NCBI GenBank assembly: GCA_002118135.1
Contig: BDIU01000089.1
Coordinates: 248,001-312,000 of the forward strand
Origin: Trebouxia sp. TZW2008
Taxonomy: Eukaryota; Chlorophyta; Trebouxiophyceae; Trebouxiales; Trebouxiaceae
Length of the DNA stretch: 64,000 bases
Reading direction: 5' to 3'
Part shown: positions 1 to 64,000 of the stretch, in pieces
Layout of the letters: each line of letters starts with the position of its first letter
Position numbering within the stretch: the first letter of the stretch is position 1
Position numbers and translations under genes: made by a program
The notes under the pieces: model-generated
Databases searched by the model: none
Seen by the model: only the letters and a program-made list of their open reading frames with translations
What the model was told of the DNA's origin: nothing

Positions 1-84
1 TTTGTATCAGCTGCTGCAATGACACATTGCACAGCCGACGCATGTCAACCCTGCATGTTGTGGAAATTGCCTATTGGCATGCAG

Positions 85-3000
85 GATCATTCATTAAGGC
101 TATGGAATCTAGAGAGCCAAGTGTGTGTTTGCACCATGGTTGGAGACGCTGCACACACAAATGAAGTTTTGAGTCTGGTACAGCAGCTTTCCTTCTGCGC
201 AGAAATGGTCAATGCAAACCGAATTGCTGAAGTTTCCAGAGTGGCATATTTTGTCATCAAAATATTGTGCCCTGAGAGCTTGTGCAGATCTGCTGAGCGC
301 ATCACAAATGCTTCGTGCACATTGATAGTTTGACCTTATGCCAATGTACTACGCTGACTCATGCTGACAAGATTGAGGAGGTGTCTCATTTGTTACTGAA
401 GCGCTGGTTCAAATTTGCTACAAGAGAACAACTGACTGTGCTCATTCTCATGCCATCCATCATGCAGGACTTTCACGCAACAGATGGCAACAAGCTGTTA
501 TCTTGTGGAATGGATCATACCATCAAGATCTGGAATCTACAAGGTGAGCAGAGAATACCGCACCCAGGATCATCTGTCTTCTGTGTCATCTGTGATCATC
601 AGCTCATCAGCTCATCTGTCATCTGATCCACTCAGCAAGCTGCATGTCATGAGGCGCTTGCATCCCTCCAACGTTCCTGAAGCTTCCAAAAACCACAGTG
701 TGATTGTTTTGACTGCGTCAACTTGTTTGCCTGCAGCCCCAGTCAGAGCTCTGCTGCGGAGTGAGCAATTGAGACTGACTTGTATGTGTGCTTGCTTTGA
801 CAGGGCTTGAGAGTCAGATCAAGGCTTCGTTTGACTATGACGCTGCCATGGCACAGCATGCCTTCCGTACCATCAACTGGCCAAGCCCAGACTTCAGTAC
901 CCACAAGGTCAGTATGCTGCCAAATAAAGATGCATAAACATAATTGTAGTGACACACTGCACTCACAGGACTCACCCCTCATAGGTCAAGTTTTTGCTGG
1001 TTGCTGCTTTCAAAGGTTTGCTGGGCTGCCTCTTTCGACAGAGGCTCCCGTTACGACGCCTGATGGCGTACACTTGTATTTCTCAAAAACAAATCTTCTG
1101 ACAGCTGCACTTGCCAGCGCATGTGCTAGGTGTGTGTGGCACGAGTTTGGTCTTGCCAGGCTGGCTTACCGTGAGCACCATGGTTGGGGATGCTCAATGT
1201 TTGACTGTTGAAAATCAGGACAGAGGAAACAAGCATGCATCAGCCGGCATTGCAGCACCTTCAGGACATATTTTTCTGTTTTCATTATTGTTACCTCACA
1301 CAGAGCTGAGACTCTTCTTCAATAAGCTTTTTTATGAAATTGCCAAGAGACAATGGCATGCTTCACAGTACAGCTGTAGCTGGGCCTGCTGAGCCTGTCT
1401 AGCACATGTTCTGATTGAATGAATGCATGAAGAAACAGTGCAGGATTGGTTCATGGCACAGCATGAAGCCAACTGCATCAACACCTCTGTCAGATTTGAC
1501 TTTTTGGGTTATGTCTTCTCATCGGTCATGCAGGTGCACTGGGCTTACGTTGATTGCGTGCGTTGGCTGGGCGACCTGGTGATCTCCAAGAGCGTCCACA
1601 ACAAGCTGTACCTATGGGAGCCTGACCTGTCTACCAAGGAGTCCCAGCAGAAGGGCTACGTCAAGTGCCATCAGGTGTCAACAGAAGGCTTAGTTTGCTT
1701 TCTTTCAGACTTTTTGAAGGCCAGGTTGTCTGCCGCAGCGCAAGGGACTGCTGCATCTTGAATGTGCTGGCTAAGTGACGATGCCTGACCTTTCAAGTGA
1801 CAGTGAGGACTAACGTATGGTCTGTGGGATCATGTGACATGCATGCAGTGAAGCATTGAGGCATGGACGTTGTGTTGAGATCAGATGAGTCAGCCCCTGC
1901 ATGCCTGGAGCGACAAGCTTGTGCTGAAGTGGGTTAGTTTTGCGACAATGAGACCAAGATGCCAATGTTTGTAAGGCGCTGCCACTCAAAAGCATGCTGA
2001 ATGTCAGCGTATGATGCAGGAATATCAACTGGACAAAGCTAAGGTGTGGTTCATACGCATGTCCCTCAATCCTTCGTGTAGCATCATGGCCTGCGGCAAT
2101 ACAGCTGGGCAGGTGTATGTCTGGGACATGCACAACCTCACAGACAGACCGCTGGCGGTGCTGAGTCGGCATCCCCTGAACAAAGGCCTGGGCAAGTCAA
2201 CCAGCAGTAACATCACGATATGCTTTTCTGAGCTCTGAGGTCAATACTCCTTCAATCCTGCAGTATCATGGTCTCTGGCAATACAGCTGGGCAGGTGTAT
2301 GTCTGAGACATGCCCAACCTCACAGAAAGACCGCTGGCGGTGCTAAGGCGGCATCCTCTGAGCAAGGTCCCGGGCAAGTCAACCAGCAGCAACATCACGG
2401 TACGTTCCAGGCTCCAGACCCAATATTTGAGCCAGGTTACATGAAGCGGCATATGCCCATCATGTATAGGGATGAAGTAATCCACTGAGTACTACAAATC
2501 ATCAATTGTTTGATACATTAAACAATGCATACTGGTTTCAGAGATCTTTATAAATTGCGAGCTCAGCTCAGTATGGCGTCTGAGCCAGATGTTGCCATTG
2601 CTTCTGCATGCACCTAGCAGAGGTCATGAAAGCTCCCCTGTGACTATGTAGATGGCAAGCTGATGGAAAAGATGATGATGATAGTGACGGGTTTAACACA
2701 ACTAGGTCTCTGTTGTGCTGCAGGTCAGACAGACAGCTGTGTCCTACGATGTGTCCGCCATTCTGGCATGCTGTGGGGACAGCATTGGCGCTGAGAATCA
2801 GCCAGCCCGCATGCCTCCTCGCTAGCAAGCATGTCAATGATGATGATGCTGATGATGATTGTGACACATGAGTCTGTTCTGTGCTGTGCTGCAGGTCAGA
2901 TAGACAGCTGTATCTCATGATTGGTCCATCATTCTGGCATGCTGTGCGGACGGCACCATTTGGCGCTGGGACTCAGCCACTTCACATAACTCCTCACCAT

Positions 3001-3427
3001 CAAGTACGTCAATGATGCTGATGATAATGTTGACACAAGGGTCTCTTGTATACTGTGCTGCAGGTCAGACAGACAGCTGTGTCCTATGATGGGTCCACCA
3101 TCCTGGCATGCTGTGAGGACAGCACCATTTGTCATTGGGATTGAGCCAGCTCGCCTGACTCCTCACCAGCAAGCACGTCAATGATGATGATGCTGATGAT
3201 AATTGTGATGATTGTGCCTCAAGGGTCTGTTGTGTGCTGTGCTGCAGGTCCGACAGACGGCTGTCTCCTATGATGGGTCCACCATCCTGGCATGCTGTGA
3301 GGACGGCACCATGTGGCGCTGGGACTCAGCCACTTCGCATGACGCCTCAGATGATGAAGCTCAAGCTGATGAACAGGTTGACGCCGGCGCAAACATGGGC
3401 ATGGAGTATGCTGAGGATGATGACTGA
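85..3427 (+). CDS. EED: PRC2 WD40 subunit EED/FIE/ESC, 5' partial
   Basis: Polycomb repressive complex 2 WD40 propeller subunit; in this family it binds H3K27me3 and stimulates the histone methyltransferase in the nucleus. Exons with matching phases: 85-177, 468-543, 804-907, 1534-1674, 2020-2217, 3248-3427 (about 263 residues visible). Diagnostic blades are DHSLRLWNLES, LLSCGMDHTIKIWNL, YVDCVRWLGDLVISKS, ACGNTAGQVYVWDM and RQTAVSYDGSTILACCEDG, all hallmarks of FIE/EED and in family order. PDFST joins directly to VHWAYVDC as in animal EED, so no exon is missing there. The C-terminus is a short acidic tail ending in a stop at 3425-3427. The N-terminal exons lie before the window. Oddities: the donor after 2217 reads ATATGC instead of GT, and exons 5 and 6 are followed or preceded by decayed tandem copies. 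Identity is firm; whether the locus is fully functional is not. Confidence 0.93.
970..1078 (+). repeat. dispersed repeat, copy 1 (EED intron)
   Basis: Shares CACCCCTCATAGGTCAA-like start, CTGGTTGCTGCT, and a hairpin core ACGCC-TGAT-GGCGT with the copy at 14575-14680. The order and spacing of these blocks is the same in both, so they are copies of one element of about 105 bp, both in introns. Confidence 0.65.
2256..2406 (+). repeat. decayed tandem copy of EED exon 5
   Basis: Direct copy of positions about 2061-2223 (offset about 195 bp), covering the second half of EED exon 5 and its donor. The tryptophan codon of the VYVWDM motif is TGA here, so the copy cannot be read through. Unlike the intact copy, it keeps a good donor, CACG followed by GTACGT, at 2400. 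It lies in the intron between exons 5 and 6. Confidence 0.85.
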
Positions 3428-3699
3428 CTGCTCAGTCATGTCAATGGGTCCACCATTTTGGCACGCTGTGAGGATGGCACCAGCTGATGCTGGGATCCTC
3501 TGGATGGAGAAAGAGAGATGTGGTAGCCATAGATGCCTGGAGTGAGGGGGCCAGCATCTACCACACTGCCACAGAAGAGTACCTTGTACCTGAGCATTCA
3601 GTCAGCTTACGCAACACCTTGGACACTGAAGCTCAAGATGATATGGGGGATGCTCATGGCGCTTTTCCTGCTCGGGGGTCTTCTGAAGATGATGACTGA
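2717..3699 (+). repeat. tandem array of EED terminal-exon copies
   Basis: The acceptor plus 5' part of the EED last exon is repeated in direct orientation, anchored on GCTGCAGGTC at 2717, 2888, 3057 and 3241 (offsets 171, 169 and 184). A fifth, more degraded copy begins near 3440 and carries its own acidic GATGATGACTGA end at about 3690. Only the fourth copy (exon 3248-3427) has an uninterrupted frame with all expected residues. The others carry small deletions or in-frame stops: copy 1 loses the CEDGT region and copy 3 ends in TGA after a lost tryptophan. The segment between copies is a degenerate (GAT)n-rich stretch. Confidence 0.85.
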
Positions 3700-4660
3700 C
3701 GGTTAGGTTGTTGATGTTGCGTTTGTTGTTGACCCCTGATAAGTCACTAAGCAAGGCCTGACTTTGAGACAATTGTTGGCAGAGCATCCTTTACTACTCT
3801 CCAGATGTCCAGCGCAGTAAAAGGGCTTTTTTTCTGACCGTGCGCTAGACAGGCTCAGCAAGCCCAGCGAGGTGCGTACTTGAGCAATCAACTGTCTCCA
3901 GCGCAGGAATTGGACAGGACAGCCAGTTTGGTGACACACTCAGGGAACTGGTGGGAACTGGTGGGAACTGGACTCAAAATGGGCCCGCTAGGCGGCACAC
4001 AAGTGCCAGCCACTTTGTGAAGGTGTACGGACCAAAAATCCAGAGTTGTAGCCGCTTGGCTGGAGGGACTGTCTCCGCCTGTGTACATTTCTCTTAGGTC
4101 TCAGCTCTGGTCGAAATTGCACTTACTGCACTTCATGCTGCAGCTCACATAGACCAAACTCGTATGCAGGATGCTCATGTGTACTATGATCCAGCTTGTC
4201 TTGATATTCAGTCAAATACGCATCTGCCCTCGCATTGCATGCGGTTGCTATCTTGAGCTTTTTCGCTCGTTATACAACGTTGTACAATGTTGCTCTTTAT
4301 ATGCTGACCGAGTTACAGAGTGGCTTGTACAATGATATCGGCTCACGTCATGACCATGTGAAGAAAGTTGCCAGAGGCTGCTGAGCAAGACATCAGATTC
4401 AGTGCTGACAATGTCAGCTGCAAAATATATCTGCAAGCGAAAAAGCGCTGCGTCGAGTTGCTGTGACATACCAAACTCACTTTGACACAAGTGCGACCAG
4501 CTGAAAAAAAGATTCTTTGCATGAAGACCAGACCTGAAACCCAAACAAACTTTTTGCTGGAAGACGTGTACTGAAATTGAACCAGTCAATTGCAAACGAT
4601 CTGTCGATGTTGCATTGGACAAGACACAGATCTAGTGATCAGACACTCAAAACACAGACT
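3428..4660. other. tail-to-tail intergenic region EED / seven-TM gene
   Basis: Apart from the last degraded EED exon copy (to about 3700) I see no gene. At 3947-3972 the decamer GGGAACTGGT is repeated about 2.5 times in tandem. Reading frames present here have no domain-like composition. Confidence 0.5.
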
Positions 4661-7600
4661 CTAATCCTTCTTGCCTGAGGGCTTTGGTGGGGGCACTGGG
4701 CGGGCATGTTTTGGGCTGGACGGTTGAGAACTTGGCTCGCCATTCTCAACATGGCTCGAGTTCTGTCTGTTGGGCAGCAAACTTTTGTTTGCTCTTCTTG
4801 GACTAGGCGGTGCTGGCTTTGCAGCTACATCATCCTCATCATCCAAGTCTCCAATGGAGAAGTTTCTATCAATACTGACAGGACTCTCGTTGTTTCTGCC
4901 AGCCTCTATATCAGCTTGACTGTCAGAGTTGACCAGGCCCAACTCTGTGTGCAGCTCGGTTGTTGGGTTTTCTGCTCCTTCCTCCAGAAGCAAGTATGGG
5001 TTGTCCTCTTGAGGCCTGCAACATTGACAGCGTCAGGGCAGTAATCTTTCTGTGTGGAGCTGAGTTGTTGGGGTCTGTGCTCCTTCCTCCAGAAGCAAGT
5101 ATGGGTTGTCCTCTTGGGGCCTGCAACAGTGACAGCATCAGGACAGCAATGTGATTAGCTGACAGCTTGCCCAGATCAGGTATTAGACCTATCATTGAGC
5201 ACAAGGGAACAACTTGACATCTGGCATAGCTGACAGGACAATATTCATGCTATTACCAGATGCATCTGAGCAGCAAGATCATCATTGCACTGTATATTCA
5301 ATTGCGGGCGCCATCACTGCACTGCAAGCGTGCTGTTATCTGCAAGTGCTCAAATTTTGATGCTTGGCTTGGGTCAGTCAAGCCAAGTGGCCTTGACTGT
5401 TAGCTGAGCCAACAGGCACTGAGCAGAGGTGTGGCGCCGTCGTGTCAGCAATGATGCTATAGCCTGACCTGAAAATCCAGCACAGAGCAGCCAGAAACAG
5501 CCATCGCACACAGTTCTGCAGAATGTAGATGGTCTTGATGGCTGCATCACCCGGTTGTGCCCACACCAGTGCAGGCAGCAGCACCACAGCAGCCTTGGCT
5601 GCAATGTAGGCTGCCACTCCCCACTGAAACTGCTTCATCAGCCTGACTTTACTCCTTAGCTGCATCTGATCCTCAACAGTCTTTGGCTTATCAGTGTCCT
5701 GATCTGCATTGAAGCATGAGTTGCTCATCATGGTGTGCACAATCTGTGATAATGAGAGCAGCCTGACTGTCATCCTCGAATGCATCTGATCCTCAACTGT
5801 CTTTGGCTTGTCAGTGGCCTGGTTTGCATTCCTGGTTTGCATTGCAAGATGAATCGCTCAAGACGGCATGCATTGCTTGTCTCAATACCTATGGCCGCTT
5901 GTACTTTCTGACGTCCGTGGACCCGATCAACAGGCTGTGCAAAAACGCATCTGGTGGCTGATCAATGTGCAACAGGCTTTTGGTACAAAGCGCCCCCAAC
6001 CACATAGTTCACCCGTCTCACTCAAGATCACCTCTGGCAACATGCTATAGACTGCTGAGTGTTTCCAGTTCTCATCATGATGTGGCTTGTTACAAGATAC
6101 AGTCCTTCTGTGTAGATTTGGCTGGACTTGGTGCGGTAGATGTCTGGCAATTGTCAGCTACCCAGGGACTCAGGTGAATGCTGTGCCACAGGGACACAGC
6201 AAACACTTACCTGACATGGGTGCATACAGGTCGCCAATGCTGCGTCCGTCCGCAGTATCTACAAGCATCTGTGGAGGCACATTCACTTGCTGCCCAGACA
6301 TCCCTTCTTCCTCTTCGTTTGTGCCCTTGGCCTTAGGATTGTCTGTCTTGTCAGGTGGAAAGACAGTTGTGGTGTGTTCCACTTGAGATGGATCTTGCAG
6401 GCCGCCAGCACCTACAATGCCGTCTTTGGGACCCTCTAATAGCTCCAATTCCCTCTGAACTGTGTCAAAGATGTAGACCCAGGCCAACAGCAAGGCGACC
6501 AGGCTGACCAGCTGCAACAGACCAACACTAATGCTGAGTGCGTTCCAAGGTGCTGCTAGGCGCATACAGGTGTTGCAAGGTGTTGACTGGTGTCGCTGTG
6601 TTCAATGCAGGATGGCATCTGCTGGGTGCATGATAGGGTGTTTCTAGGTGTTGCATGGTATGTTAAAATGTTGCATGGTGGTCTGTGCTCACATTAGAAA
6701 GGCAACCTCAAATGGCAAGTCCAGTAGACCACCATTGACAGTCAGCCCTGATGCTGTGCTCAGTGCAAGATGGCATCATCACATGCGAGTTGCAACAGGC
6801 CAACACTAGCAGCAAGCCCTGTTGTGCTCAATCTAAAGTGGCAGCGACACATGGCAGGGTGTGACAGGGTCTGACATGCCATGGAGAGTACGATGTCATG
6901 TATGTGTGACGTAGGTACACTGTGACGTGTTAGTAAAGGTGATGCCGAGCAGCGTATGCAGGTGTCTTACCAAGTTGATGCTCTCAACCACATTTGTGTT
7001 CTCATCCAAGGCAAAGGAGCTGTTCAGGATATAGTCAGAGACCTACAGCAGCATGAAATCTCAGACCAAGGCAAGGCGAGTTGAATGCTGCAAGTTGCAG
7101 TCTGCTGCTGCCAGAAGGTACACCGTTGTTGAAAACACTCAAAAAGAACAGTAGCACGTCTCACCATAGTGGTCACAAGGTACACGGCTGGGATGACCAG
7201 CACTTTGACCTTGTATGGTCCCAGATTGTCCCGTGTAATACTGCAATGCACATTTGGCTCAAACAGCTGCTGAGTTAATGCTGACATAGCTGCCGCATCT
7301 ACAAGACAAGCATCATTGAAGCTTCACGGCGCACCAGTATCCAGCAGCAATGGCCATCAGTAACACCTGCACCAGCAGCAGCCATGTAAGTGGCATGTGA
7401 TGATGCGATTAGGTCAACCTGAAAGCATGCAAGTTTTGAATTGGTTGCTGCCACTTACAATGAACAGACTGTCGCCCAAGTCTGCAAAGAAGATGAAGGC
7501 TTTGCAGACGTTGTCGATTGTGCTCAAGCCATTCCTCGCTCCTATCGAGTACACTAGCAGCAGGATGTCTTGCACGACAAAAGCTCCGATGACAACGCAG

Positions 7601-7758
7601 ATTCCTCTGTGTAGCTGCCATCCTCGCTTTTTTATGTGTCTGTGCAGGACACCGTCAGCTGTCGCCAAGCCGAACAAGGCCAGCCATACCAGAAACCTGG
7701 GTATCAGGTAGGCCAGAGATTCGTAGTAGATCAGATTCTCACACACGGGTGAAGCCAT
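4661..7758 (-). CDS. seven-TM membrane protein with acidic, Pro-rich tail (orphan, GPCR-like)
   Basis: Exons on the minus strand, all phases consistent: 7459-7758, 7328-7366, 7165-7266, 6971-7042, 6211-6511, 5469-5703, 4661-5015; about 467 residues. Seven hydrophobic segments are visible: LIPRFLVWLALFGLATA, CVVIGAFVVQDILLLVYSI, a third formed across an intron (FFADLGDSLFI then VLLMAIAAGYWC), VKVLVIPAVYLVTTM, LVSLVALLLAWVYIF, GVAAYIAAKAAVVLLPALV and VRWLFLAALCWIF. An acidic cytoplasmic-type loop rich in E and T separates segments 5 and 6. The tail after TM7 begins PQEDNPYLLLEEG, is rich in D/E and S, and ends in a proline-rich PVPPPKPSGKKD. The architecture suggests a receptor-like 7TM protein (GOST/lung-7TM or plant CAND-type would be guesses). 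I do not recognise the family. It shares a 281-bp head-to-head promoter space with the aminotransferase. Confidence 0.75.
5070..5126 (-). repeat. duplicated acceptor and 5' end of the last 7TM exon
   Basis: Direct copy of the acceptor and first ~50 bases of the last exon of the seven-TM gene, about 82 bp upstream of the used one at 5015. It repeats the codons for PQEDNPYLLLEEG-like sequence in a shifted context but lacks the rest of the exon and has no donor, so it reads as an intronic relic or a weak alternative acceptor. Confidence 0.75.
5750..5830 (-). repeat. duplicated 5' end of the penultimate 7TM exon
   Basis: A copy of the start of exon 5469-5703 (the TDKPKTVEDQM region) lies about 120 bp upstream of the used acceptor. 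It reads TDKPKTVEDQMHSRMTVRL and then diverges into AT-rich non-coding sequence. The downstream copy joins in phase to the previous exon (..APMS to DQDTDKP..). Confidence 0.75.
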
Positions 7759-8039
7759 ACTGCAACTCAGCTACTAGATGTCGAGTGACTACAGCAGTGC
7801 ATCTTGGCAGTCGCCGGTGATGGACAGCCGCACCCGCTTCGCTCGGCAGCTCTGCCTCAGCGCACGAGCTATGCACCTGCCAGTGTGCATGACAGCTGGA
7901 GGGCAGCTCCTTCGTCTCGATGGATCCGATGACAAAGGGCCAGGGCGAGCAGCTGGACAAAGCGCCCTAGGTCAAACTGCATAGCCTGCCTGTCGAGCAC
8001 TGCCCCATGCAGCATTGACCGCGCACGCCAATTCGACGG
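7759..8039. promoter_or_regulatory. shared head-to-head promoter interval
   Basis: These 281 bp separate the start codons of the seven-TM gene (-) and the aminotransferase (+), so both promoters and 5' UTRs must lie here. I see no TATA box or named element; the assignment rests on gene geometry only. Confidence 0.4.
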
Positions 8040-10374
8040 ATGCTGAAGCCGTGTCTCGGGAGCTCCGCTTGCAAGGTTCGCCTGCATTTCGGCGGGCATG
8101 CTGGCAGAATCTGCGTGTCACGTGCAAAAGCTGCGTCTTTGATCGATGTGGAACCAAGACCGCTGCAGCCTTTCAAAGTAGAAGTAAGCATTGTTCGACA
8201 GGAAACTTAGCATCCGCATGCAGCAACCAAATTGCATGTGCTGGTGCAGCGCTACTTCGCTGAATACGAGTTCAGTGCCCCGTATCTGCTCTGCTGCAGC
8301 GATTGTGAGCCTCTGTCACTGGCGAGTGTCCTGAGCAACGCAGATGCAGACAGCACAGCACTGTGAGTACCCATGCTTCGCATGCGCTTGAACGAGCCCT
8401 CTCAATTCAAACAAGTCATTCAGCAGGCTGTGTGTCTTGCGTGGGCCTGCAGATGGGAGAACCTATCTCTGGGCTACACAGAGGCACCTGGCAACCCGAT
8501 ACTGCGTCAAGAGATCAGCACAACCTACGAAAACACGCCAGCAGACAATATAGTCGTCCTTGCGCCTGAAGAAGGCATCTATCTAACCCTCAAAGCGCTA
8601 CTCAAGCCTGGGGATCACGTTGTGGTCACATACCCAGGCTATCAATCGTTGTGCAAAGTTGCTCGCAGCATTGGGTGTCGTTTGACATACTGGCGGGCAA
8701 CAGTGAGATCAGACTGGAATCTACGATGGACCTTTGACCTGCAGGAGCTTACGTCCCTGATCAGACCAGACACTAAGGTCAGGCCACCCCAAACCCCTTG
8801 TGCTGTAAACCCATGCAACCTGCACTTCTCAGTGTCATGCAGTAGGTTCTCCTTATGATGATACAGGATATATTGCCATTCTCGTAAAGGCAATGCAATT
8901 GGGAACCAATCACTGCATTTTGACTATACTGGTACCTGTGACTAAAGACAAGTCAGTATGATGACCTTTTTTCAAAGGAATTTATGCAGTTGTCATAAAG
9001 AGAGAGCACTGTACAAGCATGATGGAATGCAGGCAGTGATAGTCAACTTCCCACACAACCCCACTGGCGCATCCCTCACCCTTTCAGAGTGGCAACAGCT
9101 GTGCAGCCTATGTAGCAAACAAGGCGCCTATCTGTTCAGTGATGAGATGTACAGAGGGCTGGAACACAGAGGGGCTGCAGCATTGCCTACAGCAGCAGAC
9201 TCCTATGAGCTTGGCATCAGCTTGTGTGGCATGTCAAAGGCTCTGAGTATGCCTGGTTTGCGCATTGGCTGGATTGCCACGCAAGATACACAGCTGCTGA
9301 CTAAGATCATGCAGCTCAAGGACTATACCACCATCTGCAACAGTGCTCCCAGTGAGGTGAGCATTCTGCAATAGGAATCACATGCTGGATGATTGATGAT
9401 GTGCTGAGATCATACCACTGTGCAAAGTAGTCATAGCATGCTAGAGTAGTTATGAACATGAATATACATGTGCCAGCATAAGTGCTAGGTCTGTGTGGCC
9501 CCAGTCCTTTCCGGCCATCGCTGTCACACTATGATCTTGCAGGACCTGCGCACTGCCTTGCAAAGCTGGCAACATGGTTTGCACAGCTTCATGCCAATGC
9601 AAATGGTCATTACAGCTAAGGCACTGTGTCTCAACTGTGAGTACTGTCGCGCAATTGGCTGATGGACTCAAACTGCCACTGCCAAGAGATGGTCACTTTG
9701 CTCCAGGTACTGTTTGCAAAAATGCTGTTTGATGACAGGTGCTAGCTTTGATGGGGCTGCGCAATCGCCATAAGATTCTGAAAGACAACAAACAATTGCT
9801 ACAAGACAACCTGGCCCTGCTATCAGATTTCTTCCAGCACTACGAAGGCCTCTTTGTCTGGTTTGAGCCTCCTGGCGGCAGCGTCACCTTTCCTTGGCTC
9901 ATTTCAGGTGATGTGCAATCTTGCAAATTCAGCATACATGCATTCTGGACGATGTGTGCATGCATAGAACTTCTGTCCAGGAGCCATTCTCTATCATCTC
10001 TTGGTGATGCGATGTTGCACAGAATTAGGCAGCTGCTGTATGACTTCTGCTTTATGCAAAAGCCAATTTTGCATCAGCTCAACAGGCGTGTAGGTATTGA
10101 GTCATTGTTCTCAGCAAGGCTGCTGATGTGACAAAATCCTCCTGTGCAATGTGCAGGCGAGAACGCTGACCAATTTTGCCAGGAATGCTTGCAGCAGACA
10201 GGCGTATTACTTCTGCCTGGCTCACAGTTTCTTCTGGAAAGGGATGAGGGTTTTGAAGCCTGCGTCCGATTTGGCTTTGGTCGCAGAAATATGTCTGAGT
10301 GCTTGAGCAAGATGGATTCCTTTCTGTCCACGTATTATAGTACTTTGTCCAAAAGACCATTAGCAAATAGGTAG
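8040..10374 (+). CDS. PLP-dependent aminotransferase, class I/II, probably organellar
   Basis: Exons 8040-8183, 8250-8362, 8453-8777, 9033-9356, 9739-9907, 10157-10374; all junctions in phase; 430 residues. The first ~30 residues are basic and Ser/Ala-rich (MLKPCLGSSACKVR..), like a transit peptide. Fold type I features follow in order: LGYTEAPGNPILRQEI, the LAPEEGIYL cofactor loop, TYPGYQSL, NFPHNPTG, the DEMYRGLEH Asp/Tyr pair, and SLCGMSKALSMPGLRIGW, whose lysine (about residue 263) forms the PLP aldimine. The C-terminal domain contains PPGGSVTFPW and CVRFGFGR, the substrate-carboxylate arginine region. Among subfamilies it looks closest to the capreomycidine-synthase/aspartate-aminotransferase-like group of bacteria and algae; the substrate cannot be told from sequence. 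Intron 3 contains a degraded MITE. Confidence 0.92.
8866..8955 (-). mobile_element. degraded pogo-like MITE copy, inverted
   Basis: Intron 3 of the aminotransferase contains a stretch matching the reverse complement of the better preserved element at 55595-55768. The shared core AACCAATCACTGCATT at about 8904 is followed by TGAC...CTGGTACCTGTGACTAAAGAC. Terminal repeats are no longer clear. Confidence 0.6.
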
Positions 10375-11223
10375 TCTAGATCTGTAACAATGCAGTGATG
10401 AACAACTTGATGCATCTATCACTTTGTCTGTCAGTCTGAAGAGCAAATGACGATGCTCACTGCGGAAGTCAGATCTGGAACCCTGTTGGAACCCTGAGGA
10501 TGCAGAACTGAGCTCGGGCTTAGGCACCTTCCAACAAAATTTGTGGCACTGTCTCTTCGGAATGTGTCTCGCTGCCCCTAGGGCCTGTGCCACACTGTTC
10601 TTGAATCATTGCGACTGTTCCTTGACAAATGTGGAAGACTGCCTCTACTGTACTGCAAGCTGCAGAGGTGCCATGCTGTTACAGCTCTTGTCATGAATTT
10701 GGAAGTTTTGGGCATTCATTTTGCTAGCTGAAGCCCACGCACTTGCTGGAAATGTCTACAGCCTGTTCATCCTGTGATCAAGGGCTGGCCAGAAGGGTGA
10801 ATCACCTTGTGCGCCTGGTCACAACATGCACCTAACAGCTATCATGCCAGAAAGAGCAGCCAAACCCCAAATCCATGCAAGCTGCTTCTGCATAGGCAAG
10901 CAGCCTTTTGTGTATGGACCGGAATCTGCTGAAGCCTTGCAGGTATCTGACACAAGCAGTCAGCAGTCATGCTGAACAAGGAGTACTGGGCTTTACTCTG
11001 CCAAGTCAGTACTGGAGCCATCATTTGTGAAGCAACCACAGGGGCAGAATCACGTCGACAAGTCAGGTCAAGTGTCGACGCATGGCTCAGCGCTGATTGC
11101 CCTGAGCACTAACAGCAACATGTGCGGGCTGCTTCTGGACTGAAAGCCTTCATCATGACGCTGATCACTTAGAGCAGTTCAGCCCCTGTTTCTTATACTG
11201 CTCATCCAATGAGCCTTCATTAG
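10375..11223. other. tail-to-tail intergenic region aminotransferase / PFDN4
   Basis: About 850 bp with no supported gene. Open frames here lack splice partners and recognisable motifs. A short internal repeat GGAACCCTG occurs twice near 10480. Confidence 0.5.
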
Positions 11224-12057
11224 CTACTCTTCCAAATTGATTGAGTCGCCAAATCTCCCATAAAGTTCCTATGCGACACACGTTGTTTGACATGCTCATG
11301 GTGCACAGCCGTTTCAAGCTGATCATCACTTTCATACCTTTTTGAGAGAAGCCATTGTCTCTTGTATGTCAGTGACCTCTTTGCTCATGTTGCTGATTTC
11401 CTCCTCAACTCCATTTGTCACTGCAATACAGCAGACATGTTCAGGCACTGATGTGGGCGTGCTGAGAGCTTGAGCTGACCTTCCTGAAAGCCTTGGCAAT
11501 TCAAGTAATAGACATACTGACAGTCTGATTCATCGTAAAATTGCATACCCTCTTGCAGCTGTTCCTCGGTCTCGTCTGTACTGGCATGGTAAAAGCTTTC
11601 ACCTACAACATATCGTACCTGCACCCGCGCCAATCTGCTGTGCTGATCATGATTTGCAGCAAGCTTTACAGCGTCTGATGCCATACCTGATCATCATCTA
11701 GGAGCATGAGCTCATTGGAAGCATCACCAAGGTCTTCAAGTTCAGCCTGCAACAAGTGGCAGATCAGCACACTAGCCCCTGGGCAGTGCAGAGAGTGTTG
11801 TGATGTTAAGCTCCAAAGTATCTTGGCAAGCAGAACATGATGTTCACCTTCTTCAACTTGATCCCGGTCTGCAGCTCGTGAAATCTGGTATTGAGCTTAT
11901 TGAAACTGTTGATGCGTTGTTGATCCTCTTCTCGCACTTCCTGCTCGGCCGGACCGCCAGGTGATTTGGACTGCAATTTGCAATCTTGGCGATGAGCTCA
12001 TTGACAGAGCGTGACGCTGGCAAATGTGCAGATGCACCGGCCGTTTACCTTGGACAT
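11224..12057 (-). CDS. PFDN4: prefoldin subunit 4
   Basis: Beta-type subunit of the hexameric prefoldin chaperone, which hands unfolded actin and tubulin to the CCT chaperonin in the cytosol. Minus-strand exons 12049-12057 (ATGTCCAAG only), 11848-11970, 11687-11746, 11549-11618, 11338-11420, 11224-11268; all phases close; 129 residues, the usual length. N-terminal helix: EEDQQRINSFNKLNTRFHEL; beta-hairpin region: ELMLLDDDQVRYVVGESFYH; C-terminal helix: VEEEISNMSKEVTDIQETM, ending LYGRFGDSINLEE, the typical PFDN4 terminus. The 9-nt first coding exon is placed because ATG-TCC-AAG precedes a good donor and the next acceptor continues in frame. It diverges from the DUF1350 gene. Confidence 0.93.
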
Positions 12058-12418
12058 GCGCTGATCAGCTGTACTGTCGCAACCAGCGTGGCTTTGGCCG
12101 CTGCAAGACCTAGCAAAAGGTACACAAGAGAGTTGGTACAGTCTGTTTTGATACTGTTCTTCAAAGCAATCGCTCAGCGGGCTGGCGGTCTGAGTCCTGG
12201 GTCACGCATTCGGAGTCAACTGCCTCTATGACTGCTTGATGGGCGAGTGCTCTAGAGTCAATGTTTGATGGACAGCCAGGTCAACGATCTGCCTGCACAC
12301 CTAGGTTGCCTTGCCACCATCACCACGGGCAACTGATAGTGGCGAGCAAATAGTTTGAAGTGGCCGCAACAGGCGCAAATACACAGGCTTTGCGTGTGGT
12401 CTTGGTTCAGTTACAGTC
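12058..12418. promoter_or_regulatory. shared head-to-head promoter interval
   Basis: 361 bp between the start codons of PFDN4 (-) and the DUF1350 gene (+). Both promoters must be here. No specific element recognised. Confidence 0.4.
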
Positions 12419-15400
12419 ATGAGCTGCCCCATAGCGCAGTGCCCCTCCAGCTCTGCAGCTATGCAGGCCCAGCGTTACCATGCAATTGCGCGTCGTGCTA
12501 TCAAGGGTCCAGTGCGTCAAGGTAGCTTGTGTTCTGAGGTATTTGCACGCACGCAACACAGCTTGATCTTTGGCTCAGTGCTTGATATTGCGCAGCTTCT
12601 GCGGGGAGACGAGGATTTCGATGCAAATGCCAGCAGACGCCCGAGCCACGCAGGTCAACACCTGTGTCCAGGCAGGGCGCCACGCCTCAAAGCCCTGTCA
12701 CAGGGCAAAGCCCACAGACACCTCAAAACAACCAAACAGGCTTCGCCAATGTTGAAAAGATGATTGCTTCCACCTTCAACAATGTGCAGCCGGGTCTGAG
12801 GGAGGACTGGATGGAGGTTGAGGGCAACTGGCTTCTGCGCCCATTGAGAGGCTCTGCAACTGCTGTTGTGCACTTCATTGGCGGCGCTTTTGTTGGGGCT
12901 GCTCCACAACTCACATATCGGCTGCTGTTGGAATCACTTGCAGCACGAGGGATCATGGTATGCACTACACAAAAGTCATGCAAGGCACCAGCGTGAAGCA
13001 TGCACAGCTTTTGCAGACCGATCTGAGGACGTTGCTGTCACTTGTCAGTTCTTGTTGTACCCTGCTTTGGCATTGCAAATAAAGCTGATGAAGACTCAAG
13101 CCTACGCGCTGCTGCTTTGCAGATCATAGCGACCCCCTTCTCAACAGGCTTCAACCACCTGCGCATTGCAGACGAGATCCACTATAAATGGGATCGCTGC
13201 ATGCATAATCCTTGGATAGCAGCAGAAGTCCAAAACCTGCCAGTCTTTGGCCTTGGACACAGCATGGGCTCATTGCAGCATCTGCTGATCAGCTCTAGGT
13301 ATGCTAGCACGAGCAGAGCTGGCAACATTCTGATGTCTTTCAACAACAAGCCAGCTACAGATGCCATCCCCTTCTTCTCTCCCTTCATTGCCCCTGGGGC
13401 ACGTGCCCTAGGGCCTTTTCTTGCACAGGTGAGAGACAAGCAAAATTACCAGTGTCATCAAGATCATGATTGAACCACATTCTAGTACATGTGCTAGGCA
13501 CAAGCCTTGTCTCAGCAAGGGGCCTTGCTCATGGCGTCATTTGCAGCACGTGTGATTTTCAACTTTTGAAACTGCCCCTGTGCTGTCACGCATACAAGGA
13601 ACTTACAAAAGCTGTTGCTATTGCAGCTAGCATGTTTGCCACTGTCTTGACATGCACCTTGGGAGATTCGTAGCGCTACCTTGCTAGGCCAGAATACAAG
13701 GCTGAAGACTTGTTTGCCCAGCAATGCGCATCCTCAGCAGCAATGCTTCTGAAAATCACACTGCAACCCAGTTGACATGTCCGATAGACTGCAGCACGTC
13801 CCTGCTCAAGTGTCCATGGTCCTCCAAGATTGTTAATGAGATTGTGGTTGCTGTCGCATTGCATCAAAATCGTTCATCAGGGTTGGACGCACTGTGTGCA
13901 GATGTCCTCAAATCCTTTCACCTCACAGCTCCTGAACGCATCAGAGCTGATGCGAGGTCTCAGCCCTGGCATGGTACGCCAAGTATTGCCACTGCTAGAT
14001 CAGCTCACACCCATCTACACAGACCTTGCGCAAGGCCGCCTTGAGTTTGTCCCTGAGCCTGAGGAAACAAAACGCCTCATCAAATCCTTCTACGGTAAAC
14101 TCAGGCGTCAGCATGCAGTCTTGACTGTTGTCTCACGATGCATTGTTGACTGTTGGCTCACAATGCAGTCTTGACTGTTGTCTAACAATGCGCTCTTGAC
14201 TGTTGGCTCATTGTGTACACTGCAGTCAGTTTGACACAAACACCTGGAGATGCTGTTGATTGAGTATGCAGGGGTGCCCAGCACTTTGCTCATACAGTTC
14301 AAGGATGACAACATAGACCAGACCCCACAGCTGGCCAGCACGCTTGAGTCAGCCAGCATCACAAATGCAACCAGCAGCAGTAGAGGTCAGGTGGCTGTTA
14401 GGTACGCAACCTGTTCTCCCATCCGCTCTTGCTGATCTTTCAATGAACTCTTTGTTGTACATCTGCTGTCAGGCTGTGCGACCTGTTTTCCTTAGCGCTC
14501 TTGCTTATCTCCTCAAAAGCATCTTGATCGAAACACCACTACTTCCTTTTATTTGCTGTCAGGGTGGTACAGCTGACCCCTCATAGGTCAACTTTCTACT
14601 GGTTGCTGCTCTTTGAGCAGCACTCTTGGGCTCCTCCATTAACAGACGCTCCCGTTATGACGCGTAACGGCATAGGCGTTTCTTTTTCTGTTCAGGGTTT
14701 TGTCTGGGGACCATGTAAGGCCCTTGAGGCAAGCCTTTGGTGATTTGCCTCCAGAGCTGGCCTCAGTTGCCAATCAAGCAGTCAACCAAGGCTCATACTT
14801 CCTGCAAGGCTTGTCCAACATGGCCACACAAGCAGGCTTCCGTGAGGTATGTTAGTCTCTCAACAACAAGACACTTGTGTAAACAACAAGACACTTGTGT
14901 AAGGCCATTCTTGTCTGAAGGACAATGCAATCAGGAACGGAGCACTGCATTCTGACCTTGATGGTACCTCTGAGCCAAGAAAAGTTGGTTGTTGAGGGCA
15001 ATCATTGTGACACTCAGTGCAGCTGCCAAAAGGATAATCATTCATGGCCTCCATCTTGCATCAGCCCTGTTGCTGGGGTTGTCTCTTGTTGCGCGTGCCT
15101 TCAGCATGATCTGCATCTGGTCCGCGCTGATTGCATACAGATGCATGCATGACAACTCTATTATGTATCATAATGCTTTGGCTGTGAGAGCTGATGATGC
15201 AGGATTTGGCTTGCTTGCAAAGCTAATAATGGGACAAAGTGCACTGACACGCCAGCAGATAGGCAAATGTCTGGTCCAATTTGTCCCCAAGCGCTGTGGA
15301 GCTCATTGTGATGTTTTGAGCAATTGGCAGTGAAGCTGATCATAGCTGAGTGCACTGCAGGCCAGCCAGCCCCTTGACGAGTTTGCAAAAGGTCTCACTG

Positions 15401-15546
15401 GTTTTGGTGAAGTGTTTGGCGAGAAGCCAGGTGCTGACACAGAGCGATTAGTCACAGAAATCGTCGATTGGATTACAACTGGCAGAAGCGCACAGTCAGC
15501 ACTACCTTCTGCAGACTCGCCACCGGTTGACATCATCATAGATTAG
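12419..15546 (+). CDS. DUF1350 alpha/beta-hydrolase-like protein, probably chloroplast
   Basis: Exons 12419-12521, 12596-12957, 13123-13428, 13902-14094, 14272-14401, 14696-14846, 15361-15546; all phases close; 476 residues. DUF1350 proteins occur in cyanobacteria and plastid-bearing eukaryotes and have an alpha/beta-hydrolase fold of unknown substrate. Family signatures: VVHFIGGAFVGAAPQLTYR, IIATPFSTGFNHLRIADEI, VFGLGHSMGSLQHLL with a GHSMG nucleophile elbow, and ILMSFNNKPATDAIPFFSP. After these come LIQFKDDNIDQTP and a SGDHVRPL segment carrying the likely catalytic histidine. The N-terminus (about 70 residues, rich in R, S and Q, few acidic residues) looks like a transit peptide. The first ATG is used; M15 is an alternative. 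Introns 5 and 6 contain a dispersed repeat and a MITE relic. Confidence 0.9.
14109..14216. repeat. intronic minisatellite in the DUF1350 gene
   Basis: Tandem units of about 25-26 bp built on CAATGC(A/G)(G/C)TCTTGACTGTTG(G/T)CT, roughly four copies in a higher-order pair of about 50 bp. They start right after exon 4 and its GTAAAC donor. Confidence 0.75.
14390..14515 (+). repeat. copy of the DUF1350 exon-5 donor region
   Basis: The last bases and donor of exon 5 (GCTGTTAG then GTACGC...CTCTTGCTGAT, 14394-14435) reappear about 75 bp downstream as GCTGTCAGGCTGTGCGACC...CTCTTGCTTAT. This is another direct copy of an exon end with its splice site; the copy has lost the GT. Confidence 0.6.
14575..14682 (+). 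repeat. dispersed repeat, copy 2 (DUF1350 intron)
   Basis: Second copy of the element at 970-1078: CCCCTCATAGGTCAACTTT, CTGGTTGCTGCT, then GCTCCCGTTATGACGCGTAACGG. The copy lies immediately before the acceptor of exon 6, so part of its pyrimidine-rich end serves as the polypyrimidine tract. Confidence 0.65.
14899..15000 (-). mobile_element. degraded pogo-like MITE copy, inverted
   Basis: Intron 6 of the DUF1350 gene contains GAAGGACAATGCAAT...GAGCACTGCATTCTGAC...TGATGGTACCTCTGAG. It aligns to the reverse complement of the element at 55595-55768 and to the aminotransferase intron copy. It is strongly diverged. Confidence 0.55.
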
Positions 15547-15892
15547 ATGCTACTCACCTACTTTGCTCAGTACATGTTGATGTTTGGAGGCTGTCATTGC
15601 CAACGTTGCGGATTGATCAGATTGCTCAAATTGATGTTGCTTAGGGTTGAACCTTTTCCGCTCAAACCACAAAGCCCCTTTGCACCATTTTGGCACCTGT
15701 GCTGTTGCTGACTCAAGACAATGTATCAGTATTGTGATTCTGCTGCTGGCATGGCTGCATAGCCGTTGAACCATTGATCATCATTGTTTGTTGATTGATT
15801 GACAGCTGTGAATGAGGTAGGCAATAGGTTTGCCTCACCCTGTTTCTATAAGCCATATAGCAGGTTGTATTGCTTCATCTTAAGGTGAGCAG

Positions 15893-16346
15893 ATGATTGC
15901 GCAGCACTGCGACTTCACATCATCCTGTGACGAAGCCACGCTTACGGAACCCTTCACAGCTGCCGCACAGAAAGCAAATGCTGAAATTATGCTGGCTGTC
16001 AAAGTGGTTAAACTTTGCCATGACCTTGGACCGTCAGCTTGGCTGACGAAGCAGAGGGAAGTACGTACAGCAATTCTGTCACATGCAGTCATCACCAGAT
16101 CTGCATCTGCCGCATTCAGAACCAGTGATACAACCCAGGTCAGCTTTGCTCTCTCATACCAATGCACCATGTCAGCTGTCAAACTGGGAAGCCCTCACAG
16201 AGATGCCACAGACTCAGACGCCCTCAGTATGCACAGCTGTGGCGTGCTTCATGTGCACAGTGCTCTGCCACAGGAAATCTGACGATGCCAACTGGGAGCC
16301 ACCAGCATTTGTATACATGCAGCACCTAGTCTCAAGGCAGAGCTGA
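15893..16346 (+). CDS. possible small two-exon gene, unrecognised
   Basis: An ATG frame 15893-16060 ends at a clean GTACGT donor and could join in phase to 16176-16346, giving 112 residues. The first half has a helical composition (TEPFTAAAQKANAEIMLAV); the second is unconvincing. I do not recognise it, and the surrounding 15547-16567 is otherwise empty. It may be chance. Confidence 0.2.
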
Positions 16347-16567
16347 CAAAAGCAGCAACAGAAATGACTCATGCTCTGCGACAGTCGTGAAGAATGCAAT
16401 TTTTGAGATCTCGGCAGCTATGCTGAGATTCTGCAGCATATGCTTTGCTACATGCACATGTGAATGCAGTCAACATGCTCTGCAAGCCTAACAGCACTGT
16501 GAGCCTGCCTGACAAACTGAAAGAGCGTCCTGCGTCATGTTACAAAAGCTAAAGGAAAGCTTCCAAA

Positions 16568-17395
16568 TCATGACTCAGACTTCTGCAGCTTTTTGAGCTC
16601 CTTTCGTACTGCTTGCGACTTCTTGGTCTTGGCAACTGACCACTTATACCTCTGGAAGTCGGTTGTGGTTGCCTTGCTGATGCGAGCTGATAGTTTCTGA
16701 CCCCATGCGCTCCTCTCAAACTTGTTGAACACATCTGCAATGCACAGCCAGACTGTTATGAAACATAATGCACTCTCTGCAAGTGCGACTTACTATGATG
16801 GCAACCTACACAGTGCATGCTTGTCAAGCCTGAGGCAAACACACGCAATTTTGACAACGAGGAGGAGCTAAGCTCAACGCTCTTGCCAGAGGGCTGATGA
16901 GCCTGATGCTTGCAAAGCTGGAAATTGCACTGCCTTACAGCAGCTGATGCAAGCCTGATGCTTGCTTGTAAAGACAGTGAACAAGGCCTGCATTGCTTTG
17001 CGTGTGCTGCTGCAATCCTGCTATTGATCTTACCATTCTCCTCTAGGGCTTTCTTCAAGTCCTTCTTCTTGGCAAGCTTATGTATGTCAATCTTGAAATC
17101 TGTGAGTGTCAGCCTCTTGAAGTTCTCTACCTTCCTGACAACGTCAGGTCTGTCGATCAAGGCCTGTAGCAACCGAGAAGAAGTCTGTCATTCTGCCGCA
17201 GATCAGTGACGATTGAAGGGTAGAAACAAAGCTGAAGCTCATTCTGTGCTGCTGCTGCTAGATGGTGCAAACAAGCCAAAGCCTGCTCACCCTGTTCTGG
17301 TCTACGATGTCTGTGATAACGTACAGCTTGCCATAGTCCTTGCCGTAGTTGATGATGACAACCCGGCCAACCTCCACATACCGCTGGAAAGGCAT
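16568..17395 (-). CDS. RPL14: 60S ribosomal protein L14 (eL14)
   Basis: Eukaryotic large-subunit ribosomal protein. Minus-strand exons 17291-17395, 17034-17163, 16568-16734; phases close; 133 residues, the family length. Begins [20 protein letters not shown], the KOW-type N-terminal barrel, followed by [16 protein letters not shown]. The middle exon reads [20 protein letters not shown] then [20 protein letters not shown]. The C-terminal helix region is [20 protein letters not shown] then [14 protein letters not shown], ending basic. Start chosen at the universal MPF. It faces delta-tubulin head to head over 298 bp. Confidence 0.95.
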
Positions 17396-17693
17396 CGCTG
17401 TGGTCGACCTGTCCTCGACTCGCGCTAGCGACGTTTCGAAAGGACCGTGCGGCGGCCTTGCACATACCCATGTCCAGGTTAAACGGTTTAGTATTCCTTG
17501 TCCAGAGCGTACACTCAAGCGTACAGCGTGGCTCGTGACGCGCTGCGTGCAGGGTCATTTGCAGAGCTGAGCAATTAATGGGTCGTTAGCGCCATGCAAG
17601 CAGGGAAGCGCATCAGCGGGTGGCATTGACGTATAACCGCCAACAAACAACTGCAGTCATCGCTTTTGCTCAGCTGCGATACGGGTCGGCGGG
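17396..17693. promoter_or_regulatory. shared promoter interval RPL14 / delta-tubulin
   Basis: 298 bp between two start codons on opposite strands. A highly expressed ribosomal-protein gene and a bas​al-body gene would share it. No named element seen. Confidence 0.4.
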
Positions 17694-20600
17694 ATGTCGG
17701 TAATCACACTACAGCTGGGACAGTGCGGAACGCAGGCACGATCCTTACGCGTACCTATCGTGTTTTGCCTTGTTGGCGGCGTCAAGATTTACTCCCTCGC
17801 TGCAGGTCGGGCAGGCCTTGTTCGACTGCTTGGCCCAGGAAACAGACTCTGATCAGGGCTTCGGCAGATCACCTCTCGACGTCTTCTTCAGGCCAGCTGA
17901 AAGTCAGTCGACAGGCGGTAGCAAGCGCAAACGGTAAATGCACACTGCTGTATTTGAGAAGGCCCCTTGGAAGCGCTGAGCGGCTATTTACTTTGCAGAC
18001 GGTATGCACGCGCAGTACTGGTGGACATGGAGCCCAAAGTTGTCAACAGAGCTGTGTTGTCGGCAGCTAGTAGCAACAACAGCTGGTGCTATGCCCCAAG
18101 CTGCACTTGCTTGCAGCAAAGCGGGTCTGGCAACAATTGGGCTCGTGGCTACAATAGCTATGGTCCAAAGTTTGCAGATGCTGTATGCGAGCTTGTGCGG
18201 CGCGAGGTATTGCTGACCATTACAAAGTTTTTTATCTACTATGAACACATGCTTATCTTGAAAGTCAAGCAGCACAATCAACCCTTTGCTGCGGCTTGAA
18301 GGCTGAGCAAGCTGACTACCTTGGAGGCTTCCTGATGCTGCAAAGCATGGCTGGTGGCACAGGGGCAGGCCTTGGCACCTATGTGACAGAGGCCATCAGA
18401 GATGCATTTCCATGTGCTTTTCTCCTCAATCATTGCATCTGGTCAGTCGTCTTTGGCCAGCAACGCAACACAAGCAGCAGTTGAGAAGCAATGCTTGCAA
18501 GAGTTGTGCTGCGAACGCCCAGCATCAGCCTTGAGTCTATGATTGTGCATTTCATGACAACCTAGACAATCAAGAACCATTGTTAGATCATACAGCGAAC
18601 ATCACGCATTGCAGCAAACCAACATGTACATCAGAGCTAAAAGACTGCTGTGCTGGGACTGCTTCTCACATACACTGCCGTGTTGCCTGCAAATCAGCAT
18701 ACATGCTATGTTGCCTTGCACAGCACGGAACACGCAGTTCACACCAAGTACAGAAGCACCTGTGTCAGCATTCACCTCAACCATCTTCAATCTTCTGCTT
18801 TGATCTACATTTGCTGTCCCAGCATATTCCATTATATGTGAGTTGAGGGTGCAGGGTTTGAATAGAAGGGTGGCCAAAGCTACTTTGATGTCCCAGTGTG
18901 TGTTTGGGCTGCAGGCCTTATCAAAGTGGGGAAGTCATTGTTCAGAACTACAACAGCTTGCTTACCTTATCGCACTTGAGTGAGGTGTCAGATGGCATCA
19001 TGCTGGTGGAGAACAGTGCCCTGCACACAGCCTGTCAGCGCCTGCTCAATATCCAACGCCCTTTCTTCACGGTGAGCGCCATCTGCTGGTGATTCATGAA
19101 TTGTAATGTATGGCGCACAAAGCTGCTGAATGCCCTTCACTTTGAGCTCTTCTACTGCTTAATGCGTCCATGACTTGTTATGCACTGCATGCAAAGCATC
19201 TGCTTGTCTTGGCAGAATTGCAAAGCTGTAGACTGCAGGGCTTGACAAGCTTTGTCATCCCTGAGTGTGTCATTTTTGCACAATGATCCTGCCGCTGCTG
19301 CTGCCAGCTGTTCACGAGCATCAAGCAGTTCAAAAAAGTGGTCAAGTTGTCTGTCACCTACACACAGTTCACTTCACATTTGTAGTAGGACAAGACATCT
19401 TACTCAACAGGTTTTACGCTTTCGTGTGGTATGCAGGATATGAACGGCGTGGCAGCCCGTTCCTTGGCTTCAGCTCTACTCCCTGCCTTCTACAGACCTG
19501 CCTCAGGTCAGCTCAGGCCTGATATGCCATAGCATTCTTTCCTGACACGCTGCATGTACCAAGTTACGCAGCTATGGTGTGTAATTGCAACTGTCCTATT
19601 CTCTGTACAAGGCCATGCACAAGTCAGTTTGCATGTCCACAGACGCACAAGACCGTTATGGGCTGTTTCTGCTTGAGTTCTTGCAATGCACATGCGTGTC
19701 AGACGCCATTGCTGGCCTCGCAAACCTGCATGGTGTTGACTTACGCTGACATTGTCTGTGTGACCCCCCTGCTTGGTTCCTACAATAGTGTGTATAATGT
19801 TGAGGGATGTTCATCTGGTGTAGTGCATATCTCATGCTGTGTGACAGCAGCCAGCTGCTATGCAGGCGGAGCAAGTCAGCTAGGCAAGTCAGTCACACTG
19901 TTTGGAGACCTTGTTGAGAAGGTCTGCTGTCACCCAGCATACCGCCTTCTGAGGCTGAGGGCATTACCTCAGATGCCTGCAGCGTCAGTGGACTTCACTA
20001 CTTTTACATGGCCAGCTATTCTGCGCCGTTTGCGTCAAATGCATATCACAGGTGCGCTGCTGTCAGTCACCCATCACTCGCTGACTGCTGCCCACAAAAA
20101 AAATGATATTACATCTTTCAATCAAGATGCTTCTGTCAGTCCCCAGCATATTGCCTTCTGAGGCTGAGGGCCTCACCTCAAATGCCTGCAGCATCAGTGG
20201 ACTTCACCACTTCCTCATGGCCAGCCACATTGCGCTGTTTGCGTCAAATGCACATCACAGGTGCGCTGCTGTCAGACACCCAGCACTCAATGGCTGTTGC
20301 TCAACAGCAACTGACAGACCATTTGCCTGTTGGATTTTCCTGCCATCCGGTACTCAATGACTGTGCCACGCTCACTCATCAGCATATCTTGTCACCACTA
20401 CTGATTATGCAGGATGGCATGTTGCTGCCTGAGGCCTGACAGCCAGGTATGGCTTAGGATCGCCACAATTTCTGCATGCCTGTCATGTCAACTGGTGCAG
20501 CCTTGCAACGCAAGGAACATCTCTGCATGCCACAAAATCTTGTCTGTTCAAGAACTGAAACAGAGAGTATGTTGATGTGTATGTTTTGTTCTGGACAGGT

Positions 20601-22099
20601 TTCTGCATGTGATTGTACATAAAGGCACGTGTTTGTATGCGCTGTGCAGGCAGTGCAGTAGAAGAAGGGTTGCAGTGGGATATCAAAGTGAGCGGTTCTG
20701 ATGACTTGCGCAGTCACCGCGTCAACAAGTCACTGGCTGCAATGCTGACCCTAAGGTAACTTTACTGCAATGATCATGACAACAACGACAACAATCACAA
20801 AGGTAAAAACAGATTGCACATTTGAGCATTGGTGCTAGAAGTGTGTGGCCCAACTCCAGTAGACCCTGCTGTAATCGACATTCCCAGGAAGTCCCAATCT
20901 TTTGTACATATGCATGTGACATGAAAAAAAGGAGGTCCATGCCTCGGGCGTCATGACATGAGCGTAGGTGAATAGCATCAGCCTTAGGTGTCAGCTGAGC
21001 ATTTGTACCTGTTAAGTATTTGTGGGCTGTCGAATGCAAGCGTAGGCATTGTGACATTATTGTGCGAGTCATGTCTCCCTCAGCCGTTAGTTTGACCACC
21101 TGGGTAGCAAATGCTTTTGCAGTCCAAACCAGCAAATTCTCATCCATGGCTTGCTCATGTAAGCAGCAGCAAGGTACGGATGTGTTGTTGGGAGTTGCAG
21201 CCAGAACAGTGTGCATGATGTGCGTCTGTCTGCTGAAGCCAGCGTCAGCAAGTCTGGTGCCACCCAGCATGGTAGCAACTCCATAAACGTATACATGCAT
21301 GACGTAAATCATCACCCAACCCTGTTTGTTGCTGATTGTTAAATTTGCGCCCTGAGCGTCACTGTGAATGCCTAGGGGTCAAGATGCAAGGCTGGCAGAT
21401 GCTTCAATGTTTAGCCACCCTGGACTGTACACACCCTGGGCTGTGGAACCCCTCACTGTGGCTTGGGCCCCCAACAAGTTTGCCAAGTGTGAGATGTCAG
21501 CCAGCCTGCTTTCCAATGACCAGGCAAGTATCATTGTGTGCATGAAAAGTAGGCAGCTAAAAGCGGTTCAGAGTCAAGGGTTCCACTTATGCATGCTGGC
21601 AGGGCTTGCCAGGCCCCCGCACTTCTGCCTGACAACCTGTGCACCTCACCGTTGACAGCATTTTGAGATGTTCACTGCATATGCAGTTGCTGCATACCAA
21701 GCTGTGGCTGCAGCTTTTGTTTGTACAAGTGAAATGCATATATTCAGCAAGGCTGGGTCTCAGTTGCCACTGAAAAATGTGCTGACAGGGAAGTGCATGT
21801 CAGCTATGTGGGTGAGCGGCTGTGTGTCTGCAGTCTGTTCATTCACATGTATATATTTGGGCACTGGCTGGTGCCTTTGGACCCTCCCTTGCCCAAGACA
21901 TGAAGTCACGGTTCTGAGCCTGAATGTTGGTCTGCAGAGCTGTACAGGGCTGATTAGGCCCATGCAAGACAAGGCATACAAGATGTTCAATGCTGGAGCC
22001 TATCTGCACCAGTATCAGCAGTTTGGCGTTGAAAAACAGGACTTTGACAGCTGCTTTGCCCGGACAGAGGAGATCTATGCTTCCTACAAAGCGCTGTGA
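17694..22099 (+). CDS. TUBD1: delta-tubulin
   Basis: Tubulin of centriole/basal-body triplet microtubules. Exons 17694-17735, 17806-17933, 17999-18206, 18302-18441, 18915-19071, 19437-19506, 19866-20051, 20650-20755, 21376-21523, 21938-22099; all phases close; 448 residues. Starts MSVITLQLGQCGTQ. RAVLVDMEPKVVNRAV and QQSGSGNNWARGYNSYGPKF are delta-specific. The GTP loop is MAGGTGAGLGTYV, followed by PYQSGEVIVQNYNSLLTLSH. The C-terminal part has HPAYRLLRLRALPQMP, TFTWPAILRRLRQM, GLYTPWAVEP and YKMFNAGAYLHQYQQFG. Two introns use GC-AG: the first (GC at 17736; the homology-exact junction falls at TQ/VG) and the ninth (CAG then GCAAGT at 21524). A decayed copy of exon 7 sits at 20145-20262. No internal stop, so the gene looks functional. 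Confidence 0.95.
20143..20290 (+). repeat. tandem copy of delta-tubulin exon 7 (3' two thirds)
   Basis: Direct copy of 19934-20080, offset about 209 bp, including the CACAG/GTGCGC donor. The frame is still open (PAYCLLRLRASPQMPAAS..), but conserved residues changed (R to C twice, F to S) and the upstream third of the exon with its acceptor is absent. Probably an intronic relic; a mutually exclusive exon is unlikely without an acceptor of matching phase. Confidence 0.85.
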
Positions 22100-22607
22100 C
22101 ACAGCAGCAATGGCTGTATTCTCCAATTGGCTGTTTGGGCACAGACAACTTGATGGCATGCAGCAGCAGCAGCACAGCTGCAGTGCAGGCAGCAGCTATT
22201 TCAGCCAGAGACTTATGTCGAGTCGGACATATGCCTGCTTTGAGCCTTAACAGTGGACAGTGTTGGCAGAATTGCAGCCTGAGACAAGACCCTGATTTGA
22301 GTTTGCCTGCTGCGCTTAGAACGCAGCTGAAGATACAGTCAGCAAGCTGGACAAGGCATGCAGGTGAGCAACAGCATACCAAGCTGTGCAAATATGTTTA
22401 CACAACTCAAGCTACACTTCAGCAAAGATCCGTAGCAAGTCACATGTAATGGTACAAAAGGTATTGCATACGCAGGTGGGGTGGAGTTTATGATGCTGAA
22501 ACAGCACCAATGGGCAGAAGAGGAGGCTTTTGCAGACAAAGAGTACACAAGCATTGGTTCAACAGCTTGCCATACATTGTACTTGGGGCTGCAGCGCACT
22601 GCGGCGT
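22100..22607. other. tail-to-tail intergenic region
   Basis: 508 bp between the stops of delta-tubulin and the secreted protein gene. No gene seen; a run of CAG/CAGCAG triplets is at about 22159. Confidence 0.5.
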
Positions 22608-24931
22608 CTAGGCAACTCCTGATGTGCTGCTGCTACTAGTTGAAGGAGTCTCTCCAATGACAGCATCAGCGTTGCTGCTCACAGCGTTGTTCAACTGCAG
22701 CAGAGCAAAGCAAGATCAGTAGGGGACAAGCATGCATTGGTGCTGCATCCCTGTGTACAAGGAACACTGCAAACATTATGTCTGTGCTGCATTCCGCAAA
22801 TCAACACCATCCAAAGCTGCTGCTGTTTGGACTAATCCTTTATGATGCCTCACAGATGCTTTGCTCAACATCATTGGCACAGTAAAACCATAACACCATA
22901 GTTTACCTGCATCTTGGAGTTATCGTAAAGTGAGGCCACAGAGAAGCGATTGATCTGTTGGATCATCCATCCTGAGTTGAATGCCACACCATATCTGTCA
23001 TCCCCTGAAGCTCCAACATAGACTTGCAGGGAGCAGTCTGTGCCGTTGACCCCACAAGTGCTTGCCACCGCTGCACAGCACAGCAACACAGCGTCATGCA
23101 GGGCACATGCAACATGAAAGTCAAATTGCAAGTTGGCCATATGGAGGATGTACATATTCGCCAGATCGAGGATGTACATGTTGCTCAGGTGGAGGATGTA
23201 TATATGGTTCAGATGGAGGATGTACATAATGCTCAGATGGACCATCTATATATTGGTCAGATGGAGGATGTGCATATTGCTCAGATGGAAGATCTATGTA
23301 TTGGTCAGATGGAGGGTGTACATATTGGTCAGATGGGACGTGTGAATGGTGGTCAGATAGAAGATGTCAAGGGCTGCTGCAGACATTGCTCAGCACCAGT
23401 TGGTTGCAGCAAGCCATATTCCAGGACCGGGTAATGCAGTGTGCCTTGAAAAGATATGGCAAACGCTACTTACTTCCACACGACCTTTGGTGATCAGTGC
23501 CTGTGTCGCCCTGTATACACCTGCCATCTGCTCTGCCTCCACAGCTGTTGCAGGTCATGTCATTCCACTGCAAATATGACAATGCCCCTTTGTCTGCATG
23601 TAGTTTTCACAAACTCAGTCTTTTCACAGCTGCGCGTGCAGAATCTGCCAGCTCAGGCAAAGGTCAAAACACCATGTTGCAAGTTCAAACTGATAGCACA
23701 TGTCTGCGTGCTGCAGTGCTGTGCCATGTTTTGCTGTCAGCACAGACATCAGGCAGGCTGAGCATGCATGCAATCACTGAAGAATACTAGTGTCGCTTGC
23801 TATATATCTTGCTGCAAGGCACTTCAGACAAGCCCGACTGGCGTGACAGGACTTGTAGCCACATACAGCTAGCAGTTTCAGGCTGAAAGGTGTAATGTTT
23901 GTAATTAATCATGATTGGTACAATGGTGGTGTGCTGTTGTGGGCATGGTTGCAGATTGACTTACTGAATTTCATGATGCCAGCCAGTGATGTGGCCCATC
24001 CAACCCCTCGAGTCACAGCAGAATCATCACTGACAATATATCTGGCTTCTGAGCGGTATCCGCCCCTGCATGATGAAGCATGACAAACAGATAGTCTAAT
24101 GACTGCATACAATGACTGCATGACATCAGTCATGTACACAGGGTCAGTCAGTGCAACGAGCACTGCAGGACATGAATGCCTTGTATGCATCAAGCATGTG
24201 ATGTGTAAACAGGCAAAGATGTCTGGGCCTTGTGACGAGTGTTGGGGAGATGGAAACACAGCATGGCAACGCGCTCACCTGAACATGACTGCACTCACTA
24301 CAGATGGAGCAGTACCATTGTTGTTGTATGCGAGATTATACAAGGGAAGAGTGTCTGTATAATTGACTCTGAGTGACATTAGCGAGTCCACTTTCAGCTC
24401 AAAAGCAGCGAACACCACACCCTGTGAGGCCTGCAGAAGCATGTGCGCCATTGGACTCTCTGTGTACCACTATACTGAGATGCTGACACCAGCATTAAGC
24501 AAATACTATGCATATGGCAGCTTGCCACTGTTTCAAACAGCTGTCTCAATACTGCTGCACTTCAGAGGCTACCCACCAGATAGGCCTGGTCGCTCTTTCC
24601 AGTGTTGTTCCAGTTATTGTTCGTGGTGCAGGGGTACAGGGGAGCTGTGGCGTTTGCAACAGTCTCACTGATAATGCCCCAGTCTGAGATGGTGCCTCCA
24701 GGCCAAAAAGCCATTCCCATGTAAATGCCTTTATTCTGAAGTAAAACTAACAGGTTAGTCTGGTTCGTGACAACACAGTGAGGCATCAACAGTGAGATGA
24801 CTTACTCTGGTGGCCAGGCCCGGTGTTGTGCAGGGGTCGTACATTCCCAGCGCTTCTGCTTGTCTGGCCAATTCGACGACGACCACCGCAAGCAAACAGC
24901 CACATTGCCACCTGCCCCGTGCTCTGTCCAT
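22608..24931 (-). CDS. secreted or lumenal protein of unknown function
   Basis: Minus-strand exons 24806-24931, 24577-24735, 24279-24430, 23965-24065, 23485-23544, 22907-23070, 22608-22694; phases close; 282 residues (297 if the upstream in-frame ATG at 24976 is used). A hydrophobic signal peptide CLLAVVVVELARQAEA follows MDRARGRWQCG. The mature part has several potential N-glycosylation sequons (NYT, NGT, NAT, NNT), a few cysteines and a Ser/Thr-rich C-terminus (ETPSTSSSSTSGVA), with no membrane anchor. Motifs such as GMAFWPGGTISDWGI and YGVAFNSGWMIQQI do not match a family I know. The donor of the fifth exon is the least certain: a stronger GTAAGT lies 11 bp downstream but breaks phase. Intron 5 carries a 24-bp minisatellite. 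Confidence 0.7.
23138..23377. repeat. 24-bp minisatellite, ten units
   Basis: Ten tandem units of exactly 24 bp with consensus CAGATGGAGGATGTACATAT plus TGGT, inside intron 5 of the secreted-protein gene. Units differ at a few positions. Because 24 is a multiple of three, both strands stay open: the + strand reads an 8-residue repeat QMEDVHIG. No start context or splice partner supports expression as protein. Confidence 0.9.
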
Positions 24932-25197
24932 TGCCGCTGATTTGCCGCTGAGGCCAGCAGCTGCGTCGCTATACAACCCTGCACAGCTGCCTGCGTAGCT
25001 GAAAGCAGCCTAAACCGCGCACGTGATGATGCCTTACTAAACCGCAGGTCTGCACATTCCGCCATAGTGCGCGAGCGCAACATCGGTCATCGCCAAGGGT
25101 TTGGAAGTCCTGCCCTCGAGAAGACAGTGCAGAGTAGGCAGCGCGAGGTCCCTGTCTTCCCCGCCAGCCACGGAAGCATTGTCAGATCGTTCTGACA
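24932..25197. promoter_or_regulatory. shared head-to-head promoter interval
   Basis: Separates the secreted-protein gene (-) from the glycosyltransferase (+). True boundaries depend on the start codons chosen (24976 and 25297 are alternatives). No element recognised. Confidence 0.35.
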
Positions 25198-26457
25198 GTG
25201 AGGAGACCAACACGCAAACCCAGACACGCTGCAGTGCCTCGGAGAGAGTGGGGTGGAACTTGCAGTGATGCGCATGTTGGGCGGCAAAGTTCGCCAATGA
25301 CATGTATCCTGATCATTTGTTTGCTGAGTTTGAGCGCTGCAAGAGTGGGTGCACAAACAGCTTGGCGATATCCCGACACAGCCTGGAAAGAAGGGTCTCA
25401 TCAAACGTCTAAGGCGCCTGCCTTTCAGAAAGGGCGATGGAGCATAGAGACAAATCGCGACCTGCTCAGCGTCTTGCTGCCTGTTGTGCCAAATCACCTG
25501 GAGTTTGGCTATGTACGGAACCAGCTTCGCACTTTCCACAGACTCTTTGACCTCAACAGCATAGCTTCCTGGCTTGTAGTCACTCCACACGACCATCTGC
25601 AAGTTTTGAAGCGCTTCTTCAGCTATGAGCTGCACGAGGACCTTCAAGGAATCAGACAAGACTTGTTTCATGTCGTAGAAGATGGACAGTGTGCATCTGA
25701 ACTGCTTCCAGACAGCAAATTCAGAGATCTTACACTATGGCCAGGATGGACAAGGCAGCAGGTTGTCAAGCTGGCTTGTGCAATCTTAATGAAGACGCCA
25801 TTTTACCTAGTGCTTGACGCTGACATTTTTGTTGCTCGCCAAACGCATGCATTGGACCTATTTGTGAGGGGACCATGTCAAAGTGAAGATCACTATGTTT
25901 GTGATCCATTGCAACACCAGTCATACAGATGCAAGAATGACTGCTATCCCATGTTGGGCACACAAGAGGATTGGCATATGCGATGGTGGCGTAACAGTGC
26001 ACAGACTTTGCAGCTGAATGTGTCTTTTGATTGGGAGTATGCCATTGGAGTGACACCACAGATACTGTCAACAGACATTTCATTACAGCTAGGCCAGTAT
26101 ATAGAACATAGATTTCATGTCAATAGTTGGGTTGCATTTCTGTTAGAGGTTTTTGCTGACAACAATCAGCGCCACTGGGAGGAGAATCATGATTTGCAAC
26201 ATGATCCAGCATGGACTGAGTACTCAATCTATTATGTGTTTGCTCAGCATGCAGGTGTGTTTGAAAAGTATCATGCCAGAGCAGCTGTTCTTCAGTACAA
26301 TGCAGTTTGGACAATGGATCAGTATGATGAATGGGATGCCTGCAAGGACACGTTTGATTTGGACTGGGGCCATTTCTCGCTTGTTCAGTCAAACTTGAAG
26401 GTGCCTGCTGAAACTGTCTGGAACAAAATGCAGAAGTGCTGGTCAGACACTGTATGA
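25198..26457 (+). CDS. DUF6492-type glycosyltransferase, intronless
   Basis: Single uninterrupted frame of 419 residues in an intron-rich neighbourhood. A more likely start is the internal ATG at 25297, which gives a protein beginning MTCILIICLLSLSAARVGAQ, a signal peptide or signal anchor for the secretory pathway. The core PGWTRQQVVKLACAILMKTP followed by FYLVLDADIFVA fits DUF6492/GT-A enzymes; the DAD at residues 207-209 (numbered from 25198) would bind the metal and sugar nucleotide. C-terminal Trp- and Asp-rich blocks (SFDWEYAIGVTPQIL, DPAWTEYSIYYVF, WTMDQYDEWDACKD) follow. Sugar and acceptor are unknown. A role in Golgi glycan or wall synthesis is inferred only from the signal peptide. 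Confidence 0.85.
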   Translation: MRRPTRKPRHAAVPRREWGGTCSDAHVGRQSSPMTCILIICLLSLSAARVGAQTAWRYPDTAWKEGSHQTSKAPAFQKGRWSIETNRDLLSVLLPVVPNHLEFGYVRNQLRTFHRLFDLNSIASWLVVTPHDHLQVLKRFFSYELHEDLQGIRQDLFHVVEDGQCASELLPDSKFRDLTLWPGWTRQQVVKLACAILMKTPFYLVLDADIFVARQTHALDLFVRGPCQSEDHYVCDPLQHQSYRCKNDCYPMLGTQEDWHMRWWRNSAQTLQLNVSFDWEYAIGVTPQILSTDISLQLGQYIEHRFHVNSWVAFLLEVFADNNQRHWEENHDLQHDPAWTEYSIYYVFAQHAGVFEKYHARAAVLQYNAVWTMDQYDEWDACKDTFDLDWGHFSLVQSNLKVPAETVWNKMQKCWSDTV

Positions 26458-26920
26458 ATGCTTACCACTCATGTCTAAGTAACTGAGTGTGATTGCCTCC
26501 GCATAGCCAACCCATGAAGCGTTATGTGCACGCCAACGGCAGGCCTGATCAGCCTCACTGGCAGGGACAAGCTGAGCATCTGCTTAAATGCTGAGCTGTT
26601 AAGACAGAGTGTTCATGCCAGCAAGCCCTTGTAGTCGTGCAGCATTACACAAGTGGCTTTGCAAGGGCAGAACGCAGCAACAGTCCAACAAAGAGATATG
26701 AACTTCATTGTCAGCATGCGCCACGCTAAGGCATGCCAACATGAATGTTGGCAGAGCTGGGACATAGTAGTTTGCAATGCCGAAGTACAATCTTGCAATG
26801 ATGCAACCAACAATCATTGGCAGAAACTCTAGAAATACACAGGGCAAAGCTCAAAGCTGCCAGCGCCACATGGCATTACAGCACTTGATAGACTGTAGGT
26901 TCAGCAAGGATTGGTCAGGC
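26458..26920. other. tail-to-tail intergenic region
   Basis: About 460 bp between glycosyltransferase and prohibitin stops. No gene supported. Confidence 0.5.
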
Positions 26921-28751
26921 TCATCGCCCACCCATGCTGGGATTCAACCCCAGCAGCATGTTGTTGCCCTGTGGCAAGTAAACCACATTGCCACTTCGTG
27001 ACAATGTTCCTGCCACATCCTTTGCTGCCTCAATGCGTCGAAGCTCAATGAGCCCAGGTCCTGCTGTGCGTGTGGCATCTGAAATAAGCCGAGCTGATTC
27101 ACTTTCACCCTCTGCCCTGATAATCGCGGCTTTCCGTTCCTGTGAGAGCCAGACACAAACACCTTTCACTATGTGTATTCCAGATCTAGGCATAGCCATG
27201 CAGCATGACAGTGGCATGCTGGTGTACAAACTGAGGAGCGGGTTCAAGTACGAGCGTCTAGATGGAAGCAAACGTATTAGAAACCTGTGCTGGAACTGCT
27301 GTAATAGCTGGGTCCAAGAAAGCATTGATTGCAAGAAGTGGGATGCATGCCCGCATTCGAGGCTGATCAACTTGCAATGCTTGGCTGCAATTGTTCTCTT
27401 CAAAACAGCACAAGCAGAATGCAGACAAGAACAGCAGTGCCATGTTGCAGGCAGCTTGTGGAGAGAACAAGGTTGACTTGCCTGGTCAGCCTTCATCACG
27501 ACAAATCTTGCTCGCTCAGCATCCTGCTGTGCAACTTGCTTTGCCTCCACAGCTTTGGTGAACTGCAGATGTGCAAATTGAGGGTCAACCAAAAAACTGA
27601 ATAGTCTGTTGACAATCTCAAGAACACTTTTCACGTTCAAATTGCTTCAAGTGCAGTCAAGCCACATGTTAACAGCTGAAGATCAGCTATTAGGGACAAG
27701 CATGTCCGAACTAGAAGTAGTGAGCATAGGCAGAGCATTGCATTTTTGCATGTCAGCTTTGCTGAGTTGGTGCGCACCTCTGTGCCAAAGGACAAATGCG
27801 TGATGGCAACATCATCCACAAGAATGTTGAACTCCTTTGCTCTCTTTGTCAGGCTATCTCGTATCTGCATGTTGAGCACCACATTGTTTGTTTGTCAACA
27901 GACTCATCTCTATCATTGCCCATGCCACATGCCACATGCTACTCAGTTGGTATAACATCATTTGAAACAATGCATCTGATTGCTTGTACACCTACCGCTC
28001 TAGACACCCTGTCACGCTGTGTCAGCAGCTGCTCTGCATTGTACTGTGCTACAGCTGCCTTGACAATTTCATTACCAATGGAAGGCAACACTCTCTCGTC
28101 CCAATCAAGACCTAGGTTCTGCACAACATCATCGTCGACCATCAGGAAGCATGTTGCAGCAAATGCTTTGCACAATGGTTTTCAGCCATCAGTACAGGTG
28201 TTGCAGCAAATGCTTTGCAGAATGGTGTGATATCTGAACATGGTTTGGGCTGCAAACCTTGTATATGGTGGACAAGCTTTCCACATCTGGCTTTGACAAT
28301 ACTCTCAAGGTGATGTTGACCATCTGCAAGTCTGCAGCAATAGAACACCTGTCTCAACACCAGTATAGGAATGCGTTAAAAGCCATGTTGGACTTGCAAG
28401 CCTGCCTTTAGTTCCAGTCACTGAGCTGATAGAGCGAGGTCTGGTCCTGATGTCCATGACAGCGGGGTTTTGCAGCCATGGTACTCGGAAATGTGTGCCT
28501 TCTGTGACTGCTTTCGGAAGCACTCCTTGTATTCTGTCATACATTACTGCTCGTTCACCTCCGTCGACTGCAAAGAAGTTCAGGTTTGATCGATGCTGAG
28601 TGCATAGGCAGCGTTGCTGCGCAACTTCAATGCTCGTTTCACCTGTGTAAAGAGATGCCTGCAAAGCGCTGCCACCTATTCCCAACAATACAGAGTATCG
28701 TGCAACCTTGCTGAGCAGGTTTGCGACAGCGTTAGCTGCAGGCTGCGACAT
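26921..28751 (-). CDS. PHB1: prohibitin, PHB1 type
   Basis: Mitochondrial inner-membrane SPFH protein that forms ring complexes with PHB2. Minus-strand exons 28643-28751, 28406-28567, 28258-28331, 27996-28118, 27778-27864, 27482-27562, 26921-27139; all phases close; 284 residues. N-terminal membrane segment [18 protein letters not shown], then [141 protein letters not shown] and the C-terminal [14 protein letters not shown]. The PHB1-type (plant PHB3/4-like) start and VDGGERAV favour type I over PHB2. Introns 2 (AAAG then GCAGGC) and 6 (CCAG then GCAAGT) use GC donors. Confidence 0.95.
28151..28226. repeat. 48-bp direct repeat in prohibitin intron 3
   Basis: TGTTGCAGCAAATGCTTTGC followed by (A/G)CAATGGT or GAATGGT occurs at 28151 and 28199, offset 48 bp, close to the acceptor of exon 4 on the minus strand. 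Confidence 0.75.
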
Positions 28752-29146
28752 CTTGTGTGCCTGTCAGCTAGCGCAAGCAAGTTGATCCAACGCGACGCTG
28801 TGGAAATCGCGATGACGTCGCGATGGGAAGCAGCTGCTCACAACGTAGGGTATGCAAGCAAGTCGCATGGGCAAGTGCTTCCTCTTGCTCTTCTTCGTGC
28901 TGTTCTGCACCAGCTGCAGATTGCGAAATGACTTCAAAGTCATTGCTTGTGCTTTTGTCGCTACAAAGCAAAACCTCAAGCATTATCGGTCCTGATACCT
29001 ATGTTTTCCCAATAGGCTTTGCTGCAGATCTGACCTTGTCATCAGCTCCCGGCCTGGTTGTGTTACAGTGATCCTATGAGCATTTGAAGCTGTAGCGTCG
29101 GTCTCAAAACCTATGCAGTGACTAGTGTACCTGATTAGCTTGTTGC
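28752..29146. promoter_or_regulatory. shared head-to-head promoter interval PHB1 / AMPK beta
   Basis: 395 bp between the start codons. No named element seen. Confidence 0.4.
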
Positions 29147-31093
29147 ATGGTGAGGAATTTCATACCATGTTGATGTGTTCCTCGCCAACATCTGCTTAAG
29201 GTGTTGAGAAAGTAACAGATTTCTCGGTGCAGGGCAATTCGCAAACTAAACGACCTCAATCCCCGGGCGAATCGAGCAGTGACAATTATGGAACTGTTTC
29301 ACCGCCATTCAGTCCTGGATCACCGCTCACATATGTGCCACAAGTGCCAATGGAGCCTGCCTTGTCACGGTCAGAAGAGGCCTCAGTACACCGTGGCTCG
29401 CATACAGAGCCACAGTCACATGTAGCTGGCTGGCCAACCCAGTCAAAGCACATACCTACCAAACTTCTATGTAAGCATCAAATGTCAAGTGTGAAGTGCT
29501 TAGGCTGAGCAATCAAGCCCCCGACCACCTTGACCATTGCTGCTGCACCTGTAGTCCTCCATCATTTGCACTTGCAAGGCCATGACCCTGCTAGGTGCAA
29601 ACAGAAGCACGCAATGCCTCCAGACGGTCCATCTGTAACATTCAGCCATTTGCTGCAAACGCAAATAAACCCACAACTCACAATCATCTGCGCCGATGAG
29701 AAGTTTGCCATGCTGATGTGCGCAGGGACACATGGGGGTCATACTGTGGAAGTAGAAGGGTCCTTTGACAATTGGGCAACGAGGCATTCGCTGCAGCGCT
29801 CAGGAAGGGACTTCACTCTGGTGAAGCTGCTTGCGCCTGGGGTCTATCAGGTAGTTCAGCACACTGCCCTTGTGCTTTGCTGTATTTGTGCTTGCGCCTG
29901 GGGCGTATCAGATATTTCAGCACTTCGCCTTTTTGGCTTGCTTTTTTGGTCTTGAAAGGCTGCAGCATGGCCATTTGGTCTTGCATCAGAATGTGCTGAT
30001 GTCTTCATCTCTGCCACGTCGTGCTGCATCAGGATGGGTGTGACAGCTTGCAATGACCTGCTAGCTGATCAGCCCACCTGACGTTGCAGCAGTTTGAGCA
30101 CTATTCCATTTTGGTGGTATATGCTGGCCATCCTCACACCGTAGCTGCTGCATTCTCGAGTGTTTGTGAAATCTGCATGTGTGTGCAGTTCAGATTCATT
30201 GTGGATGGCGTGTGGAAATGGGCTGACGATCAGCCAGCTGTGCGTGATGATGACGGCAACTACATCAACATAGTGGAGGTGCCTCAGTTTGTGCCAGAGA
30301 ACCTAGAAAGCTTATCAGGCTTTGAAGCTCCGCCATCACCACCATCCAGGTAATCACCATGCAGGCTTCTGGCAGAACCTTGGCGCAGCTGCTACACGCT
30401 CCAATGAGCAGTATGCTTTTCCTGATGACAGCGCCTTTTGGCAACACTTTATTGGCCTGCAGCGATGAGTGGGATTGAGTGTAGTGAATGCTTTCTTCTC
30501 AGCATGTGAGAGTTCGTGATATGTGGGACGCCTAGATCATTGCCCCGACTGACCCGGTCCCAGCATTGCTAAGGCAGGACCTGTGGTTCATGGCTCTGTG
30601 CCTTTTGGTCATCTGTTCTGATAGCTGCCCTTGGTTATGACACAAGTTTGCCAGCAGCTAAGGCACTGTGTCGTGTGACTGCAGCTACAGCAACCCCATG
30701 CCAACTCCAGATGACTATGCCAAAGAACCTCCAGCAATGCCGCCACATCTGCAGCTCACACTTCTGAATGTGCCGCCAACATCCGATGCTGCAGCACCAC
30801 TTCCACGCCCGCAGCATGTGGTGCTCAATCACCTGTACTGTCAGCGGACATCACAAGGCAATGGGCTGATTGTGGGTACTACGCATCGGTTCAAGTCAAA
30901 GTATGTGACGACAGTCATGTACAAGCCCAAGCGGCGGTATCAGACAGCTCTTGACAGTGGCTTGCAACAGCTTGACCACCTGCCTCAGCAGGAAGTAGAA
31001 CAGCATCATCACCACACGCCTGGGCAGCATTATACAGGCTCCTCTTCACGACCGCGACCTATTCCACATAGGGATGAATCTAGACGTAATTGA
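29147..31093 (+). CDS. SnRK1/AMPK beta subunit with CBM48 and AMPKBI domains
   Basis: Scaffold subunit of the energy-sensing SnRK1/AMPK kinase. Exons 29147-29149 (the ATG alone), 29233-29470, 29726-29850, 30189-30349, 30685-31093; phases close; 311 residues. The spliced start is MGNSQTKR, an N-myristoylation signal as in plant beta subunits, obtained only if the intron splits directly after ATG. Then a Ser/Pro-rich linker, the glycogen-binding CBM48 domain (THGGHTVEVEGSFDNW, LQRSGRDFTLVKLLAPGVYQ, FRFIVDGVWKWADDQPAV), FVPENLESLSGFEAPPSP, and the AMPKBI domain (PMPTPDDYAKEPPAMPPHL, PRPQHVVLNHLYC, THRFKSKYVTTVMYKPKRR). Known homologues stop at YKPxxR. Here about 50 residues follow, with HHHH and a basic end. 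The 3' end overlaps the antisense frame of the next gene. Confidence 0.94.
29888..29925 (+). repeat. copy of AMPK beta exon-3 end and donor
   Basis: CTTGCGCCTGGGG, three or four changed bases, then TATCAG and TTCAGCAC repeats positions 29829-29863 with an offset of about 59 bp. The donor GTAGTT of the original is ATATTT in the copy. Confidence 0.75.
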
Positions 31094-31479
31094 CATGTGC
31101 TGCGTTGACATTGGTGGTTTATTGTTGGTTTCGTCTCGAGTCAGCTGAGCAGGTCCTGTGTCAGATTTTGATGAGTTTGATGTATCATACAGCTCCAGAG
31201 CAGAGCTCAGCACTTTGACTGCCTGTTGAGCTTCTGCCTGCACATGCTTCAGCTGCAGCTGCTGTGTATCTTACTGTGTCTCGTAGTCAAGTGCCTGGCG
31301 CGTTACGCCTTTGGTGGCAGCCCTTTTCAATGCAGCCCTTGTAAGCAGGTGCATGCAATGCATGCATGTGATGTTGCTGCATATCGCACGTGAAGGTAAA
31401 CATCACTGTAGCCTATCATCCTCGGGCTCCTGCGCGCTAGGGTGTTGGCATCACGCTCCTGCTCGTACACGTACTCCAT
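31046..31479 (-). CDS. small coiled-coil protein gene, exon model incomplete
   Basis: The minus strand carries an ATG at 31479 opening MEYVYEQERDANTLARRSPR. Further down are helical segments RAALKRAATKGVTRQALDYE and LQLKHVQAEAQQAVKVLSSA then LELYDTSNSSKSD. Splice sites are present (for example an acceptor before CTGCAGCTGAAGC), but I could not close all phases, so the exon joins are unsettled. The last frame runs to 31046, inside the antisense of the AMPK beta C-terminal extension. I do not recognise the protein. Its position fits the strict strand alternation of the region and a 160-bp head-to-head gap to the next gene. Confidence 0.4.
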
Positions 31480-31639
31480 TGGCCTACAATCACGACGTGA
31501 ATGCACTCACCGCTGGTGCTGACCGCGCCTGCACGTTGAAGTGATCAGCTTGTCATAACTCAAGCACTCCTGTTTGACTCTGGCTAGCTTCTGGCGTTGA
31601 CAGGTCGCTGCCCAAGATCGTCATGTCATAGAACCGCCG

Positions 31640-34600
31640 ATGTTCACACACCAAGTGATACGTCAGTCACAAAGCTTAGGACTCCGTGCTTGCCGAGCTG
31701 CTTTCTCCACCAGCAGCAAGCCAGATGTGATCATCCTGGGTGCTGGCCACAACGGCTTGGTTGCGGCAACATTGCTTGCAAGACAAGGACTACAAGTACG
31801 ACTGCTGTCTACATGCCATGCCAGCATCAGTTGCTGCAGCAGCCCCCTCTCACACCAGCTCCCTATTTCCCCAAAACAGGTTCAGGTGCATGAAGCTAAG
31901 GCCACAGTGGGGGGCGCATGCAAGACAGAATATCCTTTCAAGAATGCGCCTGGTCTGGGAACGTCGACAGGTAAAGCAGCCTGAATGGGTGTACCTGCCT
32001 GTATTGTGTACAAGTGGTCGTCACAAGGTGCCTGTTGCTGCAGGCGCATATTTGCTTGGCGTCATGCCACCTGAGCTACTCAAGGTGATCATCAAGCTCA
32101 ATACATGCATATAAGAAACACTGGCTGTGGAACAGGCACCTCATGCACTGACTGCTACTGCAGCTTTTGCGCTGCTGCTCGTTTTGTGATCTCATGCTGA
32201 CTTTACTGAGCCTGGAAGGTCACAACCTGTTGCATAAAGCTGTCTATCAAGCTTAAGTACGTCATGACCTGCCTTGCTCAATGCAATGCATAGCGCTCCA
32301 GAGTTTGCACAATCTGCATGCATTGCACAGCTGTCATGGCACTTCTGCTTGCCGTACAGATCCTCAATGTGGACATCCCATTGAAGCGCAGAGATCCACA
32401 CTACTTTTTGCCAACAACAGGTACAGGCAGCTTGGCTCACTCAATTCAAAAATATGCATTGCAAATTTCAGCACCAGCCATGCGCAATCAGCAGTCATAA
32501 TTTCAGCATGACATCAAACTTGGTTTCGCAAACAAATGTATGTTTGCTGTATCATGTCGTGTCAAGATGCCTTTTCCATTGCACAGGTGACCGGTACCTA
32601 CTGTTTGGGTCTGACATGGAAGCAATGAAAGCTCAATTTCTGAAATTCTTTTCTCATCAGGATTGGCGAGCTAGCAGAGCACTTCAGGTGAACACTTTTC
32701 AACATGTTGAATTTGCAAACATCAATGTGTGCCATTCTCTGGCTGCCCGTCCCGCTTGCCTGATTGTGCACAGCAAATCCCACTTGGCTGACAAAGCATG
32801 TGATGCTGAGACAACTGCTTTAGAACCGCTTGTGGTTGTCTACACTAGAGCTGCTCTGGTGCAACACAGCATTGCCCATGGCAAGCCAGCCATATCTCCA
32901 ACACAGCTTGTGCAGAACTTGCTACAGCCCTGTTGCAGACTGATGTTGCTGCAGACAGAGATTGAGGCAATCAGAGATGATATTGCTCCCACTTGGCTAC
33001 AGCAGCCTCTATCCTTAGAGCAGACTGCTGATAAGTTTGTGAGGCCGAGCCTTCAGCAGGTGGGCATTTCCTGCCCATACAGCATTGCCAATTTCAATGC
33101 TGTCTGGAGTTTGTCACTTTCTTGCCTGCTGAGCCTGCTTGCCGTTGACTTGTAGGTTTGCCTATGAAAGAGCATCATCAACTTGTGCTGCATCAATCCT
33201 TTCTGCTTATCTGCCGCAGAGGCTTGCACCAATGTCATCTGTTGCATAAGCTGCTTTGCCTATGTGCAGTCAGTCTGCAGTTTGCCTTCAAGGCGTACAT
33301 GTGTGTGAAGAATTCATGTCGTGTGACAAAGACATGCACTTCTACGTCCTCTACTATCCATTTCAACTCTTGGAGACTGAGCAAGCTTATTGATATACAC
33401 GATTTTTCTGTCTATATGCTTAACAAACTCGCAGACTTCAGCTGACTGCCCATTTGTGGTGCAGACATTCATAGACTTGTGCCAACAGCCTGTGGCTGCA
33501 TACCTGGACCGTTTCAACTTCAAGAGTCCCTTGCTGAAGAGCATGTATGCTGTGACAGACGGCTTCTCTGGCTTAAACGGCTCCTGGCAAACACCTGGCA
33601 CTGGCATGAACTTCCTGGTGCATAATATGGTCAGTACCCTCGCTTCTTTGCCCTGTCAGCCCTGATTTTGAGGCCATGTGCTACACATTATGACTGACCT
33701 AGGCAGACAACCAGAAATGGCATGAACTACTCGGTGCATAGCATGGTGAGTCATGCTGTTGCTTTGCAACAGAAAGAACGCAGCTCTGTCCTTTGGTTGT
33801 TGTATCTGCAAAGTGTAAATGACAGGCACCTGGCAAACACCTGGCACTGGCATGAACTTCCTCATGCATAACATGATGAGTTCCCTTGATTTTTGCACTG
33901 ATAAGGCATTGCTTTGAATGATGCTGAGCATCTGCATGTCAGGCAAGCTTTCGTGCTGCTGTGCATCTATCTAATGAGCAACCCTGCGCACTGTATACTC
34001 CTTGCTCTGACTGGAAAAGTGAGATGTTTCGTCAGTCATGGGTGAAGGTGCAAGATCTCAGCAGCTTTTGCTGTGCATGCAGTGTTGCTTTCAGCAGCAT
34101 CTATTGTGCATGCAGTGTCGCTTGCCAGGGGCAGATGGCACCTGGATGGTAGTTGAAGGAGGTATGGGCACAGTCACACAGCGACTAGCAGAAGCAGCCC
34201 AGAAAGCAGGGGCTGTCATCAAGACCAACAGTCAAGTGGAGCAGATCCTGATTGAGGACAACACTGCAAGGGGTGTGCGGCTGTCTAATGGCCAAGAGAT
34301 CACAGCCAAGGCTGTGATGGTCAATGCTGACCCATTTGCATTGAGGCAGCTAGCGGGCAGTGATAAGTTCTCCAAGACGTTCAATGACAGGCTGGATAAC
34401 ATGAAGCGTGATGGCACAACTATGAAGGTCAACATGGCGTTAGAGGACTTGCCCAAATTCACCTGCCTTCCTGAAAGGCGAGGACAACATCACACTACCA
34501 TACATCTGTTACCAGATGAGGAGGAAGTTGAGCAGGCCATTACTGATGGGTTTGCAGATGTTCAGAATGGTCGGCTGCCTGAGTTCCCTACAATAGAGTG

Positions 34601-35042
34601 GTACATTCACACCACAGTGGATCCCACATTGCAAGACAAGGAGCAGAACCATAATTCTGCCCTGTTTGTGCAGTGGGTGCCATACACGCTTGCAAACACA
34701 ACATGGGAAGAGCAAGAGGCAAAGTATGTCAAGCATCTGTTACGCATTTGTGATAGGTTTGCACCAGGGACATCTGATTTGGTTGTAGACACCTTCACTT
34801 TGACGCCCCCAAAGATTGAATCTCATTTTGGCATCACCAGGGGTCACATCCATCATATTGACAATGCATTTGGTTTTGACCAAAGATTCCCTTATGCGTT
34901 GCCTGTAGATGGGTTATACTCAGCCTCTGCAGGGACACACCCAGGGGGGTCTGTTGTGGGATGCGCTGGGCATAATGCTGCTATCCAGCTGTTGCACGAT
35001 TTTGAGTTGCAGCCTGAATGGAATGTCCAGGTGGCAGCGTGA
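31640..35042 (+). CDS. PYROXD2-like FAD/NAD(P)-binding oxidoreductase, probably mitochondrial
   Basis: Relative of human PYROXD2 and the phytoene-desaturase/amine-oxidase group; family members are mitochondrial, substrate unknown. Exons 31640-31795, 31880-31970, 32044-32084, 32360-32420, 32587-32687, 32955-33059, 33465-33629, 34116-35042; phases close; 548 residues. N-terminus MFTHQVIRQSQSLGLRACRA then AFSTSSK resembles a mitochondrial presequence. FAD dinucleotide fold: DVIILGAGHNGLVAATLLAR; then GGACKTEYPF. The large last exon has WMVVEGGMGTVTQRLAEAA, VKHLLRICDRFAPG, HIHHIDNAFGFDQRFPY and the C-terminal FAD motif GLYSASAGTHPGGSVVGCAG. The eighth acceptor (34115) is chosen because it keeps phase and family spacing. 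Intron 7 carries two copies of the exon-7 end. Confidence 0.92.
33700..33886 (+). repeat. two decayed copies of PYROXD2-like exon-7 end
   Basis: The last ~45 bases of exon 7 and its donor (...GGCATGAACTTCCTGGTGCA TAATATG/GTCAGT, ending 33629) recur at 33718-33752 (GGCATGAACTACTCGGTGCA TAGCATG/GTGAGT) and 33848-33882 (GGCATGAACTTCCTCATGCA TAACATG/ATGAGT). Offsets are about 116 and 130 bp. The third copy also includes CTGGCAAACACCTGGCACT from further upstream in the exon. Confidence 0.85.
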
Positions 35043-35735
35043 TACAGACATTGCGTTTTGCTGCTCTTGACTGCAGTTCATGACTGTTAGTGACTACTGA
35101 CTTTGATTTTATTGCTCTACTCGCTCATAATCATGTTAATGAAACGCTGCACGTGGCTTTGACATGTCTCTTTGTCGAAGGTTGACAGCTCTAGATCTAG
35201 CATACTTCAAGGCTGTCAGCTTCACTGGCGTCGGATTGCGACAGCCAGGAACGTCAAACATAAGCAAACTGTGCTGTTGATGTGCATGATACCATTTGCA
35301 TTCAACAAAGACGTCCTCCAGAAGATGGCCACAGTGTTGAGCGAATCTTCATCAACACTAGATCTGTAAGTTGTAGGCATATACAATGCTTGCACCCATC
35401 ACAGCAATGTTGAGCCTCAGTTTTGCCAAAAATGATTGCATGTTCAAAGGCTTGTCAGCTGCTGCCGTGCTTTGAGCGACAGGCCTTGCATGAGGACACA
35501 CAAAGCAAAGCACTAGTATTGAGGGGTTCAAGCATCTGTTTGCTCCCACAGCTGATCGCTGCTGCTGTTGAGGCAGCATCGATTGAGAGCCATTGTCAAC
35601 AGCCCATTGACTCTGTGCTGCAAGGAGCCAAAAGTTGGGGAATGTGCTGCTGCTGCTGTGCTATCCCTGCGAAAGTGAAGTCTGTAGGCCCGCTGATTGC
35701 TGAGGCCAGTTGCTGAGCTGTGCTTGCAGCTTCTG
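35043..35735. other. tail-to-tail intergenic region
   Basis: About 690 bp between the PYROXD2-like and UFC1 stops. Frames are present but none has splice partners or a recognisable motif. Confidence 0.5.
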
Positions 35736-36957
35736 TTAGCTTTTGGAGGTGATGACATTATTCTCGACCATGTAGGGAATCTCTGCTGCTAGCCAGGGAG
35801 CCAGCCCCAGGCACAAAGCATGCGCTACACCAAAGTGAGGACTGCACAGTGCAGCAGAATGTCAGCTTATCCATCCAAGTCTTGTCCATGCAGACCAGTC
35901 GAGGATCATTCAATGCGTTGAATGTCAGCTTGTGTATGCAAGTCCGCTCTACTTGGGTAGCAGCCCATGAAACTAGATTAACGCTGTGGTCAGACGCAGT
36001 GCAATGGTGATTGGTCTTGATCCTGAACCAGTTTGCAGGTGAAGCACAAGATGCCTATGCCACCAATCACAATGGTGACATGCAGTGTTTAGGTGCCGTA
36101 GCCACATGCTATGTGTACACATGCTGTGCTGAAAGCTGGTATGGGCTTGAATGTCAAGGGCAAGATGCTAATGCAGACGCCATTTGTACGGGTCATCAGA
36201 CAGTGATGCATGTAGTGCATGTTACTTGGCTCATGACAAAGTCAGCAGATACCCCCATGCGTAAGCTTGCCAACTGCAAATCAACAGCCTACCTATTCTT
36301 TGCCCAAAGGGGCTTGAAGTGTACTGTCAGGCATATTGATCCACCACGATACATCTTGGCTGTCTTGCCATCCAGTTCTGGGATCTTGATCTCAGGTGCT
36401 GTTGACGGGTAGGTTGCAGGGATCTCAAATTCAAATGGAAACTCGTATTTGAGCAGGTTGTGGATGTACCAACACCTGCCATTCCATTTTGTGCCTTCCT
36501 TGTTGGAGGTGATTGTGAACCAGTCAGAGTCTGTGGCCTTGTTCTGCTGAATATATTTGATCAGAGCTTGCAGCTCCTGCAGAATATTTTTCAGGATGGT
36601 TTGCAACTCTTTACCCGTCGCACAGACTATCTAGTGGCATGGCTTGCAATGACCACTGAAACTTACAGAATGCATCAGCCAAATGCAGGTATAACTGACC
36701 TCCTTTAAGCGCTGTCCCCACTCCTCCTTTTCTCGAGGGCCTGCCTTGGTCTGCACAAGCATCACAGAATTTGTCCTGGTTGGTGTGCAGAGCAGGGCTT
36801 GCCACAGCACAAAGTTGTTTCAGGCATTGACTGGAAGTAAGCAAAGCCATTGCATTGTGAGCTGAGAGCTGTCAGCTAAGGCAGTATTGAGGCTTGCCTT
36901 CAGTAGAGGTATTTTCTTGACAGAGTCCCTAGTGCCAGAGTCCCAACTTTCAGCCAT
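35736..36957 (-). CDS. UFC1: UFM1-conjugating enzyme 1
   Basis: E2 enzyme of UFMylation; takes UFM1 from UBA5 and passes it, with UFL1, to ER-associated ribosomes. Minus-strand exons 36898-36957, 36700-36750, 36293-36576, 35736-35841; phases close; 166 residues (human 167). [20 protein letters not shown] joins [17 protein letters not shown]. The core follows: [58 protein letters not shown] and [20 protein letters not shown] then HFKPLWAKN. The cysteine in GGSICLT is the catalytic one. The end is [20 protein letters not shown] then [11 protein letters not shown]. Intron 1 has a GC donor (CTGAAG then GCAAGC); no GT alternative keeps the conserved IPLLK/TKAGPR junction. Confidence 0.95.
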
Positions 36958-37476
36958 GTTGATAGAGCACCAGAGCTCTGATATTGCGGCTCAAACTAGG
37001 CCTATAGGCTGCTTTGCAAAACGCAAGGGACGCTTTGGAGTGACACAAAGGCCTATCAGGCAGCGTCGCCCAGAGATGCTGTTGGGAAGTGTGCCTGCGG
37101 ATGCCTCAAACACGACGATGATACTGATCTAAAGTTTCCAAAGCTTGTTGTTCAACAGGCAGTAGCGATCAGTTGTGCGGGATGCAGTTGGGGCATCAGA
37201 GGACGCAGGATACTAAAATGACTCGCTCCTGCTCGTCATGGACTGTCGCCAGTTGCATACAACACTGATCAGCGCTGCAACAGCATCGACAACGAGCCAA
37301 GTGATCAGCAGGGTCGCAACAGCATTGTGACAGTCGACGGTTGAGATCGTGACGAGAGCCTGATAAGGTGAGCAACTGAACGTGTTGATGGTCAGTGCAT
37401 CACCAAATAGCTTGACAGTGCTGGCCTTCAGGATGCAGTGCATGCTTTGCAGGTTCAGCGACAGCCAATCGCAGTC
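36958..37476. promoter_or_regulatory. shared head-to-head promoter interval UFC1 / QCR7
   Basis: 519 bp between start codons. A minus-strand frame of 97 codons at 37213-37506 crosses it but has no family features and overlaps the QCR7 start. Confidence 0.4.
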
Positions 37477-38382
37477 ATGAGCAAGGTATCTGCTGCGCAT
37501 AATCAACCATACTGCTCACTACAGCTCAGCACACAAATACAAGCATATGTATTTGCTTCTTGCAACAGGACCTGAATGTCTCGCTGACAATATGCTATGT
37601 TTTAATACAGCTTTTGATCAAGTATTTTGATCCTGTCATCACATGGGCAGCCCGCAGATATCAAGCAGCTGTAGGCACTGAGCTGAAGAAATACGGCCTT
37701 AGATACGAGGACCTGTATGACCCCCAGCTCAACATGGTGAGTTGATGATTTCAGGACTTCACATGACAATGCAACTGAACACTGTTTCCTGTCGTGATAC
37801 CCTTCACTGCCAAATTAAACTGGTATGAAGCTGCAGCATGCTTGCCAGCGATTCTGCTCCCTGCATGTGGCAGTTCAGCACCATAATGTCTGGCAATCGT
37901 AATGATGCTAGCATTGATGCAGGATATTGATGAGGCCATTCACAGATTGCCTCAGGATGTTGTAGATGCCAGGATGCAGCGCCTCAAGCGAGCAGTTGAC
38001 TGCAGTCTGAAGAAGTCATACCTGTCCAAAGACATTCAGGACATGCAGACGCCGTATGCGTGGTACCTCCAGGTACTGTGATCTTCTTTGTTCCAGCAGT
38101 GAAAGCAGTCATTGTCTATGCACGGGTACAGCAATGACCTCGCAAGGTTATGCACAGCCGTTCAGACAGCTTACCTATTCTTGTGCGAGCATCATTTTTG
38201 TCATTGTCTAGAGCTGAGGTGTAAAAGGGGTTTTCTGTCCTTCGTGCTCCGCAGGCATGCAAGTGCAGAACAGCTGACAACGTCTTTACTGCTTGCAGGA
38301 CACATGGGCTGAGGTTCAGGCAGAGAACACTGAGAAGGCGTTGCTTGGTACTGGCAAGGACTATGACAGATCTTTCCCATGA
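37477..38382 (+). CDS. QCR7: cytochrome bc1 complex subunit 7 (QCR7/UQCRB)
   Basis: Matrix-side 14-kDa subunit of mitochondrial complex III that binds cytochrome b. Exons 37477-37485 (ATGAGCAAG), 37611-37736, 37923-38072, 38299-38382; phases close; 122 residues (yeast 127, human 111). Family blocks: KKYGLRYEDLYDPQLNMDID, EAIHRLPQDVVDARMQRLKR, CSLKKSYLSKDIQDMQTPYA then WYLQ, ending GKDYDRSFP. The 3-codon first exon is inferred from ATGAGCAAG followed by GTATCT and the in-phase acceptor at 37610. Confidence 0.94.
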
Positions 38383-39629
38383 GAAACGCAAGCTTCAAGG
38401 CTTCAAGCTGCACCAATCATTTTGTATAGCTGCTTTGTCTGTGTGCTTACGTGTGTTGCTGAAATAGGTCTCTGCATCTGTCAGATGCACATTGTGCAAA
38501 ACCCAACAAGACACCATATCATCAATGGCCTTTGCAGCGGTGGAATGTAGTCATTGTCCTTGCTGCCTGAATTGACACATTTATGGCATATCTACCAATG
38601 CGCGCATCCTATCATAGCAAAGCCACTAATTACTTTGCTGTTATGCTTTGCTATCTGTTGAAAATTCAACTTGAACGCAAACTTTGCCTGCTGCCGTTTG
38701 CAATGTCACTTTGTTAGACAGAACAATGCGGTGATTCCAGTTTTACAATGCGCAGAGACTCCACAACGTTATGACGCCTAACGGCGTAGACTTTCCTTTT
38801 TTCTTTCTCCACAACGTCACTCCCTAGGTGACAAAACCAATGGCGTAAGACAAGTATGTAGCTGTGTACCCCAAACGCAGCGCTACCGGCAAAAAAGGAT
38901 TGTGGCCAAGTCCCTCATGACTAGCTTGACCACGACTGTAGTCCATACGCATGCCTCTGCTACCAGCTGTTGTCCTGTGTGCTATTTGTGTTGATGTAGG
39001 CACCGGATAGTGCCCAATGCAGCATGTGCATTAAGCCCCAGTGTAACAACATGTGGCATGCTATCACAAAGCGCATTGGGGCATCCTCCTAGATTGAGAA
39101 GCTGAATCAGGCAGATCAAAGAGATTTGGCTGACCTTTCTGCTAGGCATGTTGCATGATGCAGCACATGGTGTCAACGCCATGTGTGTTGATGGTACGTC
39201 AACTCAACAGAGATGGACAGTTGCCAAGCATTGATTTCTGGTGATAACTCCATGTGTCGCATGGCTGTGAGACTGCATCAGCCTTCCTCAGCGCCCTCTG
39301 TTGCATTGTTCTGCACTGTAAGTAGTCTCTAGGTGTGGTGTGTCGATGCTCCATTCATGCTCACAAGCTGGGCTGCCTGTACTGATGGAGTCTTCCATCA
39401 TGACACCTACTGGCGTAGCCCTTTCTTGTTGTCTACAGGCTGGAGCACATGCTGAAACAAAGCCAAATTTGCCATGATCACATAGCTGCAGGATTTGAAC
39501 AGCTATCCATGCTTTGATGCGCTTCCTTGCTGCTGCATGTGCTTTAAGCTGTATCTCAGTATCAGCAGCCACCTGTGCCTGGGTCAGATGGCCATTTCCT
39601 GGTTGCTAATGCTGAGTCTTGCACCATGC
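38383..39629. other. tail-to-tail intergenic region with dispersed repeats
   Basis: About 1.25 kb without a supported gene. It contains the hairpin repeat core at 38766 and a weaker one at 39397. The minus-strand frame 39288-39572 has no motif or splice partner. Confidence 0.5.
38758..38808 (+). repeat. dispersed repeat, core copies 3 and 4
   Basis: ACGTTATGACGCCTAACGGC with a perfect ACGCC-TAAC-GGCGT hairpin, followed by a CTTTCC(T)n tract, matches the 3' half of the element at 970 and 14575. A weaker relative, TCATGACACCTACTGGCGTA, followed by CCCTTTCTTGTT, is at 39397-39430. Confidence 0.5.
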
Positions 39630-40710
39630 CTAGGCACTGGCATACAGCACAAGGCGCGCGACTGCAGTGAAGTGCAGGATGCTGGCCACAATGACCAGGG
39701 CGTGGAAAATCTCATGGTATCCAAATGTCTTAGGTGCTGGATTTGGCCTCTTCAGGGCGTACACCACAGCTGCATAGACCAGAACTCAACTCAGCACTGC
39801 AAATGCAAGACCTCAGCACTCATGTTTGGCAAGTCACAGCACAGCTGCAGCTCAGGCTATTGTATAACGCAGATGCAGCAGCACCGGCAACAGCACTATA
39901 AAGTCTAGATTGTGAGCAGATCTGTGCAGCATATGCATCAGCTTAGGTGTGAGCGATGCCACAAACACTCTTATGCCCAAGGGAATTGTGATTCTCAAAG
40001 GCAAGACCTCAGATCAACTTGAGAAGCATTGCTATTGCAGCAGAAGTTCTGTCATTGTCAGAGCAGACCCCAAGCTGTGAACAGCAAACACTGTAGTCAT
40101 GCTCAGAAATGCTAAGGGTGTTGCTGACTATGCGCATACCTCCAACAGTGTATGACAAGCCGCCACAGGCAACAAGAAGCACCCCTGTATCTCTCAGTTG
40201 GCCTACTGATCTGACACCAGCCCAGCCGAGCAGTACATACAGTGCGGTGACCAACACCTTAGGCGCTGAAACCCAGAACAGGGACTGCAGTATGCCAATG
40301 AAAGCGCCTGTCCATACTATCAGTAACAATTGCTCGCCAGGTCTGCCTGGCAATGCTAGCAGGCATATGGGGGTGTATGTGCCAGCAATCAGGAAGAAGA
40401 TTGCAGAATGGTCAAGGCGCCGCATCCACTTGCGCTGCTGGGGTTGCCAAGTTGGTCTGTGGTACAATGCGCTGATGCTGAATAGGACAACCAATGAAGC
40501 TGTGTAGACGAGGGATCCTATGGCAGCTTTCCTGGTATGAGCACTGCTGGTGAGCAGCAACCCAGCTGGCAAAGCTATGTAGGCAGCATACTGATGGGAG
40601 ACGCCTCGAAGCCTAGGCTTAACCAGAGCTGTTACTGTGCCCTCAGGCTGCTGTGAGGGTTGAATGGGGTGCTGAGAAGTGCGCTGTGCCATGTTAACGA
40701 TGGTTAACAC
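39630..40710 (-). CDS. hemolysin-III / PAQR-family membrane protein
   Basis: Seven-TM family (CREST superfamily) shared by bacterial YqfA/HlyIII and eukaryotic PAQR receptors; many are thought to be Zn-dependent lipid hydrolases. Minus-strand exons 40140-40710 and 39630-39769; phase 1 junction closes; 236 residues from the first ATG (the second ATG at 40692 is equally possible). Motifs: VSHQYAAYIALPAGLLLTSS, SISALYHRP, RRLDHSAIFFLIAGTYTPI, YTVGGAVVYALKRPNP and GYHEIFHALVIVASILHFTA. They supply the conserved Ser, Asp and the three histidines of the metal site. It resembles bacterial-type HlyIII more than animal adiponectin receptors. Confidence 0.92.
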
Positions 40711-41612
40711 AACTCAATGCCCACTACATTGATCAATGCGTGTCTTTGAAAAGCCCTTTTGAAAAGAAACTCGTTCTGAAGCAGTGAAAAATTGAACACG
40801 AACAGCTTTAGTCTATCCGGTCGGGGCCGGTCCCGCCAATTGCAAGTAAACTGGAATACTGAGTAATTTCTGAGCAGAGGCAAACCGAGCAAATTCTGAG
40901 CCACAGCTTTCAGGCCACGAACAATCAACGTTGCATGACATCACGGCGGTATGTTGAGCATCGTAGCAACTGCGCTTGCCATGAATCAAAGCGGCAAGTG
41001 TTCTGGTCTCGGAGCGTGTCAATCTCACCGCAGAGGCCCTTGCAGTCAGCTCGCAGCACAGATTTGTAAAATATTTTATAAAGAAGTGAGATGGAATGCC
41101 AAAAACGCAGCAGTGCTGATATGACTTCATGTCTGCCAGCACTTGTTTCCATGCAATTTGATGCATCTAGTCATGGCATATTGCAATTAGCTGACGTCTA
41201 CTGGTTGTTGTGCAGCTATCCAAATTGCGACACCAAAGGTGCTGTGACGCCAACTTGGCAACAGCTAACAATTTGCCATATATGCATATGCACTCAAAGC
41301 AAGCGGAGCAGCATGCCTGATTGAATTTATCAGCAGTCAACATATACACATACATCATCACGTACGGGCCGTACATGTGCATTGCATGCAAGCCTGTTGC
41401 ACGAAGCAGCCAGCAAGGCGCCTCGGCGCTGCAGGGATTATTCACTAGGTTTGTATTCAATAGAGAAGACATTTATGGTCTCACAAAGTACAACACCTGA
41501 CAACTGATGATGCTGACACCACTAAACAGAGCACAGAGCGACGCACACATCATGTCAATGCAGGATTTGGCCATATGCCGCAAGCAAAATATGTCCAAAA
41601 GCAACCTGTTTA
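40711..41612. other. intergenic region upstream of the HlyIII gene
   Basis: About 900 bp between the HlyIII start and the LRR stop. No gene supported; must include the HlyIII promoter. Confidence 0.45.
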
Positions 41613-43139
41613 TCAATTGGGTGTCAAATCTAGCCAACGCAACTTAGGCCATAGACCACCTGCCAAGTGCGTCGTGGGCTGCAGCTGATTGCGACAGAGT
41701 CCAATCTCCTGCTCGCTGTGGCCTCTTAGAATTGCCACGTCAGACCATGTAAGTTGCTGGTACGACAAGTCCAAAAAATGCAGCTCAGGCCAGTCACCCC
41801 TGACCAAAACTTTCAGGGCCTTGTCAGTGATGGTACAAGCTGTCAAATGCAGCTTTTGCAGCTTGGGCCAGCGTGCCTGTGTCAAGGGGGTCACACAGTC
41901 GATGCTTGCCTCGTCTAAGACATCAGCGCTCAAACGTGGCCTTGGGTACAACAGCGCCCACCCCAAAGCCAGGAAACGCAGTTCTGGCCAGCGGCTTGCA
42001 GAAAACTGCTGATATGCCTCTGCATCCATGCCTACGCACCAATCCATTTGCAAATGCTGCAATACTGGCAACTTGGCCCTGACAAGATGCCCAATTCCCG
42101 CTGCATTGACACCAGTCCGTGACAGTATCAGCATTGTCAAGCAACTCCAGCGAGCCTGGCAGAAAGCCTGAAGGGCTGTTTCAGTGATGTTGCAATTTGT
42201 TAGGTCAAGGCTGCACAAACTGGCCTGCCATGATGACACAAGAGGTGCTGCCAGAGATTGGTCAACGTGAGGCTGGTAGATCCGACAATGCTGAAGCGCT
42301 GGCAAACCGCTGCAGGGACCCACTGAGTGCAACCCAGGCAGGGAAACGCCATTGTCAGCCCAAACTGAGGGCCAGACTGCTGCAAGGCACAGCTGTCTCA
42401 GCTGTGGCCACTGCCCAGTAAGCAAGTGAGTCCAAGCTGCAGGCTCTACAAGATTGCCAGCATCTAAACTTGCCAAGCTGGGCCATCTACCATAAGACAA
42501 CTTAGCCATGTCTTGGCTGTCAAGATCATTGCCTCTCAGGTCAATGAGCTGTAAATGCTGCCAGCTGGCATCTGTGAGGTGACTAATGGCTTGAAAGTCC
42601 AGGCGGCAGTTGTGCAGAATCAACTGCCTCATGAGTGGCCAATTGCCATGCTTGATGCCAGACATGACGGTGGCAGAGAGAAAGCTGTGGCTGAGGTTCA
42701 ATGTCTGCAGTAACGGCCACTCCCCACGCCCCAGCTGTGCTGATGTATACTGGCAGTCCACTAAGCGCAGTTGCAGGGACGTCAGCTGTGGCAATCCCCC
42801 CTTAGTCAGATAGTACATATCTGACAAGTCCAGCCTCTGGTTGAGCACCAGCACCTGTATGCTTTGCCAGTTGCCTGAGCTCAAGCTGTCTAGGTCCTGA
42901 TAGTTGCCTTGGAGAGAGTTGACACCAAACAGTACAGTAGTAACAAAGCTGCGCACTGCAGCTCTGAGCTGTCTTGAGGTTGACATCAGCTGCTTGAGGC
43001 AGTCTGGTTTCAGTGCCATCAGCACTGGAGAGAGGTTGCACAGGTTGATAAGCCAATCTGGACGCTTGGCTGGTACTAAGGTTTTACCCCCTATGGTCAC
43101 CCTGATCCTCTGCAAATACACAGATGGGTTGCGCGTCAT
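41613..43139 (-). CDS. intronless leucine-rich-repeat protein, GALA/F-box-like N-terminus
   Basis: Single frame of 508 residues. Residues about 28-75 (DWLINLCNLSPVLMALKPDC then LKQLMSTSRQLRAAV) resemble a weak F-box-like helical domain. The rest is about fourteen irregular LRRs of 24-27 residues with a W-P anchor, for example GEWPLLQTLNLSHSFLSAT, ASWQHLQLIDLRGNDLDSQD, ARWPKLQKLHLTACTITDKA and GDWPELHFLDLSYQQLT. This W-anchored type is common in expanded green-algal LRR families. If the N-terminal domain is an F-box, a role as a ubiquitin-ligase adaptor would follow, but that is inference. Lack of introns contrasts with its neighbours. Confidence 0.8.
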   Translation of the reverse strand: MTRNPSVYLQRIRVTIGGKTLVPAKRPDWLINLCNLSPVLMALKPDCLKQLMSTSRQLRAAVRSFVTTVLFGVNSLQGNYQDLDSLSSGNWQSIQVLVLNQRLDLSDMYYLTKGGLPQLTSLQLRLVDCQYTSAQLGRGEWPLLQTLNLSHSFLSATVMSGIKHGNWPLMRQLILHNCRLDFQAISHLTDASWQHLQLIDLRGNDLDSQDMAKLSYGRWPSLASLDAGNLVEPAAWTHLLTGQWPQLRQLCLAAVWPSVWADNGVSLPGLHSVGPCSGLPALQHCRIYQPHVDQSLAAPLVSSWQASLCSLDLTNCNITETALQAFCQARWSCLTMLILSRTGVNAAGIGHLVRAKLPVLQHLQMDWCVGMDAEAYQQFSASRWPELRFLALGWALLYPRPRLSADVLDEASIDCVTPLTQARWPKLQKLHLTACTITDKALKVLVRGDWPELHFLDLSYQQLTWSDVAILRGHSEQEIGLCRNQLQPTTHLAGGLWPKLRWLDLTPN

Positions 43140-43500
43140 GCAGATGCATGCAAATGCTACTTAATATTTTCGTGACGATGACAGTGCATAGAGTCAAGTC
43201 GCTCTTGTTACCATTCAAGCCTGATTTGCAGCATCAGCAAGCTCCCTACAACAGTGTGTGCAGCATTGTGCTTGCATTCAAGGTGGTGTCAGCCTCACAT
43301 AGTAGAAGGAAAGCACAGTCAACTTGAATGAAAGCATTGCTTGGTCACTAAAGCATCTGTAATGCTGCAAATTTGCCATTGCGGCATTTTGACTGATTTA
43401 GGGCTTTTACGTTGCATGTACCATTGTTGTCCACATGCTCAAGGAAAGCCAGCACAACAACACCCTAATGGCTTTGAGTCAGACTGACATGAGTTCTCAA
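43140..43500. other. intergenic region upstream of the LRR gene
   Basis: No gene supported; LRR promoter expected here. Confidence 0.4.
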
Positions 43501-44700
43501 GCACAGGTCAGCTACCTTGATAGATGTTGTGCTAGAAGAGGAAGGGGTGTCAGCGCTCTGAGACTCTTGTTCAGCCTCTTCATCAGGGAATGGCAACCCC
43601 TGTTACACACCAAAAAGTAGTGAGAAGGAAGATCACCAATATTAGTCAGACTGTCTACAGGGCATATCTGCAATGAGCAGCTGCATATCACAACTTCACA
43701 ACTTCCAGCATACAGAGTATTGTCAGCTGAAGCAGACCAGAACTGCATGGTACATCAAACTGTAGGGCAACAGGGCCAGGCAGAATGCAGCTGCACCATG
43801 CAGCTTACCTGGCAAACTGGCAGATCATACCACACATGATGGTGGTTGCAAAAGCACATGGCTTTTCAATTTATGGCATGCCTTGCTTGCAGTGGTTCTT
43901 GATGATCGAAGGTTTTGAGAATTTACCTCCAGGATGTGACCAATAATGGCTTGGACAAGCAGTTTCTTGTTTGTTGTCTGCGCCTCTTCCTTGTCATACC
44001 CCATCAGCATAACGATGTCCCTCAACCCTTCCACTTTGACTTTTTGAAAAACAATTCTTAACCTTGCAATTACATCTTTGCGGTCAGAATTGGTAGGTAC
44101 TGCTGGCGCAGGGGGCATTGCAGCGATCTGCCACTTGCTCAGCATCTCGGTGAAGTCACTGTATGAAATGCCAAAATGGTTTGCTGCAGCAGACATCTGG
44201 ATGGGGCCCAGGAAGGCTACTATGCCAAGGAAGGTTACTGTAGGCAAGTCATCCTGCACCAGAGCTTTGGTCGTCAACAGCAATATCAGGCGCTTGCAGA
44301 GGCAAACTTTGCTCGTGAGCGCAAGGATTGAGTGCAATACTTATGAGTCCAACTGCTTAGTGAGACGTACCGGTGGCTGGGGAAGGACCTGCATCTCATC
44401 AAGGCCCCTGATGATAGGAAGGCTCATCCTATCTGTGCTGCCCTGTGTCCGCAACACACCATCACTGATTTTTGCGACAACGTATAACAAGCATAATGCA
44501 TGCAGACCATTGCGTATAAGGCCTGTCTCACGGCGGTAACTGGGGTGAAGACGCTGTCAGGTTGAAACTGCTCACCGTCGGCAACTCCAAATACTGCAGC
44601 AACTGGAGCTCACATACGAGCTGAAAATGACAGAACTCGGTCCTGTCAAACCTCCGTGACCGCTCTGCGGGCAGTGCGAAACTTGCATGACCTCGAATGC
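43501..44700 (-). CDS. unresolved spliced gene, unrecognised product
   Basis: Several minus-strand segments look coding and have splice sites, but I could not close the full model. A segment 44371-44530 reads LIRNGLHALCLLYVVAKISD then LRTQGSTDRMSLPIIRG and ends at GTACGT. Segment 43930-44200 reads MSAAANHFGISYSDFTEML, then RKDVIARLRIVFQKVKVEGL, then RDIVMLMGYDKEEAQTTNKK and LLVQAIIGHILE, ending at a GTAAAT donor. Segment 43517-43602 is an acidic, Ser-rich exon (PFPDEEAEQESQSADTPSSS). The second segment resembles a small helical DNA-binding-type domain (SAP/LEM-like), a guess from pattern only. Confidence 0.4.
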
Positions 44701-44743
44701 TGTTCAAAGACTCTGGGGATCTGACACCCGGCCTGTTGACTTC

Positions 44744-44780
44744 AATCAATCAGTCGATCAATCAATCAATCAATCAATCT
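44744..44780. repeat. (CAAT)n microsatellite
   Basis: CAATCAATCAGTCGATCAAT continues as perfect CAAT units, nine to ten in all. Confidence 0.95.
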
Positions 44781-47453
44781 GTACAAGGACATGTCCTTGG
44801 GACCCAAAAGGGGGGTTCAACAGACAGTGTCAACAATGAATCCACGCAGAACAAACATTCAAACTTAAGGCAGCATGCAATCAATTGTCTTGGCGTTCGT
44901 CAACAGAGCACCTGGATAGCTGGGGAGAGGAAGGAGAGCTCGACCTGCTTGAAGCCACTAACATGTCACTACACTGTACACTGTAGTGATGTTCTGGTGT
45001 TTCAAGCACTCAGAGAACAGCAAAGACAAGCAAGGTGTCACCTGAAATGTCTTTGATGTTCTCCACAAAGCATCGAGAAGTGCTGAAGAATGTGATGAAG
45101 AAAAGTGCTAGTGCTGCGACATCACTACTACCTTAAGATCTAGGTATGCACAACTGCATTCAGCCTGCTGACACACCTGCTCCTGTGCAACATGTTGATG
45201 TGGTGAGGCATTATCAAGAACGGCGCTGCCACATTTACATCACGACGCAAGCATAATGTCAGGTTGCGCACGTGTATTCCAACACTGATGGTGTTGATGA
45301 AACACCAATGGAGATGGACACTACTGCATGCACAGCAAGCTTTGCAGATGGCCAATGAGAAATGTATTTGCTAAGGCAACAGCTTCTCAGCCTTTACAGA
45401 AAGGTCATAGAGACAGCTGCAATCTCTTGGACAAGGAACAAAAGCACACACGACCTGAAGAATGGGAGCTATGCAGAACACAATAGTGAAGAAGAAATCT
45501 GAACAGAATGCCTGCCCAGCCAAATCATGAGGCTGAAGACATGTTGAAGTCATCGTTTTGAGTAATTGCCCTCACAGCAATATGGCTGCTGCTGTTGCAG
45601 ATGGCACGGTCTGCTGTTGCCTTAGGCTCATCATCAATAGCCTCAAGAGCCCTGGGGGGGTGTGGGGGGGGGCAGTATGTCTGTCCTTGCTATATGCTTT
45701 TGACGTAGGACCAGGAAAATACTGCAAATTGGAAACGACCCTGCTGTAAAAAGCTCTGCAGCCACTGGGAGGGCCAGTCACACCTGTGACAACCAAAGGT
45801 GAAATCAAGTCAGCACCCTTGCCAGAAGCGGGGGGTATCTGTATAGATGCCTTATCTAGGACACAGGAGCATCAAGACGAGTTGTTGCAGACTTACTACA
45901 ATCTTGGGCAAGCAAGGTATGATGAGTAGCAACATGCCCTGCATTGTCAAGTGCAAGTTGAATACAAAATTCAGCGCTGATACCAATCAATCATGTTGTG
46001 AAATACAGTACGACACAACAAAAGAACACTGTCCCCTTTGAGTATGCTGTCCAGCGCTCAACAGAGAATTGGATTGCTTCAGCACAAAAGCAAGGCCATG
46101 CAAACATTGCTGCTTAAATCAGGAGTGCAATCTCATTGGACCATCGAAGGGACACTTACTACTGCAAGCATGCTGGAACATGCTGTCACGCTGCTAGCCA
46201 AATGGCCAAAATGCAACAGAATCCAAGTGCTTGGTAGCAAGTATGAGCCCATTGAAACCTATTCGAATCAAGTCACCACATGACACCTGCAGCTGCAATA
46301 AGTTCTTGAGACAATCCAGGATCTTGATTGAGCAAGACGTCATGCCGAGCAACGGGTTGCTTTTCCAAAGCCACAGCAACAATAAGCTCAACTATCTTTG
46401 CAGAATGAGTAAGCCGGTATTCACAAGTAAAGCCAGTGCGCAGACAATCACACACCTCGACAACAAAACAACAGAAGAGGTGACTGGTTTTGGTTGTCTT
46501 GAAAGAACTTGACAGCCAAAGTAAATGGTGTGAAAGAAGACCGCACAAATGATGGCAGCACACCTGCAAATTATACAGCTCTTGTGAGATCAAGCAAGAC
46601 AGAGGCAAAACCAGGATTACTTGCTCAGGCCATGTTGGATCAAGGCTTGCATGCATCACCAGGGGTTTCCATCAACACCACAGAGCACTGGACTCACATT
46701 GAGGGAATGCGTGCAACACATGGTAAAACACTTGCATTTGAGCGCAAAGCATACAGAACATTGTATGCATTCCAACAGGCAAAATAGAATAATGCATGCA
46801 TCCCAGCAGAAGCACACCTCAATGCCTAAAATACAAGTGAACAGGCTTGTGATTGTTTGTCAGCTGGCAATTCTTCAAATGAAAGACAATTTCCGTGGGC
46901 TGCAACGATGACCATTGATCATATATCATATGCCGGCGTCACACACTAATGTGAGCTATCACTGTCTGCAGAGAGCTTGAAGCTGCCTGGAGGGCAGAAT
47001 TGACCGCATAGTGCCCTTACGGTGTGATGAAGTGTTGTTGCTGACAGCCAGCACTGCTTGCAGCATGTGACAGCTCAGCAGCAAAACAGCATTGAAGGGA
47101 GTTTCGAAAAGTCTCAAACTTACACTGTCAGCATGACACGCTGCTTGGGCGTGCCTGAGCCCAGTCCCTGCCACTATGCGTTAAGGTGCAGACAAAGCTG
47201 TGCAGTAAAGGTGAACCGAAACTGACCGCAAGTATTTCTCAAACATATATCAGGATGCTATATGTCAGCATGTCAGAAGATTTAGTGTATCTGCAAGAGC
47301 TGCAGGCCACCGGGCCCTTCTTCTCGGGCCGAGCCCCCTTCAGGGCCTCTTGCTTTGATGAGGACGCTCTGCATCATGGGTAAATCAGCTGAAGGCCCTT
47401 GACACGCCGTGACCTGCGGCTTCGCCCTTGTGATGAACGCTCTCTACCAAAGC
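44781..47453. other. gene-poor stretch
   Basis: Purine/A-richer than the rest. Short frames occur, for example 46038-46283 and 46509-46787 (+), but they lack family features and I could not connect them. A frame ending at 47383 (DLVYLQELQATGPFFSGRAP then FRASCFDEDALHHG) has a decent composition and could be a terminal exon. An old degraded insertion or an unrecognised gene are both possible. Confidence 0.4.
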
Positions 47454-47753
47454 TTATGCTGCTGAACTGTTTGCTGAGTCACCATTTGGCGCACAAGTAC
47501 TGTTGTTAGACAGACAGACTCTCATCCAGACTGTGGACCCGACGAGTGCTGCAAGGACTGGCCTTCCTTTCATATATTGGGCAAAGAAGTGTCTGTAGAC
47601 ATTGACCGATGCCGAACACATTGCACATGGACAGGGCCGTAGCAAGTTGTAACAAGGTCGATAGCATTTGTGCTGCTGTTGCTGAAGCTGCAGCGTCTGT
47701 GCTATCAAAAGTTGCCGACTGCGAGCGCTGAAATCAGGCAGCAAGCACTTCAA
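47454..47753 (-). CDS. possible 99-residue protein, unrecognised
   Basis: Single minus-strand frame; the C-terminal half YRHFFAQYMKGRPVLAALVG then STVWMRVCLS reads like a short basic helix plus a hydrophobic segment. The N-terminal half (QQQQHK, many Cys) is less convincing. It diverges from the duplicated segment that begins at about 47825. No family recognised. Confidence 0.3.
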   Translation of the reverse strand: MKCLLPDFSARSRQLLIAQTLQLQQQQHKCYRPCYNLLRPCPCAMCSASVNVYRHFFAQYMKGRPVLAALVGSTVWMRVCLSNNSTCAPNGDSANSSAA

Positions 47754-47824
47754 AATCGACGCCCAGGTTTTGCGCGGGTTTTTGCCATCCCATAACCGGT
47801 GCTGCTCTTCTTCACAAGCAATCG

Positions 47825-48124
47825 TTTATCAGCATGTCAAATGCCAAAATGGTCTTCACTTTTACTTGCTCTCATGCGCTCGCATTCAAACAAATGCGGT
47901 GTGCCCTCGTACTGCCTTGTTGCAGGTGTGCAGGTCCAGAGATGATCTTCGACAGAGATCATGCAGCGCAAAGCGTGGGCTAGGGAGGCTTTCTCAGGCC
48001 TCCTTCGGGTACGCTAACCGCTGCATGCAAGACGCAAACCGGATCTTCAATCACCAGGTACGTATCAGAGCGGCCAAGAAAGCACTTCGCATCAGGCCAA
48101 GCAGGCGCGCATAACATGTAGACT
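47825..48124 (+). repeat. long direct repeat, copy A
   Basis: A segment repeated at 49736-50048 (offset about 1,920 bp). Shared landmarks in order: TTTATCAGCATGTCAA, a TGTTGCAG acceptor-like site, GAGATCATGCAGCGCAAAGC GTGGGCTAGGGAGGCTTT, a CCAG/GTACG donor-like site, and CATGTAGACT. The part between the splice-like sites is best conserved, so it may be an exon. Neither strand gives a recognisable product. Confidence 0.8.
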
Positions 48125-49735
48125 GTATTTGCATTACAGAGGGTCTCTCAATTGAACAGTTGCCCTGCTGGTAACGTCTGCAACATAGCACCAACGTCAG
48201 CTGCAGGGTTATGTGAATGCCGAAACTTGTGACAAATGCAGCTGTACGGTCTGTAGCTAAAGCTATATCTGTTGCAGCTGAGCTGTATTATTGCTAATTG
48301 CTAACTACCGCAAGCGATGAAAGCAATGCCATGAAGTATCACTAGCTAGTATAGTACTAGTACTGGCAGGTTGAGCATATAAGTGGGCTGTTGAGTTATG
48401 GTGTGTCGACTTTATCTATATTCTATATTCGGTCAAGTCATGCTTGAACATTTTAGTAATAATTGACATCATTAAATTTCAGTCAGCTACCTTTTTGATT
48501 GCAGTTTGCTACCCCGCTAGCCATGTGGCAGTGTGCACACTCAGCGGCCTGTCAAGTATGATAAATGGCTTAGTTATTCTGCTGATTCAACACACAGATC
48601 CCCAGTCATTCGCCTGAAAATATACACCGTGTCAGTCATTGTCAGACTTGCACAGCTTTGCTCAACAACTTAACAAAGTATGTGCACCATGCAAGTGTTT
48701 GCTAAGTGCTTATAAGCATACGAATACAAGCTTGAACACAACTGGAAGCATGTAATAATGTGCTCTATGCTTTACCCTCAGCTGTGGTGATGACATCATG
48801 TGTCTTATCATAGCTTCCTTCTGATTCCTGTCGGATTGCGGCTATCCAAGGCCAGCGCGTTTAGGCTCATCATGAACAATTGCTATGCACGCTTGGTTTT
48901 GGGTGCTGTCCAGCACCAAGCCACTATTGTAAATTTCACTCTGTTACGAACCAGCAGCTGGGTAGCTGTTGTTGGGCTGCATGGAAGATGACATCATTGG
49001 GCAATAATGATATGCATTCTTGGCCTACATCTGAGCAGCAATACAGGCATATGGGACACAGATCAAAGTTGCTATGCACACAGAAGCTGCATTTAGAGTG
49101 ATGCTTGGAAAATTGACGTGGACTACAGATTCCTCGCAAGATCTGAGCATCTTGCAAAGGCACAAACAACAGCTGCAACACTGGTGAAGACATCTTGCAG
49201 GCTTACTGTTTTAGATGCCCAGCCAGCATGCGGTGCTCTTCTTTGCTCACGCAACACGCAAGCAACCGTCTGCTGTTGCCAGTGGAAACAAAAGCTTGAC
49301 CTAACCAGTGCTGTCAAAACCTGCTGGCTCTTTACAACAACCACACAGTATGGCACAAGCAGCCTGTGCCTGTTGTTGGGCTTGCTGCCTGTCATGGATT
49401 GCTGGCTGTATGTGAAATGCTGCTTGCTGATGCAGATTGTTTGGAGCTGAATGTTGACTGCTATTCTATGAGTGATGCCTGCTGCATGTTGCTTGCCATC
49501 AAGAGGCTTTAGGGTCAACCCACAGCTTGCCAATTTGAGAGCTTCTACTGCTTAAGGAGTCGCACGCGGCTTGACCGGTTCAGTGCCAGCATCTGTTTGG
49601 TGTTTCAAGAGTTGGGGCCTCAAGGAAGGGAACCGAGAGAAGGCAACAGAGAGCGCGCGAGAGGAAACGGGAGCGCAAGACCCCAATCTTTGCAGTGTAG
49701 CTTAGGCGTACTTTACTGATGTTGCGAAGCCACCG
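48125..49735. other. AT-rich stretch between the two long repeats
   Basis: About 1.6 kb, AT-richest part of the window around 48240-48760, without supported coding sequence on either strand. Confidence 0.5.
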
Positions 49736-50048
49736 TTTATCAGCATGTCAACGCCAAAATTTGGTCTCACGTTTCATTGCCTGCATGCGTTCACTCTCTA
49801 AATGCTGTGTTATTGTACTGCATTGTTGCAGGTGTGCAGATACAGAGATGATCTACGACAGAGATCATGCAGCGCAAAGCGTGGGCTAGGGAGGCTTTTT
49901 CAGGCCTCCCCCGGGTACGCTATCTGCTGCATGCAAGACGCAAATCGGCTCTTCCATTATATTGTAATTACCAGGTACGGAACAAAGCGGCAAAGATAGT
50001 ACTCACGCCTCCACAGCAAGCCATGCAGGCGTGCATCATGTGTAGACT
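49736..50048 (+). repeat. long direct repeat, copy B
   Basis: Partner of 47825-48124. Differences include CTT/CTA and TCT/TTT changes and a 9-bp ATATTGTAA insertion before the donor-like CCAGGTACGG. It lies about 0.8 kb upstream of the large coiled-coil gene and could belong to its 5' region. Confidence 0.8.
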
Positions 50049-50309
50049 ATGGAATAGCGTTGAGAGCACAAACAATGATTGTAATTGCCTAAACAGAAAC
50101 AGAACTATGTTTGCAACGCAAACCATTCCCACATGCAAGCTTGTACACGTTGTACGGGTTCGAGGCCATGTTGTAGCAACAATTGGCACCTGCTGATTGC
50201 ATCGGCTGATGTAAGGCACAACAACGCTGAATGCATCTGCTCGAAGTCAGTTGCTTGAATGATGAAGTTGTAAATTGAACGAAAATGCAAACCGTACATA
50301 GTTCTTTGT

Positions 50310-50372
50310 CACATAAGGTTGGACGCTGTTACATAAGGTTACATAAGGTCACATAAGGTTGGACGCTGTTTG
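50310..50372. repeat. short tandem repeat ACATAAGGTT
   Basis: (C/T)ACATAAGGTTGGACGCTGTT occurs twice with extra ACATAAGGT units between, about four units in 63 bp. Confidence 0.85.
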
Positions 50373-50838
50373 ACACATGTACCTAAGGCCTGCTCGCGAC
50401 CAGCACTCAAATTCTGCTATACTTTGCCGCTGAATGGGGTCAGAAGTCACGTAATATGACTACACTTTTAGTCAGACCAATGTTGCTTTGCCAACACCTT
50501 TCTGCGCTGACCACAATTCCTATCGAATCTTGCGGCAGTTGATCGGGCATGCGCGTGGCGAACGGGAGCTCACAAGCACACGATGCCGAGCCCGGTCGTG
50601 CTGAGCGAAAGCACCTTATTAGGGCTGCAAAGCAGTATAGGCCTGGCCTTGACTGAAAGTCTCGACGTAGAAGGCAAGGCAGAAGCGTTGGTGCGTTGCA
50701 TAAACAGCTTACTCTGAATTTATAGCAGACTGGCTGATTCAAGCTTGCATATCTGATCCCCGTGCTGCATAGCTGTATGACACTTTCTGTAAGCTTGTAT
50801 CATGTGCAATCCTGCAGATTTTTCTATTTCTCAGTGTC

Positions 50839-53800
50839 ATGCAGGAGCTATATAGGCCGGATAAGCAGCGGTACAGCGCCCTACTAGTCGAAGCGTGGCT
50901 GAACGAAGTGCTACACGTCACTCCGCCTGCTCTTGTGAATAGCAATCAGGGGCCCTTTAAGGTGAGGCCCTTTAGGACTTTGTCCTAAAAAGATCAAACG
51001 GGCATAGCCAGGGCTTTCAAATTTGAACAATGATGTGTGACATACCCTGCTGTATTACATAATTTGCTCCGCCATTCTGTGTCTCCTTTGTCACCAAGGC
51101 TACCATGCTTCGACAGCAAGAGAGGTACAGCTGTATAAGCTGCCATTGCACTACACGCAAATTCTGCACATGTGCAGTCATGATGTATCTTTGTGCATCA
51201 TCATATTTTCTTCTGCGATACTGTGTCTTGTGATGTGACATAGGGTCTTGCAAGTTTTGGCCTGGACAAGAAAACCCTGCAGTCAGCAGGCTTCACATCA
51301 GACGCTGTTGGGTATCTGTACCAAGCTCTGTATGTCTACACCATCGGCTTTCAAGACAAAGTTAAGAAGCTGATTGCACCCATCGAGAACAAGCAAGTGC
51401 CGTTGAATAGTATATGGCGGGCTTATCTGGCAATTGCAGAGACTGCAATGAAAGTTGGCTTCAAGGTACAGAGGCAGCAGCACAAATGCCTTAGCACTAC
51501 ATTATTTGCCAGTAGCTTGAACAGTATGCCTGTCAGCGTCACAAGACAGCAATTTATCCAGACAGCATCTGTATGCACTGCCATCTATTCTGTATTTGAC
51601 GCTGTCCTTATTTGAAATTTTAGGCTGTCATTGTTACACAAGCCACATTGCAGCATGGGAAGCTATGCTTTCAAATGTTGTGTACTGTCAGCAAGCGACC
51701 TTTCTGCGCATGAGTCAGGCGTTGAGCTGCCTCTCACAACAGCTGAGAGGCCAAGGTTCAAAAGCTGGAAGATGCTTGAGGTTGCCTGGACCACTGGCTC
51801 GGAGTTACCACCTTAGGATGGCTGCCAGTGAAGTGTGTTATGATCACAATTCACCAGGCAGGCATCCAGATCAGAGCCGCTTCTGTGATGCACACAGCAA
51901 CTTTGTTCTTGCATGATTGACAGCATCCATACTTAGCTTGCAAAAGCATGAAAGCATAGGTCAAACCATGTTTCTCCTCGTCCAATAGAGCACATCGTGA
52001 CTTGGTTGTTGAGTGTAAGAGTTGCAGCAGCAATCACCAGATGCTAATATGTTGTCACATAACAGCACTTGAACAATAAAGTAACCTCATGTTCCTGCAG
52101 TCATTGTTCCTGGAAAGCCTGTCAGGGCAGCAGGCCCAAGCAGCTGAGGTGGCACTTGCTCAGGCAGCTGCAAGGGAAGCTGTGGGGGAGCGAGGGGAGC
52201 TGGAACACATGCTGACATGGTTAACAGGAGCACATGCTGAGGAAGCTGCTATGCACAGAACCTTCAAAGCTGAGGTAGGGAGTGAAATCTGCAAAGAAAC
52301 CAAGTTCGTCTTTCTCAAAGCAGAGAAGTCAAAACAAAAGGAAAGAAAAGTTTGTGCTGTGAGGCATCATGACTGGAGTTTGCAGGAGCAGAGGCGGCTC
52401 AGAATCAAAACCAGCTTGATGCAGCAGGACAGGTGTCGCAACACATTTGATCAAATGGCAGTGGTATGGCTTCAACATAGCTCATACACACGGCAGCCAT
52501 GCAGCATATGAAGCTTGAGGCCATTTGGGTTCACAACTGGCTCTGCTGATTGTCATGGCCTTGTCAACACCAACTGCAGCAATTCATCAGCAGCCATGGT
52601 AGGGCTGCAGACAGTGCGCATATCTGCAGCTTGTATGGAGGAGGCTCATGTGAGTACATAGTAGCAATGCAGGATATGCAGAGTACTCATGCAGCTCATT
52701 GAAAGAAACAGTCAGATTCAGATATGCAAGCCAAGGTTCCGCAAGAGCTGAAGCAGCTCTCCAAGCTCATCAGAAAGACCTGCAGCGCTGGCTCATCTGG
52801 ACCTGGCAACTGACCATTGCTGGGTGTCCTCAATCGCAGCCTTCAGCAGTTGCAGATTGTATATGCTACATACACACAGCATGTATGGAGATGCTGCAGC
52901 CCTCAGCAGACGCAGATTGACATGTAAAGCCATACTTACCCTGCATCTGCCAGCATTCGCATATAGTTTTGCAAATATGCAGGTTGACAAGACTCATGCA
53001 ATTGGTCTGTCCAAGATCAGAGGCAGAAGACGCCAACAGCCCTTGTCAGCCATGGATGCATTTGTGACAAGCTTTGTGCACCAAGTGTGCAGCATGGACA
53101 CGTTTATGCGGCATGGTTGAGCTGTTGCGTATCGACAAAGTTGAGCCTGGAACATTCAGCAGTCAGCCATGTCAGTCATTGCAGCCAGAAGCATCAGCTT
53201 TGCAGATGATCCGGTAAATCTGCCAGTCAAGATGCGCATCCATCTGCGCAAAGGGTTGTGCCTCTTGTTTGAGCCAATCACAGGTGCTTTCATGAGGCTG
53301 TGCCCTGCCAATCAGGCACATCAATCCAACAAGGGTTGGCTAGAGACCGCTGGTCTGCTGCAGTTGTGAAGCGCACAAACAGTGCAAATGTAGCTTGACC
53401 CTTGGACTGCCTTGCACACGTGCGTAAAGCAACTCAGATTTGTCAGGGCAAGTTGCATGCGCTCTCGAGTGAAGTGATGTGTGTGATGCAAACAGGCTAC
53501 AGGGTTGAAGGACCATCTTAACAGGGCAAAAGCAGCCAACATGGAGCTAGTGGAGCAGTGCACCACAGCTGAGCAGAGCGTCAAGGGCATGGAAGATGAA
53601 GTACGGCTGGTCAAGCGGCAGCTGGCCGTAATGACCAAAGCAAGAGATGTTGCACGGCAGGAGAAAGAGGATTGGAAAGCCACCTGCAACAGGTGTGAAT
53701 TGGTGGTGTTGCTGTGCTTGATGTGAGCGCTGTCTTGCAGTTGGGATGCTGCAAGTGGGAGCAAGGCTGCATTCGAACATGCACCATCTGGAATACAAGA

Positions 53801-54942
53801 GCTTCCGTGTCTTGTGACTTGAGAAGTGTACTACACTGTGTGCAGTCAGGAGAAGATAGCAGGATGCATGCCTCTCTGTTCTGTGAGCCTGTGGGTTTAT
53901 GTGCACATTTCACAGCGAATGCCGCTGCAAATAGGACCAGGGCTGCAGCTATGCATCTGCAGATTTTGCAGAACGACGCCCCTTTTTGGCTGTGGGATGA
54001 CAAAGTAAGCCTCGACTGTGTGTGCAGCAAAGAGAAGATGCTGCTGCAAGTAGACGTATGTGCAGGGGCTCCGCCTAGGCATGTGAGAGCTTGCATAACA
54101 TGGCTTCTTGGTTTTGTTGGTGGGCAAAAGGTTGTTGGGAAAACTCAACTGTTGTGTGTGCAGAGAAGGGATGCTGTGAGTGGGCGTATACCTTTTCTCG
54201 ATACGGAATAGCAAAGTGCTGACTGTGCAGGTCAAAAAAGAGGAACCTTTCTGCAGGGCTGCAGCCGGTTATACATCACCTTTCATCTTAATGCTGTTCC
54301 GTGATGTTGTTGAAGATCAGGGGACATGATGATGTGGTCTGCGTGCAATCAGGAGAAGATGCTGCTGCAAGTAGGCGAGGGGCTGCAGCTAGGCATGGGA
54401 AATTGTGCATATCAGCCTGGCATATGAGTGTTGCACAACACTGCTGCTGCTGTCTTGTATTTGACTGACTCAGGCTTGACTGTGTGCGCAGTCAGGAGAA
54501 GATGATGCTGCGGGTGGGTGCGGGGCTGTTGGCCATCCAGGCCACCACCCGCATGCGGGCCCCTGACCCTGAGGCTGCACCCATCAGCCCTGCCCTACCC
54601 CATGCATCCCTGGGCTCAGAGTCTGCTGCCAGGGATCTGCTTTCAAAGCTGGACAGCATGCAAGCTCAGGTGCCCTTCTGCTTGCATAAAGCACTTCTCA
54701 CACTACTGTCGAGCAGACGTGACAAGTTGGTGTTGGTCTTGATGCAAGCTGTGTGACAATGTCCCTTTGAGCAAAAGACAAATTTGTTCATCGCAGACAG
54801 CAGCTCATACTTGTAGTAGCCTGATGCTTAAAGCCATATATTTCATGAGTAACAGGCGCAGAACTCTGTGTTAATGTAGACAGACTCTATGATTCATGTC
54901 GTCGCTCTTTGTAGCCTAAAGCTGCCCAACATTGGGTCACGC

Positions 54943-54975
<33 letters not shown>

Positions 54976-57900
54976 GCCCAGCGACTGTTTTCGCTCTCTC
55001 AAGCCAGAATGTGCAGCTGCTATGCAAATTGCCAAAGACACAAAGGGCCATCTGAGCATTGCTGTTTAGCATGCTACCAATGCAATCATACGTCTGAGTG
55101 TCTGCTCAGCATCAAAGAGGTCCATCAATGTTTTGCCGGCCAACATGGTCCGCAAAACATTGATGGACAATTTTGTCAATCATTAGTTTGAATGTGCATT
55201 CTGCAGGCAATAGCACTGCATGAGGAGTGGGTGAGCGAGAAAGCTCAGCGCATTCAACTCACTGAGCGCCTGTTGAAGCAGGAGGCTCAGCTGCAGGACC
55301 AGGTCATGCTCAACAACGCAAATGCCAACAGGATTAGGTAATCTATCAAACCTGCCTCTTTGCATTGTGGCATTAAACCAGGTGCAACCAAGAACACCGA
55401 AAGCATCGCGGCTTGTGCCCAAGGTTGGTAGCTGACATTGGGCTGCTGCACAACTAGCTTTGTTCACCCTGGGCAGCTGTCATTTGGCTTTTTATCCTTT
55501 TAATGATCATGCCTGCCATCTTGACAAGACTTCAAAACTGATTCCTGCTTCATCTTGCCAACTGTGTGCATGTGCATTGTCTGTCACTGTACTATAGTGA
55601 ACTCTCTTGGTAACGACCGCTTTGGTCACCAAGAACTTTGTCCTTACATTGAATTGTCCTTACTCAGAGGGACCACTGCAGTCAGAATGCAGTGATTGGT
55701 TACCAATGGCGTTGTCCTTACATCGAGATTGTCCTTACACCGAGTGTCCTTACAAAGAGAGTTTACTGTATGAGGGCAGCAGCTCAAGAGGAGGAGGAGA
55801 TATTTGCATGCTTCAGCCAGACAGATGTTCTGATGGTGTTCTGGGCAGCATTACAGTGCTTGCACATGCTCAGCTGCAACAGAGGCGATGTGTCTTGCAC
55901 AAGATCCAAACAGTCACCACATCCTGGTTGTCTGCACAAACAAAGTGCGTCAGGACACACTTTACAAAGTGCCAAGCTTGCTCATCTATTGCTTTGTTGC
56001 GGTGTGATGGAACAGCTGCTGTACACTCCCCTGGCAGATGTCAAGACACGCAGCGCTGCTGACATTGAACAGATCAAGAACCAGTTCTTGTCGAAGGCAA
56101 GTCATTGACCGCCTATAGATCAGAACTGGCCTGAGACATTTCACATAATCCTGCTGCGCTCAGAGTATTCCCAAGTGGTGCTGCAGTATCCTGACTGCTG
56201 ACAAGGAGCGCCTGCATACCCAGTTGGCAGATGTCAAGACACTTGGTGTTGCTGGCGTCAGCGCATTCAGCAATGCTAACAACAACAGACTCAATAAACC
56301 TGCCTCATTCAAGGCACTCACAATGTCTCCTGTGTTGCTGCAGCATTCTGACTGCTGACAAGGAGCGCCTGCATGCCCAGCTGGGAGACGTAGAGACTCT
56401 CAGGATTGAGCCCCTCTACAAGTCCATAGACAGCCTCACAGCTGACGTGGCAGCCAAGAGCGAGGGTCTTGCAACTCTGCAAGCCAGCATTACAGCTTTG
56501 CAGGCTGACATCGCACAGCTAGAGACTAAGCTGGAGGCAAAACGTGGCAAGAAAAGGGCGTACAAGACTGCCTTTGTGGGCAAGGTATGCAGTCTGAAGC
56601 AATTTCCTTGCATTGATAGCATGTATCACATCATGGCTGCAAACACAAAATGAGGCAAATAAAGGGCCTACAAGACCGCTTTTGTGAGTAACGTATGCAG
56701 TCTGAAAGCAAGCCCATCAGTCTTGCAACCTTGGAAGGTAGCGCACAGGTTTGCATGCTTGCGTGAGACATTGACCATGTGCAATATTGTGCAATGACTC
56801 TGATTAACTGCATATGTCTCACAAATGCAATGACTCTGATTAGACATCCTGTGTCGGCAATCTGTGTCACTTCTGCTTGAACATGCAGCATCTGTTTGCA
56901 TTGCAGCAATCAGTGACAACGGGTCTGTGACACCAAAGGGTTTGCCAAGCAGTGTTCCATGCTGTTTGCCTCGCTGATCTCAATGACAAAGAGTGCTTTG
57001 CGCTGCAAGAAAAGCTGCCTGTTGCACTCGTCAGGCTCGTTTTGGTATTTTACCATCATGAAAACAGTGCTGAGACATGAGTCTTGCCCTTCGCAGTAGC
57101 TGCAGTATGTTATTTGCGCCACAGGTTGAGATTGAAAAGAAGCTGCGGCGGCAGCTGCTCGAGATTGACGAGCACAGCAGTCACCAAGCAAGGCAGTTGG
57201 AGCGGCTGCAAGAGCACACCCATGCTATGCATGCTTTGGCTCCAGGTGACCTCCTGGCCTGTCCATCTTCACTATTGCATGCCGGTTTGCACTTGTGGTC
57301 ATGCATGCTATGCATGTTGCGGCCCCAGGTGACTTACCAACATATACGTCACAACTGCTGTCTGCATGCTTGGAGGGACGCGTCAACCAATCATTGCGGT
57401 TCTCTGGTTGTGGATCTGCTGTTAGGGTTTGCCTTTTGCCACAAGATGCTTGCCTTCTGTGGCCTATTACGCGTCATTTGCATGTAAAGACCAAAGCACC
57501 AGGCAAAACTGTCAAGTTGAACGGCTTGCTCTTCAAACTGAATCAGAATGTATGCTCAAAGCGACCACTTGCATTTGTCATGATGATGTTGGTATCACCC
57601 TGAGGCCACTCCTGCATTCTGCGTAACACCTCTCACTGAGATTGACTTGTGCAGGAATGCTGGTGTTGAAGCAGAACTTGGATCAAAATCAGAATTTGAG
57701 GAAGATGCTGAAGCGCAAGCTGGTCGAGACCCGGGCTGAAGTTGTGACAGCTGAAAGGGAATTTCAGAAGGCGACATCGCTTGCTGCAGGCTACTTTCAT
57801 GACCTGGAGCTGCTCAGATATCAGGTATTGGTAGAAGTATGAGGTTGTTGTTACTGCTGCTATCAAGAACATTGAGCATATCAACGCCAATGCTGATAGT

Positions 57901-60900
57901 AGTGATAATGTTCAGCGTGGTTTCAGCATCCCAGCGCACAGTTCAGGTCCTCTCTCACTTGACTGGCTTTTCTGGACCAAGCAGGAAAAATCACCTAACT
58001 CTGTATGATGCTCAGACAGCAGAGGTGCAGCAACTGTTTGTGCTGGATTGACAAATGAAGCTTTTGACCAACCAGCAATGTAAACCCAGCTTTTTTTGGT
58101 TTTGTTGATGCAGACCAAGTAGGCGATTGCTCTCAAGCAGAGGAAAGAGCAGATCTGCAGGAGACCCTGAACAATCAGAAACAAGATGCCATTCTGAGGG
58201 TTACAAGCTATCAGCAAAGTTTTATTTGGTTGCTTTGCAGACCAAGGAGGCCATTGCCTTGAAGCAGAAGAACGAGCAGGTTCAAGCAGATTTGCAGGAG
58301 GCCTTGAACCTCAAGAAGCAGGAGATCCATCTGCTGCTTGATGATAAGGCCGCAGCTTTGGAGCAAGTGGTGCAGCTGAAGCAGCAGCTCAAGGATGGCC
58401 AGGTGAGAACCGTTGTGCTGTGCTGAAAGCGTAAGGACTTTCATCAATGCAGGACTGCTTGCAAGTCCACGGCCGCACCCGTGCAGTATGGGCATAGCAT
58501 GCACAGCACAGCGTAGCACAGCACAGCACAGCACAGGATAGCATGGCACAGGCCACGTGTAAAAGTACCTGACGTGAGCCAACGTATAGTCATCAAGGTT
58601 TTGTGTCAGTGAAGCAGACTTTCAGGAGGGACTGGATCTGCTGCTCGCCGCTTGCCTCATATGCACGCTGTTGCTGGCATGCCTGGCAGTGGCAGGGAGT
58701 ATCTGAGGGTATCGTCGAGCTGCATTCTTTGTACGCGTTGCCCAGGGGAGCACTTGCTTGGCTGCATGCTGTGCATGCTTTGCTTTGTATGATGTATTGC
58801 ATTTATCTGCATGCTGTGTGCCTTTTGCCAGTGATTGTTTGTTGTCCAGTTGGCATGCTGCAAGTAGTGCATGCCATGCTGGTAGACACACTTTCTGTGG
58901 ATACCACATTTTATGCTGGCAAATATTCTGACATGTGTCTCAGGGGTCCGCAAGCAAGCTGGCTGCAGAGAAAGCAGAAGAGCAGCGGCGACATGCAGAT
59001 GAGAAAGCACAGCTGGAGGCGCAGATCCAGGCGCTTGACAGCCTCAGATTTGAGCTGGAGCAAGCCAAGGCCAACCTGACAGCCAAGCTGGAGAGGAGCC
59101 TAGCTAGCATCACTGCACTGGAGATACAAGTCCTGGAGGTCCGATGCTGTACATGATCAAGATTCATGGCCATTCAATCATATCTTGAGCTTATGATGCA
59201 TGTTCATCATTCATGTTGCATGAGCTGGAGCAAGCCAAGGCTGACTTGACAGCTAAGCTGGAAAGGGGCTTGGCCAGCATCACAGCACTAGGGACACAAG
59301 TCCCGGAGGTCCGATGCTGTGCATGATCGATATTTGCGACCATTTGTTCACAATTACAACCTACAATGCATGATCGCCATTCATGCTGCATGAGCCGGAG
59401 CAAGCCAAGGCCAGCCTGACAGTACTGGAGAGGAGCCTAGCCAGCATCACTGCACTTGGGATGCACGTCCTGGATGTCAGATGCGGTGCATTATTGACTT
59501 GTACTCTTGTTGCACCTTTGTTCTGTGTCATAGAGCCAAGGCCAACCTGACAGTCAGGCTGGAGAGGAGCCTAGCCAGCATCACTGCACTTGGGATGCAA
59601 GTCCTGGATGTCAGATGCGGTGCATTATTGACTTGTACTCTTGTTGCACTTTTGTTCTGTGTCATAGAGCCAAGGCCATCCTGATGCCCAAGCTGGAAAC
59701 GAGCCTAGCCAGCATCACTGCATTAGAACTCCAAGGCCTGGAGGTCAGATGCTGTGCATGATCGCCATTCATGACTGTTCACTCATAAGTATTGTGCATG
59801 ACCATTCATGGTCATCGTCTCAATTACCATCTGCAATCGCCATTCACGGTCATTTCTACGGCAGCAGTCATGATGCATAATTGCAATTGCTTGTTACAGT
59901 CATGCTGTGCAGCAGAAGTTCAGCAGCAGTTCTCACAGCCTGCATTGGGCTGTGTCAACCCCCGATTTCACCCCCTCGTCAAGTCAAGACAAGGCAAGTC
60001 AAGTTGAAATCCTCACCATCAAGTCATGATCATGGAAACAACCTGCAGGAGAAGTCCAAGGCAGAGCAGGCAGGGGTGATGATGACCAGCAGCAGTGACA
60101 CTTGTACTCGCCAGCTCAGCCAGCTGCACTAACGTGGTCTGACTCTGTTGCAATCATCTGTTCATCAGCTATTGGTGAGTGATCATCGCTTCGATGGTTT
60201 ACAGACGCTGTATTGTTCCCTGCAGGAGAAGTCGAAGGCAGAGCAGGCAGAAGTAATGATGAACAACAGCAGTGACAGCTGCACTCGCCAGCTCAGCCAG
60301 CTGCACAAGGAGCTGCGGGGAAGCCGTGAGGAGGGGCAATTGCTGCAGGGGCAGCTGCAGACGGCCCTGGGGCACTTGCAGCGCAAGAGGGAGAAGAAAA
60401 GGCACTACAAGACAGCTTTGCTGACAGAGACTGAGCAGCTGCAGGCGGCACTTGTGCACAAAGATGTGCGCATTGGCGAGCTCAACCACCGCACTGATAA
60501 GGTCAGCAATCACACAAGATCAATGGATCATGCACTGCTTTGCATTGAAGAGATCTGTACAATCACTCTGATAAGCTAAGAGATACAACAATCTCCACAT
60601 GTTACGCATTGCTTTGCAGTGTCAACCTTTCACGTCCCACTGACTGCATGTCAAGTTGCACAAGGATGTGCGCATTGGCGAGCTCAACCACTGTACTGAC
60701 AAGGTAAGCCATAAGACGATGACTCTCATTATCCACTGATGTGCAGTGGCAAAGTCTCGGTATGCAAGTGACAGCGTTGGTCCATTACTGACTGTGTGTC
60801 AATACCAGCTCCTGAGCTTGAGTCCTTACGACATTCTCAGAAGGTTTGCATCACATCAGGAATGTGTACAGCTTGAATCAAGCTCTGCATGAAGACGTCA

Positions 60901-63751
60901 CAGATGGATTGCGCGCAATTGGTCTGTGTCTGGGGAAACAAGGCACAACATGCAATGCAGCACATGAGCGTGCTGCCAACTGAATATTGTCTCACTCATG
61001 CGTGTCCTTGCAGCTGAAGCAGGCAATCCTCAGACTACGTTCAGTGCATGACCCCAAGTCAATGCTAGGTGGGTCTGTGGAGGGGTCAAAGGGGGCAGGA
61101 CCATTGAGGCTGCGACAAACACTAGAACAGCAGCAGAACTTGCCCTCTCTGCCAAGTGCAATACTCTCTTACACAAATGCTTTTTCCTTGCAGCTGAAGC
61201 AGGCCATCCTCAGTCTGCGTACAGTGCATGACCCCAAGTCAGGGGCAGGGGGGTCAGCAGACTGGTCAACGGCAGTAGGCCCCTTAGAGGCTGTGACCAC
61301 CACCAGTGCAGCAGCAGAAACACAAATGCTGGTGGACAAGCTGAAGGACGAAGAGGAGGCACTGCAGCAGAAGGTGGCTGTGCTAGACGCTCAGCTACAG
61401 TATGAGCAGGTCAGTCATTTGGGCACTGACAACAATTCCAACAGCAAAGATCACACCATCATTCGAATGTGCATGTGAGACTGTCATGTTTTGTATCACA
61501 AACACATTGGCGTGCTTGCAGTAACGACTGTGAACGATGCTATGTAGTGGGGTGGTGGGGCACATGAATTCAGTGCATCCTGCTTGTCAGATACAGCGCT
61601 GCACCTTTCCACCTAGATATGAAACTGGGCTCTGTGCAGGAGACGGGTGTGTACAGCCAGAAGCAGTGACACGAAAGGCTTGATTTAGCAAGGTTCACTG
61701 CAGCGCCTGGTCAGGGGAATCACAGAGCGCATGACTCTAGCCTCTAGCATGCAACAGATGGGTATTACTGCTGTGCTGTTCGTGCAGGAGACAGGCATTG
61801 AGCCACAAGCAGAGGCCTCAAAGGCACTGGCCAGGGAGCAAGACACACCTCAGCTGATGGATAATCACAGAGCGTATGACTCTAACCTCCAGCAGACTAC
61901 GACAGAGGGTGCATAAATGACCCGACTTGCGCAGGAGACAGACATAGGGACAGAAGCAGAGGCGTCAATGGCATTGAATAGGGAGCGAGGCACACTGCAG
62001 CGTCAGCTCAGAGGGGTCACAGAACGCATGACTCTAGCCTCCAGCAGATTACAAGTGAAGGAGTCTGCTGATGAATTGACCACCGTCACATGGTCTGTGA
62101 TTGTGTGCAGGAGACAGGCGCAGAGACAGAAGCAGAGGCATCAAAGACATCGGCCAGGGAGCATGGCACACTTCAATGTTAGCTCAGAGGAGTCACAGCG
62201 CACGTGACTCTAGCCTCAGCAGATTACAAGTAGAGGACGCAACCCCAAACCACCCCTGCAAACAATGTCTGTGCTGATTGTGCAGGAGACAGGTGTACAG
62301 CCAGAAGCAGATGCGTAAAAGGCATTAGCTAGAGAGCGAGACACACTGCAGCGGCATCTAGGGGGGGTCACAGAGCGCATGACTCTAGCCTCCAGCAGAC
62401 TACAAGTGGTAGACGCAGCTTTCTGTGGTGTAAATCCTTGTGACATATGTCTCTTCTTGCAGGAGACAGGTGTAGAGCCAGAAGCAGAGGCATCAAAGGC
62501 ACTAGCCAGAGAGCGAGGTACGCTGCAACGTCAGCTTAGAGGAGTCACAGAGCGCATGACCCTAGCCTCCAGCAGACTACAAGTGGAAGACGCAGCTTCG
62601 AGCCTGACTGCTCTGGAGCAGCTGTACCAGAAGGAGCAGGCTCAGGCAGTACAGTCACTGCATGAGTCAAAGCAGCGGCTGGCGCGGCAGCTGGAGGTCA
62701 TTCAGGCTGACAGGGACAAGTACAAGGCGGACAGCGAGGAAGAGCACAGGGAATTGCTGCAAGCTGCAGAGGCTCAGCAGCACCTGCAGGAACAGATCAG
62801 GTACAATCACACTCAGTGGTTCGCATGACTCATATTTGACAGCCTAGTTGCTCATGGTGTCCTGTGATTCCCCTTTGAGTCTCTGAAAGGACATTGGATG
62901 TGAATAGTGACTTGGCTTCTTACAGAAGCAGTAATTGTAAGCACATACTGAGGCAGATAGTCATGTTTGTGTGGTGGCATACACTGCAGCTGTAAAGAGT
63001 ATGGCACACAAAGCTAACAGCTTAGGCACGCGTTGCATGTATTGGCAGTGCTTAGGAAGGCTTGAGCGCAGTGCACTGCGCTGAAGACAATGCTTGCCCT
63101 GGATGCCTCTGTTCAAAATGTTGGGATGTTGTTTTGCACCATGTTCAGGGCAAGGGCTGCTAAACTTACAGTGCCAACACAGGGTTGAGAAAGCTGAATA
63201 TGTTCTGGGGTGCACACCCAGCTGGTTGCATTCACCTGCTTAGCCTGCATGCATGCACAAATATGTGTCAACCCATGGGTTGTACAAGGAAAGCTGTTGT
63301 CACTCACACTCAATCCAATGTGCTTCAGTCAGTGTGATCTAGACGATGCCCAGTTCAATGTTCAAATGCAGGAGAGCTGTTGTTGCTGGCAGTCAAGTGT
63401 TGTGCTTCATTGAAACAGATCTTGACAATGACCATTTTGATTATGGCTTGTGATGCGTCAACAACATGTCCTGTTTGATGTTGGCTAGTGATGATTCGTG
63501 CATCTTGGCTCATGATGATTACCACAACTGTGTGCATGATGTTGCATCATGCATGCAGCTTCTTGGAGGAGGAGAGACAGGCCCTGACCGAGAGCTGGAA
63601 GAAGGCTGAGTCAGCACGCAAGTTCCTGCAGAGTGAAGTGGCGGCTCTGAAGGGGCAGAGGGAGAAACTGAAGGAAGAGCTGCAGTTCATGGAGAACAAG
63701 ATGGTTGCACTGCGGGATAAGCCAAAAACGCCTCCTGACATCACCTTTTGA
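50839..63751 (+). CDS. large coiled-coil protein, possibly centrosomal/ciliary; N-terminal exons uncertain
   Basis: Exons with closing phases: 50839-50961, 51244-51465, 52101-52274, 52983-53084 (least certain), 53496-53692, 54492-54669, 55207-55337, 56344-56584, 57125-57245, 57655-57824, 58241-58402, 58944-59138, 60226-60501, 61194-61409, 62463-62800, 63559-63751; about 1,012 residues. A globular N-terminus (RPDKQRYSALLVEAWLNEVL; GLASFGLDKKTLQSAGFTS; LYQALYVYTIGFQDKVKKL; IWRAYLAIAETAMKVGFK) precedes about 850 residues of heptad-rich coiled coil, for example LQADIAQLETKLEAKRGKK, LKQKNEQVQADLQEALNL, LEAQIQALDSLRFELEQAK and FLQSEVAALKGQREKLKEEL. KR-x-KKR-x-YKTA occurs twice (exons at 56344 and 60226). 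Stop at 63749-63751. I do not recognise the family; a basal-body role is a guess prompted by the architecture and delta-tubulin. Most introns contain copies of adjacent exon ends. Confidence 0.75.
50971..50989. other. perfect 8-bp stem hairpin after a donor site
   Basis: TTTAGGAC-TTT-GTCCTAAA starts 10 bp after the GTGAGG donor of the exon ending at 50961. The donor region GGCCCTTTAAGGTGA is itself partly repeated as GGCCCTTTAGG. It could fold in the pre-mRNA beside the splice site. Confidence 0.6.
52275..53495 (+). other. intron region of the coiled-coil gene with exon candidates
   Basis: Besides 52983-53084, segments at 52381-52436 (AEAAQNQNQLDAAGQ in one frame) and 52728-52790 (ARAEAALQAHQKDLQRW) have coiled-coil composition but no phase-compatible splice pair. 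They may be missed exons or echoes. Confidence 0.35.
53837..54412 (+). repeat. decayed copies of the coiled-coil exon 54492-54669 (5' end)
   Basis: The acceptor and exon start (GTGTGCGCAG/TCAGGAGAAG ATGATGCTGC) recur at about 53837 (GTGTGCAGTCAGGAGAAGAT), 54029 (GTGTGCAGCAAAGAGAAGAT), a shorter trace near 54155, and 54342 (GTGCAATCAGGAGAAGATGC). Each is followed by a degraded GGGGCT...CAGCTAGGCATG region. Only the last copy, at 54492, leads into a full-length open exon. Confidence 0.8.
54944..54974. repeat. (CTG)n trinucleotide repeat, intronic
   Basis: About ten CTG units between the exons ending 54669 and starting 55207; continues into CTGCCGCC. Confidence 0.95.
55595..55768 (+). mobile_element. 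pogo/Tc1-like MITE, 174 bp
   Basis: Terminal inverted repeats: left TAGTGAACTCTCTTGGTAA, right end on the other strand CAGTAAACTCTCTTTGTAA. The element is bounded by TA on both sides (55593-55594 and 55769-55770), a TA target duplication. Inside are repeated GTCCTTAC motifs, typical of pogo-type termini. No transposase. It lies in an intron of the coiled-coil gene between exons ending 55337 and starting 56344. Two degraded relatives lie in other introns of the window. Confidence 0.85.
56031..56270 (+). repeat. decayed 5' copies of coiled-coil exon 56344-56584
   Basis: GCAG/TATCCTGACTGCTGACA AGGAGCGCCTGCATACCCAG at 56184 copies the exon start at 56341 (offset 157). A still earlier copy of the following part, CTGGCAGATGTCAAGACAC, is at 56031 (offset 193 from 56224). 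Both run into non-coding sequence. Confidence 0.85.
56655..56712 (+). repeat. decayed 3' copy of coiled-coil exon 56344-56584
   Basis: AAAGGGCCTACAAGACCGCT TTTGTGAGTAACGTATGCAG repeats the exon's end and donor (AAAGGGCGTACAAGACTGCC TTTGTGGGCAAGGTATGCAG) about 106 bp downstream. The donor AAG/GTATGC became AAC/GTATGC. Confidence 0.85.
57296..57336 (+). repeat. copy of the end of coiled-coil exon 57125-57245
   Basis: CATGCTATGCATG, then TTGCGGCCCCAG/GTGACTTA, repeats CATGCTATGCATGCTTTGGC TCCAG/GTGACCT of 57221-57251, offset about 80 bp. The donor is intact in the copy. Confidence 0.75.
58098..58200 (+). repeat. decayed copy of coiled-coil exon 58241-58402 (5' half)
   Basis: GCAG/ACCAAGTAGGCGATTG at 58110 copies GCAG/ACCAAGGAGGCCATTG at 58237, offset 127 bp. 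The third codon is a stop (TAG), and a segment encoding the NEQVQAD region is deleted. Confidence 0.9.
58497..58546. repeat. (GCACA)n-like microsatellite
   Basis: Imperfect AGCACAGCACAGCACAGCAC run in an intron of the coiled-coil gene. Confidence 0.9.
59219..59766 (+). repeat. four tandem copies of the 3' half of exon 58944-59138
   Basis: Anchored on GCCTAGC(C/T)AGCATCACTG: the exon at 59098, copies at 59268, 59435, 59569 and 59703. Offsets are 170, 167, 134 and 134. Each includes GAGC(T/C)GGAGCAAGCCAAGGC or a shortened CATAGAGCCAAGGCC start, the coiled-coil codons and the GGAGGTCCGATGCTGTGCAT-type donor region. Copies contain in-frame changes (P for L, deletions) and lack acceptors. Confidence 0.95.
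60045..60131 (+). repeat. decayed 5' copy of coiled-coil exon 60226-60501
   Basis: CCTGCAG/GAGAAGTCCAAGG through CGCCAGCTCAGCCAGCTGCA repeats the exon start with offset 177 bp. It ends in CACTAA where the exon reads CACAAG, so translation would stop. Confidence 0.9.
60652..60712 (+). repeat. 3' copy of coiled-coil exon 60226-60501
   Basis: GTTGCACAAGGATGTGCGCA TTGGCGAGCTCAACCACTGT then ACTGACAAG/GTAAGC repeats the exon end (60455-60507), offset about 200 bp. It retains a good donor but has no acceptor in phase. Confidence 0.85.
61005..61130 (+). repeat. copy of coiled-coil exon 61194-61409 (5' half), still open
   Basis: TCCTTGCAG/CTGAAGCAGG at 61005-61023 repeats the acceptor and start of the exon at 61194, offset 180 bp. 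It covers LKQAIL, LR, S/T, VHDPKS, GGS and AGPL codons. The frame runs without a stop from this copy through the intervening 70 bp into the real exon, so use of the upstream acceptor would insert 60 residues in frame. Confidence 0.85.
61630..62450 (+). repeat. five tandem copies of the 5' part of exon 62463-62800
   Basis: Anchored on ACAGAGCGCATGACTCTAGC: copies at 61722, 61867, 62019, 62195 and 62370, the used exon at 62547. Offsets are 145, 152, 176, 175 and 177. Each starts with a GCAG/GAGACAGG acceptor-like site and codes for an ETGxEPEAEASKALARE-like stretch. Stops or frame shifts occur in copies 1, 2, 4 and 5 (for example CGTAAA, TGTTAG); copy 3 (61931-62060) stays open for most of its length. 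Only the last copy continues into the long exon. Confidence 0.95.
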
Positions 63752-63767
63752 CCTGTCAATCAACTGG

Positions 63768-63965
63768 TCATTTGCAAGCTGAAGGGAGAGCTGCAACTGT
63801 AGGGATAGATGAGTGCTCTGCAGATCAGCCTGATACGCTCCATGACATCACCTGTTGACCTGTCAAGCTGAAGAACGAGCTGCAGTCCAAGCAGTATCAA
63901 AGGGTTGGACTGCAGGATAAGCCTCAGACGCTCCACAACATTGCCTTTGACCAGTCAAGGGCTTG
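63768..63965 (+). repeat. two decayed copies of the coiled-coil terminal exon end
   Basis: The end of the last exon (AAACTGAAGGAAGAGCTGCA G...CCTGACATCACCTTTTGACC TGTCAA) recurs at 63775-63863 (CTGAAGGGAGAGCTGCAACT ...CATGACATCACCTGTTGACC TGTCAA) and at 63864-63957 (CTGAAGAACGAGCTGCAGTC ...CACAACATTGCCTTTGACCA GTCAA). They follow the used stop codon, so they are downstream echoes. The array may continue past the window. Confidence 0.85.
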
Positions 63966-64000
63966 CATGCAGAGCAGCATGGCCTCTGTCGATGTCTGCT

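Follow-up and report, generated by a model that had tools for sequence, protein, structure and literature searches.

The introns of a coiled-coil gene in the green alga Trebouxia sp. TZW2008 contain partial, decayed copies of the ends of its own exons, which we term echoes. We confirm this observation and find that it is wider than first described: echoes occur genome-wide. The most probable explanation is that short tandem duplications are frequent throughout the genome and that the copies lying at exon edges stay visible for longer than others.

The window analyzed here is a 64,000-nt stretch (positions 248,001-312,000 of contig BDIU01000089.1) of the 68.5-Mb, 527-contig TZW2008 assembly. 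To it we added 16 ten-kb loci on contigs picked by number alone (20 contigs were requested, 4 of which were too short), giving a sample of 224 kb, and all density figures below describe these 224 kb of this one Trebouxia genome. Two genes were verified, the coiled-coil gene in the window and an acetyl-CoA carboxylase gene in locus L017. Exons outside these two are calls from a self-trained gene finder, a hidden Markov model that yielded 146 exons scoring at least 8, misses exons and labelled some echoes as exons.

Exon echoes in the coiled-coil gene and beyond

The 12 full-length exons of the coiled-coil gene (Table 1), joined with no echo among them, give one 800-aa frame with a single terminal stop. 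A protein search returned P0121, which is 100% identical to this product across the whole query. As the first-pass annotation had noted, one version is usually intact. P0121 is encoded on a 3,157-base contig whereas the gene itself covers more than 10 kb, from which we infer that the contig is a spliced transcript. The mRNA of this gene, as represented by one transcript-derived protein, skips the echoes, and the mRNAs of other genes probably omit theirs as well. P0121 is the sole same-species protein found, in a cluster of one member, and it carries ATGLK before DHLNR, so that exon 1 begins at 53496, as originally annotated, and not at 53511, the start used in our spliced-frame and echo-census work. 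The homologue from Trebouxia sp. C0004 shares 71% identity and has 812 aa, and echo-like insertions are absent from the C0004, C0006 and lichen-assembly (P0125) proteins where these align. The public C0006 protein, P0124, has a missing stretch and a different end compared with its relatives. Neither P0121 nor P0124 has any Pfam family at E 0.01.

For the echo census each exon was aligned locally against its own flanking introns (and, for the last exon, against the sequence after the stop), with the reverse complements of the same stretches and the remaining introns of the same gene as controls. Echo scores of 44-182 were obtained at 8 of the 12 exons (54492, 56344, 58241, 58944, 60226, 61194, 62463 and 63559), the control maxima being 29 for reverse complements and 32 for other introns of the gene, and exons 56344 and 60226 are echoed at both ends. 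Nine exons had been named as echo-bearing, and eight of them exceed the controls; the ninth, 57125, scored 30, within the control range, and the repeat search there was also empty. The local-alignment census detected no echo at exons 1, 3 and 6 (53496, 55207 and 57655). The duplicated units do cross exon-intron boundaries, and the copies are decayed as had been described, with stops, indels and lost splice sites all seen.

Table 1. Exons and echoes of the coiled-coil gene, in window coordinates
Position	Strand	Feature	Evidence
53496..53692	+	exon 1, no echo; gene extends further upstream	start from P0121
54019..54100	+	older copy of region preceding exon 54492	blastn pair 54019-54100/54340-54414
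54345..54385	+	echo of exon 54492 start, upstream intron	self-comparison, exon-intron alignment
54492..54669	+	exon 2, full-length	spliced frame, P0121
55207..55337	+	exon 3, no echo	spliced frame, P0121, echo census
56175..56250	+	echo of exon 56344 start including acceptor	self-comparison
56344..56584	+	exon 4, full-length	spliced frame, P0121
56646..56711	+	echo of exon 4 end including donor; stop codons, 1-base gap	self-comparison
57125..57245	+	exon 5; claimed echo unsupported	score 30, inside control range
57655..57824	+	exon 6, no echo	spliced frame, P0121, echo census
58109..58152	+	echo of exon 58241 start; stop at codon 3	self-comparison
58241..58402	+	exon 7, full-length	spliced frame, P0121
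58944..59138	+	exon 8, full-length	spliced frame, P0121
59222..59762	+	four tandem copies of exon 8 end + donor + intron; spacing ~134-170	self-comparison
60042..60129	+	echo of exon 60226 start; similarity stops at TAA	self-comparison
60226..60501	+	exon 9, full-length	spliced frame, P0121
60657..60712	+	echo of exon 9 end including donor	self-comparison
60973..61138	+	echo of exon 61194 start + intron tail	self-comparison
61194..61409	+	exon 10, full-length	spliced frame, P0121
61633..62421	+	five tandem copies of exon 62463 start; starts 61640, 61788, 61935, 62111, 62286	self-comparison
62463..62800	+	exon 11, full-length	spliced frame, P0121
63559..63751	+	exon 12 including stop codon	spliced frame, P0121
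63776..63948	+	two copies of exon 12 end, beyond stop codon: 63776-63866, 63865-63948	self-comparison, echo census

Two other sequences in this gene region may be recorded. An intron contains a perfect CTG repeat of ~10 units (54944-54974), and a GTCCTTACA-type sequence at 55650-55773 recurs in inverted orientation at 8835-8955 and 14890-14974 and is possibly a dispersed repeat.

In the acetyl-CoA carboxylase gene 6 of 11 exons are echoed, with scores of 39-135 and controls of at most 29. Its 11 full exons join into a 594-aa stop-free frame that is collinear with the solved eukaryotic acetyl-CoA carboxylase 5i6i and best matched by Trebouxia sp. C0010 (89% over 93% of the query). Echo similarity ends exactly at an in-frame stop in one echo of each verified gene (TAA at window 60042-60129, TGA at L017 5885-6007). 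XPG-family genes also show echoes. Exon-edge local pairs are found in RNA polymerase loci L023 and L025, and no local pair was found in L024, also an RNA polymerase locus. Helicase loci L020-L022, chosen because a family search gave overlapping matches, contain arrays, one core being present in seven copies in L022; PRP8 (4,884 bp in L018 and L019) gave one pair at the standard threshold. At G000:C57:178778-179254 three successive matches to the XPG_I start (1-44 to 1-48) occur, two with TGA stops. An RNA polymerase beta match at G000:C18:6539-7732 lies in a 1973-aa open frame, possibly on a bacterial or organellar contig.

Short tandem duplications in the sampled genome

When the window was compared with itself, the direct repeats were found at spacings of 61-823 bp, with one exception at 1,911, and only a single inverted pair lay within 5 kb. 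Local direct repeats are present in 15 of the 16 loci chosen by contig number. With one threshold applied across all 224 kb, 166 direct pairs were near, that is within 1 kb, against 1 non-palindromic inverted pair; the other pairs are 4 distant direct, 3 distant inverted (>1 kb) and 7 palindromes. The near direct pairs group into 86 families, or 0.38 per kb, with a minimal offset of 58-246 bp in 81 and of at least 405 bp in the other 5, and the copies of the 81 families occupy 23,484 of 224,000 bases. Block shuffling in 30-base pieces left 15 near direct pairs, which we think are pieces of arrays, and inverted pairs were therefore used as the control instead. At the sample average, the 14.2 kb counted for the coiled-coil gene would hold 5.9 families, and 11 were found (Poisson 0.04). 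The suspicion had been that some process affects nearly all exons of a single gene, but 3 of the 16 sampled 10-kb loci are at least as dense (9 families in L005, 8 in L012 and 8 in L017), and the gene stands at the high end of echo density without being unique.

The explanation we favor starts from what is observed here: the abundance of the duplications in the sampled 224 kb, their direct orientation, unit sizes and tandem geometry, one echo-free transcript, and decay close to neutral among the pairs whose intron part can still be aligned. Tandem duplications some 60-250 bp long would build up throughout the nuclear genome, presumably placed at random at birth. Where a unit spans a splice site, the copy contiguous with the remainder of the exon would go on serving as the working exon, and the other would be left in the neighbouring intron as a truncated echo, lying upstream when the unit spans an acceptor and downstream when it spans a donor. 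The echo would then decay and its exon partner would be retained by selection. Because one copy is under selection, exon-spanning duplications should be recognizable longer than intron-only ones, and as the echo decays beside a selected exon copy, similarity may shrink to the exon and its splice signal. The first-pass annotation had listed relaxed tolerance of tandem duplications in introns among its possible causes, a suggestion that comes near to this explanation. Candidate mutational causes include fill-in repair at adjacent nicks and lagging-strand flaps. Loss of the FEN1 flap endonuclease was also considered; XPG-family matches are found on four contigs, which neither support nor exclude it.

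At 40 of 44 boundaries the copies lie on the side that the acceptor/donor geometry predicts (binomial p 1.7e-8), and the four exceptions are confined to two arrays, one at window 2655-3495 and one in L003. In the window array, with a unit of ~170, copies flank the called exon on both sides, against the usual geometry. A contiguous case is seen at L017 9090-9589, where exon end, donor and intron are present in three copies with a unit of 197.

Placement and divergence of the copies

Two results on placement speak for random birth. Of 277 boundaries, 31 are crossed with 10 bp or more on each side, against 28.9 from shifted placement, an absence of enrichment in a test that misses copies ending less than 10 bp beyond the splice site. 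Moreover, among contiguous families (spacer below 10%, families with more spacer being termed gapped) of at least 84% identity, 6 of 11 overlap exons against 4.5 expected, with no clear exon bias. The other tests speak for a link to exons. Overlap with an exon of at least 20 bp is found in 54 of 81 families, where shifted placement gives 34.4 (contiguous, 26/37 against 17.7; gapped, 28/44 against 16.7), and in the overhang test, devised afterwards, 18 of 44 cases have a copy whose end lies no more than 20 bp from the exon edge on the intron side, against 5.1 expected. When divided by identity, exon-overlapping families number 11/17 at 60-76% (7.3 expected), 17/28 at 76-82% (13.7), 9/15 at 82-86% (5.9) and 17/21 at 86% or more (7.7), the last showing the strongest bias; random birth predicts the least bias among the most similar families, and this figure therefore counts against it. 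Selection preserving one copy accounts for the exon link only in part. Support for a targeting of exon edges is mixed: exon overlap and splice-site endings are above expectation, and boundary spanning is not.

Spacer makes up less than 10% in 37 of the 81 families and more in 44. Among 40 gapped two-copy pairs the spacer resembles the flanks in 8 (p<=0.1) and is unlike them in 32 (p>0.1); where it is unlike them, no intron part of the unit can be seen even though, from the divergence of the exon part, it should still be visible, and this counts against the favored explanation. Comparison of 40 intron bases outward from each shared boundary, under a fixed rule, separates 23 pairs (24 boundaries) in which the intron part is still similar, the extended class, from 19 pairs (20 boundaries) in which it is dissimilar, the sharp class, with pair identities of 69-96% despite the intron dissimilarity. 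In an earlier version of the intron comparison, 26 of the 44 boundaries exceeded the 95% level of the null. The first sharp and extended sets were hand-picked (13 and 14 boundaries), and the later fixed rule gave a weaker sharp signal (synonymous fraction 0.55 against 0.61).

Differences in the extended class (113 synonymous, 144 nonsynonymous, 4 stop) give a synonymous fraction of 0.43 and a codon position-3 share of 0.46; in a simulation where the echo is neutral and its partner constrained, these values are 0.37-0.41 and 0.41-0.44, respectively. The extended class shows near-neutral decay beside a constrained exon. The sharp class (112/86/4) has a synonymous fraction of 0.55 and a position-3 share of 0.60 and differs from the extended class both at position 3 (Fisher p 0.005) and in synonymous changes (0.011), the sharp class having been defined after the data had been seen. 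In the verified exons, nine sharp pairs give 59/33/3 (synonymous 0.62, position-3 share 0.68) and five extended pairs 32/33/0 (position-3 share 0.48). A codon count over 40 families gave 99/113/5 with one copy called coding and 42/105/0 with both. The differences in the sharp class look partly protein-constrained, beyond neutral decay. Plain neutral decay does not predict such a class and, by reasoning, neither does gene conversion templated by the working exon; past use of the echoes, or the joining of already diverged copies, would predict it. The gapped pairs with flank-unlike spacers pose the same problem.

Two findings stay outside the explanation by frequent duplication and longer visibility: the strong exon bias seen among the most similar families, and the protein-like divergence of some echoes. 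A broader proposal, which we hold to be doubtful, is that one size-limited process (~60-250 bp), active across the whole genome, continually feeds spare exon ends with their splice signals into introns and that a share of them comes under protein-level selection for a time, forming a reservoir for the replacement of exon edges of which the sharp class would be the trace.

If the duplications were old, gene conversion from the working exon might have kept the echoes alike as the intron part diverged. This would suit the frequent halt of similarity at the splice site in the overhang test, the clustering of mismatches (of 65 pairs, 16 reach p<0.05 in a longest-run test and 12 in a dispersion test) and the array at 61640-62463, which retains similar exon parts and poorly matching spacers. 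However, an echo so maintained should by reasoning be neutral, with a synonymous fraction of at most ~0.41, and the values of 0.55 in the sharp class and 0.62 in the verified exons make conversion unlikely. That some echoes were or are used as exons, either mutually exclusive or as alternative ends, with protein-level selection before decay, would account for the higher position-3 share of the 19 sharp pairs relative to the 23 extended ones and for the gap lengths (6 and 9 bases) seen in two echoes of the acetyl-CoA carboxylase gene. We consider it quite unlikely, for the sharp echoes inspected are truncated exons, several with stops or frameshifts, P0121 omits the echoes, and the other Trebouxia proteins contain no such insertions where aligned.

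Uneven recombination might instead have joined copies descended from two lineages that had already diverged, the mostly synonymous differences predating the joining. This would explain together the sharp exon-edge ends, the unalignable introns and the synonymous-biased differences. It would require very many events, however; the assembly contains just one match to a 601-bp stretch of the coiled-coil gene, so that a second haplotype is not seen there, and the contiguous family at L017 9090-9589 shows about as much similarity in its intron part as in its exon part, all of which renders joining very improbable. An assembly artefact from unmerged haplotypes or read errors, already disfavored, is scarcely credible, for although the ~250-bp upper size limit resembles a read-length limit, divergence between copies is ~4-35%, individual copies have stops and frameshifts of their own, and arrays reach seven copies that are decayed to different degrees.

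Relation to described systems

Work in rice and Arabidopsis reportedly underlies the account of short tandem duplications by nick and break repair. The nearest described process we found is of this kind: small tandem duplications are tied to break repair with nearby nicks and, as in Trebouxia, are direct, head-to-tail and without a link to repeat families (PMC8355091). Compared with such duplications, those seen here form a fixed, layered record across the sampled genome, in which the members at exon edges are recognizable as echoes. A title-level literature search found nothing describing the exon-end echo pattern itself.

Tandem exon duplication with mutually exclusive splicing likewise places exon copies in adjacent introns, with similarity that is sometimes limited to the exon. 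The Trebouxia copies differ in being partial, many of them dead, and omitted from the one available transcript. Whole-exon duplication of the mutually exclusive type was rejected on these grounds: the copies are partial, several carry stops, and P0121, one transcript, is without them. Minisatellite arrays have unit lengths in the range of the multi-copy arrays seen here, but many Trebouxia families are two-copy and the units contain coding ends.

Tandem duplication has been described as a source of introns (PMC3443670), and intron gain by tandem genomic duplication has been reported (PMC4974935); the shared feature is duplicated exonic DNA that is removed by splicing. In Trebouxia, by contrast, it is splice sites already in place that have been copied, and the copies are found within introns that were already present. 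Introners also place repeated sequence within introns of many genes (PMC9860276), whereas in the two verified genes matches are only from exon to adjoining intron, with no dispersed family. Introners were rejected as an explanation: in these two genes no exon matches a non-adjoining intron of its own gene above 32, and the 601-bp stretch has a single genome match.

About a tenth of the sampled sequence consists of recognizable local copies. For annotation this carries a warning, as the gene finder called echoes as exons. The genome would be suited to studying the origin of small tandem duplications, the growth of introns and the choice that splicing makes between working and dead exon edges.
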